From: Planctomycetota bacterium | GTDB taxonomy: Bacteria > Planctomycetota > Planctomycetia > Gemmatales > Gemmataceae | Length of the DNA stretch: 63,854 nucleotides | Assembly (NCBI GenBank): GCA_016191165.1 | Contig: JACPPF010000086.1 | Span: 1-63,854, forward strand | Direction: 5' to 3' | Shown: positions 1 to 63,854 of the stretch, in pieces | How positions within the stretch are numbered: the first letter of the stretch is position 1 | Layout: each line of letters begins with the position of its first letter | Made by a program: the position numbers and the translations under genes | Notes under the pieces: generated by a model | What the model was told of the DNA's origin: nothing | Seen by the model: the letters and a program-made list of their open reading frames with translations, nothing else | Databases searched by the model: none

Positions 1-146
1 GGTTCCAGCCAGCCAAAAGGAAGTGATCCACCGCCGCAAGGTGATGCGAGCTGCACGCTCGACAAAGAAACGCCCGGGGTTATTGCGAAAACTCGAAAAA
101 CGGTACGCAGCGTCACCCCATCAATAAAGCGGGTGGTTGTTTGAAT

Positions 147-893
147 TCACCGCTTGTTCTCGATCGTCTGGCTCAGCGGCCTCACCACGGCCGGGATGAC
201 GTGATTGTCCACCAGCTCCTGGCAAATCTTGCGCTGGTGCTGATAACCCTCAACAAACGTCCGGTTGTTTTGCCTGGTCCAGTATTGCCGCACCGTGAAA
301 TAGACCGTGATCGGCGCCTCCGGAAAATGATTCGTGCGAATCTGGTAGGCGTTGGTGCGCGTCTCGATGTTAAGCCGACATTGCAATCGGCACGTTTCCT
401 CAAGCGCCAGCATCAACGCCGGCTCGTAGCCGAGCACTTTCGAGCCGGGCATCTGCAAGAGCGATTCGAGTGTTGTGTTGAGACCCAACGCCTCGGCCAC
501 CAGCTCGTCGTGATTGCCCGAATACAGAAAATCGAACGAGAACAATACGTCAAGCGCCTCGCAATCGAGCGACCCGAAATCCAGGTGAAACGGCGCGATC
601 TCCAGCACGCGCTCGTGCTGCTCATCCGCCGCCTCCACGCTCGGCGGATTGACGAAACCCGACGCGAACCGCTTTGGCTCCAGCCCGATCCAGCGATAGC
701 TCCCCTCGTCGCGATCCTCCTCCAGAACGTATTCGTTCACGCCCCGGCAATCGAAGTCGGTCATGCTCGGAAACGTCTTCTGCAGGCTGTTGAAAAAATG
801 CAAAACCGTCTCACGTCCCGACGGCAGATCCATCTTCGTATTGACATGGGCGTAGATGCCGAAATCATCGCACAGCGAGCTGTAGGTTGTCAT
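147..893 (-). CDS. conserved hypothetical protein
   Basis: 248-residue protein that I do not recognise. The open frame runs further upstream, but the ATG at 893 is preceded by AGAAGGA at a good spacing, and the upstream extension is low-complexity translation of a palindromic repeat, so I start it here. The protein is acidic, has no signal peptide or membrane segment, and contains several aromatic-rich stretches (for example 'YRWIGLEP' and 'HLDFGSLDCEALDVLFSFDF'). The next gene upstream on the same strand (1037-1309) is also small and unknown, and the two are separated by a palindromic repeat, so they may be cotranscribed. No function can be assigned. Confidence 0.75.
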   Translation of the reverse strand: MTTYSSLCDDFGIYAHVNTKMDLPSGRETVLHFFNSLQKTFPSMTDFDCRGVNEYVLEEDRDEGSYRWIGLEPKRFASGFVNPPSVEAADEQHERVLEIAPFHLDFGSLDCEALDVLFSFDFLYSGNHDELVAEALGLNTTLESLLQMPGSKVLGYEPALMLALEETCRLQCRLNIETRTNAYQIRTNHFPEAPITVYFTVRQYWTRQNNRTFVEGYQHQRKICQELVDNHVIPAVVRPLSQTIENKR

Positions 894-970
894 AGGTAAT
901 CCTTCTCTCGTTGAATGCGCGCGGAGAATCCCCCCGCTATTCATTGTTGGGAGAAGGAAGCGGAATTGCA

Positions 971-1028
971 AGCCCAGGGGTGAGCGTAGGCGAACCCCTG
1001 GGATCACGCAGGCGTCTATCCCTGGGCT
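971..1028. repeat. palindromic dispersed repeat (CCCAGGG type)
   Basis: Nested inverted repeat: CCCAGGGG (973-980) pairs with CCCCTGGG (995-1002), and an outer AGCCCAGG/CCTGGGCT pair closes 971-1028. The loop reads TGAGCGTAGGCGAA. The same type occurs inside the coding sequence of the DUF1501 gene at 2564-2592 and, in variant form, between sufR and sufB. Confidence 0.8.
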
Positions 1029-1036
1029 TCTCAAAA

Positions 1037-1309
1037 TCACGCCGCGATCGCGATCTTTTCCTTCAACGGCACCGGCAGGTCGCTTTGGTGGACCCAGCGG
1101 CCCGAATCGGGCGCGCCCTGCCAGCGCTGCATTGACACCGAAGCAACGTGGACGCGTTCCTCCTCGTCGAGCAGGTCGAGATAGGCCGCCCGATAACCGG
1201 CCCGCACTTGCGGCGAGGAACGGTTGAGATAGAGCAACATCTCGGGCCGATCGTCGAAAACGACAACGGCGCGCCAGCACTGCGGTTTGGCTTCGGTTTG
1301 GTAATTCAT
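1037..1309 (-). CDS. small hypothetical protein
   Basis: 90-residue protein without a recognised domain. The start is well supported: AAGGAGGGTCACC precedes the ATG at 1309, one of the best Shine-Dalgarno sequences in the window. It contains 'VVVFDDRPEMLLYLNRSS' near the N-terminus, followed by an acidic 'LDLLDEEERVHVASVSMQRW' segment; no signal peptide or membrane helix. It lies upstream of another unknown gene on the same strand and may form a small operon with it. Confidence 0.7.
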   Translation of the reverse strand: MNYQTEAKPQCWRAVVVFDDRPEMLLYLNRSSPQVRAGYRAAYLDLLDEEERVHVASVSMQRWQGAPDSGRWVHQSDLPVPLKEKIAIAA

Positions 1310-1450
1310 GGTGACCCTCCTTGGTCAGGTTGTGAAACAGCTGGTGGGAAGATGCTAAGAAAAGCAAACTTCGCGATCTGGGTCAAGCCCAAAACGCCAA
1401 AAATCCGGCTTGACAGGCGGCATGAAGGCTCCTATCCATGAAGGTACGCC

Positions 1451-1523
1451 GCCCCCATCGTCTAGTGGCCTAGGACATAGCCCTCTCACGGCTAAGACAG
1501 GGGTTCGAGTCCCCTTGGGGGTA
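1451..1523 (+). tRNA. tRNA-Glu(CUC)
   Basis: Complete 73-nt cloverleaf. Acceptor arms GCCCCCA and TGGGGGT (1516-1522) pair, with discriminator A at 1523. The anticodon stem TAGCC/GGCTA closes the loop CTCTCAC, giving anticodon CTC (Glu, GAG codons). T arm AGGGG-TTCGAGT-CCCCT (1499-1515). The 3' CCA is not encoded. Confidence 0.95.
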
Positions 1524-1532
1524 TTTCAAATG

Positions 1533-1554
1533 GCCTTGCGAGAAATCGCAAGGC
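1533..1554 (+). terminator. hairpin downstream of tRNA-Glu
   Basis: Perfect 9-bp stem GCCTTGCGA/TCGCAAGGC closed by a GAAA tetraloop, starting 10 bases after the tRNA. It could stop or process the tRNA transcript. There is no run of T residues after it, so an intrinsic terminator is not established. Confidence 0.4.
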
Positions 1555-1884
1555 TATGTCATTTCACGCAGATGTGAGGGTTTCCCCCCATGTTTCCCGA
1601 TCGAGGCGTCTGGTCTGGAACCCGTGTGGATGGAATCGGACAGTGAGCGTAAGGCAGTGCCATTCACCCCCGACCTCGTTTGTTTTGACCCCGATTAATT
1701 GTCTACGTCAATATTCTTATCTCGTCAAAGAAGCCGATCGCAACCGCATTGAGTTTTTTGCTTTTTCTCTGGCGTGCCGCGCGCCGAAAGTCTATAGTGG
1801 AACGGTAGATGCCGCCGAGCAGATGGCGACGGATGAGATTCCGGTCGCTTCCACTCCCGGCTCGTCAAATGGGGGGGACGAATC
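1555..1884. other. intergenic region without recognisable gene
   Basis: About 330 bases between the tRNA hairpin and the DUF1501 gene. One open frame of 110 codons crosses it, but it has no ribosome binding site and its translation looks random. I see no structured element beyond the purine-rich leader that gives the DUF1501 gene its ribosome binding site. Confidence 0.5.
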
Positions 1885-3279
1885 ATGAGGCCGCGAGATT
1901 TGGTGTCGCGCCGCCGGCTCTTGCAAGCGGGCGGGATCGGGTTGTTGGGATTGACGTTGCCGCGGGTGTTGCAGGCGGAGGCGCAACCACTCACCCCCGG
2001 CCCCTCTCTCGCAAGGGGAGAAGGGAGAAATCGGCAGAAGTCGTGCATTTTCATCGTGCAGTACGGTGGGGCCAGCCATCATGATAGCTGGGACCTAAAG
2101 CCCGACGCGCCGGACGATATTCGCGGGCCGTATCGACCCATCGCCACCAAGGTTCCCGGCATCCAGGTCGGCGAACTTTTCCCGAAGCTCGCGAGCATGG
2201 CGGATCGGTACACGATCATCCGTTCGATGACGCATGGCAACGGCGGGCACGACGGCGGGATGCACATCTGCATGACCGGGCACTCCGCGCCGACGGTCGA
2301 GACCCCCTACTACGGCTCCGTGGTCGCCCGGCTGCGACCCTCCACCGCGAATTTGCCTTCGTATGTCTGGTTACAAAACCTGGCGGGTGACGTGCAGCCG
2401 CGCTATTTGACGGGCGGCTTCCTGGGCGCGGCGTATAGCCCGTTGCGCGTAGGCACTGACATGGACAATCCCGCGGAACCCGGCTTCCGGTTCCGCGCCT
2501 TCGACACTGCGGCCGACGTTTCCCATGAGCGCATGAGGCAACGGTTGCAGTTGTTGCAAGAAGCCCAGGGACGAGCAACGCGAGTCCCTGGGATGCACGG
2601 CATCGGTGCCAACATGCAGCGCTTCCAGGAACGAGCCGTCGATCTGGTCACCGGACCCGAAGCGCGGCGGGCGTTCGATCTGAGTCTCGAATCGTCGAAC
2701 CTGCGCGGCCGCTATGGTCCGCACGCGCTGGGACAGAATTTGCTGATGGCGCGGCGGCTCATCGAGGCGGGCGTGCGATTGGTCAGCGTCACCGCCTGGG
2801 CTGGGTTGCCGCGCGGCGAGCGGTTTCGCAATGTGCAGACCTGGGACATGCACGGCGAAGGCGCGGGCCTGGGCAGCATCTTCGGGCACGGCGCGTTCGG
2901 CCTGGGCTGGGCGTTGCCGAATGTCGATCAGGCCGTCTCGGCGCTGCTTGAGGATCTCGAACTGCGCGGCATGTTGGACGATACGCTGGTGGTGATGGTC
3001 GGCGAGTTTGGCCGCAGCCCGAGGATCAGCCGCGCCGGGCGCGATCACTGGCCCGCGTGCTACTCGGCGATGCTCGCCGGCGCCGGCATTCGCGGCGGGT
3101 ACGTGCATGGCTCGTCCGATCGGCAGGGGGGCTACGTGCGCGACGCCGCGGTTCGGCCCGAAGCGTTCGGCGCGACGCTCTTCCACGCCCTTGGCATCCC
3201 ACCGGAAACGCGGCTCTCTCCCGACGGCTTCACCCGGCCCGCGAGCGCGGGGCAGCCGGTCTTGAGTTTGTTTGCGTAA
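1885..3279 (+). CDS. DUF1501 domain protein, Tat-exported
   Basis: 464 residues. The N-terminus carries a twin-arginine signal ('SRRRLLQAGGIGLLGLTL'). The rest follows the DUF1501 pattern, related to the alkaline-phosphatase/sulfatase fold: 'GGASHHDSWDLKPDAP' after the signal, 'RSMTHGNGGHDGGMHICMTG', and the C-terminal 'GEFGRSPRISRAGRDHWPACY' segment with His and Asp typical of metal ligands. These proteins are abundant in planctomycetes, exported, and of unproven activity. The ATG at 1885 follows a G-rich leader. Unusual: two palindromic genome repeats are embedded in frame (1990-2027 and 2564-2592), adding 'PLTPGPSLARGEG' just after the signal peptide and 'AQGRATRVPG' in the middle. The usual DUF1549/DUF1553 cytochrome partner gene is not adjacent. 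Confidence 0.9.
   Translation: MRPRDLVSRRRLLQAGGIGLLGLTLPRVLQAEAQPLTPGPSLARGEGRNRQKSCIFIVQYGGASHHDSWDLKPDAPDDIRGPYRPIATKVPGIQVGELFPKLASMADRYTIIRSMTHGNGGHDGGMHICMTGHSAPTVETPYYGSVVARLRPSTANLPSYVWLQNLAGDVQPRYLTGGFLGAAYSPLRVGTDMDNPAEPGFRFRAFDTAADVSHERMRQRLQLLQEAQGRATRVPGMHGIGANMQRFQERAVDLVTGPEARRAFDLSLESSNLRGRYGPHALGQNLLMARRLIEAGVRLVSVTAWAGLPRGERFRNVQTWDMHGEGAGLGSIFGHGAFGLGWALPNVDQAVSALLEDLELRGMLDDTLVVMVGEFGRSPRISRAGRDHWPACYSAMLAGAGIRGGYVHGSSDRQGGYVRDAAVRPEAFGATLFHALGIPPETRLSPDGFTRPASAGQPVLSLFA
1990..2027. repeat. palindromic repeat inserted in frame in DUF1501 gene
   Basis: The stretch CTCACCCCCGGCCCC...GGGGAGAAGGGAG is a short palindromic element of a kind normally found between genes. Here it lies directly downstream of the signal-peptide codons and is read through as 'LTPGPSLARGEGR' without a stop. 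Confidence 0.65.
2564..2592. repeat. palindromic repeat (CCCAGGG type) inserted in frame
   Basis: CCCAGGGA (2564-2571) and TCCCTGGG (2585-2592) form an 8-bp inverted repeat around CGAGCAACGCGAG. It closely resembles the intergenic element at 971-1028. It is translated inside the DUF1501 protein without breaking the frame. Confidence 0.7.
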
Positions 3280-3309
3280 TCAGGCCCTCTTTCGCGGTAC
3301 AATGACCGA

Positions 3310-4170
3310 ATGCAGCGAGTAACGACCAAGCCTGCGGCGATCGATGAGCACCAACGTGCGGCCAACGTTGTCTCGTTCGAGGATCGGCTGTCGCGCGATT
3401 TGAGGTGGGCCATGGGCGAGGGGAGCCTTTTTTTTGAGGACCGCGGCGCTGTCCAGACGACGCTGAGAAAAATCACCAAAAGGCTCACGGAGCTGGGGAT
3501 TCCTTATGCTGTGGTCGGAGGCATGGCCCTTTTCGTTCATGGACTGAGGCGGTTCACCGAGGACGTTGACCTATTGGTGACGCCAAAAAGCCTGCGCGAA
3601 ATCCATGACAAGCTCGACGGGCTTGGCTTTGTGCCGCCCTTCACGGGTAGCAAGAACCTGCGCGACACCGATTCCGGCGTAAAAATCGAATTCCTGGTCA
3701 CGGGCGCCTTTCCGGGCGACGGCAAGCCGAAACCGGTGGCGTTTCCAGACCCTAGCGCGGTTTCGATGGAAAACAATGGGGTTCGTTACATCAATCTTCC
3801 AACGCTGATCGAACTCAAGCTTGCGTCCGGAATGACGAATCCGGATCGAATGAAGGACCTGGTCGATGTCCTGGAACTGGTGAAGATACTGAACCTGCCG
3901 CGCGAATTCAGCACGAAGTTGAATCCGTACGTTCACGAAAAATACGATGAACTCTGGCGTGACGCCCGACCGAACCAGAAACGCTACGTGCGGATTCTGC
4001 GCCCGGAGGACGAGCGAGAAGCGCTCGACGCCATGCTCGCCGATGGTGTAACGCACGAGGCGAAACGCGGCGCCGCTGGAACCTACTACCTGGTCACGAC
4101 CGATCCGGATCTCGCGCGGAAGCATGACATGCATGACGAAACGGAATTCATGATCGAGCCGCGCAAGTAG
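3310..4170 (+). CDS. AbiEii-type nucleotidyltransferase family protein
   Basis: 286 residues. The nucleotidyltransferase core is visible: 'VVGGMALFVHGLRRFTEDVD' at about 68-87, that is the Gly-Gly motif (G70, G71) and the Asp-x-Asp metal site (D85, D87). 'INLPTLIELKLASGMTNPDRMKDLVDV' at about 170-195 corresponds to the helical part of the AbiEii/DUF6036 fold. The family includes toxins of type IV toxin-antitoxin systems but also unrelated nucleotidyltransferases. No AbiEi-like antitoxin gene is adjacent, so a toxin role is not supported. The C-terminal 80 residues are not recognised. The start is chosen as the first ATG; the ribosome binding site is weak. Confidence 0.75.
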   Translation: MQRVTTKPAAIDEHQRAANVVSFEDRLSRDLRWAMGEGSLFFEDRGAVQTTLRKITKRLTELGIPYAVVGGMALFVHGLRRFTEDVDLLVTPKSLREIHDKLDGLGFVPPFTGSKNLRDTDSGVKIEFLVTGAFPGDGKPKPVAFPDPSAVSMENNGVRYINLPTLIELKLASGMTNPDRMKDLVDVLELVKILNLPREFSTKLNPYVHEKYDELWRDARPNQKRYVRILRPEDEREALDAMLADGVTHEAKRGAAGTYYLVTTDPDLARKHDMHDETEFMIEPRK

Positions 4171-4186
4171 AAAGTCCAACCCAGGC

Positions 4187-4357
4187 GAGGCAGAGCCTCG
4201 CAGCCGTGCGGTCCGAGGCAGAGCCTGGGACCGAGGGAGTGAAGAGGCAGAGCCTCGCAGCCGTGCGGTCCGAGGCAGAGCCTGGGACCGAGGGAGTGAA
4301 GAGGCAGAGCCTCGCAGCCGTGCGGTCCGAGGCAGAGCCTGGGACCGAGGGAGTGAA
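4187..4357. repeat. 57-bp tandem repeat, three copies
   Basis: Three identical 57-bp units at 4187-4243, 4244-4300 and 4301-4357. Each has two half-units that begin GAGGCAGAGCCT. The period is a multiple of three and free of stops in the frame of the downstream gene, where each unit would encode 19 residues containing 'RSEAEPGTEGV'. Each unit carries GAGGGAG; in the last copy this motif lies 5 bases from the ATG of the DUF1501 gene and serves as its Shine-Dalgarno sequence. The core is shared with the 122-bp tandem repeat at 57286-57646. Confidence 0.95.
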
Positions 4358-4358
4358 C

Positions 4359-5648
4359 ATGATTTCGATCCTCAACAACACCACCCGCCGCGAGTTCCTC
4401 AAACTCGGTGGCCTTGGCGTCGGCGGCCTCACGCTGACCGATTTGCTTCGTTTGCGCGCCAGCGCCCAGGCGGCAACGCCGCGCAAATCAATCATCATGG
4501 TCTACCTCAACGGCGGGCCGTCGCACATGGATATGTACGACATGAAGCCGACCGCCCCCGTCGAATACCGCGGCGAGTTTCGGCCCATCCGCACCAACGT
4601 CCCCGGCATCGACATTTGCGAGCACATGCCGATGCAAGCGCGCATCGCGGACAAGTTTGCCATCATTCGCAACATGCGTTTTCGCCAGCAGGGGCATACG
4701 TCGCCGGAGCTTTACACGGGACAGTTGACGGGCAATCGGCCGTCGATCGGCTCGATCGTCGCGAAGCTGCGGCGCGACGCGGGCGTCATCGATGCGCTGC
4801 CGCCGTTCGTCTCGATGGGCGACGGCAATCACGTTCCTGGCCCGGGATTTCTGGGCAAACCCTATGAGCCCTATCAGCCGGGTTCGCGCGTCGCCAACCT
4901 CGGGCTCGCCAATGGCGTCACGCGGGCGCAACTCGGCGATCGCCGCGCCTTGTTGAGCCGATTCGATACGCTGCGCCGCGACCTCGACGACTCGCGCGGC
5001 ACCATGCAGGGGATGGACGCCTTCAACGCGCAGGCGCTGGAGATGATTACCAGCAACCGAGCCCGCGATGCGTTTGACATCAGCCGCGAGCCGCCTTATG
5101 TGCGCGAGCTTTATGGACGCGGGACCGACTACTTGCGAGCGCGTCGGCTGGTGGAAGCCGGGGTTCCCGTGGTCACGCTGACGCCGAACAATCCGACCGC
5201 CCCACGGGACTGCAACGGTCAATGGGATCATCACGATCATATCTTCCGCTGCCTGGGCGCCGTACTGCCAGTGTATGATCGCTCGATCTATGCCCTTTTG
5301 ACTGATCTTCACCAGCGCGGTCTCGATCAGGACGTCGCCGTGGTGGTCTGGGGCGAAATGGGCCGAACGCCGCGCGTGGGAACGCAGCGCGGCACTACGG
5401 GCGGACGCGATCACTGGCCGCAATCAGGTTTCTGCTTGATCGCCGGCGGCGGGTTGCGCATGGGCCAGGTCATCGGCGCCACGGACCCGCGCGGCGAGAA
5501 CCCGCGCGGCCGAGCCTACACGCCACAGAATGTCCTCGCGACGCTCTACCACGTTCTTGGCATCGACCCGATCACCACCATCAACGATCATCAAGGCCGG
5601 CCGATCTACCTGCTAGACGATCGCGATAAGGTGGCGGAGCTGGTGTAG
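4359..5648 (+). CDS. DUF1501 domain protein, Tat-exported
   Basis: 429 residues from the ATG at 4359, which has GAGGGAG 5 bases upstream. The frame stays open upstream through the tandem repeat, but the twin-arginine signal ('TTRREFLKLGGLGVGGLTL') begins right after this ATG, so the shorter form is preferred. Family signatures: 'MVYLNGGPSHMDMYDMKPTAP', 'FRQQGHTSPELYTGQLTG', and 'VVVWGEMGRTPRVG' followed by 'GGRDHWPQSG'. Exported, probably periplasmic or cell-surface; enzymatic activity in this family is unproven. It is a distant paralogue of the gene at 1885-3279, from which it is separated by the nucleotidyltransferase gene. No DUF1549/DUF1553 partner is nearby. Confidence 0.93.
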   Translation: MISILNNTTRREFLKLGGLGVGGLTLTDLLRLRASAQAATPRKSIIMVYLNGGPSHMDMYDMKPTAPVEYRGEFRPIRTNVPGIDICEHMPMQARIADKFAIIRNMRFRQQGHTSPELYTGQLTGNRPSIGSIVAKLRRDAGVIDALPPFVSMGDGNHVPGPGFLGKPYEPYQPGSRVANLGLANGVTRAQLGDRRALLSRFDTLRRDLDDSRGTMQGMDAFNAQALEMITSNRARDAFDISREPPYVRELYGRGTDYLRARRLVEAGVPVVTLTPNNPTAPRDCNGQWDHHDHIFRCLGAVLPVYDRSIYALLTDLHQRGLDQDVAVVVWGEMGRTPRVGTQRGTTGGRDHWPQSGFCLIAGGGLRMGQVIGATDPRGENPRGRAYTPQNVLATLYHVLGIDPITTINDHQGRPIYLLDDRDKVAELV

Positions 5649-5778
5649 AGCCTGGCGGGGTAAGCGGCCGGGTTGTGCGACGCTGTCCCCCAACCCTTAT
5701 GCGGTTCAAGTCGCGGACAAGCTTGAACGCCCCGAGCGTATCACCTATTGTTCATGCGAAACAGGCCGAGGGCCGATC

Positions 5779-6366
5779 ATGTCAACCGCAACGTTAACGC
5801 AACCGGACCCCACCATTGGCGACGATGAACTGTATGAAGTCATTGACGGACACCGCGTGAGGATTCCGCCCATGGCAGCACTTTCTGTTTGGCTTGCTTT
5901 TGAACTAGCACGGCATCTGAGCAACGCCACGTCGGCAAGCATCGGCCGGGCCGTGACGGAAATGCTGTTCCACCTGCCAGCGCCGGTCAATCGGGATCGT
6001 CGGCCGGATCTCGCCTTCGTCTCTTACCAAAAGTGGGCCAAGCACCGGGCGATCCCGTACTCGGGGGGTGCATGGGATGTCGTTCCTGACCTGGCAGGCG
6101 AGGTCGTCAGTCCAAACGACAACGCTGACGAGATTCAGGACAAGGTCGCCGACTATTTCCGGGCCGGCGTTGGACGGGTCTGGGTGGTCTATCCAGCCCA
6201 TCAGCAGGTCCACGTCTATCATTCGCAAACGCAGATCACCGTGCTCACCAAGGCCGACGCGCTCGACGGTGGCGCCGCGGCGCCGGGCTTCCGTCTGCCG
6301 CTGGCGGATTTGTTCACCGACCCGGCGCCGGCCGGGGCAAATGGCGAGTCTCGCCTGAAGAATTGA
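5779..6366 (+). CDS. Uma2 family (DUF820) putative endonuclease
   Basis: 195 residues with the PD-(D/E)XK-like Uma2 fold. Visible elements are 'YEVIDGHRVRIPPM' near the N-terminus, 'DRRPDLAFVS' in the centre, 'DLAGEVVSPND' (the acidic Asp/Glu pair of the presumed active site), and 'AGVGRVWVVYPAHQQVHVY'. Uma2 proteins are strongly expanded in planctomycetes and cyanobacteria; a nuclease role is inferred from the fold, and the biological role is unknown. The upstream leader gives no strong ribosome binding site. The gene stands between DUF1501 and the peroxidase gene without clear operon linkage. Confidence 0.85.
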   Translation: MSTATLTQPDPTIGDDELYEVIDGHRVRIPPMAALSVWLAFELARHLSNATSASIGRAVTEMLFHLPAPVNRDRRPDLAFVSYQKWAKHRAIPYSGGAWDVVPDLAGEVVSPNDNADEIQDKVADYFRAGVGRVWVVYPAHQQVHVYHSQTQITVLTKADALDGGAAAPGFRLPLADLFTDPAPAGANGESRLKN

Positions 6367-6452
6367 ACTACCGAGGCGCAGAGAGGAATCATGGGTAAGG
6401 CAGCCGCGGCGCGAGGTGGGGCAACCCATAGGCCTGTTTGAAGTAGGATCAC

Positions 6453-7025
6453 ATGACCTGGATACCGGTAATACCGCCGCAGCAAGCCGAGGGCGAGCTT
6501 CGCACCGCCTACGAGATGGTCTACAGCCTCTATCCGCCCGAATATCAGCAGGCCATCGACGCCGTGCGCAAGGCGGACGGCACGACCGACAGCATCGTCG
6601 CGGTCCACAGCCTCATGCCGCGAGCGCTGCTGCACTCCATGTCGGCATACGGCGCGATGCTCGCGCCTGACCTGCCGCTCTCACGCCGACAGCACGAGAT
6701 GATCGCGACCGTGGTGTCGGCGCTGAATAGTTGTTTTTACTGAAGGGAGAGCCATGCCGAGTTCCTGCGGCGCGTGTCGCTCGACGAGGAACTTGCCGTC
6801 CAGCTGGCGCGGGATCATACCCAGGCGGATGTGAGCGATGCCGACCGGGCCATGCTCGACTACGCCGCCAAACTCACGTTGCATCCGGCGCGCGTGGCGC
6901 CCGGGGATCTGGATCGTTTGCGCGCGGTCGGTTTCAGCGATCAAGCAATATTGCAAATCAATCTTATTGCGAGCTGGTTCAACTACATCAACCGCGTCGC
7001 GGATGGGCTGGGTGTCGGGAAATAG
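6453..7025 (+). CDS. AhpD-like peroxidase-related protein with in-frame TGA (candidate selenoprotein)
   Basis: Read through a single TGA at 6741-6743, this is a 190-residue member of the carboxymuconolactone decarboxylase/AhpD superfamily (peroxidase-related subfamily, normally about 190 residues). The N-terminal part 'MTWIPVIPPQQAEGELRTAY' and the C-terminal part 'LDYAAKLTLHPARV...FNYINRVADGLGV' both fit the family with no other stop or frameshift. The site reads E82-x11-C94-F-Y-[TGA97]-x3-H101. In M. tuberculosis AhpD the active residues are E118, C130, C133 and H137: the spacings +12, +15 and +19 are identical, so TGA stands for the second redox Cys. A CxxU motif with selenocysteine is the simplest reading. 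Alternatives are a recent nonsense mutation (TGC or TGT to TGA) or a sequencing error. AGGATCAC precedes the ATG. No selenocysteine genes lie in the window. Confidence 0.8.
6758..6795 (+). promoter_or_regulatory. SECIS-like hairpin after the in-frame TGA
   Basis: CGAGTTCCT (6758-6766) pairs with AGGAACTTG (6787-6795), 9 bp with one G-U. Inside, GCG (6770-6772) can pair with CGC (6778-6780) around the loop CGTGT, whose second base is G. The apical loop lies about 30 bases after the TGA. This fits the general bacterial SECIS description (stem directly downstream, small G-containing apical loop about 16-37 nt from UGA). Pairing was judged by eye, not by folding software. Confidence 0.45.
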
Positions 7026-7078
7026 CCTCTGGCGGCCTGGCGTTCGCAGGTCGTCTTGCGAAGTCAAGGGGCGCGAAC

Positions 7079-7507
7079 TCAGTAATCGTCGATCCCGAGT
7101 TGAAGTTTGGCGGCCTCCGACATGCGGGCCGGGGTCCAGGGCGGGTCCCAGACGACATCGACCTTGGCGGCGGTCACCGGCTCGACCGCCAGCACGCGGC
7201 GCTGCACGTCGCCGGGCAGCGTGCCCGCGACCGGGCAACCGGGCGAGGTCAGCGTCATCTTGATTTCGACGCCGCCGGTTGGTGCGATCACGATTTCGTA
7301 GATCAGGCCCAACTCGTAGATGTTGACCGGAATCTCCGGGTCGAAGCACTTGAAAAGCGCCTCGACGATGCGCTCCTTCAACGCCTCGATCTCCGCGCCC
7401 GTCAACGGCTGCGCCAGGGGCGGCCTGGCGGGGGGGGCGGGCGCCGCCGGCGGCGCGGGAACGTCCGGATGCTCGTTTTCCACCGGTAAAGGATAACGAT
7501 CGCTCAT
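7079..7507 (-). CDS. sufT: SufT-like MIP18/DUF59 Fe-S assembly factor
   Basis: 142 residues. After a Pro/Ala-rich N-terminal stretch of about 45 residues, the DUF59 domain is clear: 'LFKCFDPEIPVNIYELGLIY' with the conserved DPE/D and Gly-Leu-Ile-Tyr pattern, then 'MTLTSPGCPVAGTLP' containing the reactive Cys, and 'VDVVWDPPWTPARMSEAA'. SufT proteins assist maturation of Fe-S proteins. It is the last gene of the suf operon; its ATG overlaps the stop of sufSE by four bases (ATGA at 7504-7507), which implies translational coupling. Confidence 0.92.
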   Translation of the reverse strand: MSDRYPLPVENEHPDVPAPPAAPAPPARPPLAQPLTGAEIEALKERIVEALFKCFDPEIPVNIYELGLIYEIVIAPTGGVEIKMTLTSPGCPVAGTLPGDVQRRVLAVEPVTAAKVDVVWDPPWTPARMSEAAKLQLGIDDY

Positions 7508-9246
7508 GGTTTTTGCCCAGCCACGTTTTCCGCGAAACGCATCACGCGCTGCACCATCTCGGCGAGCCCGTTGCGGCGTCCCTGGGTCAGGTTCTTGTCC
7601 AGCCCGATGCGTTGCATGAAGGCGGGCATGTCGAACGCGAGCACTTCGCCGGCGCGCTGCCCGCTATATAACCTTTGAAGGAGCGCCAGCTCGCCGCGCA
7701 CGATGTCGGCGTCACTGTCCGCCAGGAATTCGATCACGTCAGGGGTGCCCGGCTTCTTGCGGGCGTGCATGAAGACCGTGCTCTGGCAGCCTTGCACGCG
7801 ATTGCATTCTTGCTTGAGGACGTCGGGCATCGCTGGCAGCTTGCTGCCGATGTCGATCAAATACTCATATTTCTCGGCCCAGTCATCCACGACCTCGAAA
7901 ACCTCGGCGATTTCCTCGGCCGCCTCGCGCGTACTAGGGGCCGCGGCCTGGGGGTAAGGGTAATCGCCGTTCAACGACGCGCCGGCCCGGGGCCGGGCGC
8001 TGGCCACGATTTTCTCGACGGCCTCCGCGAAAGCCTCCACTTCTTCGAGCGTGTTGTACATCGCAAACGACGCGCGCGTCGTCCCCGCGATGCCGAAGCG
8101 TTCCATGAGCGGCTGGCAGCAATGGTGCCCGGTGCGAACTGCGATCCCCTCAATATCGAGCCGAGTGCCAACGTCGAGCGCCGACATATCCTCGACCACA
8201 AACGACAATACGCTCGCCTTCTCCTTCGCTGTCCCGATGATGCGCACGCCGGGGATGGACGCGATACGCTCGGTCGCGAATTCGAGTAGCCTGTGCTCAT
8301 GGCTGGCAATGGAGTCGCGGCCGATCTCTTCGAGATATTCCACCGCCGCGGCCAGGCCGATCGCGCCGGCGATGTTCGGCGTGCCGGCTTCAAATTTGTA
8401 GGGCAGCTGGTTCCAGGTCGTCTTTTCGAAGCTGACATAGCTGATCATGTCGCCGCCGGTTTGATACGGCGGCATCAGCTCAAGGTGTTGCGGCTTGCCA
8501 TACAGGGCGCCGATGCCCGTGGGCCCGTACACCTTGTGTCCCGAGAAGGCATAGAAATCGCAGTCAAGTTTTTGAACGTCAACTCGCAAGTGGGGCGCCG
8601 CCTGAGCGCCGTCGATGACGACGTAAACGCCGCGCTGGTGGGCGAGGTCGATGATTTTTTGAATTGGGTTGATCGTGCCCAGCGCGTTGGAGACGTGGGC
8701 GACGGAGATGATCCGGGTCGCGGGGTTGATCAGCTTTTCGAGCTCGTCGAGCCGCAGCTCGCCGTCGTCGTTGATCGGCACGACACGCAGGTTGGCGTGC
8801 TTCTCCCAGCAGAGCACCTGCCAGGGGACGATGTTGCTGTGATGCTCCAGGGCCGTGAGGATGACTTCGTCCCCGGCGTGGACATGGACTCGGCCAAACG
8901 TCTGGGCAATCAGGTTGATCGCCTCGGTGGCGCCGCGCGTGAAGATCAGTTCACGCAGGCATGGCGCGCCGATGAATTTCTGCACGGCGATGCGGGCTTC
9001 CTCGTACGCTTCCGTCGCGCGTTCACTCAGGGCATGGACGCCGCGATGCACGTTGGCGTGATCGTTTTCGTAATAGTGCTTGAGCGCGTGAATGACCGCG
9101 CGCGGTTTTTGTGACGAAGCGGCATTATCGAGGTAGACGAGCGGCTTGCCGTGGACTTTCTGATCGAGGATCGGGAAATCGGCGCGGATGCGTTCGACGT
9201 CGAACGGTATTTCTGATTTCGTTTGTCGTTCACCAATCGTGATCAT
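7504..9246 (-). CDS. sufS: SufS-SufE fusion: cysteine desulfurase with sulfur acceptor domain
   Basis: 580 residues. Residues about 15-415 are SufS: PLP lysine K238 in 'FSGHKVYGPTG', catalytic C376 in 'RTGHHCCQPLM', 'RASFAMYNT' after it. Residues about 440-575 are SufE, with the sulfur-accepting Cys C487 in 'NRVQGCQST'. The enzyme takes sulfur from cysteine and passes it to SufE within the same chain, for delivery to SufBCD. The frame extends 33 codons upstream, but this part is translation of the palindromic repeat at 9256-9331 ('HAPAWG'), so I start at the ATG at 9246; its ribosome binding site is weak. Fourth structural gene of the suf operon. Confidence 0.95.
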   Translation of the reverse strand: MITIGERQTKSEIPFDVERIRADFPILDQKVHGKPLVYLDNAASSQKPRAVIHALKHYYENDHANVHRGVHALSERATEAYEEARIAVQKFIGAPCLRELIFTRGATEAINLIAQTFGRVHVHAGDEVILTALEHHSNIVPWQVLCWEKHANLRVVPINDDGELRLDELEKLINPATRIISVAHVSNALGTINPIQKIIDLAHQRGVYVVIDGAQAAPHLRVDVQKLDCDFYAFSGHKVYGPTGIGALYGKPQHLELMPPYQTGGDMISYVSFEKTTWNQLPYKFEAGTPNIAGAIGLAAAVEYLEEIGRDSIASHEHRLLEFATERIASIPGVRIIGTAKEKASVLSFVVEDMSALDVGTRLDIEGIAVRTGHHCCQPLMERFGIAGTTRASFAMYNTLEEVEAFAEAVEKIVASARPRAGASLNGDYPYPQAAAPSTREAAEEIAEVFEVVDDWAEKYEYLIDIGSKLPAMPDVLKQECNRVQGCQSTVFMHARKKPGTPDVIEFLADSDADIVRGELALLQRLYSGQRAGEVLAFDMPAFMQRIGLDKNLTQGRRNGLAEMVQRVMRFAENVAGQKP

Positions 9247-9255
9247 GAGATTCGA

Positions 9256-9331
9256 CCAGCCCCACGCGCCAGCGTGGGGATTTGAATGTTGGACATTGCG
9301 TCCCCGGCCCCACGCTGGCGCGTGGGGCTGG
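9256..9331. repeat. palindromic repeat between sufD and sufSE
   Basis: CCAGCCCCACGC at 9256-9267 pairs with GCGTGGGGCTGG at 9320-9331. Each arm is also a hairpin: CCCCACGC-gcca-GCGTGGGG and CCCCACGC-tggc-GCGTGGGG, and the loops GCCA and TGGC are complementary to each other. Confidence 0.85.
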
Positions 9332-9334
9332 TGG

Positions 9335-10564
9335 TTAGCGCACAATGCGCGTTTCCATTTCCGCGCGAATCGCCTCGATCTTGACGCGGTTGACGATGTC
9401 GTTGGCGAACGCGAAGGTCAGCAGTCGTCGCGCCGGTTCGAGCGGGATGCCACGCGATTGTAGGTAAAACAACTGGGTCGCATCGAGCTGACCGATGGTG
9501 GCGCCGTGCGTGCATTTCACGTCGTCGGCGAAGATTTCGAGCTGAGGCTTGGTATTGATGGTCGCGTCGTCGGAGAGGAGCAGCACCTTGTTCGTCTGCT
9601 TGGCGTCGGTCTTCTGGGCGTCCTTGCGGACGAAGATCTTGCCGTTGAAGACTCCATGCGACTTGCCGTCGAGGATGCCCTTGTACAATTCATGGCTCGC
9701 GCAGTTGGGCTGAGCGTGGTCGATGACGGTAAAGTTGTCCATGTGTTGCTTGCCGTCAGCGAGGTAGAGGCCATTGACGGTCGCCTCGGCATGTTCGCCG
9801 TCGAAGCGAACGCGGACTTCATTGCGCACCAGGGCGCCGCCGAGCGAGAGATAGTGCGTCGTGAAGTTGCTCTTGGCGGCCATTACGACCTGCGTGTTGG
9901 CGATGTGGTAGGCGCTTACGCTTTCCTCTTGCACCTTCACATGGTCGAGTACGCCATAATCGCTGAGGGTAATCTCAGTGACAGCATTTGTGAAGTATGT
10001 TTGGCCGCCAAAGTATCGCTCAACGACAGTAGCCCGGGCATTTTTTCCGATGACGATCAACGTTCGGGGCTGAATAACAACTGGCTTCTCATCAGATCGA
10101 GCATAATGGATGATCTCGATCGGCGTTTCAAGAATGACGTCGTCGGGGATGGTCACGTAAAGTCCGTCCGCGACAAAGCTCGCATTGAGCGCCGTGAATG
10201 CATTGGCACGGACGTCCGCGATTTTGCCGACGAGTGGAAGGCTGCTTGGCGCATTCGCCAGGGAGCCGATCGAGATTGAGCTCGGAACGGGCGATGAAAT
10301 TGCAGGGGCGAATCGACCATTGAGAAAGTGGAATTGCAACTTGTTTTTCGGCGCCGCGGGGCCGCTCTCCATCAGCGCATTTGGCAATTCGAATGATGTC
10401 TCGGCGAGCGGCGCGATATTGGTGAAGCGCCAATCCTCTGACCTCACCGTCGGCAACGGCAGCGTCGCGAAGCGCGCCCGCGCTTCCTCACGCAGAGCGC
10501 GATAGCGCGGCGTCGCATCGCGATCGAACGGGGCGAATAGTTTCGTGAACATTGTCTTGTCCAT
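9335..10564 (-). CDS. sufD: Fe-S cluster assembly protein SufD
   Basis: 409 residues. SufD partners SufB in the SufBC2D scaffold that builds [Fe-S] clusters. The N-terminal half has 'SEDWRFTNIAPLAETSFELP'; the C-terminal half is the SufBD beta-helix core, with 'DNFTVIDHAQPNCASHELYK', 'GVFNGKIFVRKDAQKTDAKQ' and 'CTHGATIGQLDATQLFYLQS', including the conserved His of the cluster-forming site, and 'SRGIPLEPARRLLTFAFAND' at the end. ATG at 10564 used; a second ATG at 10552 (residue 5) is equally possible. It lies between palindromic repeats on both sides in the suf operon; its stop codon is only 3 bases from the repeat at 9256-9331. Confidence 0.95.
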   Translation of the reverse strand: MDKTMFTKLFAPFDRDATPRYRALREEARARFATLPLPTVRSEDWRFTNIAPLAETSFELPNALMESGPAAPKNKLQFHFLNGRFAPAISSPVPSSISIGSLANAPSSLPLVGKIADVRANAFTALNASFVADGLYVTIPDDVILETPIEIIHYARSDEKPVVIQPRTLIVIGKNARATVVERYFGGQTYFTNAVTEITLSDYGVLDHVKVQEESVSAYHIANTQVVMAAKSNFTTHYLSLGGALVRNEVRVRFDGEHAEATVNGLYLADGKQHMDNFTVIDHAQPNCASHELYKGILDGKSHGVFNGKIFVRKDAQKTDAKQTNKVLLLSDDATINTKPQLEIFADDVKCTHGATIGQLDATQLFYLQSRGIPLEPARRLLTFAFANDIVNRVKIEAIRAEMETRIVR

Positions 10565-10571
10565 GGTTCAT

Positions 10572-10627
10572 ATAGCCCGCCATTTATGGCGGGCCTCGCA
10601 ACGAACCCGCCATGAATGGCGGGCTAT
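10572..10627. repeat. palindromic repeat between sufC and sufD
   Basis: ATAGCCCGCCAT (10572-10583) pairs with ATGGCGGGCTAT (10616-10627). Each arm is itself a hairpin (GCCCGCCA/TGGCGGGC and CCCGCCAT/ATGGCGGG). It fills almost the entire sufC-sufD gap. Confidence 0.85.
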
Positions 10628-10630
10628 TTG

Positions 10631-11386
10631 TCAAACGGTTGCCATCCCTGCCTTGATCGGATCGTACCCGTGCGCCTCCAGCTCCAGCGCCAGCCCTTTG
10701 CCGCCCGTCTTCACGATGCGGCCTTCCGACAACACATGCACGAAGTCCGGCACGATGTGGTCCAGCAGCCGCTGGTAATGCGTGATGACGATCATCGCGC
10801 GATCCTTCGAACGCAGGGCGTTGACGCCTTCCGCGACCGCCTTCATCGCGTCGATGTCCAGCCCCGAATCGGTCTCATCGAGGATGCACAGCTTCGGCTC
10901 CAGCACGGCCATCTGGAAGATCTCGTTGCGTTTCTTTTCGCCGCCGGAGAAGCCTTCGTTGACGGCGCGTTTGAGCAAGTCCTCCGGCATGTGCAGGACC
11001 TTGGCCTTCGCCTTGACCAGCTTGAGAAACGCCGCCGCGTCAAGTTCAGGCTCCCCGCGATACTTGCGCACCGAGTTGACCGATGCGCGCAGGAAGTAAT
11101 TGTTGGTGACGCCGGGAATCTCGACCGGGTACTGGAACGCAAGGAAGATGCCTTCGCCGGCGCGTTCCTCGGGTTTCATGTCGAGGAGGTTCTTGCCCTC
11201 GAAGAGGACTTCGCCCTCGGTCACTTCGAAGGCGTCCTTGCCGGTGAGAACGCCGGCGAGCGTGCTCTTGCCGGAGCCGTTGGGCCCCATGATGGCGTGT
11301 ACCTCGCCGGATTTGACGGTGAGGTTGATGCCGCGCAGGATGTCCTTGTCGGCGACTTTGGCGTGGAGGTTTCTTATCGTTAACAT
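10631..11386 (-). CDS. sufC: Fe-S cluster assembly ATPase SufC
   Basis: 251 residues, the usual length. ABC-type ATPase of the SufBCD scaffold, cytoplasmic. Walker A 'GPNGSGKST' near residue 33, Q-loop region 'IFLAFQYPVEIPGV', signature 'GFSGGEKKRNEIFQMA', Walker B 'LCILDETDSGLDID', H-loop 'MIVITHYQRLL'. The frame extends upstream through the repeat at 11403-11458, but 'MLTIRNLHAKV' at 11386 is the normal SufC start and is preceded by AAGGGAAAAAC. Third gene of the suf operon. Confidence 0.97.
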   Translation of the reverse strand: MLTIRNLHAKVADKDILRGINLTVKSGEVHAIMGPNGSGKSTLAGVLTGKDAFEVTEGEVLFEGKNLLDMKPEERAGEGIFLAFQYPVEIPGVTNNYFLRASVNSVRKYRGEPELDAAAFLKLVKAKAKVLHMPEDLLKRAVNEGFSGGEKKRNEIFQMAVLEPKLCILDETDSGLDIDAMKAVAEGVNALRSKDRAMIVITHYQRLLDHIVPDFVHVLSEGRIVKTGGKGLALELEAHGYDPIKAGMATV

Positions 11387-11402
11387 TGTTTTTCCCTTGT
11401 TT

Positions 11403-11458
11403 GCCGCTTGCGGCTTAGCGCTCGTATGGCGCCATGCGAGCGCTAAGCCGCAAGCGGC
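11403..11458. repeat. palindromic repeat between sufB and sufC (CCGCTTGCGG family)
   Basis: Near-perfect palindrome of 23-bp arms beginning GCCGCTTGCGGCTTAGCGCT and ending AGCGCTAAGCCGCAAGCGGC, with a short central TATGGCGCCATG. It abuts the sufB stop codon. Related copies lie at 16229-16283, 46530-46566 and, decayed, 61367-61422. Confidence 0.9.
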
Positions 11459-12909
11459 TATCCAACACTCCCCTCCAGGCTCACGCCCAGGAGCTTCTTC
11501 GCCTCGACCGCGAACTCCATCGGCAGTTCCTTGAAGACTTCCTTGCAGAAGCCGTTGACGATCATGCTGACGGCATCCTCGGCGCTCAGGCCGCGCTGCT
11601 TGCAATAGAAGATCTGGTCCTCACCGATCTTCGACGTGGAGGCTTCGTGCTCGACGGTGGAGCTGGTGTTCTTCACCTCGATGTACGGGAACGTGTGGGC
11701 GCCGCACTTGTCGCCCAAGAGGAGCGAATCGCACTGGCTGTAGTTGCGCGCGTTCTCGGCCCCCTTCAGGACCTTCACCTGGCCGCGATAAGTGTTCTGT
11801 CCGCGGCCGGCGGAGATGCCCTTGGAGACGATGGTGCTCGAGGTGTTCTTGCCGACGTGGATCATCTTGGTGCCGGTGTCGGCTTGTTGCTTGTGATTGG
11901 TCAACGCGACGGAGTAGAATTCGCCGACCGAGTCGTCGCCGATCAGGATGCAGCTGGGGTATTTCCAGGTGATCGCGGAGCCGGTTTCGACTTGCGTCCA
12001 GGAGATCTTGCTGTTGCGCCCCCGGCAAGCTCCGCGCTTGGTGACGAAGTTGTAGATGCCCCCCTTGCCGTCCTTGTCGCCGGGATACCAGTTTTGCACA
12101 GTCGAATACTTGATTTGCGAACCCTCGCCGACGCTTACGAGCTCGACGACGGCCGCGTGCAGTTGATTCTCATCGCGGATCGGGGCGGTGCAGCCTTCGA
12201 GATAGCTGACATACGCGCCTTCTTCGCAGACGATCAGCGTGCGTTCGAACTGCCCCGTCTCCTTGGCGTTGATGCGGAAGTACGTCGAAAGCTCCATCGG
12301 GCAGCGCACCCCCTTGGGGATGTACGCGAACGAGCCATCGCTGAAGACCGCGGAGTTGAGCGTCGCGAAATAGTTGTCGTTGTAGGGGACCACGGAGCCG
12401 AGGTACTTCTTGACCAGCTCCGGATGATTCTGCACCGCTTCCGAGAATGAGCAGAAGATGACACCCATCTCGGCGAGCTTGCCCCGAAAGGTCGTGGCGA
12501 CCGACACGCTGTCGAACACCGCGTCCACGGCGACGCCGGTGAGGCGCTTCTGCTCGTCGAGCGAGATGCCGAGCTTCTCGAACGTCTTGAGCATTTCCGG
12601 ATCGACTTCATCGAGGCTCTTGAGTTGCTTCTTGGGCTTGGGCGCGGAATAGTAGATCATGTTCTGATAATCGACCGGCGGGAACGTGACGTTTGGCCAC
12701 CAGCGCGGCTCTTCCATCGTGGTCCAATACCGATACGCCTTGAGTCGCCAGTCGAGCAACCATTGTGGTTCTTTCTTCTTGGTGGAGATGAGGCGCACGA
12801 CGTCTTCGCTGAGGCCCTTGGGGATTGCTTCCGCTTCGATATCGGAGACGAAGCCCCATTCGTATTCCTTGTTGGCGAACTGTTCGATGGTTTGGGTTGC
12901 GGTGGTCAT
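11458..12909 (-). CDS. sufB: Fe-S cluster assembly protein SufB
   Basis: 483 residues, full length for SufB. Scaffold subunit on which the nascent Fe-S cluster is formed with SufC and SufD. Typical segments: '[20 protein letters not shown]' at the N-terminus, '[20 protein letters not shown]', '[20 protein letters not shown]', '[20 protein letters not shown]', and C-terminal '[20 protein letters not shown]', which holds the Cys proposed to take part in cluster assembly. ATG at 12909 is the only plausible start. First structural gene after the sufR regulator. Confidence 0.97.
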
Positions 12910-12925
12910 GATCCTGTCCTTTCAA

Positions 12926-12992
12926 GCCCCGCGACGAGCGCAGCGATTCGCGGGGTTCGTATCCCCAGGAATCGCTGCGCTCATCCTGGGGC
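12926..12992. repeat. double-hairpin palindromic repeat between sufR and sufB
   Basis: Two hairpins: CCCCGCGA/TCGCGGGG (12927-12955) and CCCCAGGA/TCCTGGGG (12963-12991). Their loops contain GAGCGCAGCGAT and ATCGCTGCGCTC, which are perfectly complementary, so the element could also fold as one large structure or form kissing loops. Confidence 0.85.
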
Positions 12993-12999
12993 ATGATTG

Positions 13000-13509
13000 T
13001 CATTTGACGGTCAACGTCACTAGCTGCGGCTCGTCGTCCAGCACCGCCGCGGCCAAACGTTCGCGCAGCAACTCTGGCAAACGCCCTTCGTGCTGGATCA
13101 AATCGGCCAGCGTGATCTGATCGAGCGTGTGGCGCAGCCAATGTTCGAGCGTTTGCCAAAGCGACTTGAGCGTGCAGGTCGAATGATTCTTGCAAACGCC
13201 GTTGGGCGCTTCACTGCCGGCGTGCTTCTGGCAGTATTCGGTTTCCTCAAAAAGCGGCTCGCCAAGCGTCAATAGCAGCGAACCCAGACCGATTTCCTCG
13301 GCCGGGCGCGTCAGATGATACCCGCCGGCGCGGCCGCGCACGCTGTCCACCATCCCGGCGTTCCGCAGCACCGACATCAACTTGGCGACGTACGGCACCG
13401 AGAGCCCTTCCGCGGCAGCGACTTCCGGCAACGTGACAGCCCCGCTCTCGGCTTTTGCCAGCCGCAAGACGCAGCGCAGTCCGTATTCTTCCTGAGCGGT
13501 GATCTTCAT
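13000..13509 (-). CDS. sufR: Rrf2-family Fe-S-sensing regulator of the suf operon
   Basis: 169 residues. Rrf2/IscR-type transcription regulator: N-terminal winged helix ('ALRLAKAESGAVTLPEVAAA'-like region; 'LSVPYVAKLMSVLRNAGMVD' is the recognition-helix segment, 'GRAGGYHLTRPAEEI' the wing). C93, C106 and C112 in 'EYCQK...NGVCKNHSTCTL' correspond to the three cluster-binding Cys of IscR, with a longer first spacing. The open frame extends more than 500 codons upstream, antisense to the next gene, but GGAG lies 9 bases before the ATG at 13509 and family homology starts there. As first gene of the suf operon it probably represses it when holding a cluster. The symbol sufR is used by function; it is not orthologous to cyanobacterial SufR with certainty. 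Confidence 0.92.
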   Translation of the reverse strand: MKITAQEEYGLRCVLRLAKAESGAVTLPEVAAAEGLSVPYVAKLMSVLRNAGMVDSVRGRAGGYHLTRPAEEIGLGSLLLTLGEPLFEETEYCQKHAGSEAPNGVCKNHSTCTLKSLWQTLEHWLRHTLDQITLADLIQHEGRLPELLRERLAAAVLDDEPQLVTLTVK

Positions 13510-13543
13510 CGGATGATTCTCCACGAAGGCTCTTCTACCTTCA

Positions 13544-13571
13544 TTGTTAGGAATGTGTACTTTTTTGTCAA
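13544..13571 (-). promoter_or_regulatory. sigma70-type promoter of the suf operon
   Basis: On the minus strand, TTGACA (13571-13566) and TAACAA (13549-13544) are 16 bases apart, placing transcription start about 28 bases before sufR. The -35 is a perfect consensus. The stretch is AT-rich compared with its surroundings, as expected for the operator of an Rrf2 repressor, although I cannot define the operator. Confidence 0.55.
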
Positions 13572-13788
13572 GTTTAGCCGCACGCTTTTGGCGTGCGTGG
13601 AGCGCGATGCGAAAAATCGTCAAAACCGATTCGCGCGGCAAGGTTTTCCCCATCCGCCATACCCAAAGGGGTAATTCATTTGACAGGGCTACGAAACTGT
13701 TTACACTGGATGGAATGGGAGGCCGACCCATGCGCCCGCGGTCTCCGCCATATCGTTCGCGGTCGTCTTTCATCGCAGAGGTGGTCTC

Positions 13789-15471
13789 ATGGCCGGTCTC
13801 AAGAAGAAAAAAAAAGAAAAAAGCGGCAGCCCGAACGTGGTCCTCGTCGTGTTCCTGGTCCTGTTTGTGATCGTGTCGATAACCCTTGGCGTCCTGCTTT
13901 ATTACGCGCTCCAGGAAAAGGATGATGCGAATACCAAACGAATCCTGGCAAAGAAGGAGTCTGACGCAACGCAGAAGGTCGCCGACTATTACTCCATGCT
14001 CTATTTTGACGCACGGACCCAGTGGGGTGACCGATTGGACGCCGACGAAGCCGATAAATCCGCCAAGGATCAGATGGTCCTCAACCGCGAGGAATTCCTG
14101 AAACCCAACTTCGGCAATTTCGCCGGCGCGCCCGCCACCAAGGAATCCGCCCTGAAGTTCATGAACAAGATTCGCGACAACGACAAACTGGGCAAGGCGA
14201 ATAACGGCGATTACAAACTGAAAATCGACGACCTGCTCAAGACCGCGAAGGACGAGGCCGCGAAATGGAAGGCCGACTATTTCGAGGAAGCGGCCAAGAA
14301 CGCGCGCATGGAAAAGCTCTCCGCCAAGCTGACGGAGAAGCAAGACACGTTCCACAAGGAGCTGCGTACCTCGATCAACACGGAGAACGCCAACATCCTG
14401 AAGGCGGCTCAGGTGAAATCCGACGAATTCAAGGACCTGCAAAAGGCCTTCACCGACCTCAAGACGGAAAACGAGGACAAGGACCAGAAGTTGAACGCTC
14501 TGAAGGAAAGCACCCAGAAACAAATCAACAAGCTGACGCGCCAGGTCAACATCCTCGAAGCCGAGCGTCGTGAGATGGCCGGCGCTGGTCCTGGTGGCGG
14601 CGGTAATCCCAACCGCGGCGGCGGTGAAGCCTTCCCCCTGCTCCTCGACCTCTCCACCGGCAAGCCGCTCTGGGATGCCCCCGTCGGCAAGATCGTCCGC
14701 GTCGATCTCGAAATCCGCCAGGTCACCATCAACCTCGGCAAGGCCCATGGCATCGTGCCGGAAGTCACCTTTAACATCTTCGCCGCCGGCGCCAATGGCC
14801 GGGCCGAGAAACAGATGAAAGGCTCCATCGAGGTCATCAAGGTAATCGACGCCAACACGTCCCAGTGCCGCATCAATGTGCTTTACGACGTGGAAGGCCG
14901 GGAGATTGTGCTCAACAACAAGACCCGCTTTCAGCTGATCCGGGAAGCGGAGGCCCCGCTGCGCGAGGGGGATCTGCTTTACAATTTGTTCTGGGGCACG
15001 CGCGTCGCCGTGGCGGGTTATGTCGACATCACGGGGGATTTCTCCCACGACCCTGCCGAGCAGAATCGCCAGATGGAGGATTTCATCTACCTGCTCAAAC
15101 GCAACGGCATGCAGGTCGATGCGTTCGTCGATCTCCGCGACGGGCAGATCAAGGGCAAGATCACGCCGCGCACGCGCTACCTCATCAACGGACTCAAGCT
15201 CAAAGTCGCCAAGGCCGATGCCGAGAAAATGGGCGACGACGAAAAAGGCAAGGAGCCCAACGCCGATCGCAACGCCACCGTCAACAAGGCCAGCGCCACG
15301 CTACGAAAAGAAGCGATCGACGGCGGGCTATTGATGATTTCTCCCGAGAATTTTGCGACCGTCATCGGCTATCGCCGGGCGCGCAACGCGAACACGCCGG
15401 ACATTTCGACATTCCGCCCCTCGCTGCCCTACGCCGGCAAAGCGGAGCAGCCAAAGGGGGAAGCGAAATAA
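13789..15471 (+). CDS. membrane-anchored coiled-coil protein of unknown function
   Basis: 560 residues. Lys-rich cytoplasmic N-terminus ('GLKKKKKEKSG'), one membrane helix at about 18-41 ('VVLVVFLVLFVIVSITLGVL'), then a long, highly charged helical region (about 45-265) with heptad-like pattern ('KSDEFKDLQKAFTDLKTENE'), a short Gly/Pro linker ('GAGPGGGGNPNRGGG', about 264-280), and a C-terminal globular region of beta-strand character ending in 'GYVDITGDFSHDP...FIYLLKRNGMQVDAFVDLRDG', which resembles a BRCT-like pattern weakly. GAGGTGG precedes the ATG. It is divergently oriented from the suf operon. Planctomycetes have many such proteins; function unknown. The topology suggests an extracytoplasmic coiled coil. 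Confidence 0.85.
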   Translation: MAGLKKKKKEKSGSPNVVLVVFLVLFVIVSITLGVLLYYALQEKDDANTKRILAKKESDATQKVADYYSMLYFDARTQWGDRLDADEADKSAKDQMVLNREEFLKPNFGNFAGAPATKESALKFMNKIRDNDKLGKANNGDYKLKIDDLLKTAKDEAAKWKADYFEEAAKNARMEKLSAKLTEKQDTFHKELRTSINTENANILKAAQVKSDEFKDLQKAFTDLKTENEDKDQKLNALKESTQKQINKLTRQVNILEAERREMAGAGPGGGGNPNRGGGEAFPLLLDLSTGKPLWDAPVGKIVRVDLEIRQVTINLGKAHGIVPEVTFNIFAAGANGRAEKQMKGSIEVIKVIDANTSQCRINVLYDVEGREIVLNNKTRFQLIREAEAPLREGDLLYNLFWGTRVAVAGYVDITGDFSHDPAEQNRQMEDFIYLLKRNGMQVDAFVDLRDGQIKGKITPRTRYLINGLKLKVAKADAEKMGDDEKGKEPNADRNATVNKASATLRKEAIDGGLLMISPENFATVIGYRRARNANTPDISTFRPSLPYAGKAEQPKGEAK

Positions 15472-15670
15472 ATTCCATCGTCAAGGAGGGCGTACGGACC
15501 CGACGCTTCGATTTTCCGGGACTCCCCTCGGACGGGGATCGCTTGCCCTCCGCGCTCGACTCACTCCGTCAGATTGCATAGAATCTCTCAAACGACTTGT
15601 TGGACCGCGTTCCAATATTCCTGTCGCGCAAGCGGCTTGCCTGTATGGTTCCTACCAAGGGAGCAAACCG

Positions 15671-16216
15671 ATGAAGAGAATCACCATCCTCGCCCTGGGC
15701 CTGTCGCTTGGCATGTGCGTCCATTTGGTGTTCGCCGGCGGCGAAATCCTCGAGCTTGGCGGACTGAAATCGAAGGTGCCCGAGGGCTGGAAAAAACAAA
15801 AGCCGGTCAGCAGACTGCGCAAGGCCCAGTTCGCCCTGCCCAAGGCGAAGGGAGACAAGGAGGACGCCGACCTCGCCATCTTCGGCGGTATCGGCGGCAG
15901 TGCCGAAGCCAATATCGAACGCTGGAAAATGCTGTTCATTCCCCCCGAAGGCAAGACGCTCGCAGAGGCCTCGAAACTTGATAAGTATTCCATTGGCAAA
16001 GTGGCAGAGGTCGTCGTCTTTGACATCTCCGGGACGTACCTGTACCGCGACCCGAGCAATCCCAACGCGAAGCAGGAGCGCAAGGAAAATTTTCGCCGCA
16101 TCAACGTGATCCTCAGCACCGACAAGGACTCGGTGGTCATCACGCTCGCCGGGCCTGCCAACACGGTGGCGAAGCACAAGGCGGCATTTGATGGCTGGAT
16201 CAAGGCGTTCAAATAA
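15671..16216 (+). CDS. exported protein of unknown function
   Basis: 181 residues. Signal peptide 'MKRITILALGLSLGMCVHLV' with probable cleavage after 'FAGG'. The mature part has 'VPEGWKKQKPVSRLRKAQFA', 'IERWKMLFIPPEG' and a C-terminal 'VAKHKAAFDGWIKAFK', a pattern seen in small planctomycete secreted proteins that carry one alpha/beta domain. AAGGGAG lies 8 bases before the ATG at 15671, which decides the start over upstream in-frame codons that translate intergenic sequence. No function assigned; probably periplasmic. Confidence 0.85.
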   Translation: MKRITILALGLSLGMCVHLVFAGGEILELGGLKSKVPEGWKKQKPVSRLRKAQFALPKAKGDKEDADLAIFGGIGGSAEANIERWKMLFIPPEGKTLAEASKLDKYSIGKVAEVVVFDISGTYLYRDPSNPNAKQERKENFRRINVILSTDKDSVVITLAGPANTVAKHKAAFDGWIKAFK

Positions 16217-16228
16217 GCGATTGCTTTC

Positions 16229-16283
16229 GCCGCTTGCGGCTTCGCACTCGCGCGGCGCCATGCGAACGTGAAACCGCAAGCGG
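16229..16283. repeat. palindromic repeat (CCGCTTGCGG family)
   Basis: GCCGCTTGCGGCTTCGCA begins the left arm and AAACCGCAAGCGG ends the right arm; the centre holds GGCGCCATGCGAACG. It is a diverged copy of the element between sufB and sufC and ends only 6 bases before the queA start codon. Confidence 0.8.
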
Positions 16284-16289
16284 GCCGCC

Positions 16290-17360
16290 ATGAGAGCATT
16301 CCCCGTCGACTACTCCCTGCCTGCCGAACTCATCGCACAAGAGCCCTGCGAGCCGCGCGATCATGCCCGGCTTCTGGTCGCCAATCGAGCCGATCATTCG
16401 ATTGGCCATCGCCGCTTCGTCGAACTCCCGGACCTGCTCAAGCCTGGCGATCTGCTGGTCCTCAACGACACACGTGTCGTTCCTGCCCGTCTCCTTGGCA
16501 AGCGCGCTCGCACCGGCGGTAAGTGGGAGGGGTTATTCCTCGGCGCGGCCCCCGTCGCCCCGGCGACTCGCTCGCGCCACGAAGAGCATTGGGAAATGTT
16601 GTGTCAGACGCGCGGCACGCTGCGCGAAGGCGAACTGATTGACGTCGAACCGGGGCCACTACAGCTCGAAATGCTGGGTCGGTTGCCTGACGGTCGCTGG
16701 CGGGTGCAACCATCGCTGCCGGGCTCGGCGGTGGAGTTGCTGGAACGGTTCGGCCAAATTCCGCTGCCGCCGTACATTCGCAAGGGCATGGCCAGCGAGG
16801 CCGACCGGACGCGGTACCAGACCATTTACGCCCAACACGCCGGGGCGGTCGCCGCGCCGACTGCGGGTCTGCATTTCACGGACCGCGTGTTCGATGCGTT
16901 GAAAGACCGTGGCATTGGCTGGACGACCGTGACGCTGCACGTCGGCCTGGCGACGTTTCAGCCGATTCAGGTTAACGATTACACGCAACATCTGATGCAC
17001 CGCGAATGGGCCCGGCTCGGGCAATCGGCTGTCGATGCCATCAATGCTTGCACGGGCCGCATCGTCGCGGTCGGCACGACATCGGTTCGCGTGCTGGAAA
17101 GCGCTTATACGGCCCTCCCACGGGGCGAGGGGGTAAAGGTACGGGCGTGGAACGGAGAAACCGACCTTTTCATTCATCCCCCCTACGACTTCAAGGTCGT
17201 GGATGCGTTGCTTACCAACTTCCACTTGCCGCGCACGACCCTGTTGCTACTGGTGGCCGCTCTTGCCGGCGTGGGGTTGTTGCAGGCAGCCTATGACGCC
17301 GCCATTGCCGAGCGCTATCGGTTCTACAGTTACGGCGATGCGATGTTGATCCTGCCGTGA
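16290..17360 (+). CDS. queA: tRNA preQ1(34) S-adenosylmethionine ribosyltransferase-isomerase QueA
   Basis: 356 residues, full length. QueA transfers and isomerises the ribosyl part of SAM onto preQ1-modified tRNA, giving epoxyqueuosine. Clear family blocks: 'YSLPAELIAQEPCEPRDHAR' at the N-terminus, 'LKPGDLLVLNDTRVVPARL', 'GQIPLPPYIRKG', 'DRTRYQTIYAQHAGAVAAPT' followed by 'AGLHFT', and 'ETDLFIHPPYDFKVVDALLT' with 'NFHLPRTTLLLLVAALAG' near the end. The palindromic repeat just upstream occupies the position of a normal ribosome binding site, so its start is fixed by homology to ATG 16290. Possibly translated with the small gene 10 bases downstream. Confidence 0.96.
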   Translation: MRAFPVDYSLPAELIAQEPCEPRDHARLLVANRADHSIGHRRFVELPDLLKPGDLLVLNDTRVVPARLLGKRARTGGKWEGLFLGAAPVAPATRSRHEEHWEMLCQTRGTLREGELIDVEPGPLQLEMLGRLPDGRWRVQPSLPGSAVELLERFGQIPLPPYIRKGMASEADRTRYQTIYAQHAGAVAAPTAGLHFTDRVFDALKDRGIGWTTVTLHVGLATFQPIQVNDYTQHLMHREWARLGQSAVDAINACTGRIVAVGTTSVRVLESAYTALPRGEGVKVRAWNGETDLFIHPPYDFKVVDALLTNFHLPRTTLLLLVAALAGVGLLQAAYDAAIAERYRFYSYGDAMLILP

Positions 17361-17370
17361 GGAAACAGCC

Positions 17371-17718
17371 ATGCCTTCAGGTGACGTTGCTTTACTCGAA
17401 CCGCTACCGACGTACAGCGTGCGACTGCATCGTCTGGACCCAACGCTGGCGGAATTGCGCATCGCGTTTGCCGATCTGCCCGCGGACGTGCAGGTGAGCG
17501 GGCGGCTGATGGGCCCGCGGTGCAAGGGGATGAGCACGGTGGAAATCGCGTATCCCCTGCGGCCGCACTCCTTTCCCGAATGGAGCGTCCTGATCCCCGA
17601 ACCGATGTTGTGGGAGGAGGATGCGCCCTACATTTACGGAGGTCCCGTCGAGTTTCGCCGCGATGGGAAGCCGGTCGGCAAGATCCTGGTTTCGTGCGGC
17701 ATCAAGGTTGGCTCGTGA
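17371..17718 (+). CDS. small beta-sandwich protein resembling a GH2 immunoglobulin-like domain
   Basis: 115 residues, 10 bases after queA. The C-terminal half 'LIPEPMLWEEDAPYIYGGPV' followed by 'EFRRDGKPVG' and 'CGIKVG' follows the pattern of the Ig-like beta-sandwich domain of glycoside hydrolase family 2 ('P.LW.P..P.LY...VEL..DG'..'GIR'). There is no catalytic domain and no signal peptide. The resemblance is from pattern recognition and could be superficial. Its last 17 bases overlap convergently the 3' end of bioDA. Confidence 0.75.
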   Translation: MPSGDVALLEPLPTYSVRLHRLDPTLAELRIAFADLPADVQVSGRLMGPRCKGMSTVEIAYPLRPHSFPEWSVLIPEPMLWEEDAPYIYGGPVEFRRDGKPVGKILVSCGIKVGS

Positions 17719-19648
17719 CGGACGCCGGCGCTACTTTTTCGACCGCCCGTTTCATTGCGTCCGCGATTTGCCGCAGGGATTCCTCCGACGTGCAATGGGG
17801 CGGCATCGCGTAAAGAACCGACCCGAGCGGACGCAAGAACACGCCTAGTTCCAAACAGGTCTCGCGCATTTGCGCCGCCGCCTCGGAGAGGTAGCCCGTG
17901 CGGTCCGCAAGTTCGATGGCCGCGATGCTGCCGCGGATGCGCACGTCCCTAACGTGGTGATTTTCTCTCAACGGCGCGAGCGCGTCGTTCCAGAAGGCCT
18001 CAAAGCGGGCCGGGGCGTCGGGCGGCGCGCCCAGAAGTTGCCGAAGGTTGCAGGCGGCAACGGCGCAGGCGAGCGGGTTGGCGGTGAAGGAATGCCCGTG
18101 GAAGAACGTGCGCGCGCGGTCCGGCGTCTGGAACGCCGCGACGATCCTCGGCGCCGCCAGCGTGGCGGCCAGGGGCAAGACGCCGCCTGTAAGTGTTTTT
18201 GCTGTACAAAGAAGATCGGGCACGATGCCGGCAGCTTGATGTGCCCAAAGCGGCCCGGTGCGTCCGCCGCCGGTCATCACTTCGTCGGCGATGAAAAGCA
18301 CGTCATGCCGCCGCGCCGCCTCGGCAATCTGCCGCAAGGTCTCGGGCGTGTGCATGCGCATGCCTCCAGCGCCTTGCACGAGCGGTTCCAGGATCACGGC
18401 GGCGGTTTCCTGGGCATGGTGTTGTAAATGCTCGTTGAGCCGATCCGCGTCCAGGGGGAGAATATCGGCGCGAAACAGCAAGGGTTCGAATGGGCCAAAA
18501 AAAAGCGGATCGCGACTCACCGCCATGGCGCCAAACGTGTCGCCGTGGTAACCATGCTCAAAGCCGACGAAACGCGTGCGGCCCGGTTCCCCACGATGGC
18601 AGTGAAACTGGTAGGCCATTTTGAGGGCGACCTCGACCGCGGTGCTGCCGTTGTCAGAATAGAAGACGCGCCCGCCGCACCAGGGCAGGGTGCCCAGCAA
18701 CAGGTCCGCCAGTTCCACCGCGCACGGATGCGTCACCCCAGCGAACAGGACATGGTCGATTTTTTGAGCCGCCTCCGCCAGGGCTTGCATCAACGGTGGA
18801 TGGCAATGTCCGTGCAGGATGGTCCACCACGAACTGATGCCGTCGATCACGCGCCGGCCGTCGGCCAATTCCAGAAATTCATCGCGAGCGCCGACGCAAA
18901 CCAGTGGCTCCGCGGCGCCAACCAGCGGCGTGTACGGATGCCAAACACAACGGCGATCCTCATGGGAAAGCATGCCAATCCGATCGTCAATCCGTTTGGA
19001 CTGGAATCTGGTCGCATGTAGCCGTTGCAATTCTCCGGCCTGCCGATCGGCACATTCGCGCAGGCCCGCGGGGGTCCAGAGGGTCGGCGGCTCCAGGGCG
19101 ATCACCAGCGATCCGGCAAGATGCTCGTCGAGCTGCGCGAGGGCGAACGGATCGCGCTCGCCCAGGAGAATGATCCCTGATGGCTCAATGCCCTCGGACC
19201 GCAATGCGGCGACAGCCTGCAACGTGCGGCCGATCGTGCCAAGTTTGGAAGACGAAACGAGCACGCACGGCCGTTGGAGCGCGCGGATCAGTTCAATCTG
19301 AAGTTGGGAATCATTGAGCGGCGAGAACACTGAGCCAAAGGTTTCGATCAGCAATCCACGAACCGTGTCTTGCGTGCGCGGACAGGCATCAGCAAGCGCA
19401 CGCGCCGAAGGGATCGAGCCACCTTCGACGCGCGCTGCCAGGGGAGGCGCGACCGGCGCGGCAAAGCGTCGCAGCGATGGATGAACGATCGCCGCCGGGC
19501 ACAACGCCGCGATGCGCTCCGAATCGGATTCACCGGTCTCCACCGGCTTCCAGTATTCCCATTCGGCCGCGAAGGCGGTAAGCCAAAGGAGCGCGAACGT
19601 CGTTTTGCCGGCGTCGGTATCGGTGCCGAGGATGATGAAGTCGTTCAT
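17702..19648 (-). CDS. bioA: BioD-BioA fusion: dethiobiotin synthetase and DAPA aminotransferase
   Basis: 648 residues. Residues 1-215 are BioD, with the ATP loop 'GTDTDAGKTT' (8-17), 'WKPVETGESDS' and 'VSSSKLGTIGRTLQ'. Residues about 228-640 are BioA, a class III PLP aminotransferase: 'VWHPYTPL', 'ISSWWTILHGHCHPPL', 'SDNGSTAVEVALKM', 'FIADEVMTGGGRTG', and the PLP Lys K484 in 'LLCTAKTLTGG'. The chain carries two consecutive biotin steps, KAPA to DAPA (BioA) and DAPA to dethiobiotin (BioD). The order BioD-BioA is that of the plant/fungal BIO3-BIO1 fusion. Its ATG overlaps the bioF stop by four bases (ATGA), so translation is coupled. Confidence 0.95.
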   Translation of the reverse strand: MNDFIILGTDTDAGKTTFALLWLTAFAAEWEYWKPVETGESDSERIAALCPAAIVHPSLRRFAAPVAPPLAARVEGGSIPSARALADACPRTQDTVRGLLIETFGSVFSPLNDSQLQIELIRALQRPCVLVSSSKLGTIGRTLQAVAALRSEGIEPSGIILLGERDPFALAQLDEHLAGSLVIALEPPTLWTPAGLRECADRQAGELQRLHATRFQSKRIDDRIGMLSHEDRRCVWHPYTPLVGAAEPLVCVGARDEFLELADGRRVIDGISSWWTILHGHCHPPLMQALAEAAQKIDHVLFAGVTHPCAVELADLLLGTLPWCGGRVFYSDNGSTAVEVALKMAYQFHCHRGEPGRTRFVGFEHGYHGDTFGAMAVSRDPLFFGPFEPLLFRADILPLDADRLNEHLQHHAQETAAVILEPLVQGAGGMRMHTPETLRQIAEAARRHDVLFIADEVMTGGGRTGPLWAHQAAGIVPDLLCTAKTLTGGVLPLAATLAAPRIVAAFQTPDRARTFFHGHSFTANPLACAVAACNLRQLLGAPPDAPARFEAFWNDALAPLRENHHVRDVRIRGSIAAIELADRTGYLSEAAAQMRETCLELGVFLRPLGSVLYAMPPHCTSEESLRQIADAMKRAVEKVAPASVTSQP

Positions 19649-20763
19649 GCCGATTCAAGAATGGTGGGCGCCAGGGCCGCGGAAAGAGCGCTTAACGAAT
19701 CCAGTTCATGGTCCGCATGAATCGAAATCCGCAGCCGGGCGGTCCCCGCGGGAACCGTGGGCGGGCGAATCGCGCGGATGTCGAAGCCCGACGCTTGCAG
19801 CCGGCGCGCGGCGTCCACCGCCGGCGCATCCCTGCCGATCATCAGGGATACGAGATAATCCGTGCCACTCACATCGATGCCTCGTTCGCCGAGGATTGAG
19901 CGAAACCGGCCTGCGTTGTGGTGTAGGCGCTGGCGCGTTCCAGCATCGGCGCGGACGAGCTCAAGCATGTCAAGCCACCAGGCGCCAAGCGCGGGAGCGA
20001 GCGCGGTGGTAAAGATGAAATGTCGGCACCGGTTGACGAGCCAGTCTTTCAGCAACCGTGAGCCGGCGAGGTAGGCGCCTGGAACCGCGAGCGCCTTGCC
20101 GCCGGTGTGGATGGTCGCCAGGACGCGCTCGCGCAAACCCAACGCATCGACCAGTCCGCTGCCCGTTGGCCCGAAACAACCGGTGGCGTGAGCTTCATCG
20201 ACAATCAGATGCGCCTCGTGGCGCTCTGCCAGGGTTGCCAGTTCGCGCAAGGGCGCCCGATCTCCCTCCATGCCGAAAAGCGATTCAGTGACGACGAACC
20301 ACGCGGCACCAGCATCGCGTCGGATTGATTTTTCGTTCATCAAGCCTTCTAACTGGTTCATGTCGTTGTGCGCAAAGATCGCCTTGTCGGCGCCGCTCAG
20401 ACGCAGGCCGTCGATGATCGATGCGTGATTGTACTGATCGGAAAATACCGTATCGCCCGGCTGAATGACCGTACTGAGCAATCCTTCATTGGCGGCATAA
20501 CCGCTGGTAAACATCAGGGCCGCGTCCGCGCCGTGCCAGGCGGCGAGTTGGGCTTCGACTTGCTCCCATACGGGGTGCTGCCCGCGCAAGAGGCGCGACG
20601 CGGTTCCACTCCGCAACTCCTGCCTGGCAGGCCACACGCGCTTGCTGTAGCCGAGATAGTCGTTGGAGGAAAAGTCCAGGCCCGCCGGCGGCGCCAGAGT
20701 GCGAAATCGGCCTTGCTCATTCAAGCTTTCCAGTTCGTGTTGCCAGCGCTGCGTCAATTTCAT
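19645..20763 (-). CDS. bioF: 8-amino-7-oxononanoate synthase BioF
   Basis: 372 residues. PLP enzyme that condenses pimeloyl-ACP/CoA with alanine to KAPA. Blocks: 'LDFSSNDYLGYSKR' near the N-terminus, 'MFTSGYAANEGLLSTV', 'DQYNHASIIDGLRLS', 'LIVDEAHATGCFGPTGSGLV', and 'TIHTGGKALAVPGAYLAGS', with the PLP lysine in 'GGKAL' rather than the more common 'TFSKA' context. ATG at 20763 is favoured by GGAAAGC 6 bases upstream; an in-frame GTG at 20790 would add nine residues. Second gene of the bioB-bioF-bioDA operon. No bioC or bioH gene is visible here. Confidence 0.94.
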   Translation of the reverse strand: MKLTQRWQHELESLNEQGRFRTLAPPAGLDFSSNDYLGYSKRVWPARQELRSGTASRLLRGQHPVWEQVEAQLAAWHGADAALMFTSGYAANEGLLSTVIQPGDTVFSDQYNHASIIDGLRLSGADKAIFAHNDMNQLEGLMNEKSIRRDAGAAWFVVTESLFGMEGDRAPLRELATLAERHEAHLIVDEAHATGCFGPTGSGLVDALGLRERVLATIHTGGKALAVPGAYLAGSRLLKDWLVNRCRHFIFTTALAPALGAWWLDMLELVRADAGTRQRLHHNAGRFRSILGERGIDVSGTDYLVSLMIGRDAPAVDAARRLQASGFDIRAIRPPTVPAGTARLRISIHADHELDSLSALSAALAPTILESA

Positions 20764-20802
20764 GGCAAGCTTTCCGATGGCGCCTGACACCGAGGCGAGC
20801 GG

Positions 20803-21735
20803 CTATACACAGACGGGCAGGCCCATCGCCCGGAAAAGTTGCGCGTCTCCCTCCGCGGACGGGTTCGGCGCCGTCAGCAACTTGTCGCCGAAGAAAATCG
20901 AGTTGGCCCCGGCCATGAAGCACAGCACCTGCAATTCCCGGCTCATGCGATCACGGCCCGCGCTCAGGCGCACGCGCGCTTGCGGAAACGCGATGCGCGC
21001 CGTGGCGATCAGGCGCACCAGCTCAATCGAATCGACAGGTCCGGCGTTTTCAAGCGGGGTGCCCGCGATGGGAACCAGGCAGTTGATGGGCACGCTTTCC
21101 GGCGTTTTTGCGAGGTTGGCGAGTTCGACGAGCAGACGCAAGCGATCGTCTTCGCTCTCGCCCATGCCGATGATGCCGCCGCAACAGACCGAGATGCCCG
21201 CATCCTGCACGGATTGCAGTGTGCGCAAGCGGTCGTCATAGGTTCGCGTCGAGATGATGTGCGGATAATACTCGCGGGAAGTGTCGAGATTGTGGTTGTA
21301 GGCCGTCAAACCCGCCTCGGCCAATCGCGTTGCCTGTCGATCGCTCAACATGCCGAGGGTGACGCAGGCTTCCATGTCAAGATCACGCACGACACGGACC
21401 ATGTCGAGCACCTGCTCGAACTGGGGTCCGTCCTTGACTTCGCGCCAGGCGGTCCCCATGCAAAAGCGCGTCGCGCCGAGTTCCTTCGCCCGGGTGGCTT
21501 TCGCTCGCACCTCGTCCAGGTTCATGAGCGGCGTTGCCTCGACCCCGGTCTTGAAGCGAGCGCTTTGCGCGCAATAGCCGCAATCCTCCGGGCAGCCACC
21601 GGTCTTGACGCTCAGCAGGACGCAGCGTTGAATGTCCGCGGGGTCGTGATGAAGCCGATGGGCCTGCGCCGCCCGAAATAGCAAGTCGGGCAGAGGCGTG
21701 AAATAGACTTCGCGAAATTCCGCCAGCGTTTTCAT
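20803..21735 (-). CDS. bioB: biotin synthase BioB
   Basis: 310 residues. Radical SAM enzyme that inserts sulfur into dethiobiotin. The SAM-cluster motif is C48-x3-C52-x2-C55 in 'TGGCPEDCGYCAQSARF'; 'CVTLGMLSDRQA', 'YNHNLDTSREYYPHIISTRT' with 'YDDRLRT' and 'CCGGIIGMGESEDDRL' are typical. ATG at 21735 is used because homology starts there; an in-frame ATG at 21771 would add 12 residues. First gene of the biotin operon; needs [4Fe-4S] and [2Fe-2S] clusters, made by the suf system encoded nearby. Confidence 0.96.
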   Translation of the reverse strand: MKTLAEFREVYFTPLPDLLFRAAQAHRLHHDPADIQRCVLLSVKTGGCPEDCGYCAQSARFKTGVEATPLMNLDEVRAKATRAKELGATRFCMGTAWREVKDGPQFEQVLDMVRVVRDLDMEACVTLGMLSDRQATRLAEAGLTAYNHNLDTSREYYPHIISTRTYDDRLRTLQSVQDAGISVCCGGIIGMGESEDDRLRLLVELANLAKTPESVPINCLVPIAGTPLENAGPVDSIELVRLIATARIAFPQARVRLSAGRDRMSRELQVLCFMAGANSIFFGDKLLTAPNPSAEGDAQLFRAMGLPVCV

Positions 21736-22121
21736 CGTGATTTTCCGTGCGGTGAGGAACAACTCGGGCATTTTATGGACTTCTGAAAAAAAGGCCGTCC
21801 AGCATGGGCGGCTCGGGAGTGGTACTTTCTGAAGTAGGTCAGGCATTCTTGCCTGACAGCAGCCGCGAAATGTCAGGCTGGAAAGCCTGACCTACGGCAA
21901 ACTGTACCACCACCGGCCGCTCAAGAGGATTGCCTTTTCTGATCGCCAGGTATAGAACGAACCAATCTAATGTGAATCGGTCGGACCCCCCACCCAAGAC
22001 AAAGTTCGACCTGTGAGATTATCCTTCTCGGTTGACTGAACACACCTGAGTCGTCTTTCTTTGTTAGCGCCAAAATCACGGGTAGGCCCCGCGATGCGGC
22101 GGTTGTTTTTTTCCCGGTGGC
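21736..22121. other. intergenic region upstream of bioB
   Basis: Contains the palindromic repeat at 21834-21895, and otherwise a moderately AT-rich stretch between two divergent genes, where promoters for the biotin operon (minus) and the gene at 22122 (plus) should lie. I see no clear BirA operator palindrome and no gene. Confidence 0.5.
21834..21895. repeat. palindromic repeat (GTAGGTCAGGC family)
   Basis: GTAGGTCAGGC opens the element and GCCTGACCTAC closes it. Each arm is also self-complementary (GTCAGGC/GCCTGAC). A second, tighter copy lies at 33001-33053 between cheA and cheB. Confidence 0.85.
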
Positions 22122-22619
22122 ATGGTGAACGCCCTATCCATACAAGACCTCGCTCAGGCTTGCCGAATTTTCATGGAATTGGCCTACCCCGAAGGGTTGG
22201 ACGCGATTCCTGCAAGCAAGCGGCCGTATTGCGACATTCCGACGGACGCGCGGGTCGAGGATTATCTGCCCCCTGAGCCGATTGCTGCCACCGTGTGTCA
22301 GGACCTTGCCAAGACCAAAGCAGGGGTGCGCGGCTACGCCTTCCGGCTCGGCAGCACGGGTCACCCGCACCTGAAGCTACTCGTCCAGGCCTGCGACCTT
22401 CACGATCACGACGTGTGGGTTTTTTCCGTCGATACGCATGACCGATTCCTGCAGGCGACGCACGAACTCGACTCCGAAGAAGCGCGCCAATGGCGTGCTC
22501 TGTATGACCGGAATGCCAAGCTCAAGGCCCAGATCGAAAGCGCCCTTTCCCTCGCGGGTTTCATGACGCCCACTGGACTTTTGCGCGTCGATCTCACCTC
22601 CTCGACAAGCCATGCCTGA
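22122..22619 (+). CDS. conserved hypothetical protein
   Basis: 165 residues, no recognised domain, no signal peptide or membrane helix. The centre ('GVRGYAFRLGSTGHPHLKLL' then 'VFSVDTHDRFLQATHELDSE') and C-terminus ('WRALYDRNAKLKAQIESAL') look like a small alpha/beta protein with a C-terminal helix. CGGTGGC precedes the ATG, a weak ribosome binding site. Codon usage matches its neighbours. It stands upstream of a glycosyltransferase gene, with an 80-base gap; functional linkage is not evident. Confidence 0.7.
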   Translation: MVNALSIQDLAQACRIFMELAYPEGLDAIPASKRPYCDIPTDARVEDYLPPEPIAATVCQDLAKTKAGVRGYAFRLGSTGHPHLKLLVQACDLHDHDVWVFSVDTHDRFLQATHELDSEEARQWRALYDRNAKLKAQIESALSLAGFMTPTGLLRVDLTSSTSHA

Positions 22620-22699
22620 GCGAATCGGTATTGCTCAAATCGTGAAAATGATTCAGAATTAGCGTTCCCGTCAAGCGATTTGGGCCTGGAAGGGACGCC

Positions 22700-23536
22700 A
22701 TGCTGCCGCTCGTTTCGGTCGTGACGCCGTCGTTCAATCAGGGCCGGTTCCTGCGCCGCACCATTGAAAGCGTGCTGGGCCAGGATTATCCGCGCCTGGA
22801 ATACCTCGTTTTCGACGGTGGTTCCAGCGATGAATCGGTCGAGATCCTTCGCACCTATGGCGATCGTTTCTTTTGGCGCAGCGGGCCCGACGGTGGCCAA
22901 AGCGATGCGATCAATCGGGGCCTGGGCCGCGCCCAGGGCGAGATCCTTGCGTATCTCAACTCCGACGACGTGTTGCTGCCCGGCGCAATCACGACCATCG
23001 TCGAGTATTTTCGCCAACATCCCGAATGGGATCTCGTCTACGGCAACGCCGGTCACATCGACGAGGCCGATGGGTATCTTGGCGCCTATCCAACGGCGCC
23101 CTATTCGTTTGAACGACTGGTGCAAGACTGTTGCATCTGCCAGCCGGCGGCATTTTGGCGCCGCGCGGTGGTGGAACGGATCGGCCCGTTCGATGAATCA
23201 CTTCATTACGCGATGGATTACGAATACTGGATGCGTCTCGACCGCGCGGGCGGCCGGCTCGCTCATGTCCCCGAATTCCTCGCCTGCTCGCGAACCCATG
23301 CCGCGACCAAGACTCTCTCGGCACGCCTGAACGTCTATCGGGAAATTTTGCAAGTCAGCCGCCGACATGCGGGAGACGCCAGCTTCAGCCAATATTACGC
23401 CTACTGGCATCATCGCTGCCACGAGCGGCAACGAGGCTGGCCGCGACTACTCCGTTGGCTGCCGGAATGCCAGTGGTATCTCGCTTATGTCCATCGCCGG
23501 GCGTTTCGTTTATTGGGTGCGGCGCTTGCGGCGTAG
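22700..23536 (+). CDS. family 2 glycosyltransferase
   Basis: 278 residues. GT-A fold: 'PLVSVVTPSFNQGRFLRRTI' at the N-terminus, 'EYLVFDGGSSDESVEIL' (nucleotide-binding Asp), 'LAYLNSDDVLLPGA' (the metal-binding SDD motif) and 'DYEYWMRLDRAGGRLAHVPE' (ED-like catalytic region). It probably transfers a sugar from a nucleotide donor to a polysaccharide or lipid-linked acceptor; donor and acceptor cannot be told from sequence. There is no membrane segment. AAGGGACGCC precedes the ATG. No other polysaccharide genes are adjacent. Confidence 0.92.
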   Translation: MLPLVSVVTPSFNQGRFLRRTIESVLGQDYPRLEYLVFDGGSSDESVEILRTYGDRFFWRSGPDGGQSDAINRGLGRAQGEILAYLNSDDVLLPGAITTIVEYFRQHPEWDLVYGNAGHIDEADGYLGAYPTAPYSFERLVQDCCICQPAAFWRRAVVERIGPFDESLHYAMDYEYWMRLDRAGGRLAHVPEFLACSRTHAATKTLSARLNVYREILQVSRRHAGDASFSQYYAYWHHRCHERQRGWPRLLRWLPECQWYLAYVHRRAFRLLGAALAA

Positions 23537-23589
23537 CGCTCGCTTCGTTTTTCTTTTCATTCCCAGGGCTGTGCTATACTGAATTCATC

Positions 23590-24918
23590 ATGCAAATGCA
23601 CACCGAAAAATCGGCGGTTCCCAAGCATCCGACCTTGCAGCGCCTGGTCGATTTGCGCGAGATTCTGCGCTATGTCCCTCAGTATCGCGACAAGATTTTC
23701 GTCATCGCCTTCGATGGCGCGGTCGTCGAGCATGATAACTTTCGCAATCTTCTGCTCGATTTGGCCCTCTTGAGAAGCCTGAGCATTGGCGTCACGCTCG
23801 TGCATGGCGCGGGGCACCAGATTGGCAAGCTGGCGGAACAGACCGGCGTGACGCCGTCCAACCTCGATGGCACCGGCATCACCGACGACGCCACCCTCCA
23901 GCTTGCGCTGAATGCCGCCAACCGCGTCACACACGAGATCCTCGAAGGCCTCGCCGCCACCGATTTGCGCGGCGCCTACTCCAACGCCGTTGTCGCCCAT
24001 CCCGCCGGCATCCTCCAGGGCATCGATCAACAACACACCGGGCGCGTGGAACGCATCGATGTCGCGCTTCTCAAAGCCTTGCTGGCGAACGATGTCCTGC
24101 CCGTGATCCCCCCGCTGGGCTCCGACGGCGAAGGCTCGACCTATCGGCTCAACTCCGACCACGTCGCTGTCGAGGTCGCCCGGGCCCTCGACGCGGTCAA
24201 GTTGATCTACCTCACCACCACCGCCGGCATCATGCTCCAGCGCGAGGGCCTCGTCCGCCAGCTCACCGTCGATGAGGCGGAGACGTTGCTCAAGAAAAAC
24301 AAGAACAACCTCGTCGGTCCCAGCTTTTCCAAGCTAACCGGCGCCGTCAAGGCCCTGCGCGGCGGGGTGCCACGCGTCCATGTCATTGACGGAACCGTCG
24401 AGGAAGGCCTTCTCGCCGAGGTCTTCTCCAACGACGGCATCGGCACGCTCGTACATAACAACGAGTACCAGGCGATTCGCAAAGCCCAAAAAAAAGACGC
24501 CCGCGGCATCCACCACCTCATCAAGAACAGCGTCGAGAACGAAGAGCTGTTGCCGCGCACGCGCGCGGAAATCGAGCGGCAAATCGAGGATTACTTCGTC
24601 TTTGAAGTCGACGGGAACCTGGCGGCCTGCATCGCGCTGCATCCGTTTGCGGAGGAGAGGAAGGCGGAGATGGCTTGCGTGTGCGTGGCGGCCAAGTACG
24701 AAAACCAGGGCATCGGCGCCCGCCTGATGCAGTATGTCGAAGCTCAGGCCCGCGCGAACGCGTTCAAGGAACTGTTCTGCCTTTCGACCCAGGCGGTGAA
24801 CTACCTGGTGAAGCGAGGCCGATTTCGGCTCGGCACGCCGGACGATCTGCCGACCCCACGCCGCGCCCGCTACGACGCCAGCGGGCGGCGGTCGCAGGTC
24901 TTGAAGAAAATATTGTAA
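23590..24918 (+). CDS. argA: N-acetylglutamate synthase (amino-acid N-acetyltransferase)
   Basis: 442 residues with ArgA architecture: an amino acid kinase-like domain (about 25-285; 'FDGAVVEHDNFRNLLLDLAL', 'VTLVHGAGHQIGKLAEQTG', 'LIYLTTTAGIMLQREG') followed by a GNAT domain (about 295-440; 'ACVCVAAKYENQGIGARLMQ' is the acetyl-CoA loop). It makes N-acetylglutamate from glutamate and acetyl-CoA, the first arginine step; the kinase-like domain would bind arginine for feedback control. The frame is open further upstream, but ATG at 23590 is where homology starts. No other arg genes are near. Assignment against the N-acetylglutamate kinase-like paralogue is supported by the complete GNAT domain. 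Confidence 0.92.
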   Translation: MQMHTEKSAVPKHPTLQRLVDLREILRYVPQYRDKIFVIAFDGAVVEHDNFRNLLLDLALLRSLSIGVTLVHGAGHQIGKLAEQTGVTPSNLDGTGITDDATLQLALNAANRVTHEILEGLAATDLRGAYSNAVVAHPAGILQGIDQQHTGRVERIDVALLKALLANDVLPVIPPLGSDGEGSTYRLNSDHVAVEVARALDAVKLIYLTTTAGIMLQREGLVRQLTVDEAETLLKKNKNNLVGPSFSKLTGAVKALRGGVPRVHVIDGTVEEGLLAEVFSNDGIGTLVHNNEYQAIRKAQKKDARGIHHLIKNSVENEELLPRTRAEIERQIEDYFVFEVDGNLAACIALHPFAEERKAEMACVCVAAKYENQGIGARLMQYVEAQARANAFKELFCLSTQAVNYLVKRGRFRLGTPDDLPTPRRARYDASGRRSQVLKKIL

Positions 24919-25032
24919 TTGAACCGGTTGCCCCGGGCGCGCGGTGCTCACCGTTACGAAGCCGATTGCTTGGCCTCTTTTTCATTCCATTCGGATAGCA
25001 TGGTGTTTGAACCGGAATCCAGGGAGTCAGAC

Positions 25033-25731
25033 ATGATCCAAGTACGCAAAGCACGAGAACGAGGCCATTTCGATCACGGCTGGCTGAACACCTACCACAC
25101 GTTTTCTTTTGCCGACTACCACGACCCCGCTCACATGGGGTTCAAATCGCTCCGGGTCATCAACGAGGATCGAGTGCAACCCGGGCAGGGGTTTGGCACC
25201 CACGGCCATCGAGACATGGAAATTATCACCTGCGTCCTCGAAGGAGCGCTGGAACACAAAGACAGCCTGGGCAATGGCTCGATCATCAAACCAGGTGAAC
25301 TTCAACGCATGAGCGCCGGGACCGGCATTCAGCACAGCGAGTTCAATCCCTCTGATGCCGAATCGGTCCATCTTTATCAAATCTGGTTGCTGCCGAACAA
25401 ACGAGGCGTTTCGCCGAGCTACCAGCAACGTGCGTTCAGCGACGACGAGAAGGCCGGCCGCTGGTGTTTGGTGGCCTCGCCCGACGGCGCGGACAATTCC
25501 TTGATCATTCAACAAGATGCCCGACTGCATCTTTCCTCGCTGCGGCCTGGGCAAGCTGTTTCACACCAACTGGTAGCGGGACGGTCAGCCTGGGTGCAGG
25601 TACTTCGAGGAACGGTGGCCCTGAACGGTGAACTTCTTGCCGCAGGCGATGGCGCCGCTGTCAGCGACGAGAAACACCTGGGGGTCGAGTGTCAAGGCGA
25701 GTCCGAGGTCATGCTTTTCGATCTGGCGTGA
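25033..25731 (+). CDS. pirin family protein (YhhW-like bicupin)
   Basis: 232 residues. Pirin/quercetinase-like bicupin. 'RARERGHFDHGWLNTYHTFS'-type N-terminus, and the metal site 'GFGTHGHRDMEIITCVLEG' with two His and Glu, then 'SAGTGIQHSEFNPS', are diagnostic. The C-terminal cupin ('VSHQLVAGRSAWVQVLRGTV') lacks metal ligands, as usual for the family. Activity may be a dioxygenase or redox sensing; substrate unknown. CCAGGGAG lies 8 bases before the ATG at 25033. It converges with uvrB, leaving only 23 bases between the two stop codons. Confidence 0.94.
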   Translation: MIQVRKARERGHFDHGWLNTYHTFSFADYHDPAHMGFKSLRVINEDRVQPGQGFGTHGHRDMEIITCVLEGALEHKDSLGNGSIIKPGELQRMSAGTGIQHSEFNPSDAESVHLYQIWLLPNKRGVSPSYQQRAFSDDEKAGRWCLVASPDGADNSLIIQQDARLHLSSLRPGQAVSHQLVAGRSAWVQVLRGTVALNGELLAAGDGAAVSDEKHLGVECQGESEVMLFDLA

Positions 25732-25754
25732 ACTTGGGATCGGACTCAGCCGGG

Positions 25755-27773
25755 CTAGCGCTGCGTTTTGCGTCGGCGTCTCGGCTTCTTTTGCGGCGCC
25801 ATCGTCGGTTGCCCTTTCAGTTGTGCGATGCGGTCGCGCAACTCCGCGGCACGTTCGAATTCGAGATTCGTCGCCGCGGCCAACATCTCGGCGTGCAGCT
25901 CTTCCAGGAACTCCTCGGTCACATAGTCCTCACCAGCTTTGCCCGCGACTTCAAGCGTCAACTTTTGGGCCTCGATCTCGTTCTCGATGCCACGCGAGAT
26001 TTCGGAGCGCACGCTTTCCGGCGTGATGTTGTGCTCCTTGTTATAGGCCAGCTGCAGTTCGCGGCGGCGATTGGTTTCGTCGATCGCTTTTTGCATGGAG
26101 TCGGTCATTTTGTCCGCGTAAAGAATGACCTCCGCGTTGACGTTGCGCGCCGCCCGGCCGATCGTCTGAATCAGCGAACGCTCGCTGCGCAGGAAGCCCT
26201 CCTTGTCGGCATCGAGAATCGCGACCAGCGAAACCTCGGGCAGGTCCAGGCCTTCACGCAGGAGGTTGACGCCGACCAGCACATCAAAGGCCCCCTCGCG
26301 CAATTCACGCAGGATCTGCACACGCTCGATCGCGTCGAGTTCCGAGTGCAGCCACTTGGCGCGCAAGCCGGAGTCGCGCAGGTAGCCGGTCAGATCCTCG
26401 GCAAGTCGCTTGGTCAGCACGGTGACGAGCGTGCGTTCCTTGCGGTCGGCGCGTTTCTTGATTTCGATCAGCAAATCGGGAACCTGCCCGCGCGCTGGCT
26501 TCATGTGTAGAACGGGATCGACCAGGCCTGTGGGCCGAATCATCTGCTCGACGAATTCGCCTCCGCTCGCTTCGAGCTCATACGCCGCCGGCGTGGCCGA
26601 CATGTATAGAACCTGATGAATGCGTTTCTCCCATTCGTCGAAGCGCAGGGGCCGATTGTCAAGCGCGCTGGGCAAGCGGAAGCCGTGCTCGACCAGCGTT
26701 GTCTTGCGGCTGTAGTCGCCCGCGAACATCGCGCGCACTTGCGGCACGCTGGCGTGGGATTCATCGACGATGAGTAGAAACTCCGGCGGGAAGAAATCGA
26801 TCAGCGTGTAGGGCGGCTCGCCCGGCGCCTTGCCCGTGAACCAGCGCGAATAGTTCTCGATGCCAGGGCAGTGGCCAACCTCAAGCAGCATCTCCATGTC
26901 GAAGCGCGTTCGCGCTTGCAATCGCTGCGCTTCGAGCAGCTTGCCCTGCTCGCGAAACACCGCGAGCCGCTGGTTCAACTCCTCGTCGATGCCGTTGACC
27001 GCGGCCTTGATGCGTTCGTCCGGCGTGACGAAATGCTTGGCGGGGAAGACGTGCAGTTCTTCGCAAACCTTGGCGGTTTCGCCGGTGAGCGGGTTGATGA
27101 TGGCGAGGGCATCGATTTCGTCGCCGAAAAGCTCGATGCGAATGGCGAACTCCTCATACGCGGGCCAAAGCTCGATGACGTCGCCGCGAACCCTAAAGCG
27201 GCCGCGCTCGAATGCCGTATCGTTGCGTTGATACTGAATGTCGATCAGGCGGTAGAGAAGGTTGTCGCGTTCGACGGTTTCGCCCTTTTTTAGGTAGATC
27301 ATCATTCGCTTGTAGTCGGCCGGCGAGCCCAGGCCATAGATGCACGACACGCTGGCGACGATGATGCAATCCTCCCGGCTCGCCAGGGCGCTGGTCGCGG
27401 CGAGGCGCAGACGGTCGATGTTTTCGTTGATGGCGGAGTCTTTTTCGATGTAAATATCGCGCTGCGGGATGTACGCTTCGGGCTGGTAGTAGTCGTAATA
27501 GCTGATGAAATAATGCACCGCGTTGTGCGGGAAGAAAGCCTTGAACTCCTTGTAGAGTTGAGCGGCAAGCGTTTTGTTGTGCGAGAGGATGAGCGCCGGT
27601 TTGCCGAGCTTTTGGATGACGTGCGCGGCAGTAAACGTCTTGCCCGTGCCGGTGGCGCCGAGTAGCGTCTGGCGATTTTGCCCCGCCTGAAAGCCGGCGA
27701 CGAGCTTGTCGATGGCGCCGGGTTGATCGCCGGCGGGCTGGAAGGGGGCGACGAGTTTGAAATCGACGGGCAT
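25755..27773 (-). CDS. uvrB: excinuclease ABC subunit B (UvrB)
   Basis: 672 residues, full length. UvrB is the damage-verification helicase of nucleotide excision repair. Walker A 'GATGTGKT' (39-46), the beta-hairpin '[20 protein letters not shown]' at about 93-112, '[20 protein letters not shown]' (DESH box), '[10 protein letters not shown]', '[20 protein letters not shown]', 'QTIGRAARN', and a C-terminal UVR domain (about 625-655, '[20 protein letters not shown]') that contacts UvrC. The C-terminus ends in a basic tail '[11 protein letters not shown]'. Monocistronic as far as seen. Confidence 0.98.
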
Positions 27774-27877
27774 GCGAAGTTCCTCGGCGCACGGCCGGCG
27801 CTAGCCCGCGGGTGCGCCCGCCACACCGTGCCGGTCTAAACAGCCGCCCTCCGAACTTGGGACATCGCCGCCGTTGT

Positions 27878-27883
27878 ATTATA
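27878..27883 (-). promoter_or_regulatory. -10 element upstream of uvrB
   Basis: A perfect TATAAT on the minus strand, about 100 bases upstream of the uvrB start. No good -35 is visible at 16-18 bases and no LexA-type box is evident, so this is only a candidate. Confidence 0.35.
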
Positions 27884-27905
27884 CCGCGGGATTTCGCGAC
27901 CGGGG

Positions 27906-28475
27906 CTATTGCCGCGGAAAACCATGTTGCTCGTGAATGACTTGGAACCCCTCCTTTTCGAGTTGCTGCCTGATTTCAACATAAAGCTTGGCTCGCTCCA
28001 GGGCCTGAACAGTGAAGCGACGGTATTTTGCTTGGTCGTTCAATTCCCGAAGCACAGGCTCGGCATCCGGAATTCCCCAAAGAACCTTGGGTGCATAGCA
28101 ATGGTCTTTCTCACCGCAAAGGGCGTTCCATTGTTGCTTCCACCAATTCGGCGGCCGCGCAGGTTTGGCATCAAAGCCCAAAAAACCGAACATCGGGACA
28201 ATTACGTTTAGTTGAGGGCTCGATTCGACACCGGGTTTAACAAAGGTGAAGCCCAGGTAGCTCTGCGCCCACGGAGCCGCCGCTTCGGGCGTATCGAATC
28301 GGTCCAGCCATTCATCACACCGCAACCGCCAATAGGACGTCGGCCGGCCGTCAAAGAACGCCTCGCCGCGCAGCCAACCGCGGCCCACATGCGTGGCGCA
28401 TTCGTACAGTATGCCGAGCGTCAGGAGTACGACGGCGGCCAGGAGCAATAGGCGTTGCACCCATTTCTTCATCAT
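27906..28475 (-). CDS. single-pass membrane protein of unknown function
   Basis: 189 residues. One N-terminal membrane helix or uncleaved signal ('RLLLLAAVVLLTLGILYECA', about 7-26), then a soluble domain with many Trp ('PARPPNWWKQQWNALCGEKD') and a C-terminal amphipathic helix ('ALERAKLYVEIRQQLEKEGF'). Start uncertain: ATG at 28475 has AGGTG just upstream; ATGs at 28472 and 28496 are also in frame. It follows the sulfatase gene on the same strand with a 22-base gap, so they may be cotranscribed; no function recognised. Confidence 0.7.
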   Translation of the reverse strand: MMKKWVQRLLLLAAVVLLTLGILYECATHVGRGWLRGEAFFDGRPTSYWRLRCDEWLDRFDTPEAAAPWAQSYLGFTFVKPGVESSPQLNVIVPMFGFLGFDAKPARPPNWWKQQWNALCGEKDHCYAPKVLWGIPDAEPVLRELNDQAKYRRFTVQALERAKLYVEIRQQLEKEGFQVIHEQHGFPRQ

Positions 28476-28497
28476 GGCACCTGCGAACGGCTTCATG

Positions 28498-29781
28498 CTA
28501 TCGGCCCGCCACCCAGCGATCGATCAGGCGGCGCAGGTCGCGCACGCGGGCTGGTTGTTTCTGTGCCAGGTTCGCGCGCTCGTGCGGATCGTTTGCCAGG
28601 TTGAACAGCTCGACCTGTTTCTTTTCGCGCAGATGGACGATCAGTTTCCATTCGCCGCTCCGCACCCAGCGATGAGTGACGTCCAGCTGCAGCATCTTGA
28701 GATTCGTGGACGTGTGGACGTAAATCTCACCAAAGACGGCGTCACGCTTGAGCGGCCCACGGCCCGCGGCAGGCTCCAGCAAGTTCACGCCTTGCATGGC
28801 CTGGGGCACTTTGACGTTGGCGGCATGCAGAATGGTTGGCGCGAAATCGATCGTCAAAGCCAGATCGTTGTAGCGCCCGGCCCGCGTGTGCCCCGGCCAG
28901 CGCAGGATGAACGGCGTGCGGATACCGCCGTCGTAGGGCGTGCGCTTGCCACGGTCGGCGCCGAACGGCGACTTGCGGTCCTCCTTCACCGTCGGCGTGA
29001 TCCAGCCGTTGTCGATGCAGAACACGACCAGGGTGTTGTCCGTGAGCTTGCGCCGATCGAGATGATCGAGCAACTGACCACACGTCTCGTCGAACCACTC
29101 GCACATCGCCATGTACTTGGCGACGTTAAGGTCCCGCCCAGCGACGCGATATCGCTTCAAGAATCGTTCGGGAGGATTGTGCGGCAAGTGCGGCATCATC
29201 GGCGCGTACCACACGAAGAACGGCGTGCGCAGGTGGTTGTCGATGAAGTTGTAAATTGGCTGCATGGTCGCCCGGCCGATCTGCGGCGCCTTGCGGGCGA
29301 TGTGGCGGTCCGCGTTCGTCGTTTCGCCGTGGGTGAACCCGGCGTTGGCGAAATCCCCTTCCCAGAATTTACCGGTCTGCAGGCTGGCGTATTTTGCTGG
29401 ACGTAGCAGCCGGGGAATGGTCGGCGCATTGCGAATGAACGGGTGCATGGCCGTGCGATCGACACCCTTGGGCGGATCGTTGCAACAAATGCGATGCTGA
29501 TGCGGATAGAGTCCGGTCAACAGCGTCGCCAACGAGGCGCGGCACAAGGAGGTCGGCACGTAGCCGTTGGGAAACACAGCGCCCTGTTGCGCCAGCCGAT
29601 CCAAACGAGGTGTGCGGATCGCCTTGTGTCCCATGAAACCAAAGTCGCCCCAGTGCATGTCGTCGCCGATCATCATGACGACATTCGGCGGTCGGCGCTC
29701 CTGGGCGCCGAAAACAGGCAATGTCGAAGCCAGCAAGCCGACGGAGCCAAGGAACCGTCGGCGCGTAAGCGGTGAATGCAT
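28498..29781 (-). CDS. arylsulfatase-family sulfatase, Tat-exported
   Basis: 427 residues. Twin-arginine signal 'LTRRRFLGSVGLLASTLPVF'. Sulfatase fold: metal ligands 'VVMMIGDDMHWGD' (D40, D41), the formylglycine site 'TSLCRASLATLLTGLYPHQH' with C80, and 'LVVFCIDNGW' (Asp-Asn) later. The classical signature is C-x-P-x-R; here it is C80-R-A-S-L84, so both Pro and Arg are replaced, although 'L-T-G' follows at the normal spacing. Exported sulfatases in planctomycetes desulfate marine or plant polysaccharides. GGAG lies 9 bases before the ATG at 29781, which decides the start. No anaerobic maturase or FGE gene is near. Confidence 0.93.
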   Translation of the reverse strand: MHSPLTRRRFLGSVGLLASTLPVFGAQERRPPNVVMMIGDDMHWGDFGFMGHKAIRTPRLDRLAQQGAVFPNGYVPTSLCRASLATLLTGLYPHQHRICCNDPPKGVDRTAMHPFIRNAPTIPRLLRPAKYASLQTGKFWEGDFANAGFTHGETTNADRHIARKAPQIGRATMQPIYNFIDNHLRTPFFVWYAPMMPHLPHNPPERFLKRYRVAGRDLNVAKYMAMCEWFDETCGQLLDHLDRRKLTDNTLVVFCIDNGWITPTVKEDRKSPFGADRGKRTPYDGGIRTPFILRWPGHTRAGRYNDLALTIDFAPTILHAANVKVPQAMQGVNLLEPAAGRGPLKRDAVFGEIYVHTSTNLKMLQLDVTHRWVRSGEWKLIVHLREKKQVELFNLANDPHERANLAQKQPARVRDLRRLIDRWVAGR

Positions 29782-29872
29782 GCCAAATTCTCCGTGGAAT
29801 CGCGTGCGAATTAGCGTAACAGGCATAGGATGGCTATTCAAGCACATAAGCATACCTATCCGGGGAAACCTC

Positions 29873-30829
29873 ATGCGTCTTTGTCGCTGGCAAAATGGAA
29901 AAGAAATCGAAATCGCCATCTGGCAGGCCGATCGCGTCATCAGCATCAACCGCGCTGCCAAGAAATTGAAAATCCGCATCCCGACGCCGGACTCGATCGA
30001 CATTCTCGATTACCTTGAGCCGCACGGCAAGTCGAGAAAGGCGGTCCGGCAGGTGCGAGATCGCTTTGGCGAACTGGCGCCAGCCGAGCAGCGGAAGCTC
30101 AGCAAGCCGACCAGGCAGGCACGGCTCAAGGTTCCCGTGCCCGATCCGAAGAAGGTGATCTTGCTCGCGGGCAACTACGGAGCGCATATCGTCGAGGGGG
30201 GCGGCGTCGCGCCGGAGCGTGCCGCGACTTTCCCTTATTTTTTCTGGAAGCCGCCGACCACGACGCTCACGGATCCGGGCGCCCCGATTCGCATCCCGCG
30301 CGTTTCGCCCGATCATATCGACTGGGAGATCGAGCTCGGCGTCATCATTGGCCGTACCGCGCGCCATGTCCCGGAGGAAAAGGCGCTTCGCCACGTCGCG
30401 GGCTACACCATTTGCAACGACATCTCCGACCGGGGCATGCGGATCAACCCGGAGCGCACCAAACGGGAGAAGGATGGCTTCTTCGATTGGCAGCACGGCA
30501 AATGGCACGACACGTTTCTGCCGATGGGCCCCTGTGTCCGCGCGGCCGGCACGCTGTCGAACCCGCAATCGCTGCGCATGATCCTGAAGGTCAACGGTGA
30601 GGTGATGCAAGACGGGAGCACCGCCCAGATGATATTCCCGGTGGCGGCCCTGGTCAGCATTCTCTCGGACCTGGTGACGCTGGAGCCTGGCGATATCATT
30701 TCGACGGGAACACCCAGCGGCGTGGGCCATGCACGCAAGCCGCCGATCTACCTGAAGGCCAACGACCAGGTCGAAGCGGAGATCGAAGGTGTCGGCGTCT
30801 TGCGCAATCCCGTGGCGGCGGAGCGCTGA
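29873..30829 (+). CDS. fumarylacetoacetate hydrolase family protein
   Basis: 318 residues. Short N-terminal domain (1-90), then the FAH catalytic fold: 'VILLAGNYGAHIVEGG', 'HIDWEIELGVIIGRTARHVP' (metal-binding Glu-x-Glu), 'GYTICNDISDRGMR', 'FLPMGPCVRAAGT', 'MIFPVAALVSILSDLVTLEP' and 'GDIISTGTPSGVG'. Family members cleave C-C bonds of 2,4-dioxo acids or isomerise/hydrate related compounds, with Mg2+. The exact substrate cannot be inferred. GGGGAAA precedes the ATG at 29873. It is divergent from the sulfatase gene. Confidence 0.93.
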   Translation: MRLCRWQNGKEIEIAIWQADRVISINRAAKKLKIRIPTPDSIDILDYLEPHGKSRKAVRQVRDRFGELAPAEQRKLSKPTRQARLKVPVPDPKKVILLAGNYGAHIVEGGGVAPERAATFPYFFWKPPTTTLTDPGAPIRIPRVSPDHIDWEIELGVIIGRTARHVPEEKALRHVAGYTICNDISDRGMRINPERTKREKDGFFDWQHGKWHDTFLPMGPCVRAAGTLSNPQSLRMILKVNGEVMQDGSTAQMIFPVAALVSILSDLVTLEPGDIISTGTPSGVGHARKPPIYLKANDQVEAEIEGVGVLRNPVAAER

Positions 30830-30860
30830 TTTGCGGCCAGCGCCGCGAGCGGCAAGGTAG

Positions 30861-31745
30861 TCATCCGTCGCGCCGTTTCACCATCGTGATCGCGTTGCCC
30901 TTGTCGTTGTAACCCACGAAATCCATGAACGTCCGAATCAGGAGTAAGCCGCGACCGCCAATCCGTTCCAGGTTCGTCGCGTCGCCTGGGTCGCCCAGAG
31001 TGGACGGATCGAAACCCTGGCCTTCATCGCGCACGGTGTAAGTGGCTTCGGTCGGCGTAATGTGGATGTCCATGTGAACACGCCGATCCTGATAGGGGTC
31101 TTGCGACCGGCGCGTTTTGACAGTCTGGTGATAGATCGTCTCATCTTGTTGGCGCAAGTCGGAGCTTACTTCGAGATTGCCGTGATAGATCGCATTAAGA
31201 CACGCCTCCTGCAGGGCGACGCCAATGCGCATGCGTTCCGTGGCGTCGTACAGACGTTGTAGTTCGATGATGTCGTTCAGATAGCCAATGATTGGCGCAA
31301 TGTAAGTCGGATCGTTGTCGATGACGAAGTGCAATTCGAAACTCGCCAGGCGCTCGAAGGCCCTGGCGTGTTGCCGATGGACGCTCGTCAGGGCGAGGAT
31401 GCGCTCCAGCGTGGGGAGAACGTCGCTCATGAGGGAGGTCTTGGGAATGTAGCTGGCTGCGCCGTCGCAAAGGGCCTGGGCGGCAATCTTCTCGCTGCCG
31501 TGCGCGGTCATCAGAACGACGGGAATCCACGGGTATTCCTTGCGAATCTTCTTGACCAGCTGAAGTCCGTTCAGGTTCGGCATCTCCAGGTCGGTCAAGA
31601 CGATATCCGGAGCGGCCCGGGCGATGACCTCGAGCGCCAGCACACCATCCGCGGCCACGTCCACCTGATAGGGGCCCTCCTCGAGCAAAAGCTGAATCGC
31701 TTGCGCCTGCGTTGGGCTGTCTTCCACCACGAGTACGCGGGTCAT
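30861..31745 (-). CDS. response regulator with RsbW-like HATPase output domain
   Basis: 294 residues. Receiver domain at about 1-120 (acidic pocket E8-D9, phospho-acceptor D52 in 'VLTDLEMP', Thr in 'VVLMTAHG', Lys in 'SYIPKTS'). The C-terminal part (about 150-290) is a GHKL ATPase of the serine kinase/anti-sigma type: 'MRIGVALQEACLNAIYHGNL' (N box), 'YTVRDEGQGFDPSTL' (G1), 'NLERIGGRGLLLIRTFMD' (G2). There is no DHp histidine domain, so it is not a histidine kinase. Phosphorylation by the operon's CheA would probably switch an anti-sigma/partner-switching activity. AAGGAGCG precedes the ATG. Last gene of the chemosensory operon, where Wsp systems have the GGDEF protein WspR. Confidence 0.9.
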   Translation of the reverse strand: MTRVLVVEDSPTQAQAIQLLLEEGPYQVDVAADGVLALEVIARAAPDIVLTDLEMPNLNGLQLVKKIRKEYPWIPVVLMTAHGSEKIAAQALCDGAASYIPKTSLMSDVLPTLERILALTSVHRQHARAFERLASFELHFVIDNDPTYIAPIIGYLNDIIELQRLYDATERMRIGVALQEACLNAIYHGNLEVSSDLRQQDETIYHQTVKTRRSQDPYQDRRVHMDIHITPTEATYTVRDEGQGFDPSTLGDPGDATNLERIGGRGLLLIRTFMDFVGYNDKGNAITMVKRRDG

Positions 31746-31834
31746 GGGACGCTCCTTTCGCCTTTTTGCGACGCCTGATCAGGTGACGCTTGAATCGACT
31801 TGACAATACCAAGCCACGAGGGGGTAGGTGCAAT

Positions 31835-32863
31835 TCAGGTAACCAGCTCGACCAGGGAGGCAGCGATTTCGTCGATGGGCAACACTTCGTCGGCAAGACC
31901 CGCGGCAATGGCGGCGCCGGGCATGCCAAAGACGACGGAACTTTTTTCATCCTGGGCGAAAATGCGCCCACCGGCCTTGCGCACTGCGAACAAGCCCGCC
32001 ACGCCGTCTTCTCCCATACCTGTCAGGATAACCGCGCCAGCCGCGGCGCCATAGACCTGGGCGACCGATTCAAAAAGAAACGTTGCCGAGGGGCGGAATC
32101 CGCCGATCGGCGGCGTCTCGACAAGGGCGATTTGGCCCCGGGTCGAAACGCCCAGATGACGATCGTCCGGCGCCAAATAGATGGTGCGTTTGGTCAACTT
32201 CTCCCCCGCTTCGGCGACCTTGACGTGGAGCGGCCCGGACTTGTTCAGCAAGTCTGCCAGCCCTTTGACGAAGCCCGCACTGATGTGCTGGACAACCAGA
32301 ATGGGGACGGCGAAGTCTGGTGGCAAGCCCGTGACGATGCGTTCGAGAGCGGCCGGTCCGCCGGTACTCGACGCGATGGCGATGACCCGCGCACGCGTGG
32401 CGTGATGTGATGCGGGCGTCCGGGACCGCGCCGCCGAACCGGTCCGCCGCCAGTGCCTCACAACCTTGACCTGCGCCATCGCCTTGACCTGCGTGATCAA
32501 ATGTCGGGCCTGTTCGTCGAAACCAGGGCCCGCCGGTCCGGTCGGCTTGGCCATGATCGCCAGCGCCCCGGCGCGCAGGGAATTCATCGACATCTCCACA
32601 TCCTGGATCGATCGGCTGGCGGTGACGATCACAATGGGCGTCGGGATCTCGATCATGATCTCCTTGGTCGCTTCCAGGCCGTCCATGCATGGCATGCGCA
32701 GGTCCATGGTAACGATGTCGGGCCGAAGCCGGCGCGTGAGTTCGACCGCCTCGGCGCCATTGGTCGCCTGACCGATGACCTGAAGCTCCGAATCCGTGGC
32801 GAAAATGGCCGCGAGCAGGCTGCGCGCCGTCGCGGAATCATCGGCAATGAGGACGCGAATCAT
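31835..32863 (-). CDS. cheB: chemotaxis-type methylesterase CheB
   Basis: 342 residues. N-terminal receiver (D54 in 'VTMDLRMPCMDG'; Lys in 'IMAKPTG'), linker (about 125-158), C-terminal methylesterase with catalytic triad S166 ('IASSTGGPAAL'), H193 ('VVQHISAGFV') and D286 ('GMGEDGVAG'). Removes methyl groups from receptor glutamates (or deamidates glutamines) in feedback adaptation. It is the WspF position of the operon. Separated from cheA by the palindromic repeat at 33001-33053, and from the next gene by 89 bases. Start at ATG 32863 gives the normal 'MIRVLIADDS' N-terminus. Confidence 0.96.
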   Translation of the reverse strand: MIRVLIADDSATARSLLAAIFATDSELQVIGQATNGAEAVELTRRLRPDIVTMDLRMPCMDGLEATKEIMIEIPTPIVIVTASRSIQDVEMSMNSLRAGALAIMAKPTGPAGPGFDEQARHLITQVKAMAQVKVVRHWRRTGSAARSRTPASHHATRARVIAIASSTGGPAALERIVTGLPPDFAVPILVVQHISAGFVKGLADLLNKSGPLHVKVAEAGEKLTKRTIYLAPDDRHLGVSTRGQIALVETPPIGGFRPSATFLFESVAQVYGAAAGAVILTGMGEDGVAGLFAVRKAGGRIFAQDEKSSVVFGMPGAAIAAGLADEVLPIDEIAASLVELVT

Positions 32864-33000
32864 GGGTATTCCATTTCCGTTCGTGCTATTCGATTGGGCA
32901 AGCCGAGTCGCGTGAGCAGCCGGTTGACAATGAGGACCGCATCAGGCCGCCCGGTTCGTCGATACGGTCAAACTTTGGCTTAGAGTGCTCAGAACAATGA

Positions 33001-33053
33001 AAGTAGGTCAGGCTTTCCAGCCTGACCGTCAGGCTGGAAAGCCTGACCTACTT
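33001..33053. repeat. palindromic repeat between cheA and cheB (GTAGGTCAGGC family)
   Basis: AAGTAGGTCAGGCTTTCCAG and its complement form a long inverted repeat around the centre CCTGACCGTCAGG. Each arm is also self-complementary (GTCAGGC/GCCTGAC). The second copy in the window is at 21834-21895. Confidence 0.9.
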
Positions 33054-33089
33054 CATTTCTTTGGACGATCTTACGGCAAAACGGCGCTG

Positions 33090-35387
33090 CTATAACATCT
33101 GGTGGATCGTCTCCAGGAGATTGCGTTGATCGAACCCGCTTTTCACCAGATAGGCGTTTGCACCTACTTCGATTCCGCGCGCCTTGTCCGCTTCACTCTC
33201 GCGGGCTGTAACGAGGATAACGGGCATTTCGGCATGCGGTTGGGAGGCGCGGATAGCCGCGGTCAAATCGAAGCCGTCCATGTTGGGCATATCGACGTCG
33301 CTGACGACGAGATCGAATTGGGCGTGCTGCAAATCGTGCCAGGCCGCCTGCCCGTCCACGGCGGTAGCGATTTCAAAGCCGGCCGCCTCCAAAATGCTCT
33401 TCATGAGTGTGCGGGTGGTCATGGAATCCTCGACGATGAGGAGTCGTTTTCGGACCGCGACCGGTGTTGCCGCCTGGATCGGTCTTCGCGCCGTGGGGAC
33501 GCCGCCTTCACGCAGAACCGTGCGCATGAGGTTGGCGGCATTGAGCACAAGGGCGATCTGGCCCGAAGGCAAAAGGGTCGCGCCGGCCACAAGCGGCACG
33601 CGGCGAATGCGCGTTCCCAAATTCTTGATGAGAATCTCTTGCTCCGTCAACACCTCATCCACGATGAACGCCACACGCCTCGCTCCCGATGCCACAATCA
33701 CGATGGACAGTCCATCGTGCGTAGCTTCCAGGACGAAACGCGGATCAAGGATTGACCCCAGAACTGCCAGCGGCAACGGGACTCCGTCACAAGTGAGTAT
33801 CTCGCGCCCGGACACCGTGCGAATGTCGGAAACCCGGGCCTTGACCATCCTTTGCACGTTTGCGCCGGCAAATGCGCAGGTGCGCCCGCCCGCTCGCACC
33901 AGAACCGCACGCAGCGTCGTCAAGGTCAGCGGCACGGTCAGAATGAAGCGAGTGCCCAGACCGACCGTGAACGATAGATCCACCGTGCCGTGCAAAGATT
34001 CGGCGGCGTTCTTGACAACATCCAACCCGACACCGCGTCCGGAGACGTCCGTGATGATTGAAGCCGTGGAGAAGCCGGGTTGAAAGATCAAACGGGCCAG
34101 TTCGCGATCGTCGGCAGGCTCTTCGATCTTGTGCCGCCGCGCCTGTGCACGCACGTTTCCCAGGTCGATGCCGCGGCCGTCGTCGGCGACCGTGATCTCG
34201 ACTTGCGACCCCCGCAACGCGGCGGAGATGCGAATGGTGGCCCGCGCGGGCTTACGAGCCCGTAGGCGTTCAGCCGGCAGTTCGATGCCATGATCCAGAG
34301 CGTTGCGAACCAGATGCCTTAGAGGGTCTTTGAGCCCCTCGAGGATGGAGCGATCCAGTTCGACCGCGCCGCCTTCGATGTTGAATTCGACGTCCTTGTT
34401 CATCGTCTGGGCAAGATCGCGGATCATGCGGTCGAGGCCTGCGCAGGCATCCGCGAACGGCAACATTCGGATTCGGCGCACGTCATCATCCAGCGGGCGC
34501 GTGACCTGATCGAGCAACCGTGAATCGCTCGTCATCGTCAGCGCCAGGCGTTCAAGAGCCTTGTCGAGAAGCCGCAGGTTTTCCCCGGCCTGACGCAGGG
34601 TCTTGGCCACTCGTTTGGTCAAGGCCGGCGTGCCGCGATCCGCGGCGCTGTCGGCGGCGCGGGGGGCCTTGCCGAAAAAATGGTCCACGCGCTTCCAATC
34701 GGATTTCCATTGCGCGACCAGGTCCTGCAAGCCCAAGAGGTCCGTGGCGCGTGCCTCGATCCGGCGCTGCGCGACCTGCAACTCGCCGACGCGCGCCAGC
34801 AGCGAATCCAGTTTTTCCGCGGCCACGCGCACGCTGGTGGAGCCGGCGCCGCCGTCCCAGATGTTTTCGGCGCCGGTCGGCAGCGAGGCCGCGACGGGGG
34901 CCTCCACCCTGGCCTGCGCGTCGTGCTGCGCGGGCACGGGTTGCTTCGGTGCGGATGGCGCCTTTTCCACGGCTGGCAACGCCGCCCCGCGGCACGCCGC
35001 CTCCAGGCGGGGCAGCAACGCTGCCAGCGGCGCGTCCGCCAAATCCTGTTGCTCGCGCAAACGCATTCCCGCCTCTTCAAACGCATCGACCGCCGCGAAC
35101 AACAGGGCGAACACCTCCTGGCCGAGAAACCTCTCGCCATCGCGAACGCTCACGAGGATTTCTTCCAGGCTGTGGCACGCGGCCTCGATCGGGTCGACGT
35201 TCACGGCCCGTGCTGCCCCCTTCAGGCTATGCGCCGTCCGGAAGAGCGTCTTGAAACGTTGCGCCTGTTCCTCGGGCGGAGGGTTCTTTTCCAGCGCTAA
35301 AAGATCCTGGTTGAAACTTCGCACGTATTCCTCGAGTTCCTCGAGAAACGTCGCCATCAAACGTTGCATGATTTTGCTTTTGTCCAT
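33090..35387 (-). CDS. cheA: hybrid CheA histidine kinase with C-terminal receiver (WspE-like)
   Basis: 765 residues. Hpt domain (about 1-115) with phospho-accepting H53 in 'RTAHSLKGAARAV'; Ala/Pro linker (about 135-185) without a recognisable P2 CheY-binding domain; dimerisation region (about 190-320); HATPase ('HLVRNALDHGIELPAERL' N box, 'VADDGRGIDLGNV', 'GFSTASIITDVSGRGVGLDV'); CheW-like domain (about 480-615); receiver domain (about 640-765) with Asp in 'VVSDVDMPNMDG'. This Hpt-kinase-CheW-REC order is that of WspE and ACF-class kinases. It should phosphorylate its own receiver, CheB and the REC-HATPase protein. ATG at 35387 gives 'MDKSKIMQRLMATFLEELEE'; the upstream open frame is unsupported. 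Confidence 0.95.
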   Translation of the reverse strand: MDKSKIMQRLMATFLEELEEYVRSFNQDLLALEKNPPPEEQAQRFKTLFRTAHSLKGAARAVNVDPIEAACHSLEEILVSVRDGERFLGQEVFALLFAAVDAFEEAGMRLREQQDLADAPLAALLPRLEAACRGAALPAVEKAPSAPKQPVPAQHDAQARVEAPVAASLPTGAENIWDGGAGSTSVRVAAEKLDSLLARVGELQVAQRRIEARATDLLGLQDLVAQWKSDWKRVDHFFGKAPRAADSAADRGTPALTKRVAKTLRQAGENLRLLDKALERLALTMTSDSRLLDQVTRPLDDDVRRIRMLPFADACAGLDRMIRDLAQTMNKDVEFNIEGGAVELDRSILEGLKDPLRHLVRNALDHGIELPAERLRARKPARATIRISAALRGSQVEITVADDGRGIDLGNVRAQARRHKIEEPADDRELARLIFQPGFSTASIITDVSGRGVGLDVVKNAAESLHGTVDLSFTVGLGTRFILTVPLTLTTLRAVLVRAGGRTCAFAGANVQRMVKARVSDIRTVSGREILTCDGVPLPLAVLGSILDPRFVLEATHDGLSIVIVASGARRVAFIVDEVLTEQEILIKNLGTRIRRVPLVAGATLLPSGQIALVLNAANLMRTVLREGGVPTARRPIQAATPVAVRKRLLIVEDSMTTRTLMKSILEAAGFEIATAVDGQAAWHDLQHAQFDLVVSDVDMPNMDGFDLTAAIRASQPHAEMPVILVTARESEADKARGIEVGANAYLVKSGFDQRNLLETIHQML

Positions 35388-35463
35388 GAGATTACGTCCC
35401 GATCGTCCGGTTGGTCGCCTGGCGTTCGCGTGGCTAAAGATAGCGCCTGGCCATGAGCGAATG

Positions 35464-36912
35464 TTATTTTCCAACCAAGGAGGTCAGTTGATTCCCTAGC
35501 TGGTTGAGGTTGGTCGCCGCCTGGGCCGCCTGCCGGGTCGCGACGGTGTTTTGCTTGGCGACCTGGTCGATGTTCCTCATGGCCTGGTGCACCTGGCTCA
35601 TGCCGGTCGCTTGCTGGCTGATGGAGGCGACGATTTGCGTCGTGGCGCGGGCGACCTCCGCGAGCGTGTCGGCCAGCGCCTTGATGGTGTCGCCGGCCTG
35701 AGTGCCCACTTTGATTGCGCTGGCGACGCCCCGGGTCACCTCTTCGGTCGAAAGGACGGCCGTGTTGGTCGCCTTCTGGATTTCGCCGAGAATCTGCCGG
35801 ACCTGGCTGGTCGCCTTCTTGGATTGATCCGCCAGGGCCTTGACTTCGCTGGCAACCACGGTGAAGCCCTTGCCATGTTCCCCCGCGCGGGATGCTTCGA
35901 TGGCGGCGTTGAGGGCCAGCAGATTCGTCTGCTCGGCAATTTCGTTGACCGTGGCAATGATGTCGCTGATCGCCTGGGCCTGCTCGGCAAGCGTCAGGAT
36001 ATTTTCCGCGGTGGCCTCGACCTTCTCCTTGACCGCATCCATGGCCACAAGCGAGTCATCGACGACTTTGCGCCCGGTCTTGCCGATGTCGAGCGTCCGT
36101 TGCACGGTTTCACCGACCACTTTGGCGCGCTCGGCAGCCTGATCGGCGGTTTGCGTGATCTCATTGACCGTGGCCATGGTCTGCGTGACGGCGGCGGCCT
36201 GCTCTTGCGCGCCGGATGCCTGCTGCGTGGTCCCCGCGAGAATTTCAGCGCAAGCGGTCGTGAGCTGATTGACTCCCTCCCGAATCGTCGTGGTGATCGC
36301 CCGGATGATAAACCAGCCCGCCAGGCCCGTGAGGGCAAAGGCCAGGATAGCCGCGATGCCGATTGAATAGGTCGTGATTTCGGCGCCCTTTCGCGCTCGC
36401 GTCTGGCGTTCGTTGAGCAGGCCATATTCGTCGTCGTTGAGCTTCTTGAGCGTGTCGCGCACGGCTTCCATGATTTTCTTTCCCTCGCCCGTCTTGACGG
36501 CGGCGATCGCGGCTTCAAAGCTTTTGGTTTCGGCCAACTGAATGGTATCGGCGGCAATTTTCCCTCGGGCCTTGACCAGTTCTTCGAGCTTTTCCAGCCG
36601 CTTTTGTTGGCTGGGGTTGTCATTGGTCAACTCGACAAGATCGGCTTGCGTTTTCAACACCCTGGGCAACGCCGCGTGATAGGGTTGCAGGAAGGTTGCG
36701 TCCTGAGTCAACAGGTAGCCGCGTTGGCCCGTTTCCATGTCCACCATCAAGGAGTGCATCGTGTTGAGGTTATCCAGTACAAGGAGGGTGTGGGCCACTT
36801 TGTGATTGGTCTCAAGGAGGCTAAAAATGCTCCAGAGCGAGAGCCCGCCGAGGAACGCAACGAACGCCAGCGCCAGGGCGAAACCGCCCGCGATTTTTTT
36901 GCCGATGGTCAT
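35464..36912 (-). CDS. methyl-accepting chemotaxis protein with CHASE3-type sensor
   Basis: 482 residues. Membrane helix 1 (about 8-30), extracytoplasmic CHASE3-like helical sensor (about 35-185; '[20 protein letters not shown]' is characteristic), membrane helix 2 (about 185-207), and a cytoplasmic signalling domain with the conserved hairpin tip '[20 protein letters not shown]' and '[20 protein letters not shown]'. A HAMP domain is not evident after helix 2: the segment before the coiled coil is short. AAGGAG lies 6 bases before the ATG. It is closely related to the next receptor upstream (36946-38550), probably a tandem duplication. Confidence 0.95.
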
Positions 36913-36945
36913 GATTTCTCCTTCCCCCGCGCGACGTTGCCAGGG

Positions 36946-38550
36946 TTATTCCGCCGTCAGACTGGCCAAACGAGCACCGAGCGTATTGAGGTTTTCCGCC
37001 GCCTTCGTCGCCTGGCGGGTTGCGATGGTGTTTTGCTTGGCGACCTGATCGATGTTCTTCATCGCCTGGTGAATCTGGGTCATGCCGGTTGCCTGCTGGC
37101 CGATCGAGGCGGCAATTTGGGTGACGACGCGCGCCGTGTCCGTCAGGGTTTCCGCGAGGGTCTTGATGGTCTCACCGGCCTGCCCGCCGACCTTGATCGC
37201 ACTGGCGACCCCGCGGGTGACCTCCTCGGTGGAAATTACGGCGCTGTTGGTGGCCTTCTGAATTTCACCGAGAATCTGCCGCACCTGCCCCGTGGCCTTC
37301 TTCGATTGGTCCGCCAGCGCCTTGACCTCGCCGGCGACCACCGTGAACCCGCGGCCATGCTCCCCCGCCCGCGACGCCTCGATAGCGGCGTTGAGCGCCT
37401 GCAGGTTCGTTTGCTCAGCTATGTCATTGACCGTCGCAATGATGTCGCTGATGGCTTGCGCTTGCTCGGCGAGGCCAAGGATGTTCTCGGCCGTGGCTTC
37501 GACTTTCTCCTTGACGGCTTCCATGGCATCCAGGGAATCCTCGACCACTTTGCGCCCGCTGGTGCCGATCTGCAGGGTCTTTTGTACACTTTCGCCGACG
37601 GCCTTGGCGCGCTGGGCGGCCTGGTCGGCGGTCTGAGACACCTCGTCAACGGTGGTCATGGTTTGGGTGACGGCGGCGGCCTGTTCCTGGGCGCCGGTCG
37701 CCTGCTGGGTCGTGCCCGCCAAGATCTCCGCGCTGGCGGAGGTAATCTGGCTTGCCGCCGTGCGGATTCCCTCGTGTACCTGCTGACGTTTTTCGGTCAT
37801 TCGGTTGAACGCCCGCGCCAGCTCGCCGATTTCGTCGTTCGCGCCCACGTCCACACGGTGGCCAAGCATTCCCTGACCGATTAATTCGGCGCCATCCAGC
37901 AGTCGCCGAATCGGCCGGCTTATCGCTCGGGCTGTGAAGTAGCCGACTGCCGTGACGAATAAAAACGCCAGCAGCGTCCCGACGCCGATGGTGGTCAAGG
38001 TGACCCATGCGCTGAACTCCGCCGCCGACTGACGAGTCTTTAATTCGATCGTCTCGACCTCCTCCATTTCCCCGGTCTTGACGCGGATTTGTTGCGTCAA
38101 ATCCATTCCCGTCCTCGATTTGACCAGTTTGATGGCCGCTGCGAGTCCCTTGTCGGGGTCTTTGGATTGGCCCACGTCAATGGTCAGTTTGGCAAATTTC
38201 AGTCTTGCCGCGATCAGCCTTTCGATATCCTGGAGGCGCGCTTCTTGCCTGGCGTCTCCGGCGATCAGGCCGCGCAAATGTTCCTTGGCTTTTTTGCCTT
38301 CCTCGATTGCTTCCTCGTAAGGTTGCAGGAACGCCGCGTCGCCTGTCAGAAGGTAACTCCGCTGGCCATTCTCCACGTCCGTCATCAGGGTATGCAACCT
38401 GCGGACCTCTTCCAGAACTCGATACCGGCGTGTAACCAGGCGATTGGTTTCCAGTAGTTCCAAGGTGCTCAGAAAGGAAAGTACACCAATCGAAACAAGG
38501 ATCAAGAGTTCCAGCGCGAGACCGAGCCAGACTTTCTTTGCGATGGTCAT
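36946..38550 (-). CDS. methyl-accepting chemotaxis protein with CHASE3 and HAMP domains
   Basis: 534 residues. Membrane helix (about 8-30), CHASE3-like sensor ('[20 protein letters not shown]', about 35-185), membrane helix (about 188-212), HAMP (about 212-265; '[20 protein letters not shown]' with '[13 protein letters not shown]'), signalling domain with tip '[20 protein letters not shown]', where Gln replaces the more common Leu. Ligand unknown. GGAGGTG lies 7 bases before the ATG; the ATG overlaps the stop of the upstream cheW gene (ATGA). Its signalling domain is nearly identical to the following receptor, but only this one has HAMP. Confidence 0.95.
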
Positions 38551-39197
38551 GATTTCACCTCCGGGTATCTTGGGGCGGTATCCTCGCCCAGGTCAATTAC
38601 CAGGCGTGGGTCATGGAGTAGCGCGGCGCCATCGAGCAGGATCAACGCGTCTGGCGTCACGCCGCGCAGGTAGTCGCGGGCGATGCCCGCCACCGACTCG
38701 GGGGGTTCCTTCACCTGAGAGATGGCCAAATTGGCCACCTCGTGGACCGAATCCGCCAGCACGCCGAATTCGATTCGTTCCTGCCCGAGCACAATCAGGC
38801 GCGAACTCTCCGTTTCGCCGTTGGTCGGTATGCCGAAAAAACGGCGCAAATCGAAGACGGCCAGGATTTGGCCACGCAAGTTGGCGATGCCGGCGAGGAA
38901 TTCGGGCGTGCCTGGCAGCGGGGTGATCCCGCGAGAGCGCAGAACCTCGCGAACATGGTTCGTCTCGAGGGCATACCGTTCATTCCCGAGCGTGAATATT
39001 ACGATCTCCAGAATCGTGCCCGCCGCCGGCGCCGAGTCGGGAACGCGGGCGATTGCGCGGGCCCGCTCCTCAAGGACCGCCTGCACACGCTGCGAGCCCG
39101 TGTGCCGCGCCGCCTCGGCGGCCCGGGCGGCCTCACCCAGGCGGTCGCGCACCGTCTGCCAGTCGAGGCCTGCGAGTTTTTTTTTGGCAGTCAGCAT
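38547..39197 (-). CDS. cheW: CheW-like coupling protein with N-terminal extension
   Basis: 216 residues. An N-terminal helical extension of about 60 residues ('[20 protein letters not shown]', '[17 protein letters not shown]') precedes the CheW fold (about 63-205; '[20 protein letters not shown]', '[20 protein letters not shown]', '[12 protein letters not shown]'). It couples receptors to the kinase. The extension is of the type seen in some Wsp/ACF CheW proteins, possibly for receptor-array contacts. GGAG is 9 bases before the ATG. Overlaps mcp at 38547-38550. Confidence 0.93.
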
Positions 39198-39203
39198 CTT
39201 TAC

Positions 39204-40634
39204 TTACTCCGGCAAATCCAAAAGCGCCAGTTCGGCTGCGGCGATCTCGGCCAACCGCCCCGCCGTTTCGCCCTCTCCGAACGGGACCGGCTCATCGGCC
39301 GGGCGGCAGCCGCAGAGATTGCGCGCGTTGCGGTACGCGCGGCAGGCGCCCGCCGCATCTCCACGTTGGCGCAGAATGGCCCCAAGCGTGAAATGGGCGA
39401 TCGCCAGCGTGCGATCCAGATAGAGAACGCGGCGCATGGCGTTGGCTGCCTCGTCGTTCCGACCCCGGTCGAACCATAGCATCGCGTTGAGGAAGTGCAG
39501 TTCGGCGGACAACGGAAACTGACCCGTCGCCTGGGCGCAAAGCGTTCTCGCCGCCGCCGGATCGAGATTCGCCAGGACGCGAACCTGCCTGGCCGCGGCC
39601 TCAGCGCCATCCTCGGAATCAACGGACCCCTGGACCGAACCGGTATCAACGCCGTCCCTCAACGCCAGCCGAGCCGAGTCAAGGCCCCCTTCCGCCCGCG
39701 CCGGCACCATGAGCCTGGGTACGGCGGCGTCCGTGGCTTCCGGCTCCGAGACAGCGGCACGGCGAACCTCCTCCACCGCCAGGGCGGGCGTGGTTTTCAC
39801 CGGCCGGACCGTCTCGCCGCCGGGCTTGCGATAGAACAGTCCATCCAAGTCGGCAATGACTTCAAACGGCGCATGATCCCACAAAGGCGGATCCGCGGAC
39901 GCCGCGATCAGCCAGCCGCCGACTGTAAGGGACTGATAGAGCCGTTGCGCCGTGCGACGTACGGTTTCCTTGTCGAAGTAAATCAGGACGTTGCGGCACA
40001 AGATCAGATCCATGCCCCAGATGCCGGTGGCAAACGAGGGATATACATCCAGGGCCAGGTTCAGGGCCGAGAATTGCGCGCGGCGGCGCGTATTCTCATC
40101 CAGCCGATAGTTTTTGCCGACCGGGGTCAGCGCGGGAAAAGCCGCGCATGCCCCATCGCCCCGGAGCGACCAGGCACTGTAGAGTCCGTGCCTGGCCTTG
40201 GTCAGTGCTGCCCGGGAAATGTCGGTCGCCGTCAGATGAATTCGGTCGCCCAGTCCGATTTGCTCGAAAAGAATGGCAAGCGAATACGCCTCCTCGCCGC
40301 TCGCGCAGGCCGCGCTCCAGATGCGAAGGGCATGGTCACTGCCTCGTTGCCGCAGGATTTCCGGGACGATCCGATGCTGTATGAACTGGAAATGGGCGGG
40401 CTCGCGAAAGAAGTAGGTCTCGCCCACCGTCAATTCCGTGAGCAAGTCGTCCAGGGCACGCTCGTCGGTGTCAAGCCGATCGACATACTGAAGCGGATCG
40501 TCAATCCCCGCTCGCGCCATCGCCCGGCGCATGCCCTGTTCCGCACTTTCCTGGCAGGTGGCAAGCGAAAGGCCGGATCGCCGGTTGACGAAGTTGGCCA
40601 CGACCTCGAAGGCCGACTGGGTCCAGGTGGTCAC
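39204..40634 (-). CDS. cheR: CheR methyltransferase with C-terminal TPR region
   Basis: 476 residues. CheR N-terminal helical domain (1-70; 'FEVVANFVNRRSGLSL'), SAM-binding methyltransferase ('ELTVGETYFFREPAHF', 'RIWSAACASGEEAYSLAILF', 'ATDISRAALTKARHGLYSAW', 'MDLILCRNVLIYFDKETVRR', about 70-275), a low-complexity linker (about 280-345), and a TPR-like C-terminus (about 345-470; 'AELHFLNAMLWFDRGRNDEA', 'RAYRNARNL'). Such TPR-CheR proteins are typical of Wsp (WspC). Start is GTG at 40634, preceded by AAAGGAGGTG inside the upstream cheW gene; the two genes overlap by four bases. Confidence 0.95.
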   Translation of the reverse strand: MTTWTQSAFEVVANFVNRRSGLSLATCQESAEQGMRRAMARAGIDDPLQYVDRLDTDERALDDLLTELTVGETYFFREPAHFQFIQHRIVPEILRQRGSDHALRIWSAACASGEEAYSLAILFEQIGLGDRIHLTATDISRAALTKARHGLYSAWSLRGDGACAAFPALTPVGKNYRLDENTRRRAQFSALNLALDVYPSFATGIWGMDLILCRNVLIYFDKETVRRTAQRLYQSLTVGGWLIAASADPPLWDHAPFEVIADLDGLFYRKPGGETVRPVKTTPALAVEEVRRAAVSEPEATDAAVPRLMVPARAEGGLDSARLALRDGVDTGSVQGSVDSEDGAEAAARQVRVLANLDPAAARTLCAQATGQFPLSAELHFLNAMLWFDRGRNDEAANAMRRVLYLDRTLAIAHFTLGAILRQRGDAAGACRAYRNARNLCGCRPADEPVPFGEGETAGRLAEIAAAELALLDLPE

Positions 40635-41128
40635 GGTCCCACCTCCTTTTCAGCGGCTCGCGCCGGCGTCGGCCCGATCTCGGTCAGGTTCCTTTGACTT
40701 GCCAGCGCTAACAAATCCTGCGCTCGATGCAGGAGGATCAGACCATCCCCCACCTTGGCAACACGTGCCCCGGCTTCCCGCGCATCCACCGTGTCAACGT
40801 CGGCAATCGCGGCCGGGTCCAGGCGCGCCAACTCCAGGGCCTGATCGACATGCACCGCGGTCAAACGATCGTGCAGCCGAAGGACGATAAAATGATCGGT
40901 TAGCGCCACGCCTTTGACAGGCATCCCAAACCGGCGGCGGAGACTCAGGACCGGCACGATTCCGCCCCGTAGATTGATGACCCCTTCAAAGCCCCTTTCC
41001 AGGAAACCCGCATTGGGTACCGGCATGATGGCAAGCGCTGGCAGCAGTTCCTGCACCTCCGCCACGGGCACACCATGCCGTTGGCCGTCCAGGCTGAAAA
41101 CCAGGATGTCCAGGAAATCCGGATTCAA
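40631..41128 (-). CDS. cheW: CheW coupling protein
   Basis: 165 residues; first gene of the chemosensory operon. CheW fold: 'ILVFSLDGQRHGVPVAEVQE', 'GFLERGFEGVINLRGGIVPV', 'SLRRRFGMPVKG', 'VAKVGDGLILLHRAQDLLAL'. It starts with TTG at 41128 (no ATG is near), with GAGG 7 bases upstream. Two CheW proteins, one at each side of cheR, are expected for a Wsp-like system (WspB and WspD positions). A 170-base gap to the upstream gene should hold the operon promoter. Confidence 0.93.
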   Translation of the reverse strand: MNPDFLDILVFSLDGQRHGVPVAEVQELLPALAIMPVPNAGFLERGFEGVINLRGGIVPVLSLRRRFGMPVKGVALTDHFIVLRLHDRLTAVHVDQALELARLDPAAIADVDTVDAREAGARVAKVGDGLILLHRAQDLLALASQRNLTEIGPTPARAAEKEVGP

Positions 41129-41298
41129 CGGTGGGCCTCGTCAAATATGCGGCAGGTGCTAAACAGGGTGCGCGGGATTTGTCAACTCCATGATCCCGGA
41201 TTGGACCAGAAAGGTCAAGCGCCGACCTGCGAAAACGTGGAAATACTGGAGAGGCCAGGCCGTACACGGGGCACAACGTCCTTCGCGAACGCTCGCTC

Positions 41299-42285
41299 CT
41301 ACTTCGCAAAGAAAAAACTCTCGGCCGTTTTTCGAAGAAGCCATTCCCTGTCGTCGGCACTGAGAAAGTCAAGACGCCTCAGCACGAGATCGACGCTGGC
41401 CTGGTAGGTATGGTCTCCTTGCACCTGAAACGGGCAATCGCTCTCCCACATGCATCGTTTCGGGCCGTAGGCGGCTACCACCTTCTTGATCAGCGGCGCC
41501 AGATCGGTGTAGGGGGCCTTCTTCTTGCCGAGGGCGTAGAAAGCGCCAACCTTGACAAGCACCTTCTTGTGCCTGGCCAGGGCACACAGGCGATCCACGT
41601 CGGCAGCGCGAATCGGGCCGTCGGCCCCGATGCGGGCCAGGTGGTCGATGATCACCGGCGTGTCGGGATACTCCTGGCACATGCGATCCAGTTCAGGCAG
41701 CGCATCCGGACCGATCAGGCACGCCATCGCCTGCCGGTTGCGCGCTCCGGCGGCAAACATTTTCTTGTAACCTTCCCCTTGCAGCCACCTCGCGATCGGC
41801 TCTTTGCTCAACCTTGGATGAATGCGAAAGGCGCGGACCCCTTTCCCGGCAAGCCTTTTCATTTCAGCCGCGGGATCTTTACCTTGCGGATCAATGACCG
41901 CGGTGCCCACGAACACGTCCGGATACTTCGCAATCATGTCCAACATGTACGAGTTGTCGAAACCGTAGAAACTCATCTGAATCAGGTTGATCCGCCCAAC
42001 ACCGGCGGGCCGGCAATGCTTGAAAAGCTCCTCGGGTGTGAACGATGCCGGCCTCATGTCCTCCGCCTTGAACCCGGGCGCGAGCGGGTACCGTTTGGTA
42101 TCCGGCGTCCACACGTGCACGTGGGCGTCGATGTATTTCCCGCCCGGTTCACCCTTCGCCTGGTTCTTGGACACGACGATACCTCCGTCCCGCAACGGTT
42201 TCGAATCACCTCGCAACCCGGACGCAAACGCGGCAATCGCCACCAAGAGACTCGCGGCCACCAAGGAATGAATGCGGCGAACCAT
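41299..42285 (-). CDS. exported amidohydrolase-family metal-dependent hydrolase
   Basis: 328 residues. Signal peptide at the N-terminus ('IHSLVAASLLVAIAAFASGL'). TIM-barrel amidohydrolase_2: 'YIDAHVHVWTPDTKRYPLAP' holds the metal-binding His-x-His; 'VRAFRIHPRLSKEP', 'PDTPVIIDHLARIG' (His) and 'KRCMWESDCPFQVQGDHTYQ' (catalytic Asp) follow. Related enzymes hydrolyse lactones or decarboxylate aromatic acids; substrate unknown, acting outside the cytoplasm. The start is decided by AAGGAGG 7 bases before the ATG at 42285; the open frame runs 12 codons further. Upstream of, but transcribed separately from or into, the chemosensory operon. Confidence 0.92.
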   Translation of the reverse strand: MVRRIHSLVAASLLVAIAAFASGLRGDSKPLRDGGIVVSKNQAKGEPGGKYIDAHVHVWTPDTKRYPLAPGFKAEDMRPASFTPEELFKHCRPAGVGRINLIQMSFYGFDNSYMLDMIAKYPDVFVGTAVIDPQGKDPAAEMKRLAGKGVRAFRIHPRLSKEPIARWLQGEGYKKMFAAGARNRQAMACLIGPDALPELDRMCQEYPDTPVIIDHLARIGADGPIRAADVDRLCALARHKKVLVKVGAFYALGKKKAPYTDLAPLIKKVVAAYGPKRCMWESDCPFQVQGDHTYQASVDLVLRRLDFLSADDREWLLRKTAESFFFAK

Positions 42286-42883
42286 CAACGCCTCCTTCCC
42301 GAGCGCCAAGTGAGAAGTCATCCCGCACGCCTAACCGCTTGCACCACGAGGCCTTACGACATTTTTTTTGAGGACTTCTCACCGGGCGCGGCAGGTATCC
42401 CCTTTCTACGGTAACGCTATTCCAGGGACATCGCAAATGATTTCCATGCCAGGGCGAGGAAAGTTTGTAATCCCGCCGTCCCTTTCGATTCATGCGTTCG
42501 ACCGAAAGGTGGTCCGAGTCAAAGACGCCCCCATCGGCAGGCGCATCAAAAGCCCCAAATGCTGACCTAGGATCGCCGGCGCTAAGGGGAGCGCTTTACC
42601 GTCAGCGCGCTGGTTTTGCGCTCACAACAAAAAAAACCTCGGCGCTATTCCTTCGCCCAACTCAGGTAACTTGTTGTGGCGGGTAAGTCCCAATCGCGAG
42701 ATAGGGTCTTGAAAGGGGGTGACCCAAAATGGACGGTGGCATCGTCTGTTGAAGGGCTCTTCACGGCTGCAGGATCCACCACGGAGACCACGGCGGGAGA
42801 GCCCGCCGTAAAAAGGCATCGACGCAGAATACCGATTGCATTGCCAATCACCGGGACTTTCGTCTTTGGTCGTCGAGCTTAGC
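42286..42883. other. intergenic region next to a transposase remnant
   Basis: About 600 bases without a supportable gene. It contains a hairpin ACGGCGGG/CCCGCCGT at 42790-42809 followed by AAAAA, and runs of T or A (42362-42370, 42627-42634). It may hold one end of the degraded insertion sequence at 42884-43531, but I find no terminal inverted repeats. Confidence 0.5.
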
Positions 42884-43531
42884 TCAAACCACAAGCTTGG
42901 CAACGCGGTTCCATAGGCTCTGGTTTTTTCGCGCGATTTGCTCGGCGGGCATATCGCGCGAGAATTCGATTGCCAAGCATTGACGGCGCAACGCATTGCG
43001 GCGATCGGCATGCGAAGGTCGGCGTGGCTTCTTGGCCCACGGACTGGCGCTGCGGTCCGTCAATTCCTCCTGCGGCTTGTGCCAGGCCCATAGTTCGATC
43101 AGCGTGTGCCACCACATCGTGACGTGGAAGGCCGCGATGTTGGCGTAGTAGTTGCGCACCTGTTGTTGGCCCGCGCCGTGCACTTCTTTGATGTCGTGAA
43201 AGTTCTGTTCGATGGCTGCGCGGTCTGCCACCGTTTCCAAGATTTCCTGAACGCTCGCGTCGGCCTTCGTGCAAAAATAGGCGAACCAGCCGTGCTTCTC
43301 TTTCACCAGCACCACGCGGATCTTGCCGCCCACGGGTTCATACGTCGCCAGGAACGTTTTGTACTTCTTCTTGACCTTCTTGTTGTACAACACGAATTCG
43401 CCGGTCTGCCAACCTTCGCGATGTCCCGCGCGCTTGGCCAGGCTCATTCGATCCTTGCCGTACTTGCGTGGCTGGCCGCGTTTGCGTTTCTTCGGATCGA
43501 CCACTTCAGGCACGGTCCACAACGCCGTCAC
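42884..43531 (-). pseudogene. truncated DDE transposase (IS4/IS701-like)
   Basis: 215 codons of a transposase C-terminal half. 'TFLATYEPVGGKIRVVLVKE', 'GWFAYFCTKADASVQEILET', and 'DRAAIEQNFHDIKEVHGAGQ' (the Glu of the DDE triad with following Lys) identify it. The N-terminal part with the two Asp residues is missing: in frame, a stop occurs 13 codons upstream of the first possible start (GTG at 43531), and the DNA beyond belongs to other sequence. It is therefore most likely a dead fragment. The IS family is not certain. Confidence 0.8.
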
Positions 43532-43544
43532 GGTGTATTTCCGT

Positions 43545-43880
43545 GGTGGAGCGCTATTCCAGCGCCTTCACGTTGAAGGTGGGATACTCGTGGCGGAGGT
43601 GCATCCGACGTATATCCCCGTGCGGGCGTTGAAATCCAGCGTCCGTTTGACGTGGGGCGAATCCGGTTTCGGGTTCAGCGGCGACGTGAGTCCCCTGCCG
43701 CTGGGATCTGCCCCGCCAGCGGACAAGTTCGACTCCAGCTTCGACAAGCTGGCCAATCGGATGAAAAAGTTCACCGAGAAGATCGGGCTGAAGTCATGCG
43801 CACCCTACGTCCAGGACCACGGTGCGCCAGTCGGCTATCAGCTTCGGCGTTGGCGACCGTGTTTGCCTGAGATAGAATTG
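43545..43880 (+). other. possible 3' fragment of a disrupted gene
   Basis: An open frame on the plus strand runs from inside the transposase remnant towards tRNA-Leu. After 43560 its translation looks protein-like ('GGILVAEVHPTYIPVRALKS', 'SAPPADKFDSSFDKLANRMK'), unlike the antisense part before it. It may be the end of a gene cut by the insertion. No homologue is recognised, and there is no start signal. Confidence 0.22.
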
Positions 43881-43887
43881 AGTCAAA

Positions 43888-43969
43888 GCGGGTATGGCGG
43901 AACTGGCAGACGCGCCAGACTTAGGATCTGGTACCGAAAGGTGTGGGGGTTCGAGTCCCTCTACCCGCA
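43888..43969 (+). tRNA. tRNA-Leu(UAG)
   Basis: Class II tRNA of 82 nt with a long variable arm. Acceptor GCGGGTA pairs with TACCCGC (43962-43968), discriminator A. Anticodon stem CCAGA/TCTGG closes CTTAGGA, anticodon TAG (Leu, CUA/CUG codons). T arm GGGGG-TTCGAGT-CCCTC. CCA not encoded. It lies close downstream of a transposase fragment. Confidence 0.96.
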
Positions 43970-44316
43970 ATCAGTCCGCTTCACATCTTGTCGAGTTGTT
44001 TTCACCAGCGCCGGCGGAAAAAATGCTCACGGGCGGGTCGAGAGGGGCGACGTTCCGTGCCGAGCCAACTCAATTCCCAGGCATGACATCTCAACAGGAG
44101 GCCTCGCTACCAGGCGCCCCGAAGCGGTGGCGAACGCCCCCAGCCTTTTCCCGCAAGAAGTCGAGCATGGCGGCCGCTTATAGACTGATGGATAGGGGAG
44201 TAAGTCAAACAAGCGCCAATGCAGGTTGTGCCGCGCCGCGGCCTGGAGCAACCTGGTTGGGTGAGCAAGGCAAAACGACGGATCTTTTGACCCGAGTGAT
44301 TTGAGGAAAACGACGC
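43970..44316. other. intergenic region upstream of TPR-sulfotransferase gene
   Basis: About 350 bases between tRNA-Leu and the next gene. Short open frames on both strands have no ribosome binding site and random-looking translation. It should contain the promoter of the TPR-sulfotransferase gene; none stands out. Confidence 0.5.
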
Positions 44317-46503
44317 ATGGCTGGGTCCTTGCAACGCGCCCTGGAATTCCACAAGACCGGCCACCTCGATCAGGCCGAGTTACTTTATCGCAACCTTCTC
44401 GACGACGAGCCGAACCACGCGGAAGCCCTTCACCTTTTGGGCGTGATCCTGCACCAGCGTGGGCAGGCGGAGAAGGCGGTGCGTTTCATGCGCCGCGCGG
44501 TCGAGTTGCAACCCAACGCCGCGGTCATGCACTGCAACCTGGCCGAGGCCTACCGCGCCGCCGGCAATCTGCCCGAGGCGGTCGAGCACAGCCAGAAAGC
44601 CATCCGACTTCAACCGCACCACGCCGATGGACACAACCACCTCGGCCTGGCGCTGCAAGGGCTCGGAAAGCTGGAGGAAGCCGTCGCCGCCTATCGCGCG
44701 GCCATCGGGCTGCGGCCGGATTTCGCTCTCGCCTTGAACAACCTGGGCAGCGCGCTGCGGGAACTGAAGGGGAACGACGAGGCCGAGGCTTGCTTCCGCG
44801 ACGCTCTCAGCTGGAATCCGAACCTGGCTCTGGCACACAGTAACCTGGGGCAGCTTCTGGTCGAACAGAACAGGGCGGACCAGGCCCTCCCACACTGTCA
44901 ACGGGCGGTGGAGTTGAATCCGAACTTCGCCGAGGCGCTGAGCAACCTCGGCAACGTCCTGCGCGCACAGGACAAACTCAGCGAAGCCAAGGAATGCTAC
45001 AAGAAAGCCCTCACCCTTCGGCCCAACGTGGCAATGATCCATAACAACCTCGGCCAGGCTTTGCAAGAGGAGGGCAACCTAGACGAGGCGATCGCCTGTT
45101 ATCGCAAGGCGATCGGGCTGGACCCGCGCTCGGCGCGCATCGAATGCCATCTCGCCAGCGCCCTGGCGGCGCAGGAGAAGCCGAAGGAGGCGATCGTCCA
45201 TTATCGTCGTGCCCTGGACCTTCAACCGGACTGGGCCGACGCGCACAACGGCCTGGGCCATCTGTTGCAGGAGGGCGGCGACCTGGAAGCGGCCCTGGCC
45301 TGTTTCCAGGAGGCGCTGCGTTTGAAACCGGACCTGGCCGACGCCCACGCCAACGTCGCCAATGTTCTCGCCGAGAAGGGAGACCTCGCGGGCTCCGAAC
45401 GCAGTTACCGCGAGGCGCTCAAGCACGACCCGGATTATGTCGGCGCCTACGGCGTCCTGGCGACGCACCTGCGCGACAAATTGCCCGAGGCGGACGTCGC
45501 CATCATGCGGCAGTTTCTCCAGCGCGACCATCTGTCGGACTGGAAACGCGCCCTCCTGCATCACGGGCTGGCGCATATTCACGACGCGCGCAAGGAATAC
45601 GATGAGGCCGGCGAGCACGCCCGCAAGGCAAACGCCTATCGCAAGGAAACCTGGCATCGCGAGGGCAAGGTTTACAACCGCAACGATCACGATGGGTTCG
45701 TCAGCTTTCTGATCAAGCAATTTCAACCGGCGTTCTTTCAGCGTGTCCAGGGCTGGGGCCTGGCAACCGACGTGCCAGTATTCGTCCTCGGCTTGCCACG
45801 CTCGGGAACCACGCTGCTAGAGCAGATTCTCGCCAGCCATCCGCGCGTTCATGGCGCCGGGGAGTTGACGCTGGGAAAGGACTCGTTCGACATGGTCCCC
45901 GCCCAGATCGGTCGAACCGAGCCGCCGGCGGTGGTCATGCCGGTCGTCACCAAAAAGGCGCTGCAAGAAATTGGCAAGGTTCACCTGAACAAACTGCGCG
46001 AATTCAGCCCGCAGGCCCTGCGCATTGTGGACAAGATGCCAGACAACTACCTTTGGCTCGGGTTTTTATCGGCGCTGTTTCCCAGGGCGAAATTCATCTA
46101 CAGTCGGCGTGACGTGCGCGACGTGTCGGTGTCGTGCTGGATCACGAACTTCAAGCAGATTCGCTGGGCCTGCGATACCGACGATCTCGCCGGGCGAATC
46201 AAATCACATCTGCGCATCATGGACCACTGGCGGCGCGTCCTGCCGGTGCCGCTATTGGAAATCGATTACGAGGAAACCGTCGCGGACATCGAGGCCGTGG
46301 CCCGACGCATGATCGACTTCGTCGGCCTGGAATGGGACCCGGCGTGCATCAAGTTCCACGAGACCCAACGCACGGTCCGCACCGCCAGTCTTACCCAGGT
46401 GCGTCAGCCGATCTACAAAGGCTCGGTGGAGCGCTGGCGGCTCTACGAGAAAACCCTTGGTCCCCTTTTCCGCGCCCTCGACGGAGCCGTCGAGACGATT
46501 TGA
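44317..46503 (+). CDS. TPR-repeat sulfotransferase
   Basis: 728 residues. Residues about 1-400 are roughly eleven tandem tetratricopeptide repeats of 34 residues (e.g. 'AEALHLLGVILHQRGQAEKA', 'ALALNNLGSALRELKGNDEA'). Residues about 480-728 are a sulfotransferase: the PAPS 5'-phosphosulfate loop 'VLGLPRSGTTLLEQILASHP' (492-499 core), 'RIVDKMPDNYLWLGFLSALF', and the 3'-phosphate site 'PRAKFIYSRRDVRDVSVSCW'. It probably transfers sulfate from PAPS to a protein or carbohydrate, with the TPR part binding the substrate. Human tyrosylprotein sulfotransferase shares the C-terminal family. No signal peptide is seen. GAGGAAAACG precedes the ATG. Confidence 0.94.
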   Translation: MAGSLQRALEFHKTGHLDQAELLYRNLLDDEPNHAEALHLLGVILHQRGQAEKAVRFMRRAVELQPNAAVMHCNLAEAYRAAGNLPEAVEHSQKAIRLQPHHADGHNHLGLALQGLGKLEEAVAAYRAAIGLRPDFALALNNLGSALRELKGNDEAEACFRDALSWNPNLALAHSNLGQLLVEQNRADQALPHCQRAVELNPNFAEALSNLGNVLRAQDKLSEAKECYKKALTLRPNVAMIHNNLGQALQEEGNLDEAIACYRKAIGLDPRSARIECHLASALAAQEKPKEAIVHYRRALDLQPDWADAHNGLGHLLQEGGDLEAALACFQEALRLKPDLADAHANVANVLAEKGDLAGSERSYREALKHDPDYVGAYGVLATHLRDKLPEADVAIMRQFLQRDHLSDWKRALLHHGLAHIHDARKEYDEAGEHARKANAYRKETWHREGKVYNRNDHDGFVSFLIKQFQPAFFQRVQGWGLATDVPVFVLGLPRSGTTLLEQILASHPRVHGAGELTLGKDSFDMVPAQIGRTEPPAVVMPVVTKKALQEIGKVHLNKLREFSPQALRIVDKMPDNYLWLGFLSALFPRAKFIYSRRDVRDVSVSCWITNFKQIRWACDTDDLAGRIKSHLRIMDHWRRVLPVPLLEIDYEETVADIEAVARRMIDFVGLEWDPACIKFHETQRTVRTASLTQVRQPIYKGSVERWRLYEKTLGPLFRALDGAVETI

Positions 46504-46529
46504 ACGCAACTCAGTTTTCGTTAAGCGTC

Positions 46530-46566
46530 TGCACGGCGCCGCGCGAACGCCAAGCCGCAAGCGGCG
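46530..46566. repeat. half-copy of the CCGCTTGCGG-family repeat
   Basis: The stretch ACGGCGCCGCGCGAACGCC followed by AAGCCGCAAGCGGCG matches the centre and right arm of the elements at 11403-11458 and 16229-16283; the left arm is missing. Confidence 0.6.
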
Positions 46567-46750
46567 TTGACAGCGGTCCCGGCCGATCTTGCCGGTCGCA
46601 CTGAGAAAAGAAGCCTGTCAAAATGGGAAAGAAAATTTCACGAGAAACTTTCAATTTTTCTCCTTTACATTTGCCGATGAATTGGTAGTCTTGTTAAGTT
46701 GGGTAAGTTGGAAAATAGCGCCTTCGTCCCTTTTTTTGGAGTGTGGATTC

Positions 46751-49700
46751 ATGTTTATTTCCTGGGCTCGGCTGATGTGGAAGCGGATGTGGAATGGCGC
46801 TCGCAAGGCGAAGATGGCTCCACGTTGGCGCCCGTCCCTGGAAATGCTCGAAGGACGTCTGGCTCCGGCCGTGTTCAATATCACCGACTTCACCGACGGG
46901 CTGGCTCTCAATCAGCTGCGCGGCGCCATCTCCGAGGCAAATAGCAACGGGGATATCAGCAATACCTTCAACCTGGGCGTCGGAACCTATGGTCTTACCA
47001 TTGGCAACACATTTGGGCAGGAAAATCTCAACGCCCAGGGCGACCTCGACCTGACCGCCAACGGCAAGACCTACATCTTCAACGGCGTCAGCACGGCTTC
47101 CACATTCATTGACGCCGGCGCCATCGACCGCGTCCTTCAGATCACAGGCACCGGCGTCACGGCCCGCTTCGACAGCGTGACCCTACAAAACGGCCGGGCA
47201 ATCGACGATGGCTCCGACGGCGCCGAGGGCGGATTCACCGACTCTCGCGGCGGCGGCATCCTCGTCACCGGCTCCGCGAACCTCTCGTTCACCAACGCCC
47301 TCGTCACCAACAACATAGCCGTCGGGTTTAACGGCAACAACGGCGCGAGTGGATCGTCCCCAAGCGACAACGCCAACGGCGGTGCCCCCGGCACCAACGC
47401 CGCGGGCGGCGGGCTCTACTCCGTCGCGGGCAACATTACGCTGACAAACTCCGGCTTCCAAAACAACACGGCCCAGGGCGGCAGCGGCGGCAACGGCGGC
47501 ATTGGCTTCACCGGCTCCAACCCCAGCAACGGCGGCGATGGCGGCGAAGGCGGCAACGCCCAGGGCGGCGGCATCCGCCTCGGCACCGGCAACGTCGAAC
47601 TTCACGACAACGCCTACGTCAACAGCAACTTCGCCTACGGCGGCAACGGCGGCATCGGCGGCAACGGCGGCGATAGCACCTCCGCCTACGGCGGCGCCGG
47701 CGGACTCGCCGGACGCGGCGGTAGCGGTGGCAACGCCGAGGGCGGCGGCATCTGGATCGCCGACGGCGACGTCCTCATCGATCCCTCCACCATCAATTCC
47801 AACTTCGCCGGCGGCGGCAACGGCGGTAACGGCGGCAACGGCGGAGATGCCTACGGCGGCACCGGCGCCTACGGCGGCGCCGGCGGCGCCGGCGGCACGG
47901 CCGGCGACGGCGGCGACGGCGGCTACGCCAGCGGCGGCGGCGTCTATGTCCTGCTCGGCAACGTCACCATCGATGATGCCTCCCAGGCCAATAGCAACAG
48001 CGCCAACGGCGGTTATGGTGGTTTCGGCGGCTACGGCGGCAACGGCGTGAATGGCCCGACCGTGTCCTTTGTCGGCGGCGACGGCGGCAACGGCGGCAAC
48101 GGCGGCAACGCCTCCGGCGGCGGCATCTGGGCCAGCGAGGGCGACGTCACCGTCGATAACTCCTCCACCGTCAACAGCAACAACGCCCGCGGCGGCGAGG
48201 CCGCCCGTGGCGGCGACGGCGGCAACGGCGGGTTTGGCGGCGGCAACGGCGGCGACGGCGGCGACGCCGGCAATGCCTCCGGCGGCGGCATCTGGGTCAA
48301 CTCCGGCGCCGTCCGCGTTGACAACGGCTCGCAAGTGAATAACAACAACGCCGGCGGCGGCGCCGTGGTCAGCATTACCAGTCTCATCGGCAACGTGACC
48401 GACTTCGAGGATGCCGACACCCCGACCTTTGCCACCGTGATTGCCGGTCGCTTGGTGTTCACGACTCCGGGCTACGCTCATTCGCATGGCGGGCTCACGA
48501 CGATCACCGTGGAGGTCCACGATCCAAATCCCGACACCTGGACCGTCGTTTTCACAACCGACCTCGACAACAGCGACGAGTTCAACTTTGACGGCCTGGA
48601 TATTACCTTCACCCCCCAACCCGTGGATCAGGTGCGACTCACCTCCGACCCCGATCAAAACAATACCTACCATGGCTGGTCCCCGTTGTTGCTGCAAATT
48701 GGCGAAGCCGGCGCCCGTGGCAATGGCGGTAACGGCGGCTTCGGGTCGTCCAGCGACGGCAACGGCGGCACTGGCGGCAACGGCGGCAACGCCTCCGGCG
48801 GCGGCATCTGGGTCAACACCGGGTCCGTGCTCGTGGATAACCTTTCCCAGGTCGATAACAACTCGGCCGCGGGCAACACGGCCGGCGATGGCGGCGCAGG
48901 CTTCTTCGGCACCAGCCTCGGCGGCGCCGGCGGCAGCGCGGCGGGCGGCGGCATCTGGATTAGCGACGGCGACGTCACCATTAACCAATCCTCCTCCGTC
49001 AACGGCAACGGTGCCAGCGGCGGTAACGGCGGCGCAGGCAATGGCGGCGGCTTTGCCCCCGCTCAGGCCACCTCCGCTCCCAACCCCGGACAGGGCGGTA
49101 ACGCACGCGGCGGCGGCATCTGGGCCTATGGCGGAATGGTTACCGTGGACAATTCTTCCACGGTCAACCTTAACCGGGCCAGCGCCGGCGCGGGCGCGGA
49201 CGGTTTCGATGGCGGCGAGGGTGGCGACGGCGGTACGGGCGGCAATGCCTCTGGCGGCGGTATCTGGGCCGAACTCGGCGATGTCACGGTCGATAACTCC
49301 TCCTCCGTTGATTCCAACCAGGCCATCGCCGCCCAGGGTGGTGACGGCGGGTATGGTGGCGCGGGCGGCGACGGCGGCTTTGGCGGCAACGCCGAGGGCG
49401 GCGGCATCTGGGCCAGCCAGGGTTCGGTGACCATCAATCAATTCTCCTCGGTCAACGGCAATTCAGCCTACGGCGGCGACGGCGGCGACGGCGGCGACGG
49501 CGGCTACGGCGGCAACGGCGGCTACGGCGGCAACGGCGGCTACGCCTCGGGCGGCAACGTCTGGGCCAGCGCCGGAAACGTTTCCTTCGATAACAACTCC
49601 GATGGCGGTGAAGGCGCAGCTTTCGGCGGCGATGGCGGCGATGGCGGCGACGGCGCCTACGGCGGCGGCAACGGCGGCCACGGCGGATTCGGCGGCGATG

Positions 49701-52700
49701 CCGCCGGCGGCAACATCTTTGCCTTCGATGGCGCGGTGACCCTCGATAACAACTCCGACGGCGGCATAGGCGCAGCCATCGGCGGCGACGGCGGGGAAGG
49801 CGGCTCCGGCGGGTACGGCGGCGGCGACGGTGGCGACGGCGGCAATGCTGGCTCCGCTTACGGCGGCGGCATCTGGGCCTACCAGGGCAACGTCCGCGTC
49901 GATAACAACTCCAACGTCAACTCCAACTTCGCCTCGGCTGGCTCCGCGGGCAATGGCGGTTTCGGCGGCAATGGCAACTACGGCGGGCAAGCCGGCCACG
50001 GCGGCTTCGGCGGCAACGGCGGCGGAGCCGAAGGCGGCGGCATCTGGGCCTACGGCGGGAACGTGACCATTGAAAACGGCTCTTCCGTCAATAACAACTC
50101 GGCGCACGCCGGAAGCACCGCCGGCTTTGGCGGCTTCGGCGGGTTTGCCAATGGCGCGGGTGGCATTGGCGGTGATGGTGGCGAAGGCGGCGATGGCGGC
50201 AGCGCCTACGGCGGCGGTATCTGGGCCTACGAAGGCGATGTCACTGTCGCCTACGGATCCTCCGTTGACTTCAACCGCGCACGCGCGAGCGCCGGCGGCG
50301 ACGGCGCCGAGGGCGGCTTCGGAAATTCGGGCGCCAGCGCCGGCGATGGCGGAGCAGGCGGCAATGGCGGCAATGCCTTGGGCGGCGGCGTCTGGACCCG
50401 CAACGGGAATGTCAATCTCGACTACGGCTCCTCCATCGACGGTAACCTGGCGGACGGCGGCGATGGCGGTTCCGGCGCGTCCGGCGGCAGCGGTAACTAT
50501 GGCGGCGGCAACGGTGGCTTCGCCGGCAACGGCGGCTTCGCCCAGGGCGGCGGCATCTGGGCTCTCAACGGCGATGTCACCGTCGACAACAACTCCTCCG
50601 TGGATAACAACCAGGCGGCCGGCGGGGAAGGCGGGCGCGGCGGCTTTGGCCGTTACGGCGGAAACGGCGGCGATGGCGGCCAGGGCGGCTACGCCCAGGG
50701 CGGCGGTATCTGGGCCGATGGTGGAAATGTCACTGTCGATAACTCCTCTTCCGTCAACAGCAACGAGGCTGCGGGCGGCGACGGCGGCGCCGCCGCCGAT
50801 GCCAACTCCGGCGGCAACGGCGGCCAGGGCGGCAACGGCGCGTTCGCCCAGGGCGGCGGCGTCTGGGCCTACAACGGCGATGTCACCGTCCAGAACTCCT
50901 CCTCCGTAAACAATAACCGCGCCGCAGGCGCTGAAGGCGGCTACGGCGGCAACGGCGGCGGCAATGCCATCACCGGCGGCGATGGCGGCGACGGCGGCTC
51001 CGGCGGCGATGGCCAGGGCGGCGGCATCTGGGCCTTCAACGGCGAGGTCTCCGTCGTGTCCTCCACCGTCAATAACAACGGCGCCTACGGCGGCGATGCC
51101 AACTACGCCGGCGACGGCGCCAACGGCTCCTCTTACGGCGGCGCCGCCGGCAACGGCGGCGATGGCGGCAATGCCGAGGGCGGCGGTATCTGGATCAACT
51201 CCGGCGCCGTCACGCTCACCGCCTCCACCGTCGACAATAACGCCGCCCAGGCCGGCTTCGGCACCGACGGCGGCAACGGTAACGCGAACGCCTTCGGCTC
51301 CACCGGCGGCATCCTCTACATGGTGGAGGACGGAAACTTCAGCGGGCTGTTCACCCTCGACACCACCACTGGCGCCGGCAACAACATCGGCGAATCCGGA
51401 ACCGACAGCTCAACGGACGGCCTGACCGAAACCGACGACCCCAGCGTCCTCATCGGCTCGCAATACGACCCGATCGTGCGCATCAACGCCGACGGGTCCG
51501 GGTCAACCTCCACCGGCGGCAACCAGGGCGCCGAGGGGCTGGCGTTCGATCCAACCTCCAACACCTACTACGGAATCCTCAACGAGGACTTCTTCACCTT
51601 CGACCCCGTCACCGGTAACCGGCTGGCGACCTTGGCCGGCTCGCCCGACGACGTGGAAGGTCTCGCCTACGGCGGCCCCGATACGATCTACGGCCTGACC
51701 AGCAACGCTGAAACCGACGGCGACCTCTACCGCTACACAATCAGCACCGATACCTGGGAACTCATCGCCAACACCGGCATCGAGTTCAGCAGCGCGGGCC
51801 TCGCCTACGATCCCGTTAGCGACATCCTCTACGCGAAGGGTTCGCAGGACACCAACCTTTACCAGATCAACCCCGCCACGGCCGAGGCCACCCTGGTTGG
51901 CGATACCGGCGTCTCCGGGGGCGGCGGTTTGGCCTTTGTGGCCGGCGAACCCGTCGGCAACGGCGGTAACGGCGGTTCGGCGCTGGGCGGCGGCGTCTAT
52001 TCCGGCAACGGCGGCGCCACCGTCACCGTCTACAATTCCACCGTCTCCAACAACTACGTCCAGGGCAACGACGGCGGCAACGCCGGCACGGGTGGGACCA
52101 CCGGCGGTACTCCCACTGCCGGCAACGGCGGCGATTCCCTCGGCGGCGGCATCTACACCGATGGCGGAACCCTCCGCCTCTTCAACAGCACCGTCTCCGG
52201 CAACGACGCGGACTACGGCGGTAACCCGGGCGCCAGTTCGCCGTCGGTCAACGCCGCCTCCAGCGCTCCCAACGGCGCGGTCGGCGTCTCCCAGGGTGGC
52301 GGCATCTTCGCCGGCGGCGGCAACGTCACCCTCCGCAACGTCACCATCGCCGATAACACCGCGGCCGACGAAGGCGGCGGCCTCTTCAACGCCTACGGCG
52401 GCAACCTGTCGCTCTTTAACACCATCATCGGCGACAACGACAGCTTCAACACCGACGAGGACGATTTCTCCAACCAGGGCGCGTTTGCCGCCACTCCGCT
52501 CAACAACCTGATCGAAACCCCGGATGGGCACACCATCGCCAACAACGTCAACGGCAATATCGTCGGGTTCGACCCGGTGCTCGGGCCGCTCCAGGACAAC
52601 GGCGGGCAAACCTTGACGCATCTGCCTGGTTTTAGCAGCCCCGCCATCGACCACGGCAATAACGCTCAAGCGACTGGACCGAACGGCCAGTTCATGAACC

Positions 52701-53848
52701 TTGACCAGCGTGATTTGCCACGCGTCTCGATCGTGGATATCGGCGCCGTGGAGGTCAAACCGATCTTCCGCGTCGTCGGCGCAGGCCCCGGCGGCTCGTC
52801 GCGGGTGCGCATCTTCAATGCGATCTCTGGCCTGGAGATTTCCAGCTTCTACGTCTATAGCCCGCCGTTCGTCGGCGGCGTGCGCGTGGCCGTGGCGGAT
52901 GTGAACGGCGACGGTATCGACGACATCGTCACCGGGCACGGCACCAATACCTCCGGGCCCATCGTCAAGATCGTCGATGGCACCAGACTCACCGAGATCG
53001 ACGGCAATGGCCGAATCATGGACAGCGCCTTGCTCGGCAGCTTCTTCGCCTTCAGCAAGAGCTTCACCGGCGGCGTGACCGTGGCAGCGGGTGACTTCAA
53101 CAACGACGGTCTGGCCGATATCGTCGTCGGCTCGGGCACCGGGGCGGCGGCTCGCATCAAGGTCATCGACGCGACGCAGCTAAACAACGTTCAGCCCAAC
53201 GGCGTGATCGCTCCGGGCGCGGAGGTGGCAAGCTTCTTCGCCTTCGCGACCACCTTCACCGGCGGCGTGCGGGTCGCGGCGGGTGACATCGATGGGGACG
53301 GCACCCCCGATATCATCGCTGGGGCCGGCGCCGGCGCCCAGTCCCGCGTCAAGGTCATCGATGGCACGCAACTCGGCAACCTCACCCCCGGCGGGGTCAT
53401 CCATGAGGACGCGCTGCTCGCCAACTTCGTGGCCTTCAGCCCGTCATTCACCGGTGGCGTCACGGTCGCGGTTGGCGATGTCAACTTTGACGGCACGCTC
53501 GATGTCGTTGTCGGCGCCGGCCTCAACGGCGGCTCTCGCGTCCGCGTCATCGACGGCACCATGCTCAACAACCTCCAGCCCAACGGCCAAATTGCCAACG
53601 CCGCCGTCCTGACCTCCTTCTTCGCCTTCACCTCTGGCTGGACCGGTGAAGTCACCGTGGCGGCGGGCGATATCAACAACGACGGCCGCGCCGAGATCCT
53701 CGTCGGCCTGGGCAGCGGCGCCAAGCCGAAGATCCGCGTCTTCGACGGCGTGACCTTCGCCCAGATCGAAGAGGCCATCGTGTTCGACCCGACCTTCACG
53801 GGCGGCGTGTTCGTGGCGACGGCGGGGCTCGAACCGCTGATGACCTAA
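46751..53848 (+). CDS. giant Gly-rich beta-helix surface protein with FG-GAP repeats
   Basis: 2365 residues. Start at ATG 46751 (GGAGTG 9 bases upstream); the frame is open 54 codons further. The N-terminus has basic and hydrophobic residues followed by 'SLEMLEGRLAPAVFNITD', the planctomycete 'LExRLxP' export-type motif. Residues about 160-1515 are a PGRS-like array of roughly 40-50-residue units of the pattern 'GGDGGNGGNASGGGIWA..GDVTVDNSSSVNSN'; I count about two dozen 'GGGIW/GGGVW/GGGIY' cores, as in right-handed beta-helices. Two non-repeat inserts break it: about 539-650 and 1517-1733, the second with beta-propeller-like blades ('GLAFDPTSNTYYGILNEDFF'). Residues about 2040-2365 hold five FG-GAP/VCBS-type repeats ('VAVADVNGDGIDDIVTGHG'). 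Probably secreted and adhesive or structural. Ca2+ may bind the DxNxDG loops. Confidence 0.93.
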   Translation: MFISWARLMWKRMWNGARKAKMAPRWRPSLEMLEGRLAPAVFNITDFTDGLALNQLRGAISEANSNGDISNTFNLGVGTYGLTIGNTFGQENLNAQGDLDLTANGKTYIFNGVSTASTFIDAGAIDRVLQITGTGVTARFDSVTLQNGRAIDDGSDGAEGGFTDSRGGGILVTGSANLSFTNALVTNNIAVGFNGNNGASGSSPSDNANGGAPGTNAAGGGLYSVAGNITLTNSGFQNNTAQGGSGGNGGIGFTGSNPSNGGDGGEGGNAQGGGIRLGTGNVELHDNAYVNSNFAYGGNGGIGGNGGDSTSAYGGAGGLAGRGGSGGNAEGGGIWIADGDVLIDPSTINSNFAGGGNGGNGGNGGDAYGGTGAYGGAGGAGGTAGDGGDGGYASGGGVYVLLGNVTIDDASQANSNSANGGYGGFGGYGGNGVNGPTVSFVGGDGGNGGNGGNASGGGIWASEGDVTVDNSSTVNSNNARGGEAARGGDGGNGGFGGGNGGDGGDAGNASGGGIWVNSGAVRVDNGSQVNNNNAGGGAVVSITSLIGNVTDFEDADTPTFATVIAGRLVFTTPGYAHSHGGLTTITVEVHDPNPDTWTVVFTTDLDNSDEFNFDGLDITFTPQPVDQVRLTSDPDQNNTYHGWSPLLLQIGEAGARGNGGNGGFGSSSDGNGGTGGNGGNASGGGIWVNTGSVLVDNLSQVDNNSAAGNTAGDGGAGFFGTSLGGAGGSAAGGGIWISDGDVTINQSSSVNGNGASGGNGGAGNGGGFAPAQATSAPNPGQGGNARGGGIWAYGGMVTVDNSSTVNLNRASAGAGADGFDGGEGGDGGTGGNASGGGIWAELGDVTVDNSSSVDSNQAIAAQGGDGGYGGAGGDGGFGGNAEGGGIWASQGSVTINQFSSVNGNSAYGGDGGDGGDGGYGGNGGYGGNGGYASGGNVWASAGNVSFDNNSDGGEGAAFGGDGGDGGDGAYGGGNGGHGGFGGDAAGGNIFAFDGAVTLDNNSDGGIGAAIGGDGGEGGSGGYGGGDGGDGGNAGSAYGGGIWAYQGNVRVDNNSNVNSNFASAGSAGNGGFGGNGNYGGQAGHGGFGGNGGGAEGGGIWAYGGNVTIENGSSVNNNSAHAGSTAGFGGFGGFANGAGGIGGDGGEGGDGGSAYGGGIWAYEGDVTVAYGSSVDFNRARASAGGDGAEGGFGNSGASAGDGGAGGNGGNALGGGVWTRNGNVNLDYGSSIDGNLADGGDGGSGASGGSGNYGGGNGGFAGNGGFAQGGGIWALNGDVTVDNNSSVDNNQAAGGEGGRGGFGRYGGNGGDGGQGGYAQGGGIWADGGNVTVDNSSSVNSNEAAGGDGGAAADANSGGNGGQGGNGAFAQGGGVWAYNGDVTVQNSSSVNNNRAAGAEGGYGGNGGGNAITGGDGGDGGSGGDGQGGGIWAFNGEVSVVSSTVNNNGAYGGDANYAGDGANGSSYGGAAGNGGDGGNAEGGGIWINSGAVTLTASTVDNNAAQAGFGTDGGNGNANAFGSTGGILYMVEDGNFSGLFTLDTTTGAGNNIGESGTDSSTDGLTETDDPSVLIGSQYDPIVRINADGSGSTSTGGNQGAEGLAFDPTSNTYYGILNEDFFTFDPVTGNRLATLAGSPDDVEGLAYGGPDTIYGLTSNAETDGDLYRYTISTDTWELIANTGIEFSSAGLAYDPVSDILYAKGSQDTNLYQINPATAEATLVGDTGVSGGGGLAFVAGEPVGNGGNGGSALGGGVYSGNGGATVTVYNSTVSNNYVQGNDGGNAGTGGTTGGTPTAGNGGDSLGGGIYTDGGTLRLFNSTVSGNDADYGGNPGASSPSVNAASSAPNGAVGVSQGGGIFAGGGNVTLRNVTIADNTAADEGGGLFNAYGGNLSLFNTIIGDNDSFNTDEDDFSNQGAFAATPLNNLIETPDGHTIANNVNGNIVGFDPVLGPLQDNGGQTLTHLPGFSSPAIDHGNNAQATGPNGQFMNLDQRDLPRVSIVDIGAVEVKPIFRVVGAGPGGSSRVRIFNAISGLEISSFYVYSPPFVGGVRVAVADVNGDGIDDIVTGHGTNTSGPIVKIVDGTRLTEIDGNGRIMDSALLGSFFAFSKSFTGGVTVAAGDFNNDGLADIVVGSGTGAAARIKVIDATQLNNVQPNGVIAPGAEVASFFAFATTFTGGVRVAAGDIDGDGTPDIIAGAGAGAQSRVKVIDGTQLGNLTPGGVIHEDALLANFVAFSPSFTGGVTVAVGDVNFDGTLDVVVGAGLNGGSRVRVIDGTMLNNLQPNGQIANAAVLTSFFAFTSGWTGEVTVAAGDINNDGRAEILVGLGSGAKPKIRVFDGVTFAQIEEAIVFDPTFTGGVFVATAGLEPLMT

Positions 53849-53885
53849 TCCCGACGGTTGCGATTCCCGCTCCGTTGTGATACCT

Positions 53886-53937
53886 CCGAGCCTGAAGCGT
53901 CAGCGAAGAAAGCAAATCGCTCACGATTCAGGCTCGG
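53886..53937. repeat. palindromic repeat (GGGCCTGAGCGCCAGCGA-related)
   Basis: CCGAGCCTGAA (53886-53896) pairs with TTCAGGCTCGG (53927-53937); the interior CGTCAGCGAAGAAAGC resembles the perfect element at 60466-60522. Confidence 0.7.
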
Positions 53938-53972
53938 ACCTTGCGCGTCCACCACGTTTTAAGGAGCCCAGG

Positions 53973-54893
53973 ATGGCCGAGGCGCTGGTCTTTCTGCATG
54001 GAAACCTCGTTCCCGCCTCCCAGGCGCACCTGGCGATCTTCGATGCCGGCGTCGTCCTCGGCGCGACCGTCACCGAGATGACGCGCACGTTTCACCATCG
54101 CCCCTGGCGGTTGCAGGATCATCTCGATCGGCTCTTCCGTTCGCTTCGATATACCCGCATGGACATCGGCATGTCGCGGGAACAACTCGCCGGAATCTCC
54201 GAGGAGATCGTCGCCAACAATGCCCAGTGCATCGGCCCCGACGACGATCTGGGCCTGATCCATTTCGTGACGGCGGGTGAGATTGCCGCGTATGGCGGCG
54301 GCAGCGGGCGCACGGCGCGGACGACGCCGACCGTGTGCGTCCACACGTTTCCGCTGGCGTTTGAGATTTGGGCCAGGAAGATGCGGGAAGGCGCGCACGT
54401 GGTCACGCCGTCGATCCGCCACGTGCCCCCGCAATGCTTTGATCCGAAGATGAAGTACCGCAGTCGCATGCACTACTTCCTCGCCGATCAGGAGGCGCGC
54501 CTCGTCGATCCCGACGCCTCGGCGCTGCTCCTGGATTTGGATGGCAACATCACGGAGACGAGCGCGGCCAACTTCATGATCGTCGAGAAAGGAACGCTCG
54601 TTTCCCCAACGACGGTCAACACCCTGCCGGGCATTAGCCGGGCAATGGTGATCGAACTGGCGCACAAGCTTGGGATTGCGTTCGTGGAGCGGGACCTGCA
54701 GGTATACAACGTGATGAACGCCGAGGAGGCCTTTCTCACCTCGACGCCGTACTGCATGATGCCGGTGACCAGGATCAACGGCGTCCCGATTGGGACAGGC
54801 GCGCCGGGTCCGGTGTTTCGGCGCTTGTTGGCGGCATGGAGCGAGGCGGTGGGATTGGACATTGCCCAGCAGATTCAGAGGGCCAGCGCTTAG
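53973..54893 (+). CDS. class IV aminotransferase (branched-chain aminotransferase-like)
   Basis: 306 residues. Fold-type IV PLP enzyme. 'FLHGNLVPASQAHLAIFDAG' at the N-terminus, R48-region 'RLQDHLDRLFRSLRY', PLP Lys K161 in 'PKMKYRSRMHYFLADQEA', 'LLLDLDGNITETSAANFMIV' (phosphate loop and Thr), 'TLPGISRAMVIELAHKLGI', and 'EEAFLTSTPYCMMPVTRING'. It could be IlvE, D-amino acid transaminase or 4-amino-4-deoxychorismate lyase; the sequence alone does not decide. Start is fixed by AAGGAGCCC before ATG 53973, since the upstream open frame is the palindromic repeat. Confidence 0.92.
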   Translation: MAEALVFLHGNLVPASQAHLAIFDAGVVLGATVTEMTRTFHHRPWRLQDHLDRLFRSLRYTRMDIGMSREQLAGISEEIVANNAQCIGPDDDLGLIHFVTAGEIAAYGGGSGRTARTTPTVCVHTFPLAFEIWARKMREGAHVVTPSIRHVPPQCFDPKMKYRSRMHYFLADQEARLVDPDASALLLDLDGNITETSAANFMIVEKGTLVSPTTVNTLPGISRAMVIELAHKLGIAFVERDLQVYNVMNAEEAFLTSTPYCMMPVTRINGVPIGTGAPGPVFRRLLAAWSEAVGLDIAQQIQRASA

Positions 54894-54933
54894 CCGCGAC
54901 TCGAAGAGGAGCGCGGGCGATCCGTCCGGGAAA

Positions 54934-56007
54934 TCACTTTTTCCGCGTCAGCTTCCAGACATCGCTTTGCATGTTGTTGCCGGCGACCATCCACAGCGCG
55001 CCGTCGTGGACGAAGACGCTGGCGGCGTGGCGTGGGCGCCAGGGCGTCTTGGGTACTTCATGCCAGGTGACGCCGTCGGCGGAATGCCAGACGTCGTTGC
55101 GATTGCCCTGGTAGTATCCTTCCATGACCCAGAGGCGATTGTCGAAGACGGCAACTTCGTGATACTGCCGGGGCGCCCACGGTGCCTTTTCGAGATGGCG
55201 GGTCCAAGCGATGCCGTCGGCGGAGTTCCAGACGTCGCTATAGAATTTGCGCGTGGGATTTTTGGCGGTGTCGTAGGTGCCGCCGCCGAGGATCCAGATG
55301 CGGCCGTTGAAGACGGCGCCGCCGCCGATCATGCCGCGCTGGGGCCAAAACGGTTCCTTGGGTTTCACCTCGGTCCAATTGACGCCGTCGGTGGAGTTCC
55401 AGACGTCGCGATAAAAGATTTCCTTGTGCTGGGCGAATTGAGGCACCGTTTGACCGCCGATCACCCAGATTTTGCCGTCATGGGCCACGGTGTAGTGCAG
55501 GGCGCGCGGCCCCCAGGGAACGGGTTTTCCTGCGTTGACGTGGTTCCATTTTTTACCGTCGGTGGAGTTCCAGACGTCGGCCATGTAATGTCCCTGGTTG
55601 ACGTCCCCGCCGACGATCCACATTTTGCCTTGATGGACGACATAGCCGGCGGTATGCCTGCCTTCCCAGTCCCTGGCGGGGTTGAACTTGCGGTCGAGAT
55701 AGGTGTTGGGCTTGTCGAGACGCCAGGCCTTGCCGTCGGCGGAACTCCAGACCTCGTTGTTGCAGATCCGGGGGAAATGTTTTCTATCGCCGGGGTTCCA
55801 ACCGCCCAGCAACCACATTCGACCCTGAAAGGTCAGCGCGCCTGCGCCATCGCGTGGAGCGAACGGCGCCTTGGCCGTCACCTGCTGCCAGACGTAGATA
55901 GGCGGGGCCTTCGGCGTCTGTGCCCGGCAATCCTCGGCGGCGTCAACGCCGAAGAGTGCCGCGACCAGCGTCAAAGCCAGAAAGCTGCGTGCAAAAGATT
56001 GGTCCAT
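54934..56007 (-). CDS. exported Kelch-repeat protein
   Basis: 357 residues. Signal peptide 'SFLALTLVAALFGVDAAEDC'. Six Kelch-like blades of about 50 residues follow, each with a Gly-Gly and a conserved 'DVWNSTDGVNWTEV' element ('MWLLGGWNPGDRK', 'MWIVGGDVNQGHYM', 'IWVIGGQTVPQF', 'IWILGGGTYDTAK', 'LWVMEGYYQGNR', 'LWMVAGNNMQSDVW'). This should form one six-bladed propeller outside the cytoplasm, as a binding module; catalytic residues of galactose oxidase are not seen. Convergent-to-none: it is followed on the same strand only by distant genes. Confidence 0.92.
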   Translation of the reverse strand: MDQSFARSFLALTLVAALFGVDAAEDCRAQTPKAPPIYVWQQVTAKAPFAPRDGAGALTFQGRMWLLGGWNPGDRKHFPRICNNEVWSSADGKAWRLDKPNTYLDRKFNPARDWEGRHTAGYVVHQGKMWIVGGDVNQGHYMADVWNSTDGKKWNHVNAGKPVPWGPRALHYTVAHDGKIWVIGGQTVPQFAQHKEIFYRDVWNSTDGVNWTEVKPKEPFWPQRGMIGGGAVFNGRIWILGGGTYDTAKNPTRKFYSDVWNSADGIAWTRHLEKAPWAPRQYHEVAVFDNRLWVMEGYYQGNRNDVWHSADGVTWHEVPKTPWRPRHAASVFVHDGALWMVAGNNMQSDVWKLTRKK

Positions 56008-56032
56008 GATTCCGGCTCGGCCGTTGGGGGCA

Positions 56033-56569
56033 TTACGCCTTCTTTTTTTTCTTCGCTCCGCTGATCAACTTGATCGTGGTCATGATGGTTTGTCCGTCTT
56101 TCGATTTCTTGGCCTTTTTCGTGTCATACTTCTTGGCAAGGTCGCGCAATGGCTTGAGGGCATCGCGGGCTTCGGGCCCGAACTGACCAAGTGCGACCAC
56201 GCTCGCCATCTTCACATCCATCGACGAATCCTTGGTTAGCCGCTCGATCAGGAGGGGAACGACCTTGTCGGCCTTCGGATGAATGTCGCCCAGCGCCCGC
56301 GCCGCGGCTGCGCGGACTCGGGCGTCGATGTCCTTTTGCAGGGTTTTCAGCAACGGCTCGATGGCGACCTCCACGTCGTTGGCGTTGATGCCGCCGCGCT
56401 TGCCCAGCATCTGGGCGGCCGTGGCGCGATCGGCCGCTGACTTCGAGGTTTTTAGTTGCTTCAGATACTTTGGCACGTCCTCGCGCTTCGGTACGCCGAG
56501 CCCGCCCGCAAGCACCAGGCTGAAGCTTACCAGGAGCATACCCAGGCCGAACGCTTGTGCGAGTTTCAT
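56033..56569 (-). CDS. exported HEAT-repeat protein
   Basis: 178 residues. Signal peptide 'MKLAQAFGLGMLLVSFSLVL' and about three HEAT/PBS-lyase-like repeats: 'AADRATAAQMLGKRGGINAN', 'DARVRAAAARALGDIHPKAD', 'SMDVKMASVVALGQFGPEAR'. The C-terminus is Lys-rich ('GAKKKKKA'). Such exported HEAT proteins are common in planctomycetes and probably mediate protein contacts. GGGGAAAACG precedes the ATG at 56569, chosen over an upstream in-frame start because the signal peptide begins here. The Kelch gene starts 26 bases downstream on the same strand, so the two are probably one transcription unit. Confidence 0.9.
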   Translation of the reverse strand: MKLAQAFGLGMLLVSFSLVLAGGLGVPKREDVPKYLKQLKTSKSAADRATAAQMLGKRGGINANDVEVAIEPLLKTLQKDIDARVRAAAARALGDIHPKADKVVPLLIERLTKDSSMDVKMASVVALGQFGPEARDALKPLRDLAKKYDTKKAKKSKDGQTIMTTIKLISGAKKKKKA

Positions 56570-56716
56570 GTCGTTTTCCCCTGAAGCAAGAGAGATTTGA
56601 TGTTGCTTGTGAGACCGCTCGATAACGAAAAGGTTCCCTGAAATCAATGTAGCCGATTTCGTTGCGCCCGGCCTGATGCGCTACGAAATGCAGGCACCAA
56701 AACCGCCAGAGGCAAC

Positions 56717-56749
56717 AAAAAAAGCCGTGAGGCGTTCCCCCACGGCTTT
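56717..56749 (-). terminator. intrinsic terminator of rplU
   Basis: On the minus strand AGCCGTG pairs with CACGGCT around GGGGAACGCCT, followed directly by a run of seven T. It lies about 20 bases downstream of the rplU stop codon. Confidence 0.9.
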
Positions 56750-56769
56750 GGACTGCGCAGCGGGACGGG

Positions 56770-57084
56770 TCAGCTCGGCCTTACAATCTGGTTAATCTTG
56801 ACCGAGGTATACGGCTGACGATGCCCGCGGAATCGGCGTTGGTTCTTGCGGCGTTTGAAATGCTGGACATAAGTCTTCGTCGACGGGAAATCGACGACCT
56901 CCCCGACAATCCGCGCGCCGCTAACGGTCGGCTGGCCGATCTTCACGTCCGCGTCTTGCTGGAGGAAAAGAACGCGGCCAAACTCGATGCTGGCGCCAAG
57001 TTGCACATCGCGAAAGTCGACCTTCACGACATCACCTTCTTGAACGCGATATTGGCGGGAACCATCTTCAAAAACGGCGTACAT
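56770..57084 (-). CDS. rplU: 50S ribosomal protein L21
   Basis: 104 residues, the normal length. 'MYAVFEDGSRQYRVQEGDVV' at the start, 'VGEVVDFPSTKTYVQHFKRR', and the RNA-binding 'RKNQRRFRGHRQPYTSVKIN'. Binds 23S rRNA in the large subunit. Start at ATG 57084 (AAGGAAG upstream) rather than the in-frame ATG at 57102. It is normally followed by rpmA (L27); here an intrinsic terminator follows at once and L27 is absent. Confidence 0.97.
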   Translation of the reverse strand: MYAVFEDGSRQYRVQEGDVVKVDFRDVQLGASIEFGRVLFLQQDADVKIGQPTVSGARIVGEVVDFPSTKTYVQHFKRRKNQRRFRGHRQPYTSVKINQIVRPS

Positions 57085-57285
57085 GGAAACGACTTCCTTC
57101 ATCTGGCGGTGAAAAAACGTCTCGGATCGAACAGCTACTATAGGAATCGTCCGGATCGGCGTCCACGTGGTTTGGCGTCAAGGTTTGGTGTCGCCGCTGT
57201 GTGACTGGCTGAAAAGTAGCTGAAATCGCGAGAACTGAGGTGGCGCACAACAGGTTTTCACGAGTTAAGGACAACCAGCGAAAAA

Positions 57286-57646
57286 GCTCCCGATCTCGTT
57301 CCCAGGCTTTGCCCGCCGAACGCGAAATCGCTTTCGCGGGCCGGACGCGAGGCAGAGCCTCGCGGGTAGGGCGTTCCCAGGCGGAGCCTGGGAACGAGGA
57401 AAAAAAAGCTCCCGATCTCGTTCCCAGGCTTTGCTCGCCGACCGCGAAATCGCTTTCGCGGGCTGGACGCGAGGCAGAGCCTCGCGGGTAGTGCGTTCCC
57501 AGGCGGAGCCTGGGAACGAGGAAAAAAAAGCTCCCGATCTCGTTCCCAGGCTTTGCTCGCCGACCGCGAAATCGCTTTCGCGGGCTGGACGCGAGGCAGA
57601 GCCTCGCGGGTAATGCGTTCCCAGGCGGAGCCTGGGAACGAGGAAA
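57286..57646. repeat. 122-bp tandem repeat, three copies
   Basis: Three near-identical units beginning GCTCCCGATCTCGTTCCCAG at 57286, 57408 and 57530. Each carries GCGAGGCAGAGCCTCGCGGG and CCCAGGCGGAGCCTGGGAAC, two palindromic motifs, and poly-A at the junction. The motifs are shared with the 57-bp repeat at 4187-4357. It fills the space between rplU and the acyltransferase gene. No array proteins or spacers: not a CRISPR. Confidence 0.95.
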
Positions 57647-57677
57647 AACCTAACCGGATGGACGCGGAGTTGACGGG

Positions 57678-58604
57678 TCAAGCGGCTGCCGATTTCGCGA
57701 CGGGCGGGCGGTACTTCCAGCGCTGATGTAGCCAGAGATATTGGCGCGGATCAAAGCGGATCAGCTTTTCGACGGCGTGTGTCATGCGTTGGGTGATTGC
57801 GAAGACGGGATCGGGATGCTTGGCGTAGTCATCCGGGTCGATGATGTCGGTGGTCCGGACGGTGTATTTCAGGGGTTTGCCGAGACTCTGGGCGCCGCCG
57901 ACGAGCACCAGGGCCCGGGTTCGCCGCGCCAAATAGGCGATCACCTTGTGCGTGGAGGCCGGCCGACCGAAGAAATCGACGAACAGCCCCCGGTGCCCGG
58001 CGGACTGGTCGGCTAACGTACATAAGGTTCCGCCCGCCGCCAGAATTTCACGCATGCGGGCCAGGTCGCCATGTTTGGACAGGACCTTGTGGCCCAGGCA
58101 TTCCCGGAATCGGGTCATCATGTCATCGAGAAAAGGGTTGTCCATCGGCCGGGCGACGATGTGGGCGATCTTGCCATAGAAGCGCAGGATGAACGCGGTC
58201 AGCTCCCAGTTTCCGTAATGGGCGGTGGTGATCAGGATCGGCCGACCTGAGTCGAGAGCCTGACGAAGCTCGGGCGAAAAGGTTTCGACGAGCTCTTCGC
58301 GCCAGCGCCGCGAGCCCATGCGACGCGGGATCAGTAACAGCTCCAGCAACATGATGCCAAAATGTTGATAAACGCCGGCCGTCAACTGGTGAAGCTGTTC
58401 TTCGGTGTAGACGCCGGGGAAGGACTGGCGCAGGTTTTCGAGCGCGACCTGGCGATGGCGGTGGTCCACCGCGCATGCAATCGAGGCGAGGACGCGAATA
58501 AGCCAAAGCGCCGCCTCCAGCGGCATGGCCAGCAAGATGCAGCCGACCAGGCGGAGGACGACATAGAGACCGTAATCCAACCACCAGCGCCGTTGCTTTG
58601 GCAT
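57678..58604 (-). CDS. LpxL/HtrB-family lysophospholipid acyltransferase
   Basis: 308 residues. N-terminal hydrophobic helix (about 11-42), then the acyltransferase catalytic H129-x4-E134 in 'ITTAHYGNWELTAF', 'LADQSAGHRGLFVDFFGRPA' (glycine-rich substrate region) and 'ALVLVGGAQSLG'. LpxL/LpxM-type enzymes add secondary acyl chains to lipid A precursors at the inner membrane. It follows the DUF374 acyltransferase gene with a 25-base gap, so the pair probably forms a lipid A (or analogous glycolipid) acylation operon, which bears on whether planctomycetes make LPS. Confidence 0.92.
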   Translation of the reverse strand: MPKQRRWWLDYGLYVVLRLVGCILLAMPLEAALWLIRVLASIACAVDHRHRQVALENLRQSFPGVYTEEQLHQLTAGVYQHFGIMLLELLLIPRRMGSRRWREELVETFSPELRQALDSGRPILITTAHYGNWELTAFILRFYGKIAHIVARPMDNPFLDDMMTRFRECLGHKVLSKHGDLARMREILAAGGTLCTLADQSAGHRGLFVDFFGRPASTHKVIAYLARRTRALVLVGGAQSLGKPLKYTVRTTDIIDPDDYAKHPDPVFAITQRMTHAVEKLIRFDPRQYLWLHQRWKYRPPVAKSAAA

Positions 58605-58629
58605 CGCGATTCCTTTCCGAGAGGTGGTT

Positions 58630-59358
58630 TCAAGCAGCCAGGCTTGGTGCGGGCCAGACAGCGCGAGGGGTTTTGCCTTGCACCCAGGCTTCCGCCACGT
58701 CGGTGGCCGTCAGCATGTCGCGCTCCAGTTCTTGTCGGCACTCTTCCATGCCTTTTTTGCCGAGACCTTGAGGAACGCGAAGGATCGGACCGCCGACCAC
58801 GCGCAAAGAAGAAAACGGCAGCGGAATCACCGTCCGATCCCAGCTGTTGACGCGGCAGGCGCGCCCGAAGGCGATCCCCAGCGGCACAATCGGCATCTGG
58901 GTCCAGCTGGCCAAATAGATCAAACCGCGTTTGACCTCCCGGCGCGGCCCGCGCGGTCCGTCGGGGGCGACGATCACGTGCGATTGTCGATTCAACTGCA
59001 AGATCTGATGGACCGCGTCCAGGCCGCCATGCGACGAGGAACCCCGCACGGTTTGTAATTCGCTGCCCCGACATAACTGCGAAAGCAATTCGCCATCCGC
59101 GCTTTGGCTTACCAGCGCCGTGACCGGGGCAACCGAGTTGAAGGCCGGCACGGCGAAGAGGTTTTCATGAAAAAGCGCGTAGATAAACCGCTCTTGAAGC
59201 GTCGGATCGCGCGGGTCGGTGTGCTGGCCCATGGCGTCGATGTCGCTCCGCAGGGTACGGGCCCAGAAACGCAGCACCGGAATCCCCACGCGCGCAGCCA
59301 GCCTGATCATCCAGGGTTTCCGCAATTTCACGTCCTGCTCCTTTTGCCAGCGATCCAT
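58630..59358 (-). CDS. DUF374 lysophospholipid acyltransferase-family protein
   Basis: 242 residues. DUF374 signature: 'IYALFHENLFAVPAFNS' (the His-x4 motif context), 'ALVSQSADGELLSQLCRGSE', 'QTVRGSSSHGGLDAVHQI', 'HVIVAPDGPRGPRREVKRGL'. Members are related to glycerolipid acyltransferases and act in lipid A or glycolipid modification at the inner membrane. No clear membrane helix, but an amphipathic N-terminus. First gene of a two-gene operon with the LpxL-like acyltransferase. Confidence 0.92.
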   Translation of the reverse strand: MDRWQKEQDVKLRKPWMIRLAARVGIPVLRFWARTLRSDIDAMGQHTDPRDPTLQERFIYALFHENLFAVPAFNSVAPVTALVSQSADGELLSQLCRGSELQTVRGSSSHGGLDAVHQILQLNRQSHVIVAPDGPRGPRREVKRGLIYLASWTQMPIVPLGIAFGRACRVNSWDRTVIPLPFSSLRVVGGPILRVPQGLGKKGMEECRQELERDMLTATDVAEAWVQGKTPRAVWPAPSLAA

Positions 59359-59491
59359 CTCATGGTCCAGCGCGGGAAACGATTCGTGAGCTTGCGAAAA
59401 ACCGCCAACTTTGTCAAGCGCGGATTGTCTTCACGCAACGACGTAACGCCGTCCTGGCTGCAACCACAGCCCGGTTTTCGCTGTTGTCCTC

Positions 59492-59519
59492 TGGACGAAA
59501 ACAGGTTCCCTTGCATAAT
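59492..59519 (+). promoter_or_regulatory. candidate promoter of rplC
   Basis: TGGACG (59492-59497) and CATAAT (59514-59519) spaced by 16 bases, 87 bases upstream of the rplC start. The region is AT-richer than its surroundings. No other gene could use it on this strand. Confidence 0.4.
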
Positions 59520-59605
59520 ATCTTTTCCCCTTCGGCAGACGCGGGGCAGAGGATACCGTCAAAAAAAACCCGGCCTGGCGAATCGTCGGGGCCAGAGGAA
59601 TGAAT

Positions 59606-60397
59606 ATGGCACTCGGTCTACTCGGAACAAAAGTTGGCATGACGCAGATCTTCGACAACGACGGGAAGATGGCGCCCGTCACGGTCATCGAACTCGGGCC
59701 ATGCCCGGTGCTGCAAATCCGCACGGCGGAGCGTGACAAGTATCACGCGGTTCAGCTGGGGTTCAAGGACAAGCTTCGCCGCAAGGCGATCCGCGCGGAA
59801 CGCGGGCACGTGGCGTCGGAGTTCAGCTCGAAACGTCGTGAAGGCATGAGGCAGGCCGGCGTGCAAATCCCTGAGAAAGCCAACTGTGAGCCGCAGCGGT
59901 ACATCCGCGAGTTTCGCCTCGATGGGCCGCCGCCCGCGGACGTCAAGGTCGGGGCAATTCTGACCGCCGACAAGGTTTTTCAGGAAGGCCAGCACATCGA
60001 TGTGGTCGGCACGAGCAAAGGACGCGGGTTTGCCGGCGCCATGAAACGACATAACTTCCAGGGCTTACCAGCCGCCCACGGCGCCAAGAAGGTGCATCGT
60101 TCGGTCGGCAGCACTTCTTCGCACGCATCCAACCGCGGTTCCGGCCGGCCCAAGAAAGGCCACCTGGCGGCGGGTCAGTACGGCAACGCGCAGGTCACCG
60201 TGCGAAACCTCGATGTGGTCAAAATCGACAAGGACAACAACCTTCTGCTCGTACGCGGCGCCATTCCTGGCCCCAACGGCGGACTGGTCGTCGTGCGCCC
60301 CACCAACAAAAAAGACATCCCCACCGCGGAAGAACGCGCGGCGGCTGAAAAGAAAAAGAAGAAGGGCAAGGGCGTCGAAATCAAGAAGAAGAAATAG
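59606..60397 (+). CDS. rplC: 50S ribosomal protein L3
   Basis: 263 residues, against about 210 for typical bacterial L3. Core: '[20 protein letters not shown]' start, '[20 protein letters not shown]' then '[20 protein letters not shown]' and '[20 protein letters not shown]', all typical for bacterial L3. The excess is a central insertion and a C-terminal Lys/Glu-rich tail ('[16 protein letters not shown]'). ATG 59606 is chosen over ATG 59600 because AGAGGA is 6 bases from it. It stands alone, not in the S10-spc cluster (no rpsJ, rplD or rplW), with its own terminator. Confidence 0.97.
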
Positions 60398-60423
60398 CCC
60401 CACGCCCGAACGGAAGCCAAACG

Positions 60424-60451
60424 AGTGCAGGCATCGCGCCTGCACTTTTTT
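60424..60451 (+). terminator. intrinsic terminator of rplC
   Basis: AGTGCAGG (60424-60431) pairs with CCTGCACT (60439-60446) around CATCGCG, followed by TTTTTT. It lies 27 bases after the rplC stop. Confidence 0.92.
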
Positions 60452-60465
60452 ATTGCTGTGGTTTT

Positions 60466-60522
60466 CCGGGCCTGAGCGCCAGCGAAGGGCACGGCAGGCC
60501 CTTCGCTGGCGCTCAGGCCCGG
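60466..60522. repeat. perfect 25-bp palindrome with 7-base loop
   Basis: CCGGGCCTGAGCGCCAGCGA plus AGGGC forms the left arm, ACGGCAG the loop, and the complete complement the right arm. It is the most perfect element of its kind in the window, placed between the rplC terminator and the ymdB-type gene. Confidence 0.92.
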
Positions 60523-60544
60523 ATGACCCGACTGGCGCCTTACC

Positions 60545-61333
60545 ATGAAGATTCTCTTTGTCGGCGACATCGTGGGTCAGCCCGGCGTGGACGCGGTACG
60601 ATCGCTCGTGCCGTTGCTCATCACGCAGGAGTCGCTTGATCTCGTCGTCGTCAATGCCGAGAACGTTTGCGGCGGCTCCGGTTTGACGCCGCGGCAGTAT
60701 CGACAGGTGCGGGGCGCCGGGGTCGATCTGATCACGATGGGCGATCACATCTATCGCCGCAGCGAAATTCTGCCCGTGCTCAACACGGAGGATCGCATCT
60801 GCAAGCCGGCGAATTTTCCGCGCGCGGCGCCAGGCCGGGAATGGATTCTCGCTCCGGCGCGCAATGGCGTGACCGTGGCGGCCTTCGCCCTGTTGGGCCG
60901 CACCTTCATGCGGCCGGTCGATTGCCCCTTCCAGGCCGCGGATCGGGTGCTGGCGGATCTGAAGGATCGCGCCGCGGTCATCCTCGTGGACATGCACGCG
61001 GAGGCGACATCCGATAAATATCTGATGGGACATTATCTTAAAGGCCGCGTCAGCGCGGTGCTGGGCACGCACACGCATGTTCCGACCGCCGACGAACAGC
61101 TCCTCGGCACGACGGCGTTCATCAGCGACGTGGGAATGACCGGACCGCATGAAAGCATCCTCGGCCGGCGCGTCGAGCGGGTCCTGTCCCATGCGCTCGA
61201 TTTCGTCCCGGCGGCTTTCGACGTGGCGACCGGCGATGTCCGGCTATCCGGCGCCATCGTGGAGGTGGACGCCGAAACCGGGCACGCCCTCGCCATCCGC
61301 CGTTTGCAGGTCCGGATGCCCGACGGCCCGTGA
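60545..61333 (+). CDS. YmdB-family metallophosphoesterase
   Basis: 262 residues. TIGR00282/YmdB family: 'MKILFVGDIVGQPGVDAVRS' (metal-binding Asp), 'VVVNAENVCGGSGLTPRQYR' (Asn/Glu), 'LITMGDHIYRRSEILP' (Asp-His), 'VDMHAEATSDKYLMGHYLKG', 'VLGTHTHVPTADEQLL' (His pair). Such enzymes hydrolyse 2',3'-cyclic nucleotides; the Bacillus protein YmdB affects biofilm and sporulation decisions, and often neighbours rny. No rny gene is near here. A palindromic repeat lies just upstream. Confidence 0.93.
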   Translation: MKILFVGDIVGQPGVDAVRSLVPLLITQESLDLVVVNAENVCGGSGLTPRQYRQVRGAGVDLITMGDHIYRRSEILPVLNTEDRICKPANFPRAAPGREWILAPARNGVTVAAFALLGRTFMRPVDCPFQAADRVLADLKDRAAVILVDMHAEATSDKYLMGHYLKGRVSAVLGTHTHVPTADEQLLGTTAFISDVGMTGPHESILGRRVERVLSHALDFVPAAFDVATGDVRLSGAIVEVDAETGHALAIRRLQVRMPDGP

Positions 61334-61366
61334 GGCGCGGTCCGTTGTACGAATATTCTCGCTTTC

Positions 61367-61422
61367 GCCACTTGTGGCTTTGCGTTCGCGAGGCAACTGG
61401 CAAAGGCTAAACCGCACGCGGC
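61367..61422. repeat. decayed CCGCTTGCGG-family repeat
   Basis: CGCCACTTGTGGCTTTGCG and GCTAAACCGCACGCGGC keep the layout of the elements at 11403-11458 and 16229-16283 with many substitutions. Confidence 0.45.
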
Positions 61423-61457
61423 AAATGGACGCGGACATTCTATTTTTCGAGAGGTCC

Positions 61458-62438
61458 TCACCGCCCAGTGAGCCGCTCAGTCAAGTGAGTTAGCCTCTGG
61501 GCGACCGCGGCCGTGTTCTCGAACCGACGCCCATCATGGTAGAGCCAGCGCAGCCAGTGCGTGCCCGCGATGATGGCGCCGGTGGCATCAAGATCGAATG
61601 CGAGGTTCTTCATCTCAGGCGTGAGCGCGCGAACCGTCTCATAGGCCGCGAGCCCGTCGTTCCAGCGGGCCTGATCGGCGCCGACCAGGCTGCCCAACAT
61701 GCGGGCTAGATCGACCATCGGGTGGTCCACCTTGACGCTACCGAAGTCGATCAGGCCGGTCAGTTCGTCTCCGGTGAATAACAGGTGATCGTGCCAGATA
61801 TCGCATACACACGGCTGCAAGGTCATCGGCCGGGACAGCCACGGTGAAAGTAAGCGCGGCACCACGTCGATGTGGCGGGCGACGAGACAGGCCAGGGATG
61901 CGGCGAGCGCGGCGAACGGATCGTGAGCCTCGAACGCCGGACGCCAGCCCGAATTCGTCAGGTGTTCCCAGGCCCGCCACGAATCCAGACGCCGAAGGAC
62001 CGCGGGGCAGATGCCGAGCGAATCCTGTTTGCTCGCCCAGGCCGCGTGCAACCGGGCCAGCGCGATCCCCGCGCGGTGCAGGCGTTCGGGTGAAGGGTTG
62101 CTTGCAAAGTCAGCCCGGCCTGGCATCCAGGTGTGCAATTCCCACAGGCGATCATCGTGAAGAACGACGGTGTCGCCCGTGATGGTCGTCATCACGCGCG
62201 GCAACCAGGGCAGGCTTGATGCGTTTGCCAAAAGGTGGTGCGTCCAAACCAGATGCGGGCGTGTAGGGCCATCGACGGGCCAGGCCTTGAGACAAAAAAC
62301 CCCTGCGGGCGCCTCCAGACGCCAGAGACGGGCGCCGCTGAAGCCGCCGTGATTGCCGAGCGGTACAGGCAATCCGCGCATGGGGGCGGCGTATTGATCC
62401 AGTACCTTGGGGATCGCGTTTTCGAAAGAAATCGCCAT
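61458..62438 (-). CDS. APH-family phosphotransferase with altered catalytic loop
   Basis: 326 residues. Aminoglycoside phosphotransferase/choline-kinase fold: Lys K51 in 'VFCLKAWPVDG', 'TWMPGRADFASN', the catalytic loop 'VCDIWHDHLLF' (D213), and 'LTGLIDFGSVKVDHPMVDLA' with D231. The usual loop is H-G-D-x-H-x-x-N; here the His/Gly before Asp are Val/Cys and the Asn is His218. Asp and the DFG-like Asp remain, so it may still bind ATP, with unusual metal coordination. Substrate unknown; the family also includes homoserine, fructosamine and small-molecule kinases. It converges with the ymdB-like gene. Confidence 0.85.
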   Translation of the reverse strand: MAISFENAIPKVLDQYAAPMRGLPVPLGNHGGFSGARLWRLEAPAGVFCLKAWPVDGPTRPHLVWTHHLLANASSLPWLPRVMTTITGDTVVLHDDRLWELHTWMPGRADFASNPSPERLHRAGIALARLHAAWASKQDSLGICPAVLRRLDSWRAWEHLTNSGWRPAFEAHDPFAALAASLACLVARHIDVVPRLLSPWLSRPMTLQPCVCDIWHDHLLFTGDELTGLIDFGSVKVDHPMVDLARMLGSLVGADQARWNDGLAAYETVRALTPEMKNLAFDLDATGAIIAGTHWLRWLYHDGRRFENTAAVAQRLTHLTERLTGR

Positions 62439-62565
62439 GTCGCCAGATTAGCCTGTTGATTGGTTTTCGGCGAGCGAGGCTCGAGGAAAGGCTTGTTTTT
62501 CGCGTGGGTTGGTTCATAATGCAAGGGTGCCCTGCGGAGACGTCGCGGGGCCAGTGGAGTCGTTC

Positions 62566-63624
62566 ATGGATCGCGCTTCGTCCCTGATCTTTCCAGGCGG
62601 CCGAACGCTGGCAGGCTGGTGGCGCCAGCTGGCGCCGGTGCAACCGCTTGAACTCTGGATCGGGTACGTGTTTTTGCACCGCCTCGAGGCGTCGGTCCAG
62701 GTTCAATTTGACCAACCGCTGGATCGCCTGGGCTCCTTCGTTCTTCAAGCAATTCATCTTGAAGAGACCTTGGCAGCGAGTCAGGACTCGGGCGTAGGCC
62801 TGCAGGCGCTGGAAGGCCGACTGCGCCTGTCGGCGTCGGTCTTGCAGCGTGTGTTGGCCGACCTTGCCGGCGCTGGCTTGATTGCGTGCGAACCCGAAAA
62901 TCGCTGGTTGACAACCGAGCGAGGCCGAGCCGCCCTGCCGACCCAAACGACTCCCGTCTTGATCGAGCGGCGCATGGTGTTCCCGTTTCAGGAACGGCTG
63001 GAGCCGACAGGCAAACGAAGTGCGCCGCCACATTACATGCCGGTTGCCGAGTGTGTCGGCGTACCCTGGCAGGTTGACGAAGATCACTGGATCAACGTCG
63101 AGGCCGTGCGGGCTTGTATCGATCAGGCGGCTGATTGGAAACAGGCCGCTGGCTTTCCACTGACCGTGCAAGGCCTGGGCCAGCCAAGCGATTCGGAGGC
63201 CTGGCGCCAAATCGTGGTGGATAGGCCCGAGCGCGTCCTCATGGCGATTGTAAAAACCAGCGCGTCGGGAACACGGGAGGTGCATGGCTTCGCCGCGAAG
63301 GCCGACGGTTGGACCCTTTACGATCGTGTTCCCGTGCTTCGCCTGCCGGAGACGGCGTGGCCCGAAGTCGGAAACGAACCGTCGGCCTTCCTCTGCCAGG
63401 AGGCCTGGCGAAACTGGTGCAAACAAAGGCAGCTGCCCGGCAACGAAGTCGAGATTTGCTCCGTGGCCTACCGGGCCCCGCGTCTCGAAATTCAGGCCCC
63501 GCCGCGCCTCTTTCAACGCCTCCAGGCCGCCAAGAGCGATCTGTTCAAGGGTGAAGCCTGGGTTCTCCTGGGTGAGGGCCATTTGCGCACGGCCGCGCAA
63601 CTGTCAGTGCGAACCGCCACCTAG
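62566..63624 (+). CDS. hypothetical protein with winged-helix-like region
   Basis: 352 residues, no recognised family. Residues about 20-140 look like a winged helix: 'LEASVQVQFDQPLDRLGSFV', 'GLQALEGRLRLSASVLQRVL', 'ADLAGAGLIACEPENRWLTT' (wing) 'ERGRAALP'. The C-terminal part (140-352) holds beta-rich segments and 'CQEAWRNWCKQRQLPGNEVE'. No signal or membrane helix. GGAG lies 7 bases before ATG 62566; the upstream TTG is unlikely. It is divergent from the APH-like gene. Its role may be transcriptional or a regulator of chromosome organisation, but this is inference. Confidence 0.75.
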   Translation: MDRASSLIFPGGRTLAGWWRQLAPVQPLELWIGYVFLHRLEASVQVQFDQPLDRLGSFVLQAIHLEETLAASQDSGVGLQALEGRLRLSASVLQRVLADLAGAGLIACEPENRWLTTERGRAALPTQTTPVLIERRMVFPFQERLEPTGKRSAPPHYMPVAECVGVPWQVDEDHWINVEAVRACIDQAADWKQAAGFPLTVQGLGQPSDSEAWRQIVVDRPERVLMAIVKTSASGTREVHGFAAKADGWTLYDRVPVLRLPETAWPEVGNEPSAFLCQEAWRNWCKQRQLPGNEVEICSVAYRAPRLEIQAPPRLFQRLQAAKSDLFKGEAWVLLGEGHLRTAAQLSVRTAT

Positions 63625-63649
63625 CCTGGATTCCCACGGGGCACTATTG

Positions 63650-63854
63650 AGCTAACACAAAAATCCTTGGCAGCTGCTTTTCAGCTGGATTTTCCTTGCA
63701 TCAGCTGCCTGGGATTGTTACACTTCTATTAACTTATCTTGATGGTAGCCACAATATCTTATTGCTCGTCCAGGAGATAGGCTGCCTGTTTTTCCTTGGG
63801 TTTTGTGCTGGCTCTCCATGGATGGAACAACCTGACAACGTGGATGTCTGTTTA
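63650..63854. other. terminal stretch of different composition
   Basis: The last ~205 bases have clearly lower GC than the rest, are rich in TG and CA, and contain only two CpG dinucleotides, whereas the rest of the window is CpG-rich. No open frame, repeat or gene is seen. It looks unlike this genome, suggesting transfer or a chimeric contig end. Confidence 0.7.

Follow-up and report, generated by a model that had tools for sequence, protein, structure and literature searches.

A very probable AhpD-like CxxU selenoprotein gene with a predicted bacterial SECIS hairpin in a Gemmataceae planctomycete, and the differing hairpins of its orthologs

The window (that is, the whole 63.9 kb stretch of DNA analysed here) contains, on its forward strand at positions 6453-7025, a frame of 190 codons that runs from an ATG to a TAG, is free of frameshifts and is interrupted just once, where codon 97 (6741-6743) is an in-frame TGA. 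This codon occupies the second position of a redox CxxU motif, C94-F-Y-U97, which is accompanied by E82 and H101 and whose first residue is encoded by a TGT at 6732-6734; C94 occurs in 38 of 39 orthologs. An earlier examination of the letters alone (termed here the sequence-only reading) had described the locus as one 190-residue family member broken once by a TGA, had spaced E82, C94, the TGA and H101 as are E118, C130, C133 and H137 of M. tuberculosis AhpD, and had placed the TGA at the second catalytic Cys. The frame and the four positions are as described there; moreover, a profile of the orthologs, in which positions 78-118 align with 114-155 of the M. tuberculosis protein (1gu9/1knc) at an offset of +36, maps these residues onto those four, with U97 falling on C133. 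When the window was scanned for TGA codons preceded by 60 or more open codons, followed by 50 or more and showing a coding-type GC1/GC2/GC3 signature on both flanks, this codon alone was found. Because it is the sole such TGA, and because each half of the protein on its own matches the NCBIfam model TIGR01926, the interrupted frame is more than a chance arrangement.

The protein obtained by reading through the TGA scores 129.1 bits against TIGR01926 ('peroxidase-related enzyme'; cut-off 81.8), which is matched by all 31 aligned orthologs as well, and it passes the Pfam CMD model. An AlphaFold2 model of this protein is all-helical (mean pLDDT 94.1, pTM 0.90); its top match in the PDB is 6k40, an alkyl hydroperoxide reductase (AhpD) of D. 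radiodurans which, from the title of the structure, we take to be DR_1765, and the next matches are other TIGR01926-type structures. The D. radiodurans enzyme shares with the window protein the TIGR01926-type fold (TM 0.80, 31% identity) and the position of the redox motif, but it is a Cys-Cys protein whereas the window protein is Cys-Sec. The D. radiodurans mutant shows sensitivity towards H2O2, and complementation is poor with variants altered in the two Cys residues (PMC8945050). M. tuberculosis AhpD is a remote relative, of about 10% identity and again Cys-Cys, which shares the E/C/C/H spacing (0/+12/+15/+19) and the CMD fold; the window protein is not a member of the corresponding model, TIGR00777 (19.1 bits, cut-off 191.95). 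Nor does it belong to NF041238, the AhpD_rel_CFYUT (seleno)protein (hypothetical protein 1 of the Sargasso Sea), a CxxU selenoprotein with the same CFYU motif but a model of 357 positions (69.8 bits, cut-off 175), or to NF053654, the YciW-related (seleno)protein (30 bits, cut-off 310).

Convergent to the gene, on the reverse strand at 7079-12909, lie SUF-type Fe-S assembly genes encoding SufB, SufC, a SufD-like protein, a SufS-SufE fusion (613 aa) and an FeS_assembly_P protein. A functional link to these neighbours was rejected: the flanks of the orthologs, over about 1.5 kb, contain no suf genes, and most orthologs have no conserved gene beside them. Elsewhere in the window, a 57-bp unit at 4187-4357 is present in three perfect copies that overlap the 5' end of a DUF1501-like ORF, whose true start probably lies after the repeat; a 122-bp unit at 57281-57648, repeated three times (97% matches), contains GAGGCAGAGCCTCGCGG and is worded like the repeat at 4187, and the two possibly represent one dispersed repeat family of the genome. 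The forward strand at 46589-53848 encodes a Gly/Asn-rich protein of 2419 aa with GGNGGNGG repeats and an FG-GAP-like C-terminal part. The nearest named genomes by sequence include Gemmataceae of Lake Baikal and similar waters, which suggests that the window comes from a freshwater planctomycete of the Gemmataceae.

The window's assembly (7.2 Mb in 183 contigs, 95% complete) contains a tRNA-Sec with anticodon TCA (UCA; 73 bits), selB (362 bits) and selA (560 bits). Thus, of the four genes that the sequence-only reading had named as informative, selA, selB and selC are there, while for selD no match reached the cut-off. A search of the assembly with the SelD of a close relative gave weak matches only; one of these, an apparent selD match on C116, was judged from its sequence to be a ThiL-like kinase. 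Because selD is present in six of six genomes of the same genus, an assembly gap is the likeliest cause of its absence. In these six genomes (G001-G006) selD takes one of two forms, a short gene that contains a TGA in frame or an open frame of 760-810 codons without a TGA; to judge by its length, the latter is possibly an NADH dehydrogenase-SelD fusion, a type of protein known from marine data. More generally, selB was found in 32 of the 35 genomes whose ortholog carries the TGA, compared with 60% of all genomes, for which a Fisher test that takes no account of phylogeny gives p = 1.6e-5. A tRNA-Sec is present in all three remaining genomes, whose completeness is 65-89%. Sec machinery has been described for planctomycetes, Gemmata obscuriglobus included (PMC4807772).

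Downstream of the TGA, at 6758-6795 of the forward strand, a hairpin that fits the bacterial SECIS (bSECIS) model is predicted, as the sequence-only reading had suggested be checked. It consists of a 5' arm (6758-6771), an apical loop GCGU (6772-6775) that begins 28 nt after the UGA, a 3' arm (6776-6780), an internal loop (6781-6786) and an outer 3' arm (6787-6795), and its folding energy is about -16.9 kcal/mol (z -1.87). The model allows an upper stem of 4-16 bp, a loop of 3-9 nt with a G within its first two positions, a spacing of 16-37 nt and an MFE of at most -7.5 (PMC13188914); the 5-bp upper stem, the GCGU loop and the 28-nt spacing lie within these constraints. Loose criteria of this sort, however, are also passed by 64% of codon-shuffled sequences, and since random codon choice in such GC-rich genes passes them this often, conservation of the pairs is the better test of a SECIS element. 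Among 22 genes of the Gemmataceae family, 121 of 132 outer-stem pairs are Watson-Crick, as compared with 87 +/- 4 in synonymous-codon shuffles (0 of 500 shuffles), which hold the protein sequence and the codon usage of every gene constant but do not retain the ancestry that the genes share. With the 3' arm slid out of register as a control, pairing falls to 24-49% (92.7% in register); in addition, three pairs of the stem have changed on both sides (that is, in a compensatory manner). Dinucleotide shuffling of a 56-nt segment did not make the hairpin appear unusual (z -0.20) and left it undetected in longer segments, whereas synonymous-codon shuffles combined with per-pair counts detected it; an Rfam search of the gene returned nothing relevant.

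Among the full-length planctomycete orthologs, which number 39 with the window gene counted in and span 49-99% identity, the codon at the Sec site is TGA in 35 and TGC in four, and in none is it TAA or TAG. A second collection of 80 loci from named genomes, which overlaps partly with the first set, has TGA at 79 loci and TGC at one; the phyla, as labelled in the records, are Planctomycetota, Acidobacteriota, Armatimonadota, Chloroflexota, Melainabacteria, Gemmatimonadota, Zixibacteria and Latescibacterota. One genus contains both codons, TGA in a single genome and TGC in three others, and selB is missing from two of those three. Median pN/pS in the planctomycete orthologs is 0.41 downstream of the TGA and 0.49 upstream, so that purifying selection acts on the codons to both sides, and the relatives showed neither additional stops nor frameshifts. 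Under table 11 the TGA truncates the protein at its active site, as a nonsense mutation would do in an ordinary pseudogene derived from a Cys-type AhpD gene. Against this stand the retention of the same TGA in dozens of species from several phyla, its conservation among orthologs whose synonymous divergence is near saturation, the selection downstream and the lack of any other disruption seen; this explanation, which the sequence-only reading had already doubted given the undamaged downstream sequence, is highly improbable and is counted as refuted. A TGC or TGT misread as TGA during sequencing or assembly might be suspected of a single contig from an assembly of 183, but independent genomes, including those of the isolates Limnoglobus roseus and Gemmata sp. 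IIL30, carry TGA at the same codon. As the L. roseus sequence is a complete chromosome, metagenome assembly error is excluded, and an error of either kind, likewise counted as refuted, retains a negligible probability.

The failure to find selD, which is needed for selenophosphate, would be in keeping with a selenium-free protein, in which the UGA is read as Cys, Trp or Ser or is passed by unspecific readthrough. Yet the assembly has a canonical tRNA-Sec, selA and selB, and the genus as sampled has selD throughout; many of the orthologs end in a TGA terminator of their own, which implies that UGA is not reassigned genome-wide; and the codon alternates with Cys alone. A selenium-free product is therefore improbable. 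Two separate polypeptides could in principle arise through reinitiation past the TGA, for example at the GTG at 6774, where a mechanically called ORF begins; a start there, however, would forfeit U97, H101 and half of the catalytic helix, all of which are invariant or nearly so, and conservation runs right up to the TGA, leaving this arrangement very hard to credit. The explanation preferred here, with a probability of about 0.95, is that 6453-7025 is an intact selenoprotein gene whose UGA is decoded as Sec by means of the hairpin at 6758-6795 and whose product is an AhpD-like enzyme. The proposal of a candidate selenoprotein by the sequence-only reading is in this way supported by selA, selB and selC in the genome, by relatives with either TGA or Cys and by the bSECIS-type hairpin downstream.

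According to this selenoprotein explanation, SelB and Sec-tRNA(Sec,UCA) would decode the UGA at 6741-6743 as directed by the SECIS-like hairpin, yielding an all-helical AhpD-like enzyme (CMD fold, TIGR01926) with the motif C94-F-Y-U97 and with E82 and H101 as a putative proton relay. By analogy, Sec97, which takes the place that the catalytic C133 has in M. tuberculosis AhpD, would be the attacking residue, acting upon a peroxide or upon the disulfide of a peroxiredoxin-type partner, and C94 the resolving residue; the two would form a selenenylsulfide, which a cellular dithiol would then reduce again. The window protein is very probably a Sec-dependent thiol peroxidase/reductase, the name 'peroxidase' being borrowed from the family. 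Because no conserved operon partner that would name a substrate was found near the orthologs, the putative function is given at most as a thiol peroxidase or an AhpD-type reductant of a peroxidase.

Less expected than the selenoprotein itself is that the position of the hairpin differs by clade. In the related planctomycete family f3, pairing of the Gemmataceae-type distal stem is at chance, and a proximal hairpin, ACGCAGAGUUUCUGCGU, with a 17-nt spacer, has 70 of 70 pairs compared with 45 +/- 3 in shuffles (0 of 500); in the four planctomycete Cys orthologs every stem is near chance. Across many phyla this proximal hairpin hardly varies in its letters. In a maximum-likelihood tree the distal type is confined, except for L164 and the long-branch L081, to one supported clade (26 rows, 99/98), which comprises Gemmataceae and three nested Chloroflexota genes; one gene inside this clade, L121, is labelled 'other' owing to an insertion that breaks its outer stem. 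A Melainabacteria-like clade has a third hairpin, GUGACUC-UGGAU-GAGUCAC. Four of its genes (L118, L100, L107 and L134) carry tandem candidate SECIS hairpins in the 54 nt after the TGA, namely the proximal ACGCAGAGUUUCUGCGU and the distal GUGACUC-UGGAU-GAGUCAC, of which their relatives have the distal one alone; the proximal stem of L118 shows a compensatory change from C-G to U-A. Conversely, L128 (Latescibacterota) has TGC at the Sec site and a proximal hairpin that is still letter-perfect, probably a remnant SECIS element left by a recent Sec-to-Cys change, a phenomenon that has been reported (PMC1794560). Each clade's hairpin presumably functions as its SECIS element, and it is moderately probable that this element has moved within one orthologous selenoprotein, the Gemmataceae having lost the proximal hairpin and using the distal one, and the Melainabacteria-like clade using the third. 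Genes with both a proximal and a distal element, such as the four Melainabacteria-like ones, are what would be expected of an intermediate in such a relocation.

For COG2128, AhpD-like selenoproteins with CxxU have been on record since 2005, from the Sargasso Sea (27 sequences; PMC1088965), and were described again in 2008, from GOS (299 sequences; PMC2398784); a review of 2026 lists TIGR01926 with CxxU (PMC13188914). That such proteins were known already, as the sequence-only reading had stated, is accordingly correct. The window gene is a further member of this family (TIGR01926 / COG2128), as indicated by its score, by the alignment of its UGA with the second Cys and by a hairpin within the bSECIS constraints. 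It shares with the Sargasso Sea and GOS proteins the NCBIfam model, the CxxU arrangement and a predicted bacterial SECIS element downstream; it differs in having a Gemmataceae planctomycete as its host, and from the orthologs of other phyla in that its SECIS element is distal (28-nt spacer) rather than proximal and near-invariant (17-nt spacer). In the part of the literature covered, no paper was found that reports this selenoprotein from Gemmataceae or describes a relocation of its hairpin.

Gene calling under table 11 would show a truncated gene at this locus where an intact selenoenzyme is encoded. Since the name attached to TIGR01926, 'peroxidase-related enzyme', gives no hint of selenium, other genes of this type may likewise be truncated by automatic annotation. 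The selenoenzyme is widespread: planctomycetes, Acidobacteriota and further lineages of soil and fresh water have it. If the relocation is true, SECIS elements are replaceable inside a fixed protein sequence, and the family is a natural test bed both for the movement of bacterial SECIS elements and for the tolerance of SelB towards different spacers (17 versus about 28-31 nt).

Follow-up and report, generated by a model that had tools for sequence, protein, structure and literature searches.

Chemosensory arrays are known chiefly for motility and c-di-GMP outputs. What, then, might an array control when its operon ends in a receiver joined to an RsbW-type ATPase? The question is raised by positions 30861-41128, on the minus strand of contig C78 of a 7.2 Mb Planctomycetota genome (95.28% complete), within the window, by which we mean the whole stretch of 63,854 nucleotides that was analysed. 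An earlier note on this DNA had described an eight-gene chemosensory set here, and all eight genes are present on this strand with Pfam matches above the cut-offs (Table 1).

Table 1. Features of the chemosensory locus, in order of decreasing position in the window.
Feature	Positions	Strand	Support
cheW, first coupling protein	40631-41128	-	Pfam CheW 6.1e-22
cheR with C-terminal TPR	39204-40634	-	Pfam CheR 2.9e-36, TPR_2 4.3e-7
cheW, second coupling protein, with N-terminal extension	38547-39197	-	Pfam CheW 4e-32
Chemoreceptor, CHASE3-HAMP-MCPsignal	36946-38550	-	Pfam
Chemoreceptor, CHASE3-MCPsignal, HAMP unmatched	35464-36912	-	Pfam
cheA-REC (Hpt, H-kinase_dim, HATPase_c, CheW, REC)	33090-35474	-	Pfam
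REP-like pair of palindromic repeats between cheA and cheB	33004-33050	unassigned	
cheB (REC-methylesterase)	31835-32863	-	Pfam CheB_methylest 7.5e-60
Output protein, 294 aa	30861-31745	-	Pfam Response_reg 1.6e-26, HATPase_c_2 2.3e-21

The arms of the HAMP-bearing receptor measure 140 aa from the tip to the C terminus and 138 aa from HAMP to the tip, some 20 heptads each, a length that we take to be that of the class named 40H. The genes that run from the first cheW through to cheA overlap or are separated by at most 33 bp, and the cheA reading frame opens with a TTG, the real start probably being about 29 codons further in. The palindromic repeat occupies part of the 226 bp between cheA and cheB and may attenuate transcription; cheB and the output gene are 89 bp apart, and no terminator-like site is listed in that gap. 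The makings of an ACF-type array with a receiver-RsbW-type output are thus in place as the earlier note had proposed, with cheA, cheW, mcp, cheR, cheB and a multidomain response regulator all present, and the fusion of CheR to TPRs is described as typical of ACF clusters in the part of the source available to us (PMC3447774).

CheW domains are matched three times genome-wide, every time at this locus, and FliG_C has no match anywhere in the 95.28%-complete assembly. No other chemosensory system is therefore found in the genome, and this one serves no recognisable flagellum; flagellar chemotaxis is disfavoured as the function of the locus by the same genome-wide lack of FliG.

The effector at the end of the operon is not a GGDEF cyclase, in agreement with what had been noted. 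Its ATPase part is matched by HATPase_c_2, HATPase_c failing to reach the E 0.001 threshold, and Pfam finds neither a histidine-phosphorylation domain (HisKA and Hpt unmatched, again as first described) nor a PP2C domain in the protein. Among 50 full-length homologues, own copy included, the receiver residues D9, D52, T80 and K102 are at least 90% conserved, the phosphoacceptor D52, rightly placed by the earlier note, reaching 96%. The same level is attained by E180, N184, H188-G-N, D240, G242, G244 and the GRG at 264-266 of the ATPase, and by R212, P217, Y218 and R221, in a segment that separates the N-box from the G1 box. All the ATP-binding boxes (N, G1 and G2) appear intact, and with them goes the N-box glutamate E180, presumably catalytic in RsbW-type kinases; together with the HATPase_c_2 match this places the domain with the RsbW/SpoIIAB type. 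The alignment left out L062, L067 and L070, of 47 family loci, through a coverage filter.

The REC-HATPase family is found in 33 of 59 genomes at E 1e-30 or better (own genome counted). This genome has one more receiver-ATPase-like gene, a more distant one on contig C3 (L124), which was included in the scan for the conservation alignment and did not pass. In a scan of genome contigs, the output protein matched two loci, over residues 1-151 and 46-116, mainly in the receiver. A plasmid search with the same protein returned no record covering 80% of the query, a short-peptide search of the PDB was uninformative, and the AlphaFold single-sequence model (pLDDT 43) was too poor for use.

The best explanation of the locus, and one that we consider probable, is that an ACF-type non-motility array signals through CheA to D52 of the output receiver and thereby to an RsbW-type partner switch with a STAS protein, most likely ending on a sigma factor. 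The two CHASE3 receptors, two CheW proteins and CheA would assemble into an array, adapted by CheR-TPR and CheB. On sensing a ligand or a membrane signal, the receptors would set the autophosphorylation of CheA, from which phosphoryl groups would pass to CheB, to the receiver of CheA itself and to D52. Phosphorylation of D52 would alter how the RsbW-type domain acts as a kinase or binds its partner; the domain would phosphorylate or bind a STAS partner of the anti-anti-sigma kind encoded elsewhere in the genome, and the change in STAS phosphorylation would free or hold a downstream regulator, a sigma factor being the likeliest target among others. What the sequences themselves establish is the gene content with its intact catalytic motifs, the presence of a single chemosensory system, and, as set out below, membership of the output in a Che-dedicated clade and a receiver signature common to other outputs of such arrays. 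We infer the phosphotransfer from CheA, the kinase activity on a STAS serine and the sign of its effect, as well as which partner and which target are involved.

How general is such an output? A CheB search of 397 genomes of the class (Planctomycetia) returned 21 at E 1e-70 or better, of which 14, this locus included, are close operons that we call type A, the other 13 being at 49-61% identity. G011 (L137), which has a type-A cheA and a contig that stops within cheB, was excluded from the 14 operons whose outputs were counted. A REC-HATPase_c_2 gene lies behind cheB in six of the 14 (this locus, G186, G273, G378, G342 and G392), and with five direct occurrences in the 13 related operons it is the commonest output. 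Three operons have a REC-HisKA-HATPase output instead (G230, G135 and G191), and one each has a REC-guanylate cyclase followed by a REC-HK (G233), a hybrid kinase (G084) or a REC-REC-Hpt protein (G151); no recognised output stands behind cheB in the remaining two (G277 and G159). Some of these operons are more elaborate. G273 runs cheB, REC-HATPase, STAS, hybrid kinase and a second REC-HATPase, and G378 (L221) runs REC-HATPase, REC-Hpt, an FHA protein and a second REC-HATPase. REC-HATPase genes also sit between cheA and cheB in two operons whose CheA belongs to the Wsp lineage discussed below (G061 and G063), the first of which (L144) has a REC-SpoIIE gene as well. By a single-query search, REC-SpoIIE genes occur in 12 of the 17 Wsp-lineage operons of the class, and Pfam confirmed all five that were scanned. 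Both halves of a partner switch, kinase and phosphatase, are therefore found in the Che operons of this class.

Candidate partners for the output protein, which the earlier note had looked to the genome to supply, are numerous there: nine STAS matches (eight over the cut-off) and 45 matches to sigma-70 region 2, along with eight SpoIIE phosphatases (seven over the cut-off) and 15 RsbW-type ATPases (ten over the cut-off). No sigma factor of the genome reaches the SigBFG cut-off; five full-length SigBFG-like proteins fall below it. A STAS gene is paired with an RsbW-type ATPase gene on contig C115 and with a SpoIIE gene on contig C172. The genome does not lack STAS and sigma candidates, nor the protein its ATP-binding boxes, so these grounds for rejecting the earlier note's reading do not apply. 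Within this stretch, no STAS gene lies beside the output gene. One of the eight Che-linked REC-HATPases does have a firm STAS neighbour, in L176, where the STAS gene (Pfam 3.5e-14, serine motif present) follows the output gene at a distance of about 120 bp, and a doubtful one accompanies one more (L222, in G342), as an 82-aa ORF unrecognised by Pfam in a gene split between frames. A home-made STAS model run over 124 loci found the L176 gene as the single adjacent STAS and, in a different locus, one more at a distance of about 9 kb, which is too rare for STAS linkage to be a general rule.

These observations also bear on the possibility that the output is an RsbT-like or generic serine kinase under CheA whose substrate lies outside the anti-sigma network, be it a SpoIIE phosphatase that it activates or other proteins. 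Such a kinase would fit the REC-SpoIIE genes of sister Che operons, present in one case (L144) alongside the REC-HATPase, as well as the fusion of family member L054 to PAS-GGDEF and the FHA-domain gene between the two REC-HATPase genes of L221. The single firm operon neighbour is nevertheless a STAS protein with a serine motif, and the genome does contain a pair of STAS and RsbW-type ATPase genes; we regard a substrate outside the anti-sigma network as rather unlikely.

The output gene might also be a passenger that serves an unlinked hybrid histidine kinase, as most of its family seems to do, its place behind cheB being incidental. Che genes surround only one of 47 other loci of the family, many of which adjoin receiver or kinase genes. 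This copy, Che-linked as it is, therefore belongs to a family whose members mostly lie elsewhere, and input from another kinase is possible for that reason. The trees speak for a closer tie to the arrays. In a tree of 53 REC-HATPases, from which L066 had been removed as a long branch, the eight Che-linked sequences form one clade (97/92) that is present in all 200 bootstrap trees. A smaller set, of five Che-linked copies, was grouped by a receiver-only tree (97) and left ungrouped by a HATPase-only tree (3 changes), so the signal for the clade comes mainly from the receiver. Coupled with the frequency of REC-HATPase genes directly after cheB and with a receiver signature common to unrelated outputs of the same arrays, this clade makes an incidental placement improbable.

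That signature lies at the start of receiver alpha 1, a helix that contacts the kinase partner. The motif DSxTQA is found there in five of the eight Che-linked REC-HATPases, the other three having SPIQA, SLFQA and SATQR, and in none of 45 other REC-HATPases. In type-A operons, outputs of the REC-HK, REC-cyclase, hybrid-kinase and REC-REC-Hpt kinds have the same motif in their receivers (with ES for DS in one case). The alpha-1 sequence differs in the receivers of CheA, CheB, REC-SpoIIE and WspR. Over all fetched loci, 15 of 226 receivers carry DSxTQA, every one beside a Che operon (13 in output genes behind a type-A cheB and two beside other Che operons); kinship inflates these counts, and at least two separate receiver lineages carry the motif. 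Since it is common to unrelated type-A outputs, a common CheA partner is suggested, and the simplest reading of the sequences would be that the outputs of type-A operons are adapted to a single type of CheA.

A domain swap, in which a receiver was taken from the REC-HK or REC-cyclase outputs and the effector exchanged, was considered as the origin of the signature and rejected. In the receiver tree, the receivers of those outputs form a clade separate from the REC-HATPase receivers, and the Che-linked ones remain with those of the REC-HATPase family. It follows that the whole gene was recruited and that the alpha-1 motif looks convergent. The CheA and REC-HATPase trees are not congruent, one output clade corresponding to two CheA lineages. 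Transfer of the output gene between these lineages was considered as an account and not adopted: by an AU test, a separate clade of type-A copies is not rejected (p 0.262), which would allow for different directions and numbers of transfers.

The locus had first been equated with the Wsp layout, and here the earlier note holds only in part. The gene content does agree, down to cheR-TPR and cheA-REC. The gene order does not: the two mcp genes follow the second cheW, whereas a Variovorax Wsp operon has its mcp in front, followed by cheR-cheW-cheA-cheB. Nor does the lineage of CheA agree, and the equation with Wsp is not supported. Among 41 CheA sequences, the one encoded here groups with those of the type-A operons and of a Sinorhizobium plasmid operon (100/99), and a second lineage (100/100) holds the Variovorax operon, whose REC-GGDEF output, of the WspR type, identifies it as a Wsp system and contrasts with the REC-HATPase_c_2 output at this locus. 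That a true Wsp system had its diguanylate cyclase replaced would account for the shared gene content; set against the separate CheA lineages, the different position of mcp and the fact that the Wsp-lineage operons of the class are other loci, it is very improbable. Still harder to credit is an atypical histidine kinase or a merely ATP-sensing regulatory domain in the output protein: sister operons do place REC-HisKA-HATPase outputs at the same position, but this protein has no HisKA or Hpt match, its ATPase is matched as HATPase_c_2, and its only strongly conserved histidine across the 50 homologues is H188 of the N-box.

Partner switching under CheA, the reading that we prefer, has its closest precedent, by analogy, in the Che1-CrsR-CrsA system of Shewanella oneidensis, which is proposed in the available part of its description to set the availability of RpoS via partner switching (PMC9855816). 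The Shewanella che1 cluster includes CheY, CheD and the STAS-type CrsA, whereas this locus has no CheY, CheD or STAS neighbour. The output also lacks the PP2C domain of the CrsR/HsbR family: HsbR, the Pseudomonas homologue of CrsR, combines receiver, PP2C and kinase/anti-sigma (HATPase) domains in one chain, according to the text available to us (PMC6482189). The HptB-HsbR-HsbA pathway of Pseudomonas aeruginosa, as that text presents it, resembles the scheme proposed here in having a receiver-controlled kinase/anti-sigma domain, which there acts on an anti-anti-sigma protein, and differs in that hybrid kinases, acting through an Hpt protein, supply the input that here would come from a receptor array (PMC6482189). 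In the accessible part of its account, the CheA3-CheS3 cascade of Rhodospirillum centenum is Che-like and includes a response regulator-histidine kinase of the kind found in G230, G135 and G191; its output is a histidine kinase, unlike the RsbW type of this locus (PMC3868531). Among known structures, a 304-aa chain of SenB (PDB 9qih) aligned over both receiver and HATPase (query residues 35-290, E 1.2e-16); the literature searched by the name SenB gave neither its organism nor its function.

A tie between a chemosensory cluster and partner switching has already been proposed, in Shewanella, and already known are the varied REC outputs of CheR-TPR clusters, for which the available text lists fusions of REC to histidine kinase, GGDEF, Hpt, phosphatase and nucleotidyl cyclase; HATPase appears in that portion only within a HisKA-HATPase module, and a REC-RsbW-type ATPase output is not named in it (PMC3447774). 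The literature searched, which took in few subscription journals, gave no account of a REC-RsbW output linked to Che genes. Against that literature, what appears to be new is an output of the REC-RsbW type in a protein of its own, the clade of such proteins dedicated to Che systems, the interchange of outputs after a single type of array and the receiver signature that these outputs share.

More tentatively, and with slightly less than even confidence, we suggest that the arrays of this class may be plug-in devices. A CheA-specific alpha 1 (EDSPTQA) would mark any effector placed behind cheB, and one lineage of these effectors would be an RsbW-type kinase dedicated to Che systems. With the REC-SpoIIE phosphatases of Wsp-lineage operons added, the REC-PP2C-kinase of the CrsR type might here be split into a separate kinase and phosphatase, each under an array, so that arrays would control partner switching. 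A clade of anti-sigma-type kinases dedicated to Che systems in several genera would offer a clear system in which to ask how an array with methylation-based adaptation controls global gene expression, and the alpha-1 signature on unrelated receivers provides a testable rule for matching response regulators to their CheA.

In two of the loci compared, members of the receiver-ATPase family (a receiver joined to an RsbW-type ATPase) occur with further domains or genes: in L054 (8549-10609) one chain comprises a receiver, an RsbW-type ATPase and a diguanylate cyclase, the family member being fused to PAS-GGDEF, and in L221 an FHA-domain gene (12854-13852) has one family gene on either side, not necessarily adjoining, 3' of a type-A Che operon, a close relative of that of the window. 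At a third locus, L067, receiver and RsbW-type ATPase are two adjoining genes rather than one chain (9990-11397), convergent to a Che operon of the Wsp lineage, and the stand-alone receiver carries the EDSPTQA signature at alpha 1. The window's own genome has a second gene of receiver-ATPase-like type, more distant, on contig C3 (Table), in which the alpha-1 signature is absent.

Table. Further features of the window and its genome
Feature	Location	Strand	Details
Second receiver-ATPase-like gene	L124 1447-2328		contig C3 of G000, the window's genome
Open frame	46589-53848	+	2419 aa
Inverted 20-mer pair	33004-33050		cheA-cheB gap; GTCAGGCTTTCCAGCCTGAC + reverse complement
Inverted 20-mer pair	21838-21891		GTCAGGCTTTCCAGCCTGAC + reverse complement

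Two genes of the window are single fused frames. One (7504-9345, -) joins a class V aminotransferase of cysteine desulfurase type to SufE and adjoins a SufBD gene; the other (17702-19648, -), close to a radical SAM-BATS gene (20803-21846), joins AAA_26 to a class-III aminotransferase, which in biotin nomenclature are BioD-type and BioA-type, respectively. The long open frame spans the GC-richest part of the window, and a Pfam scan of it returned 0 matches.

The 20-mer of the inverted pairs has 4 matches across the whole window against an expected 0, and one further exact copy lies in L199, another locus of the same genome. These pairs are a dispersed REP-like element.
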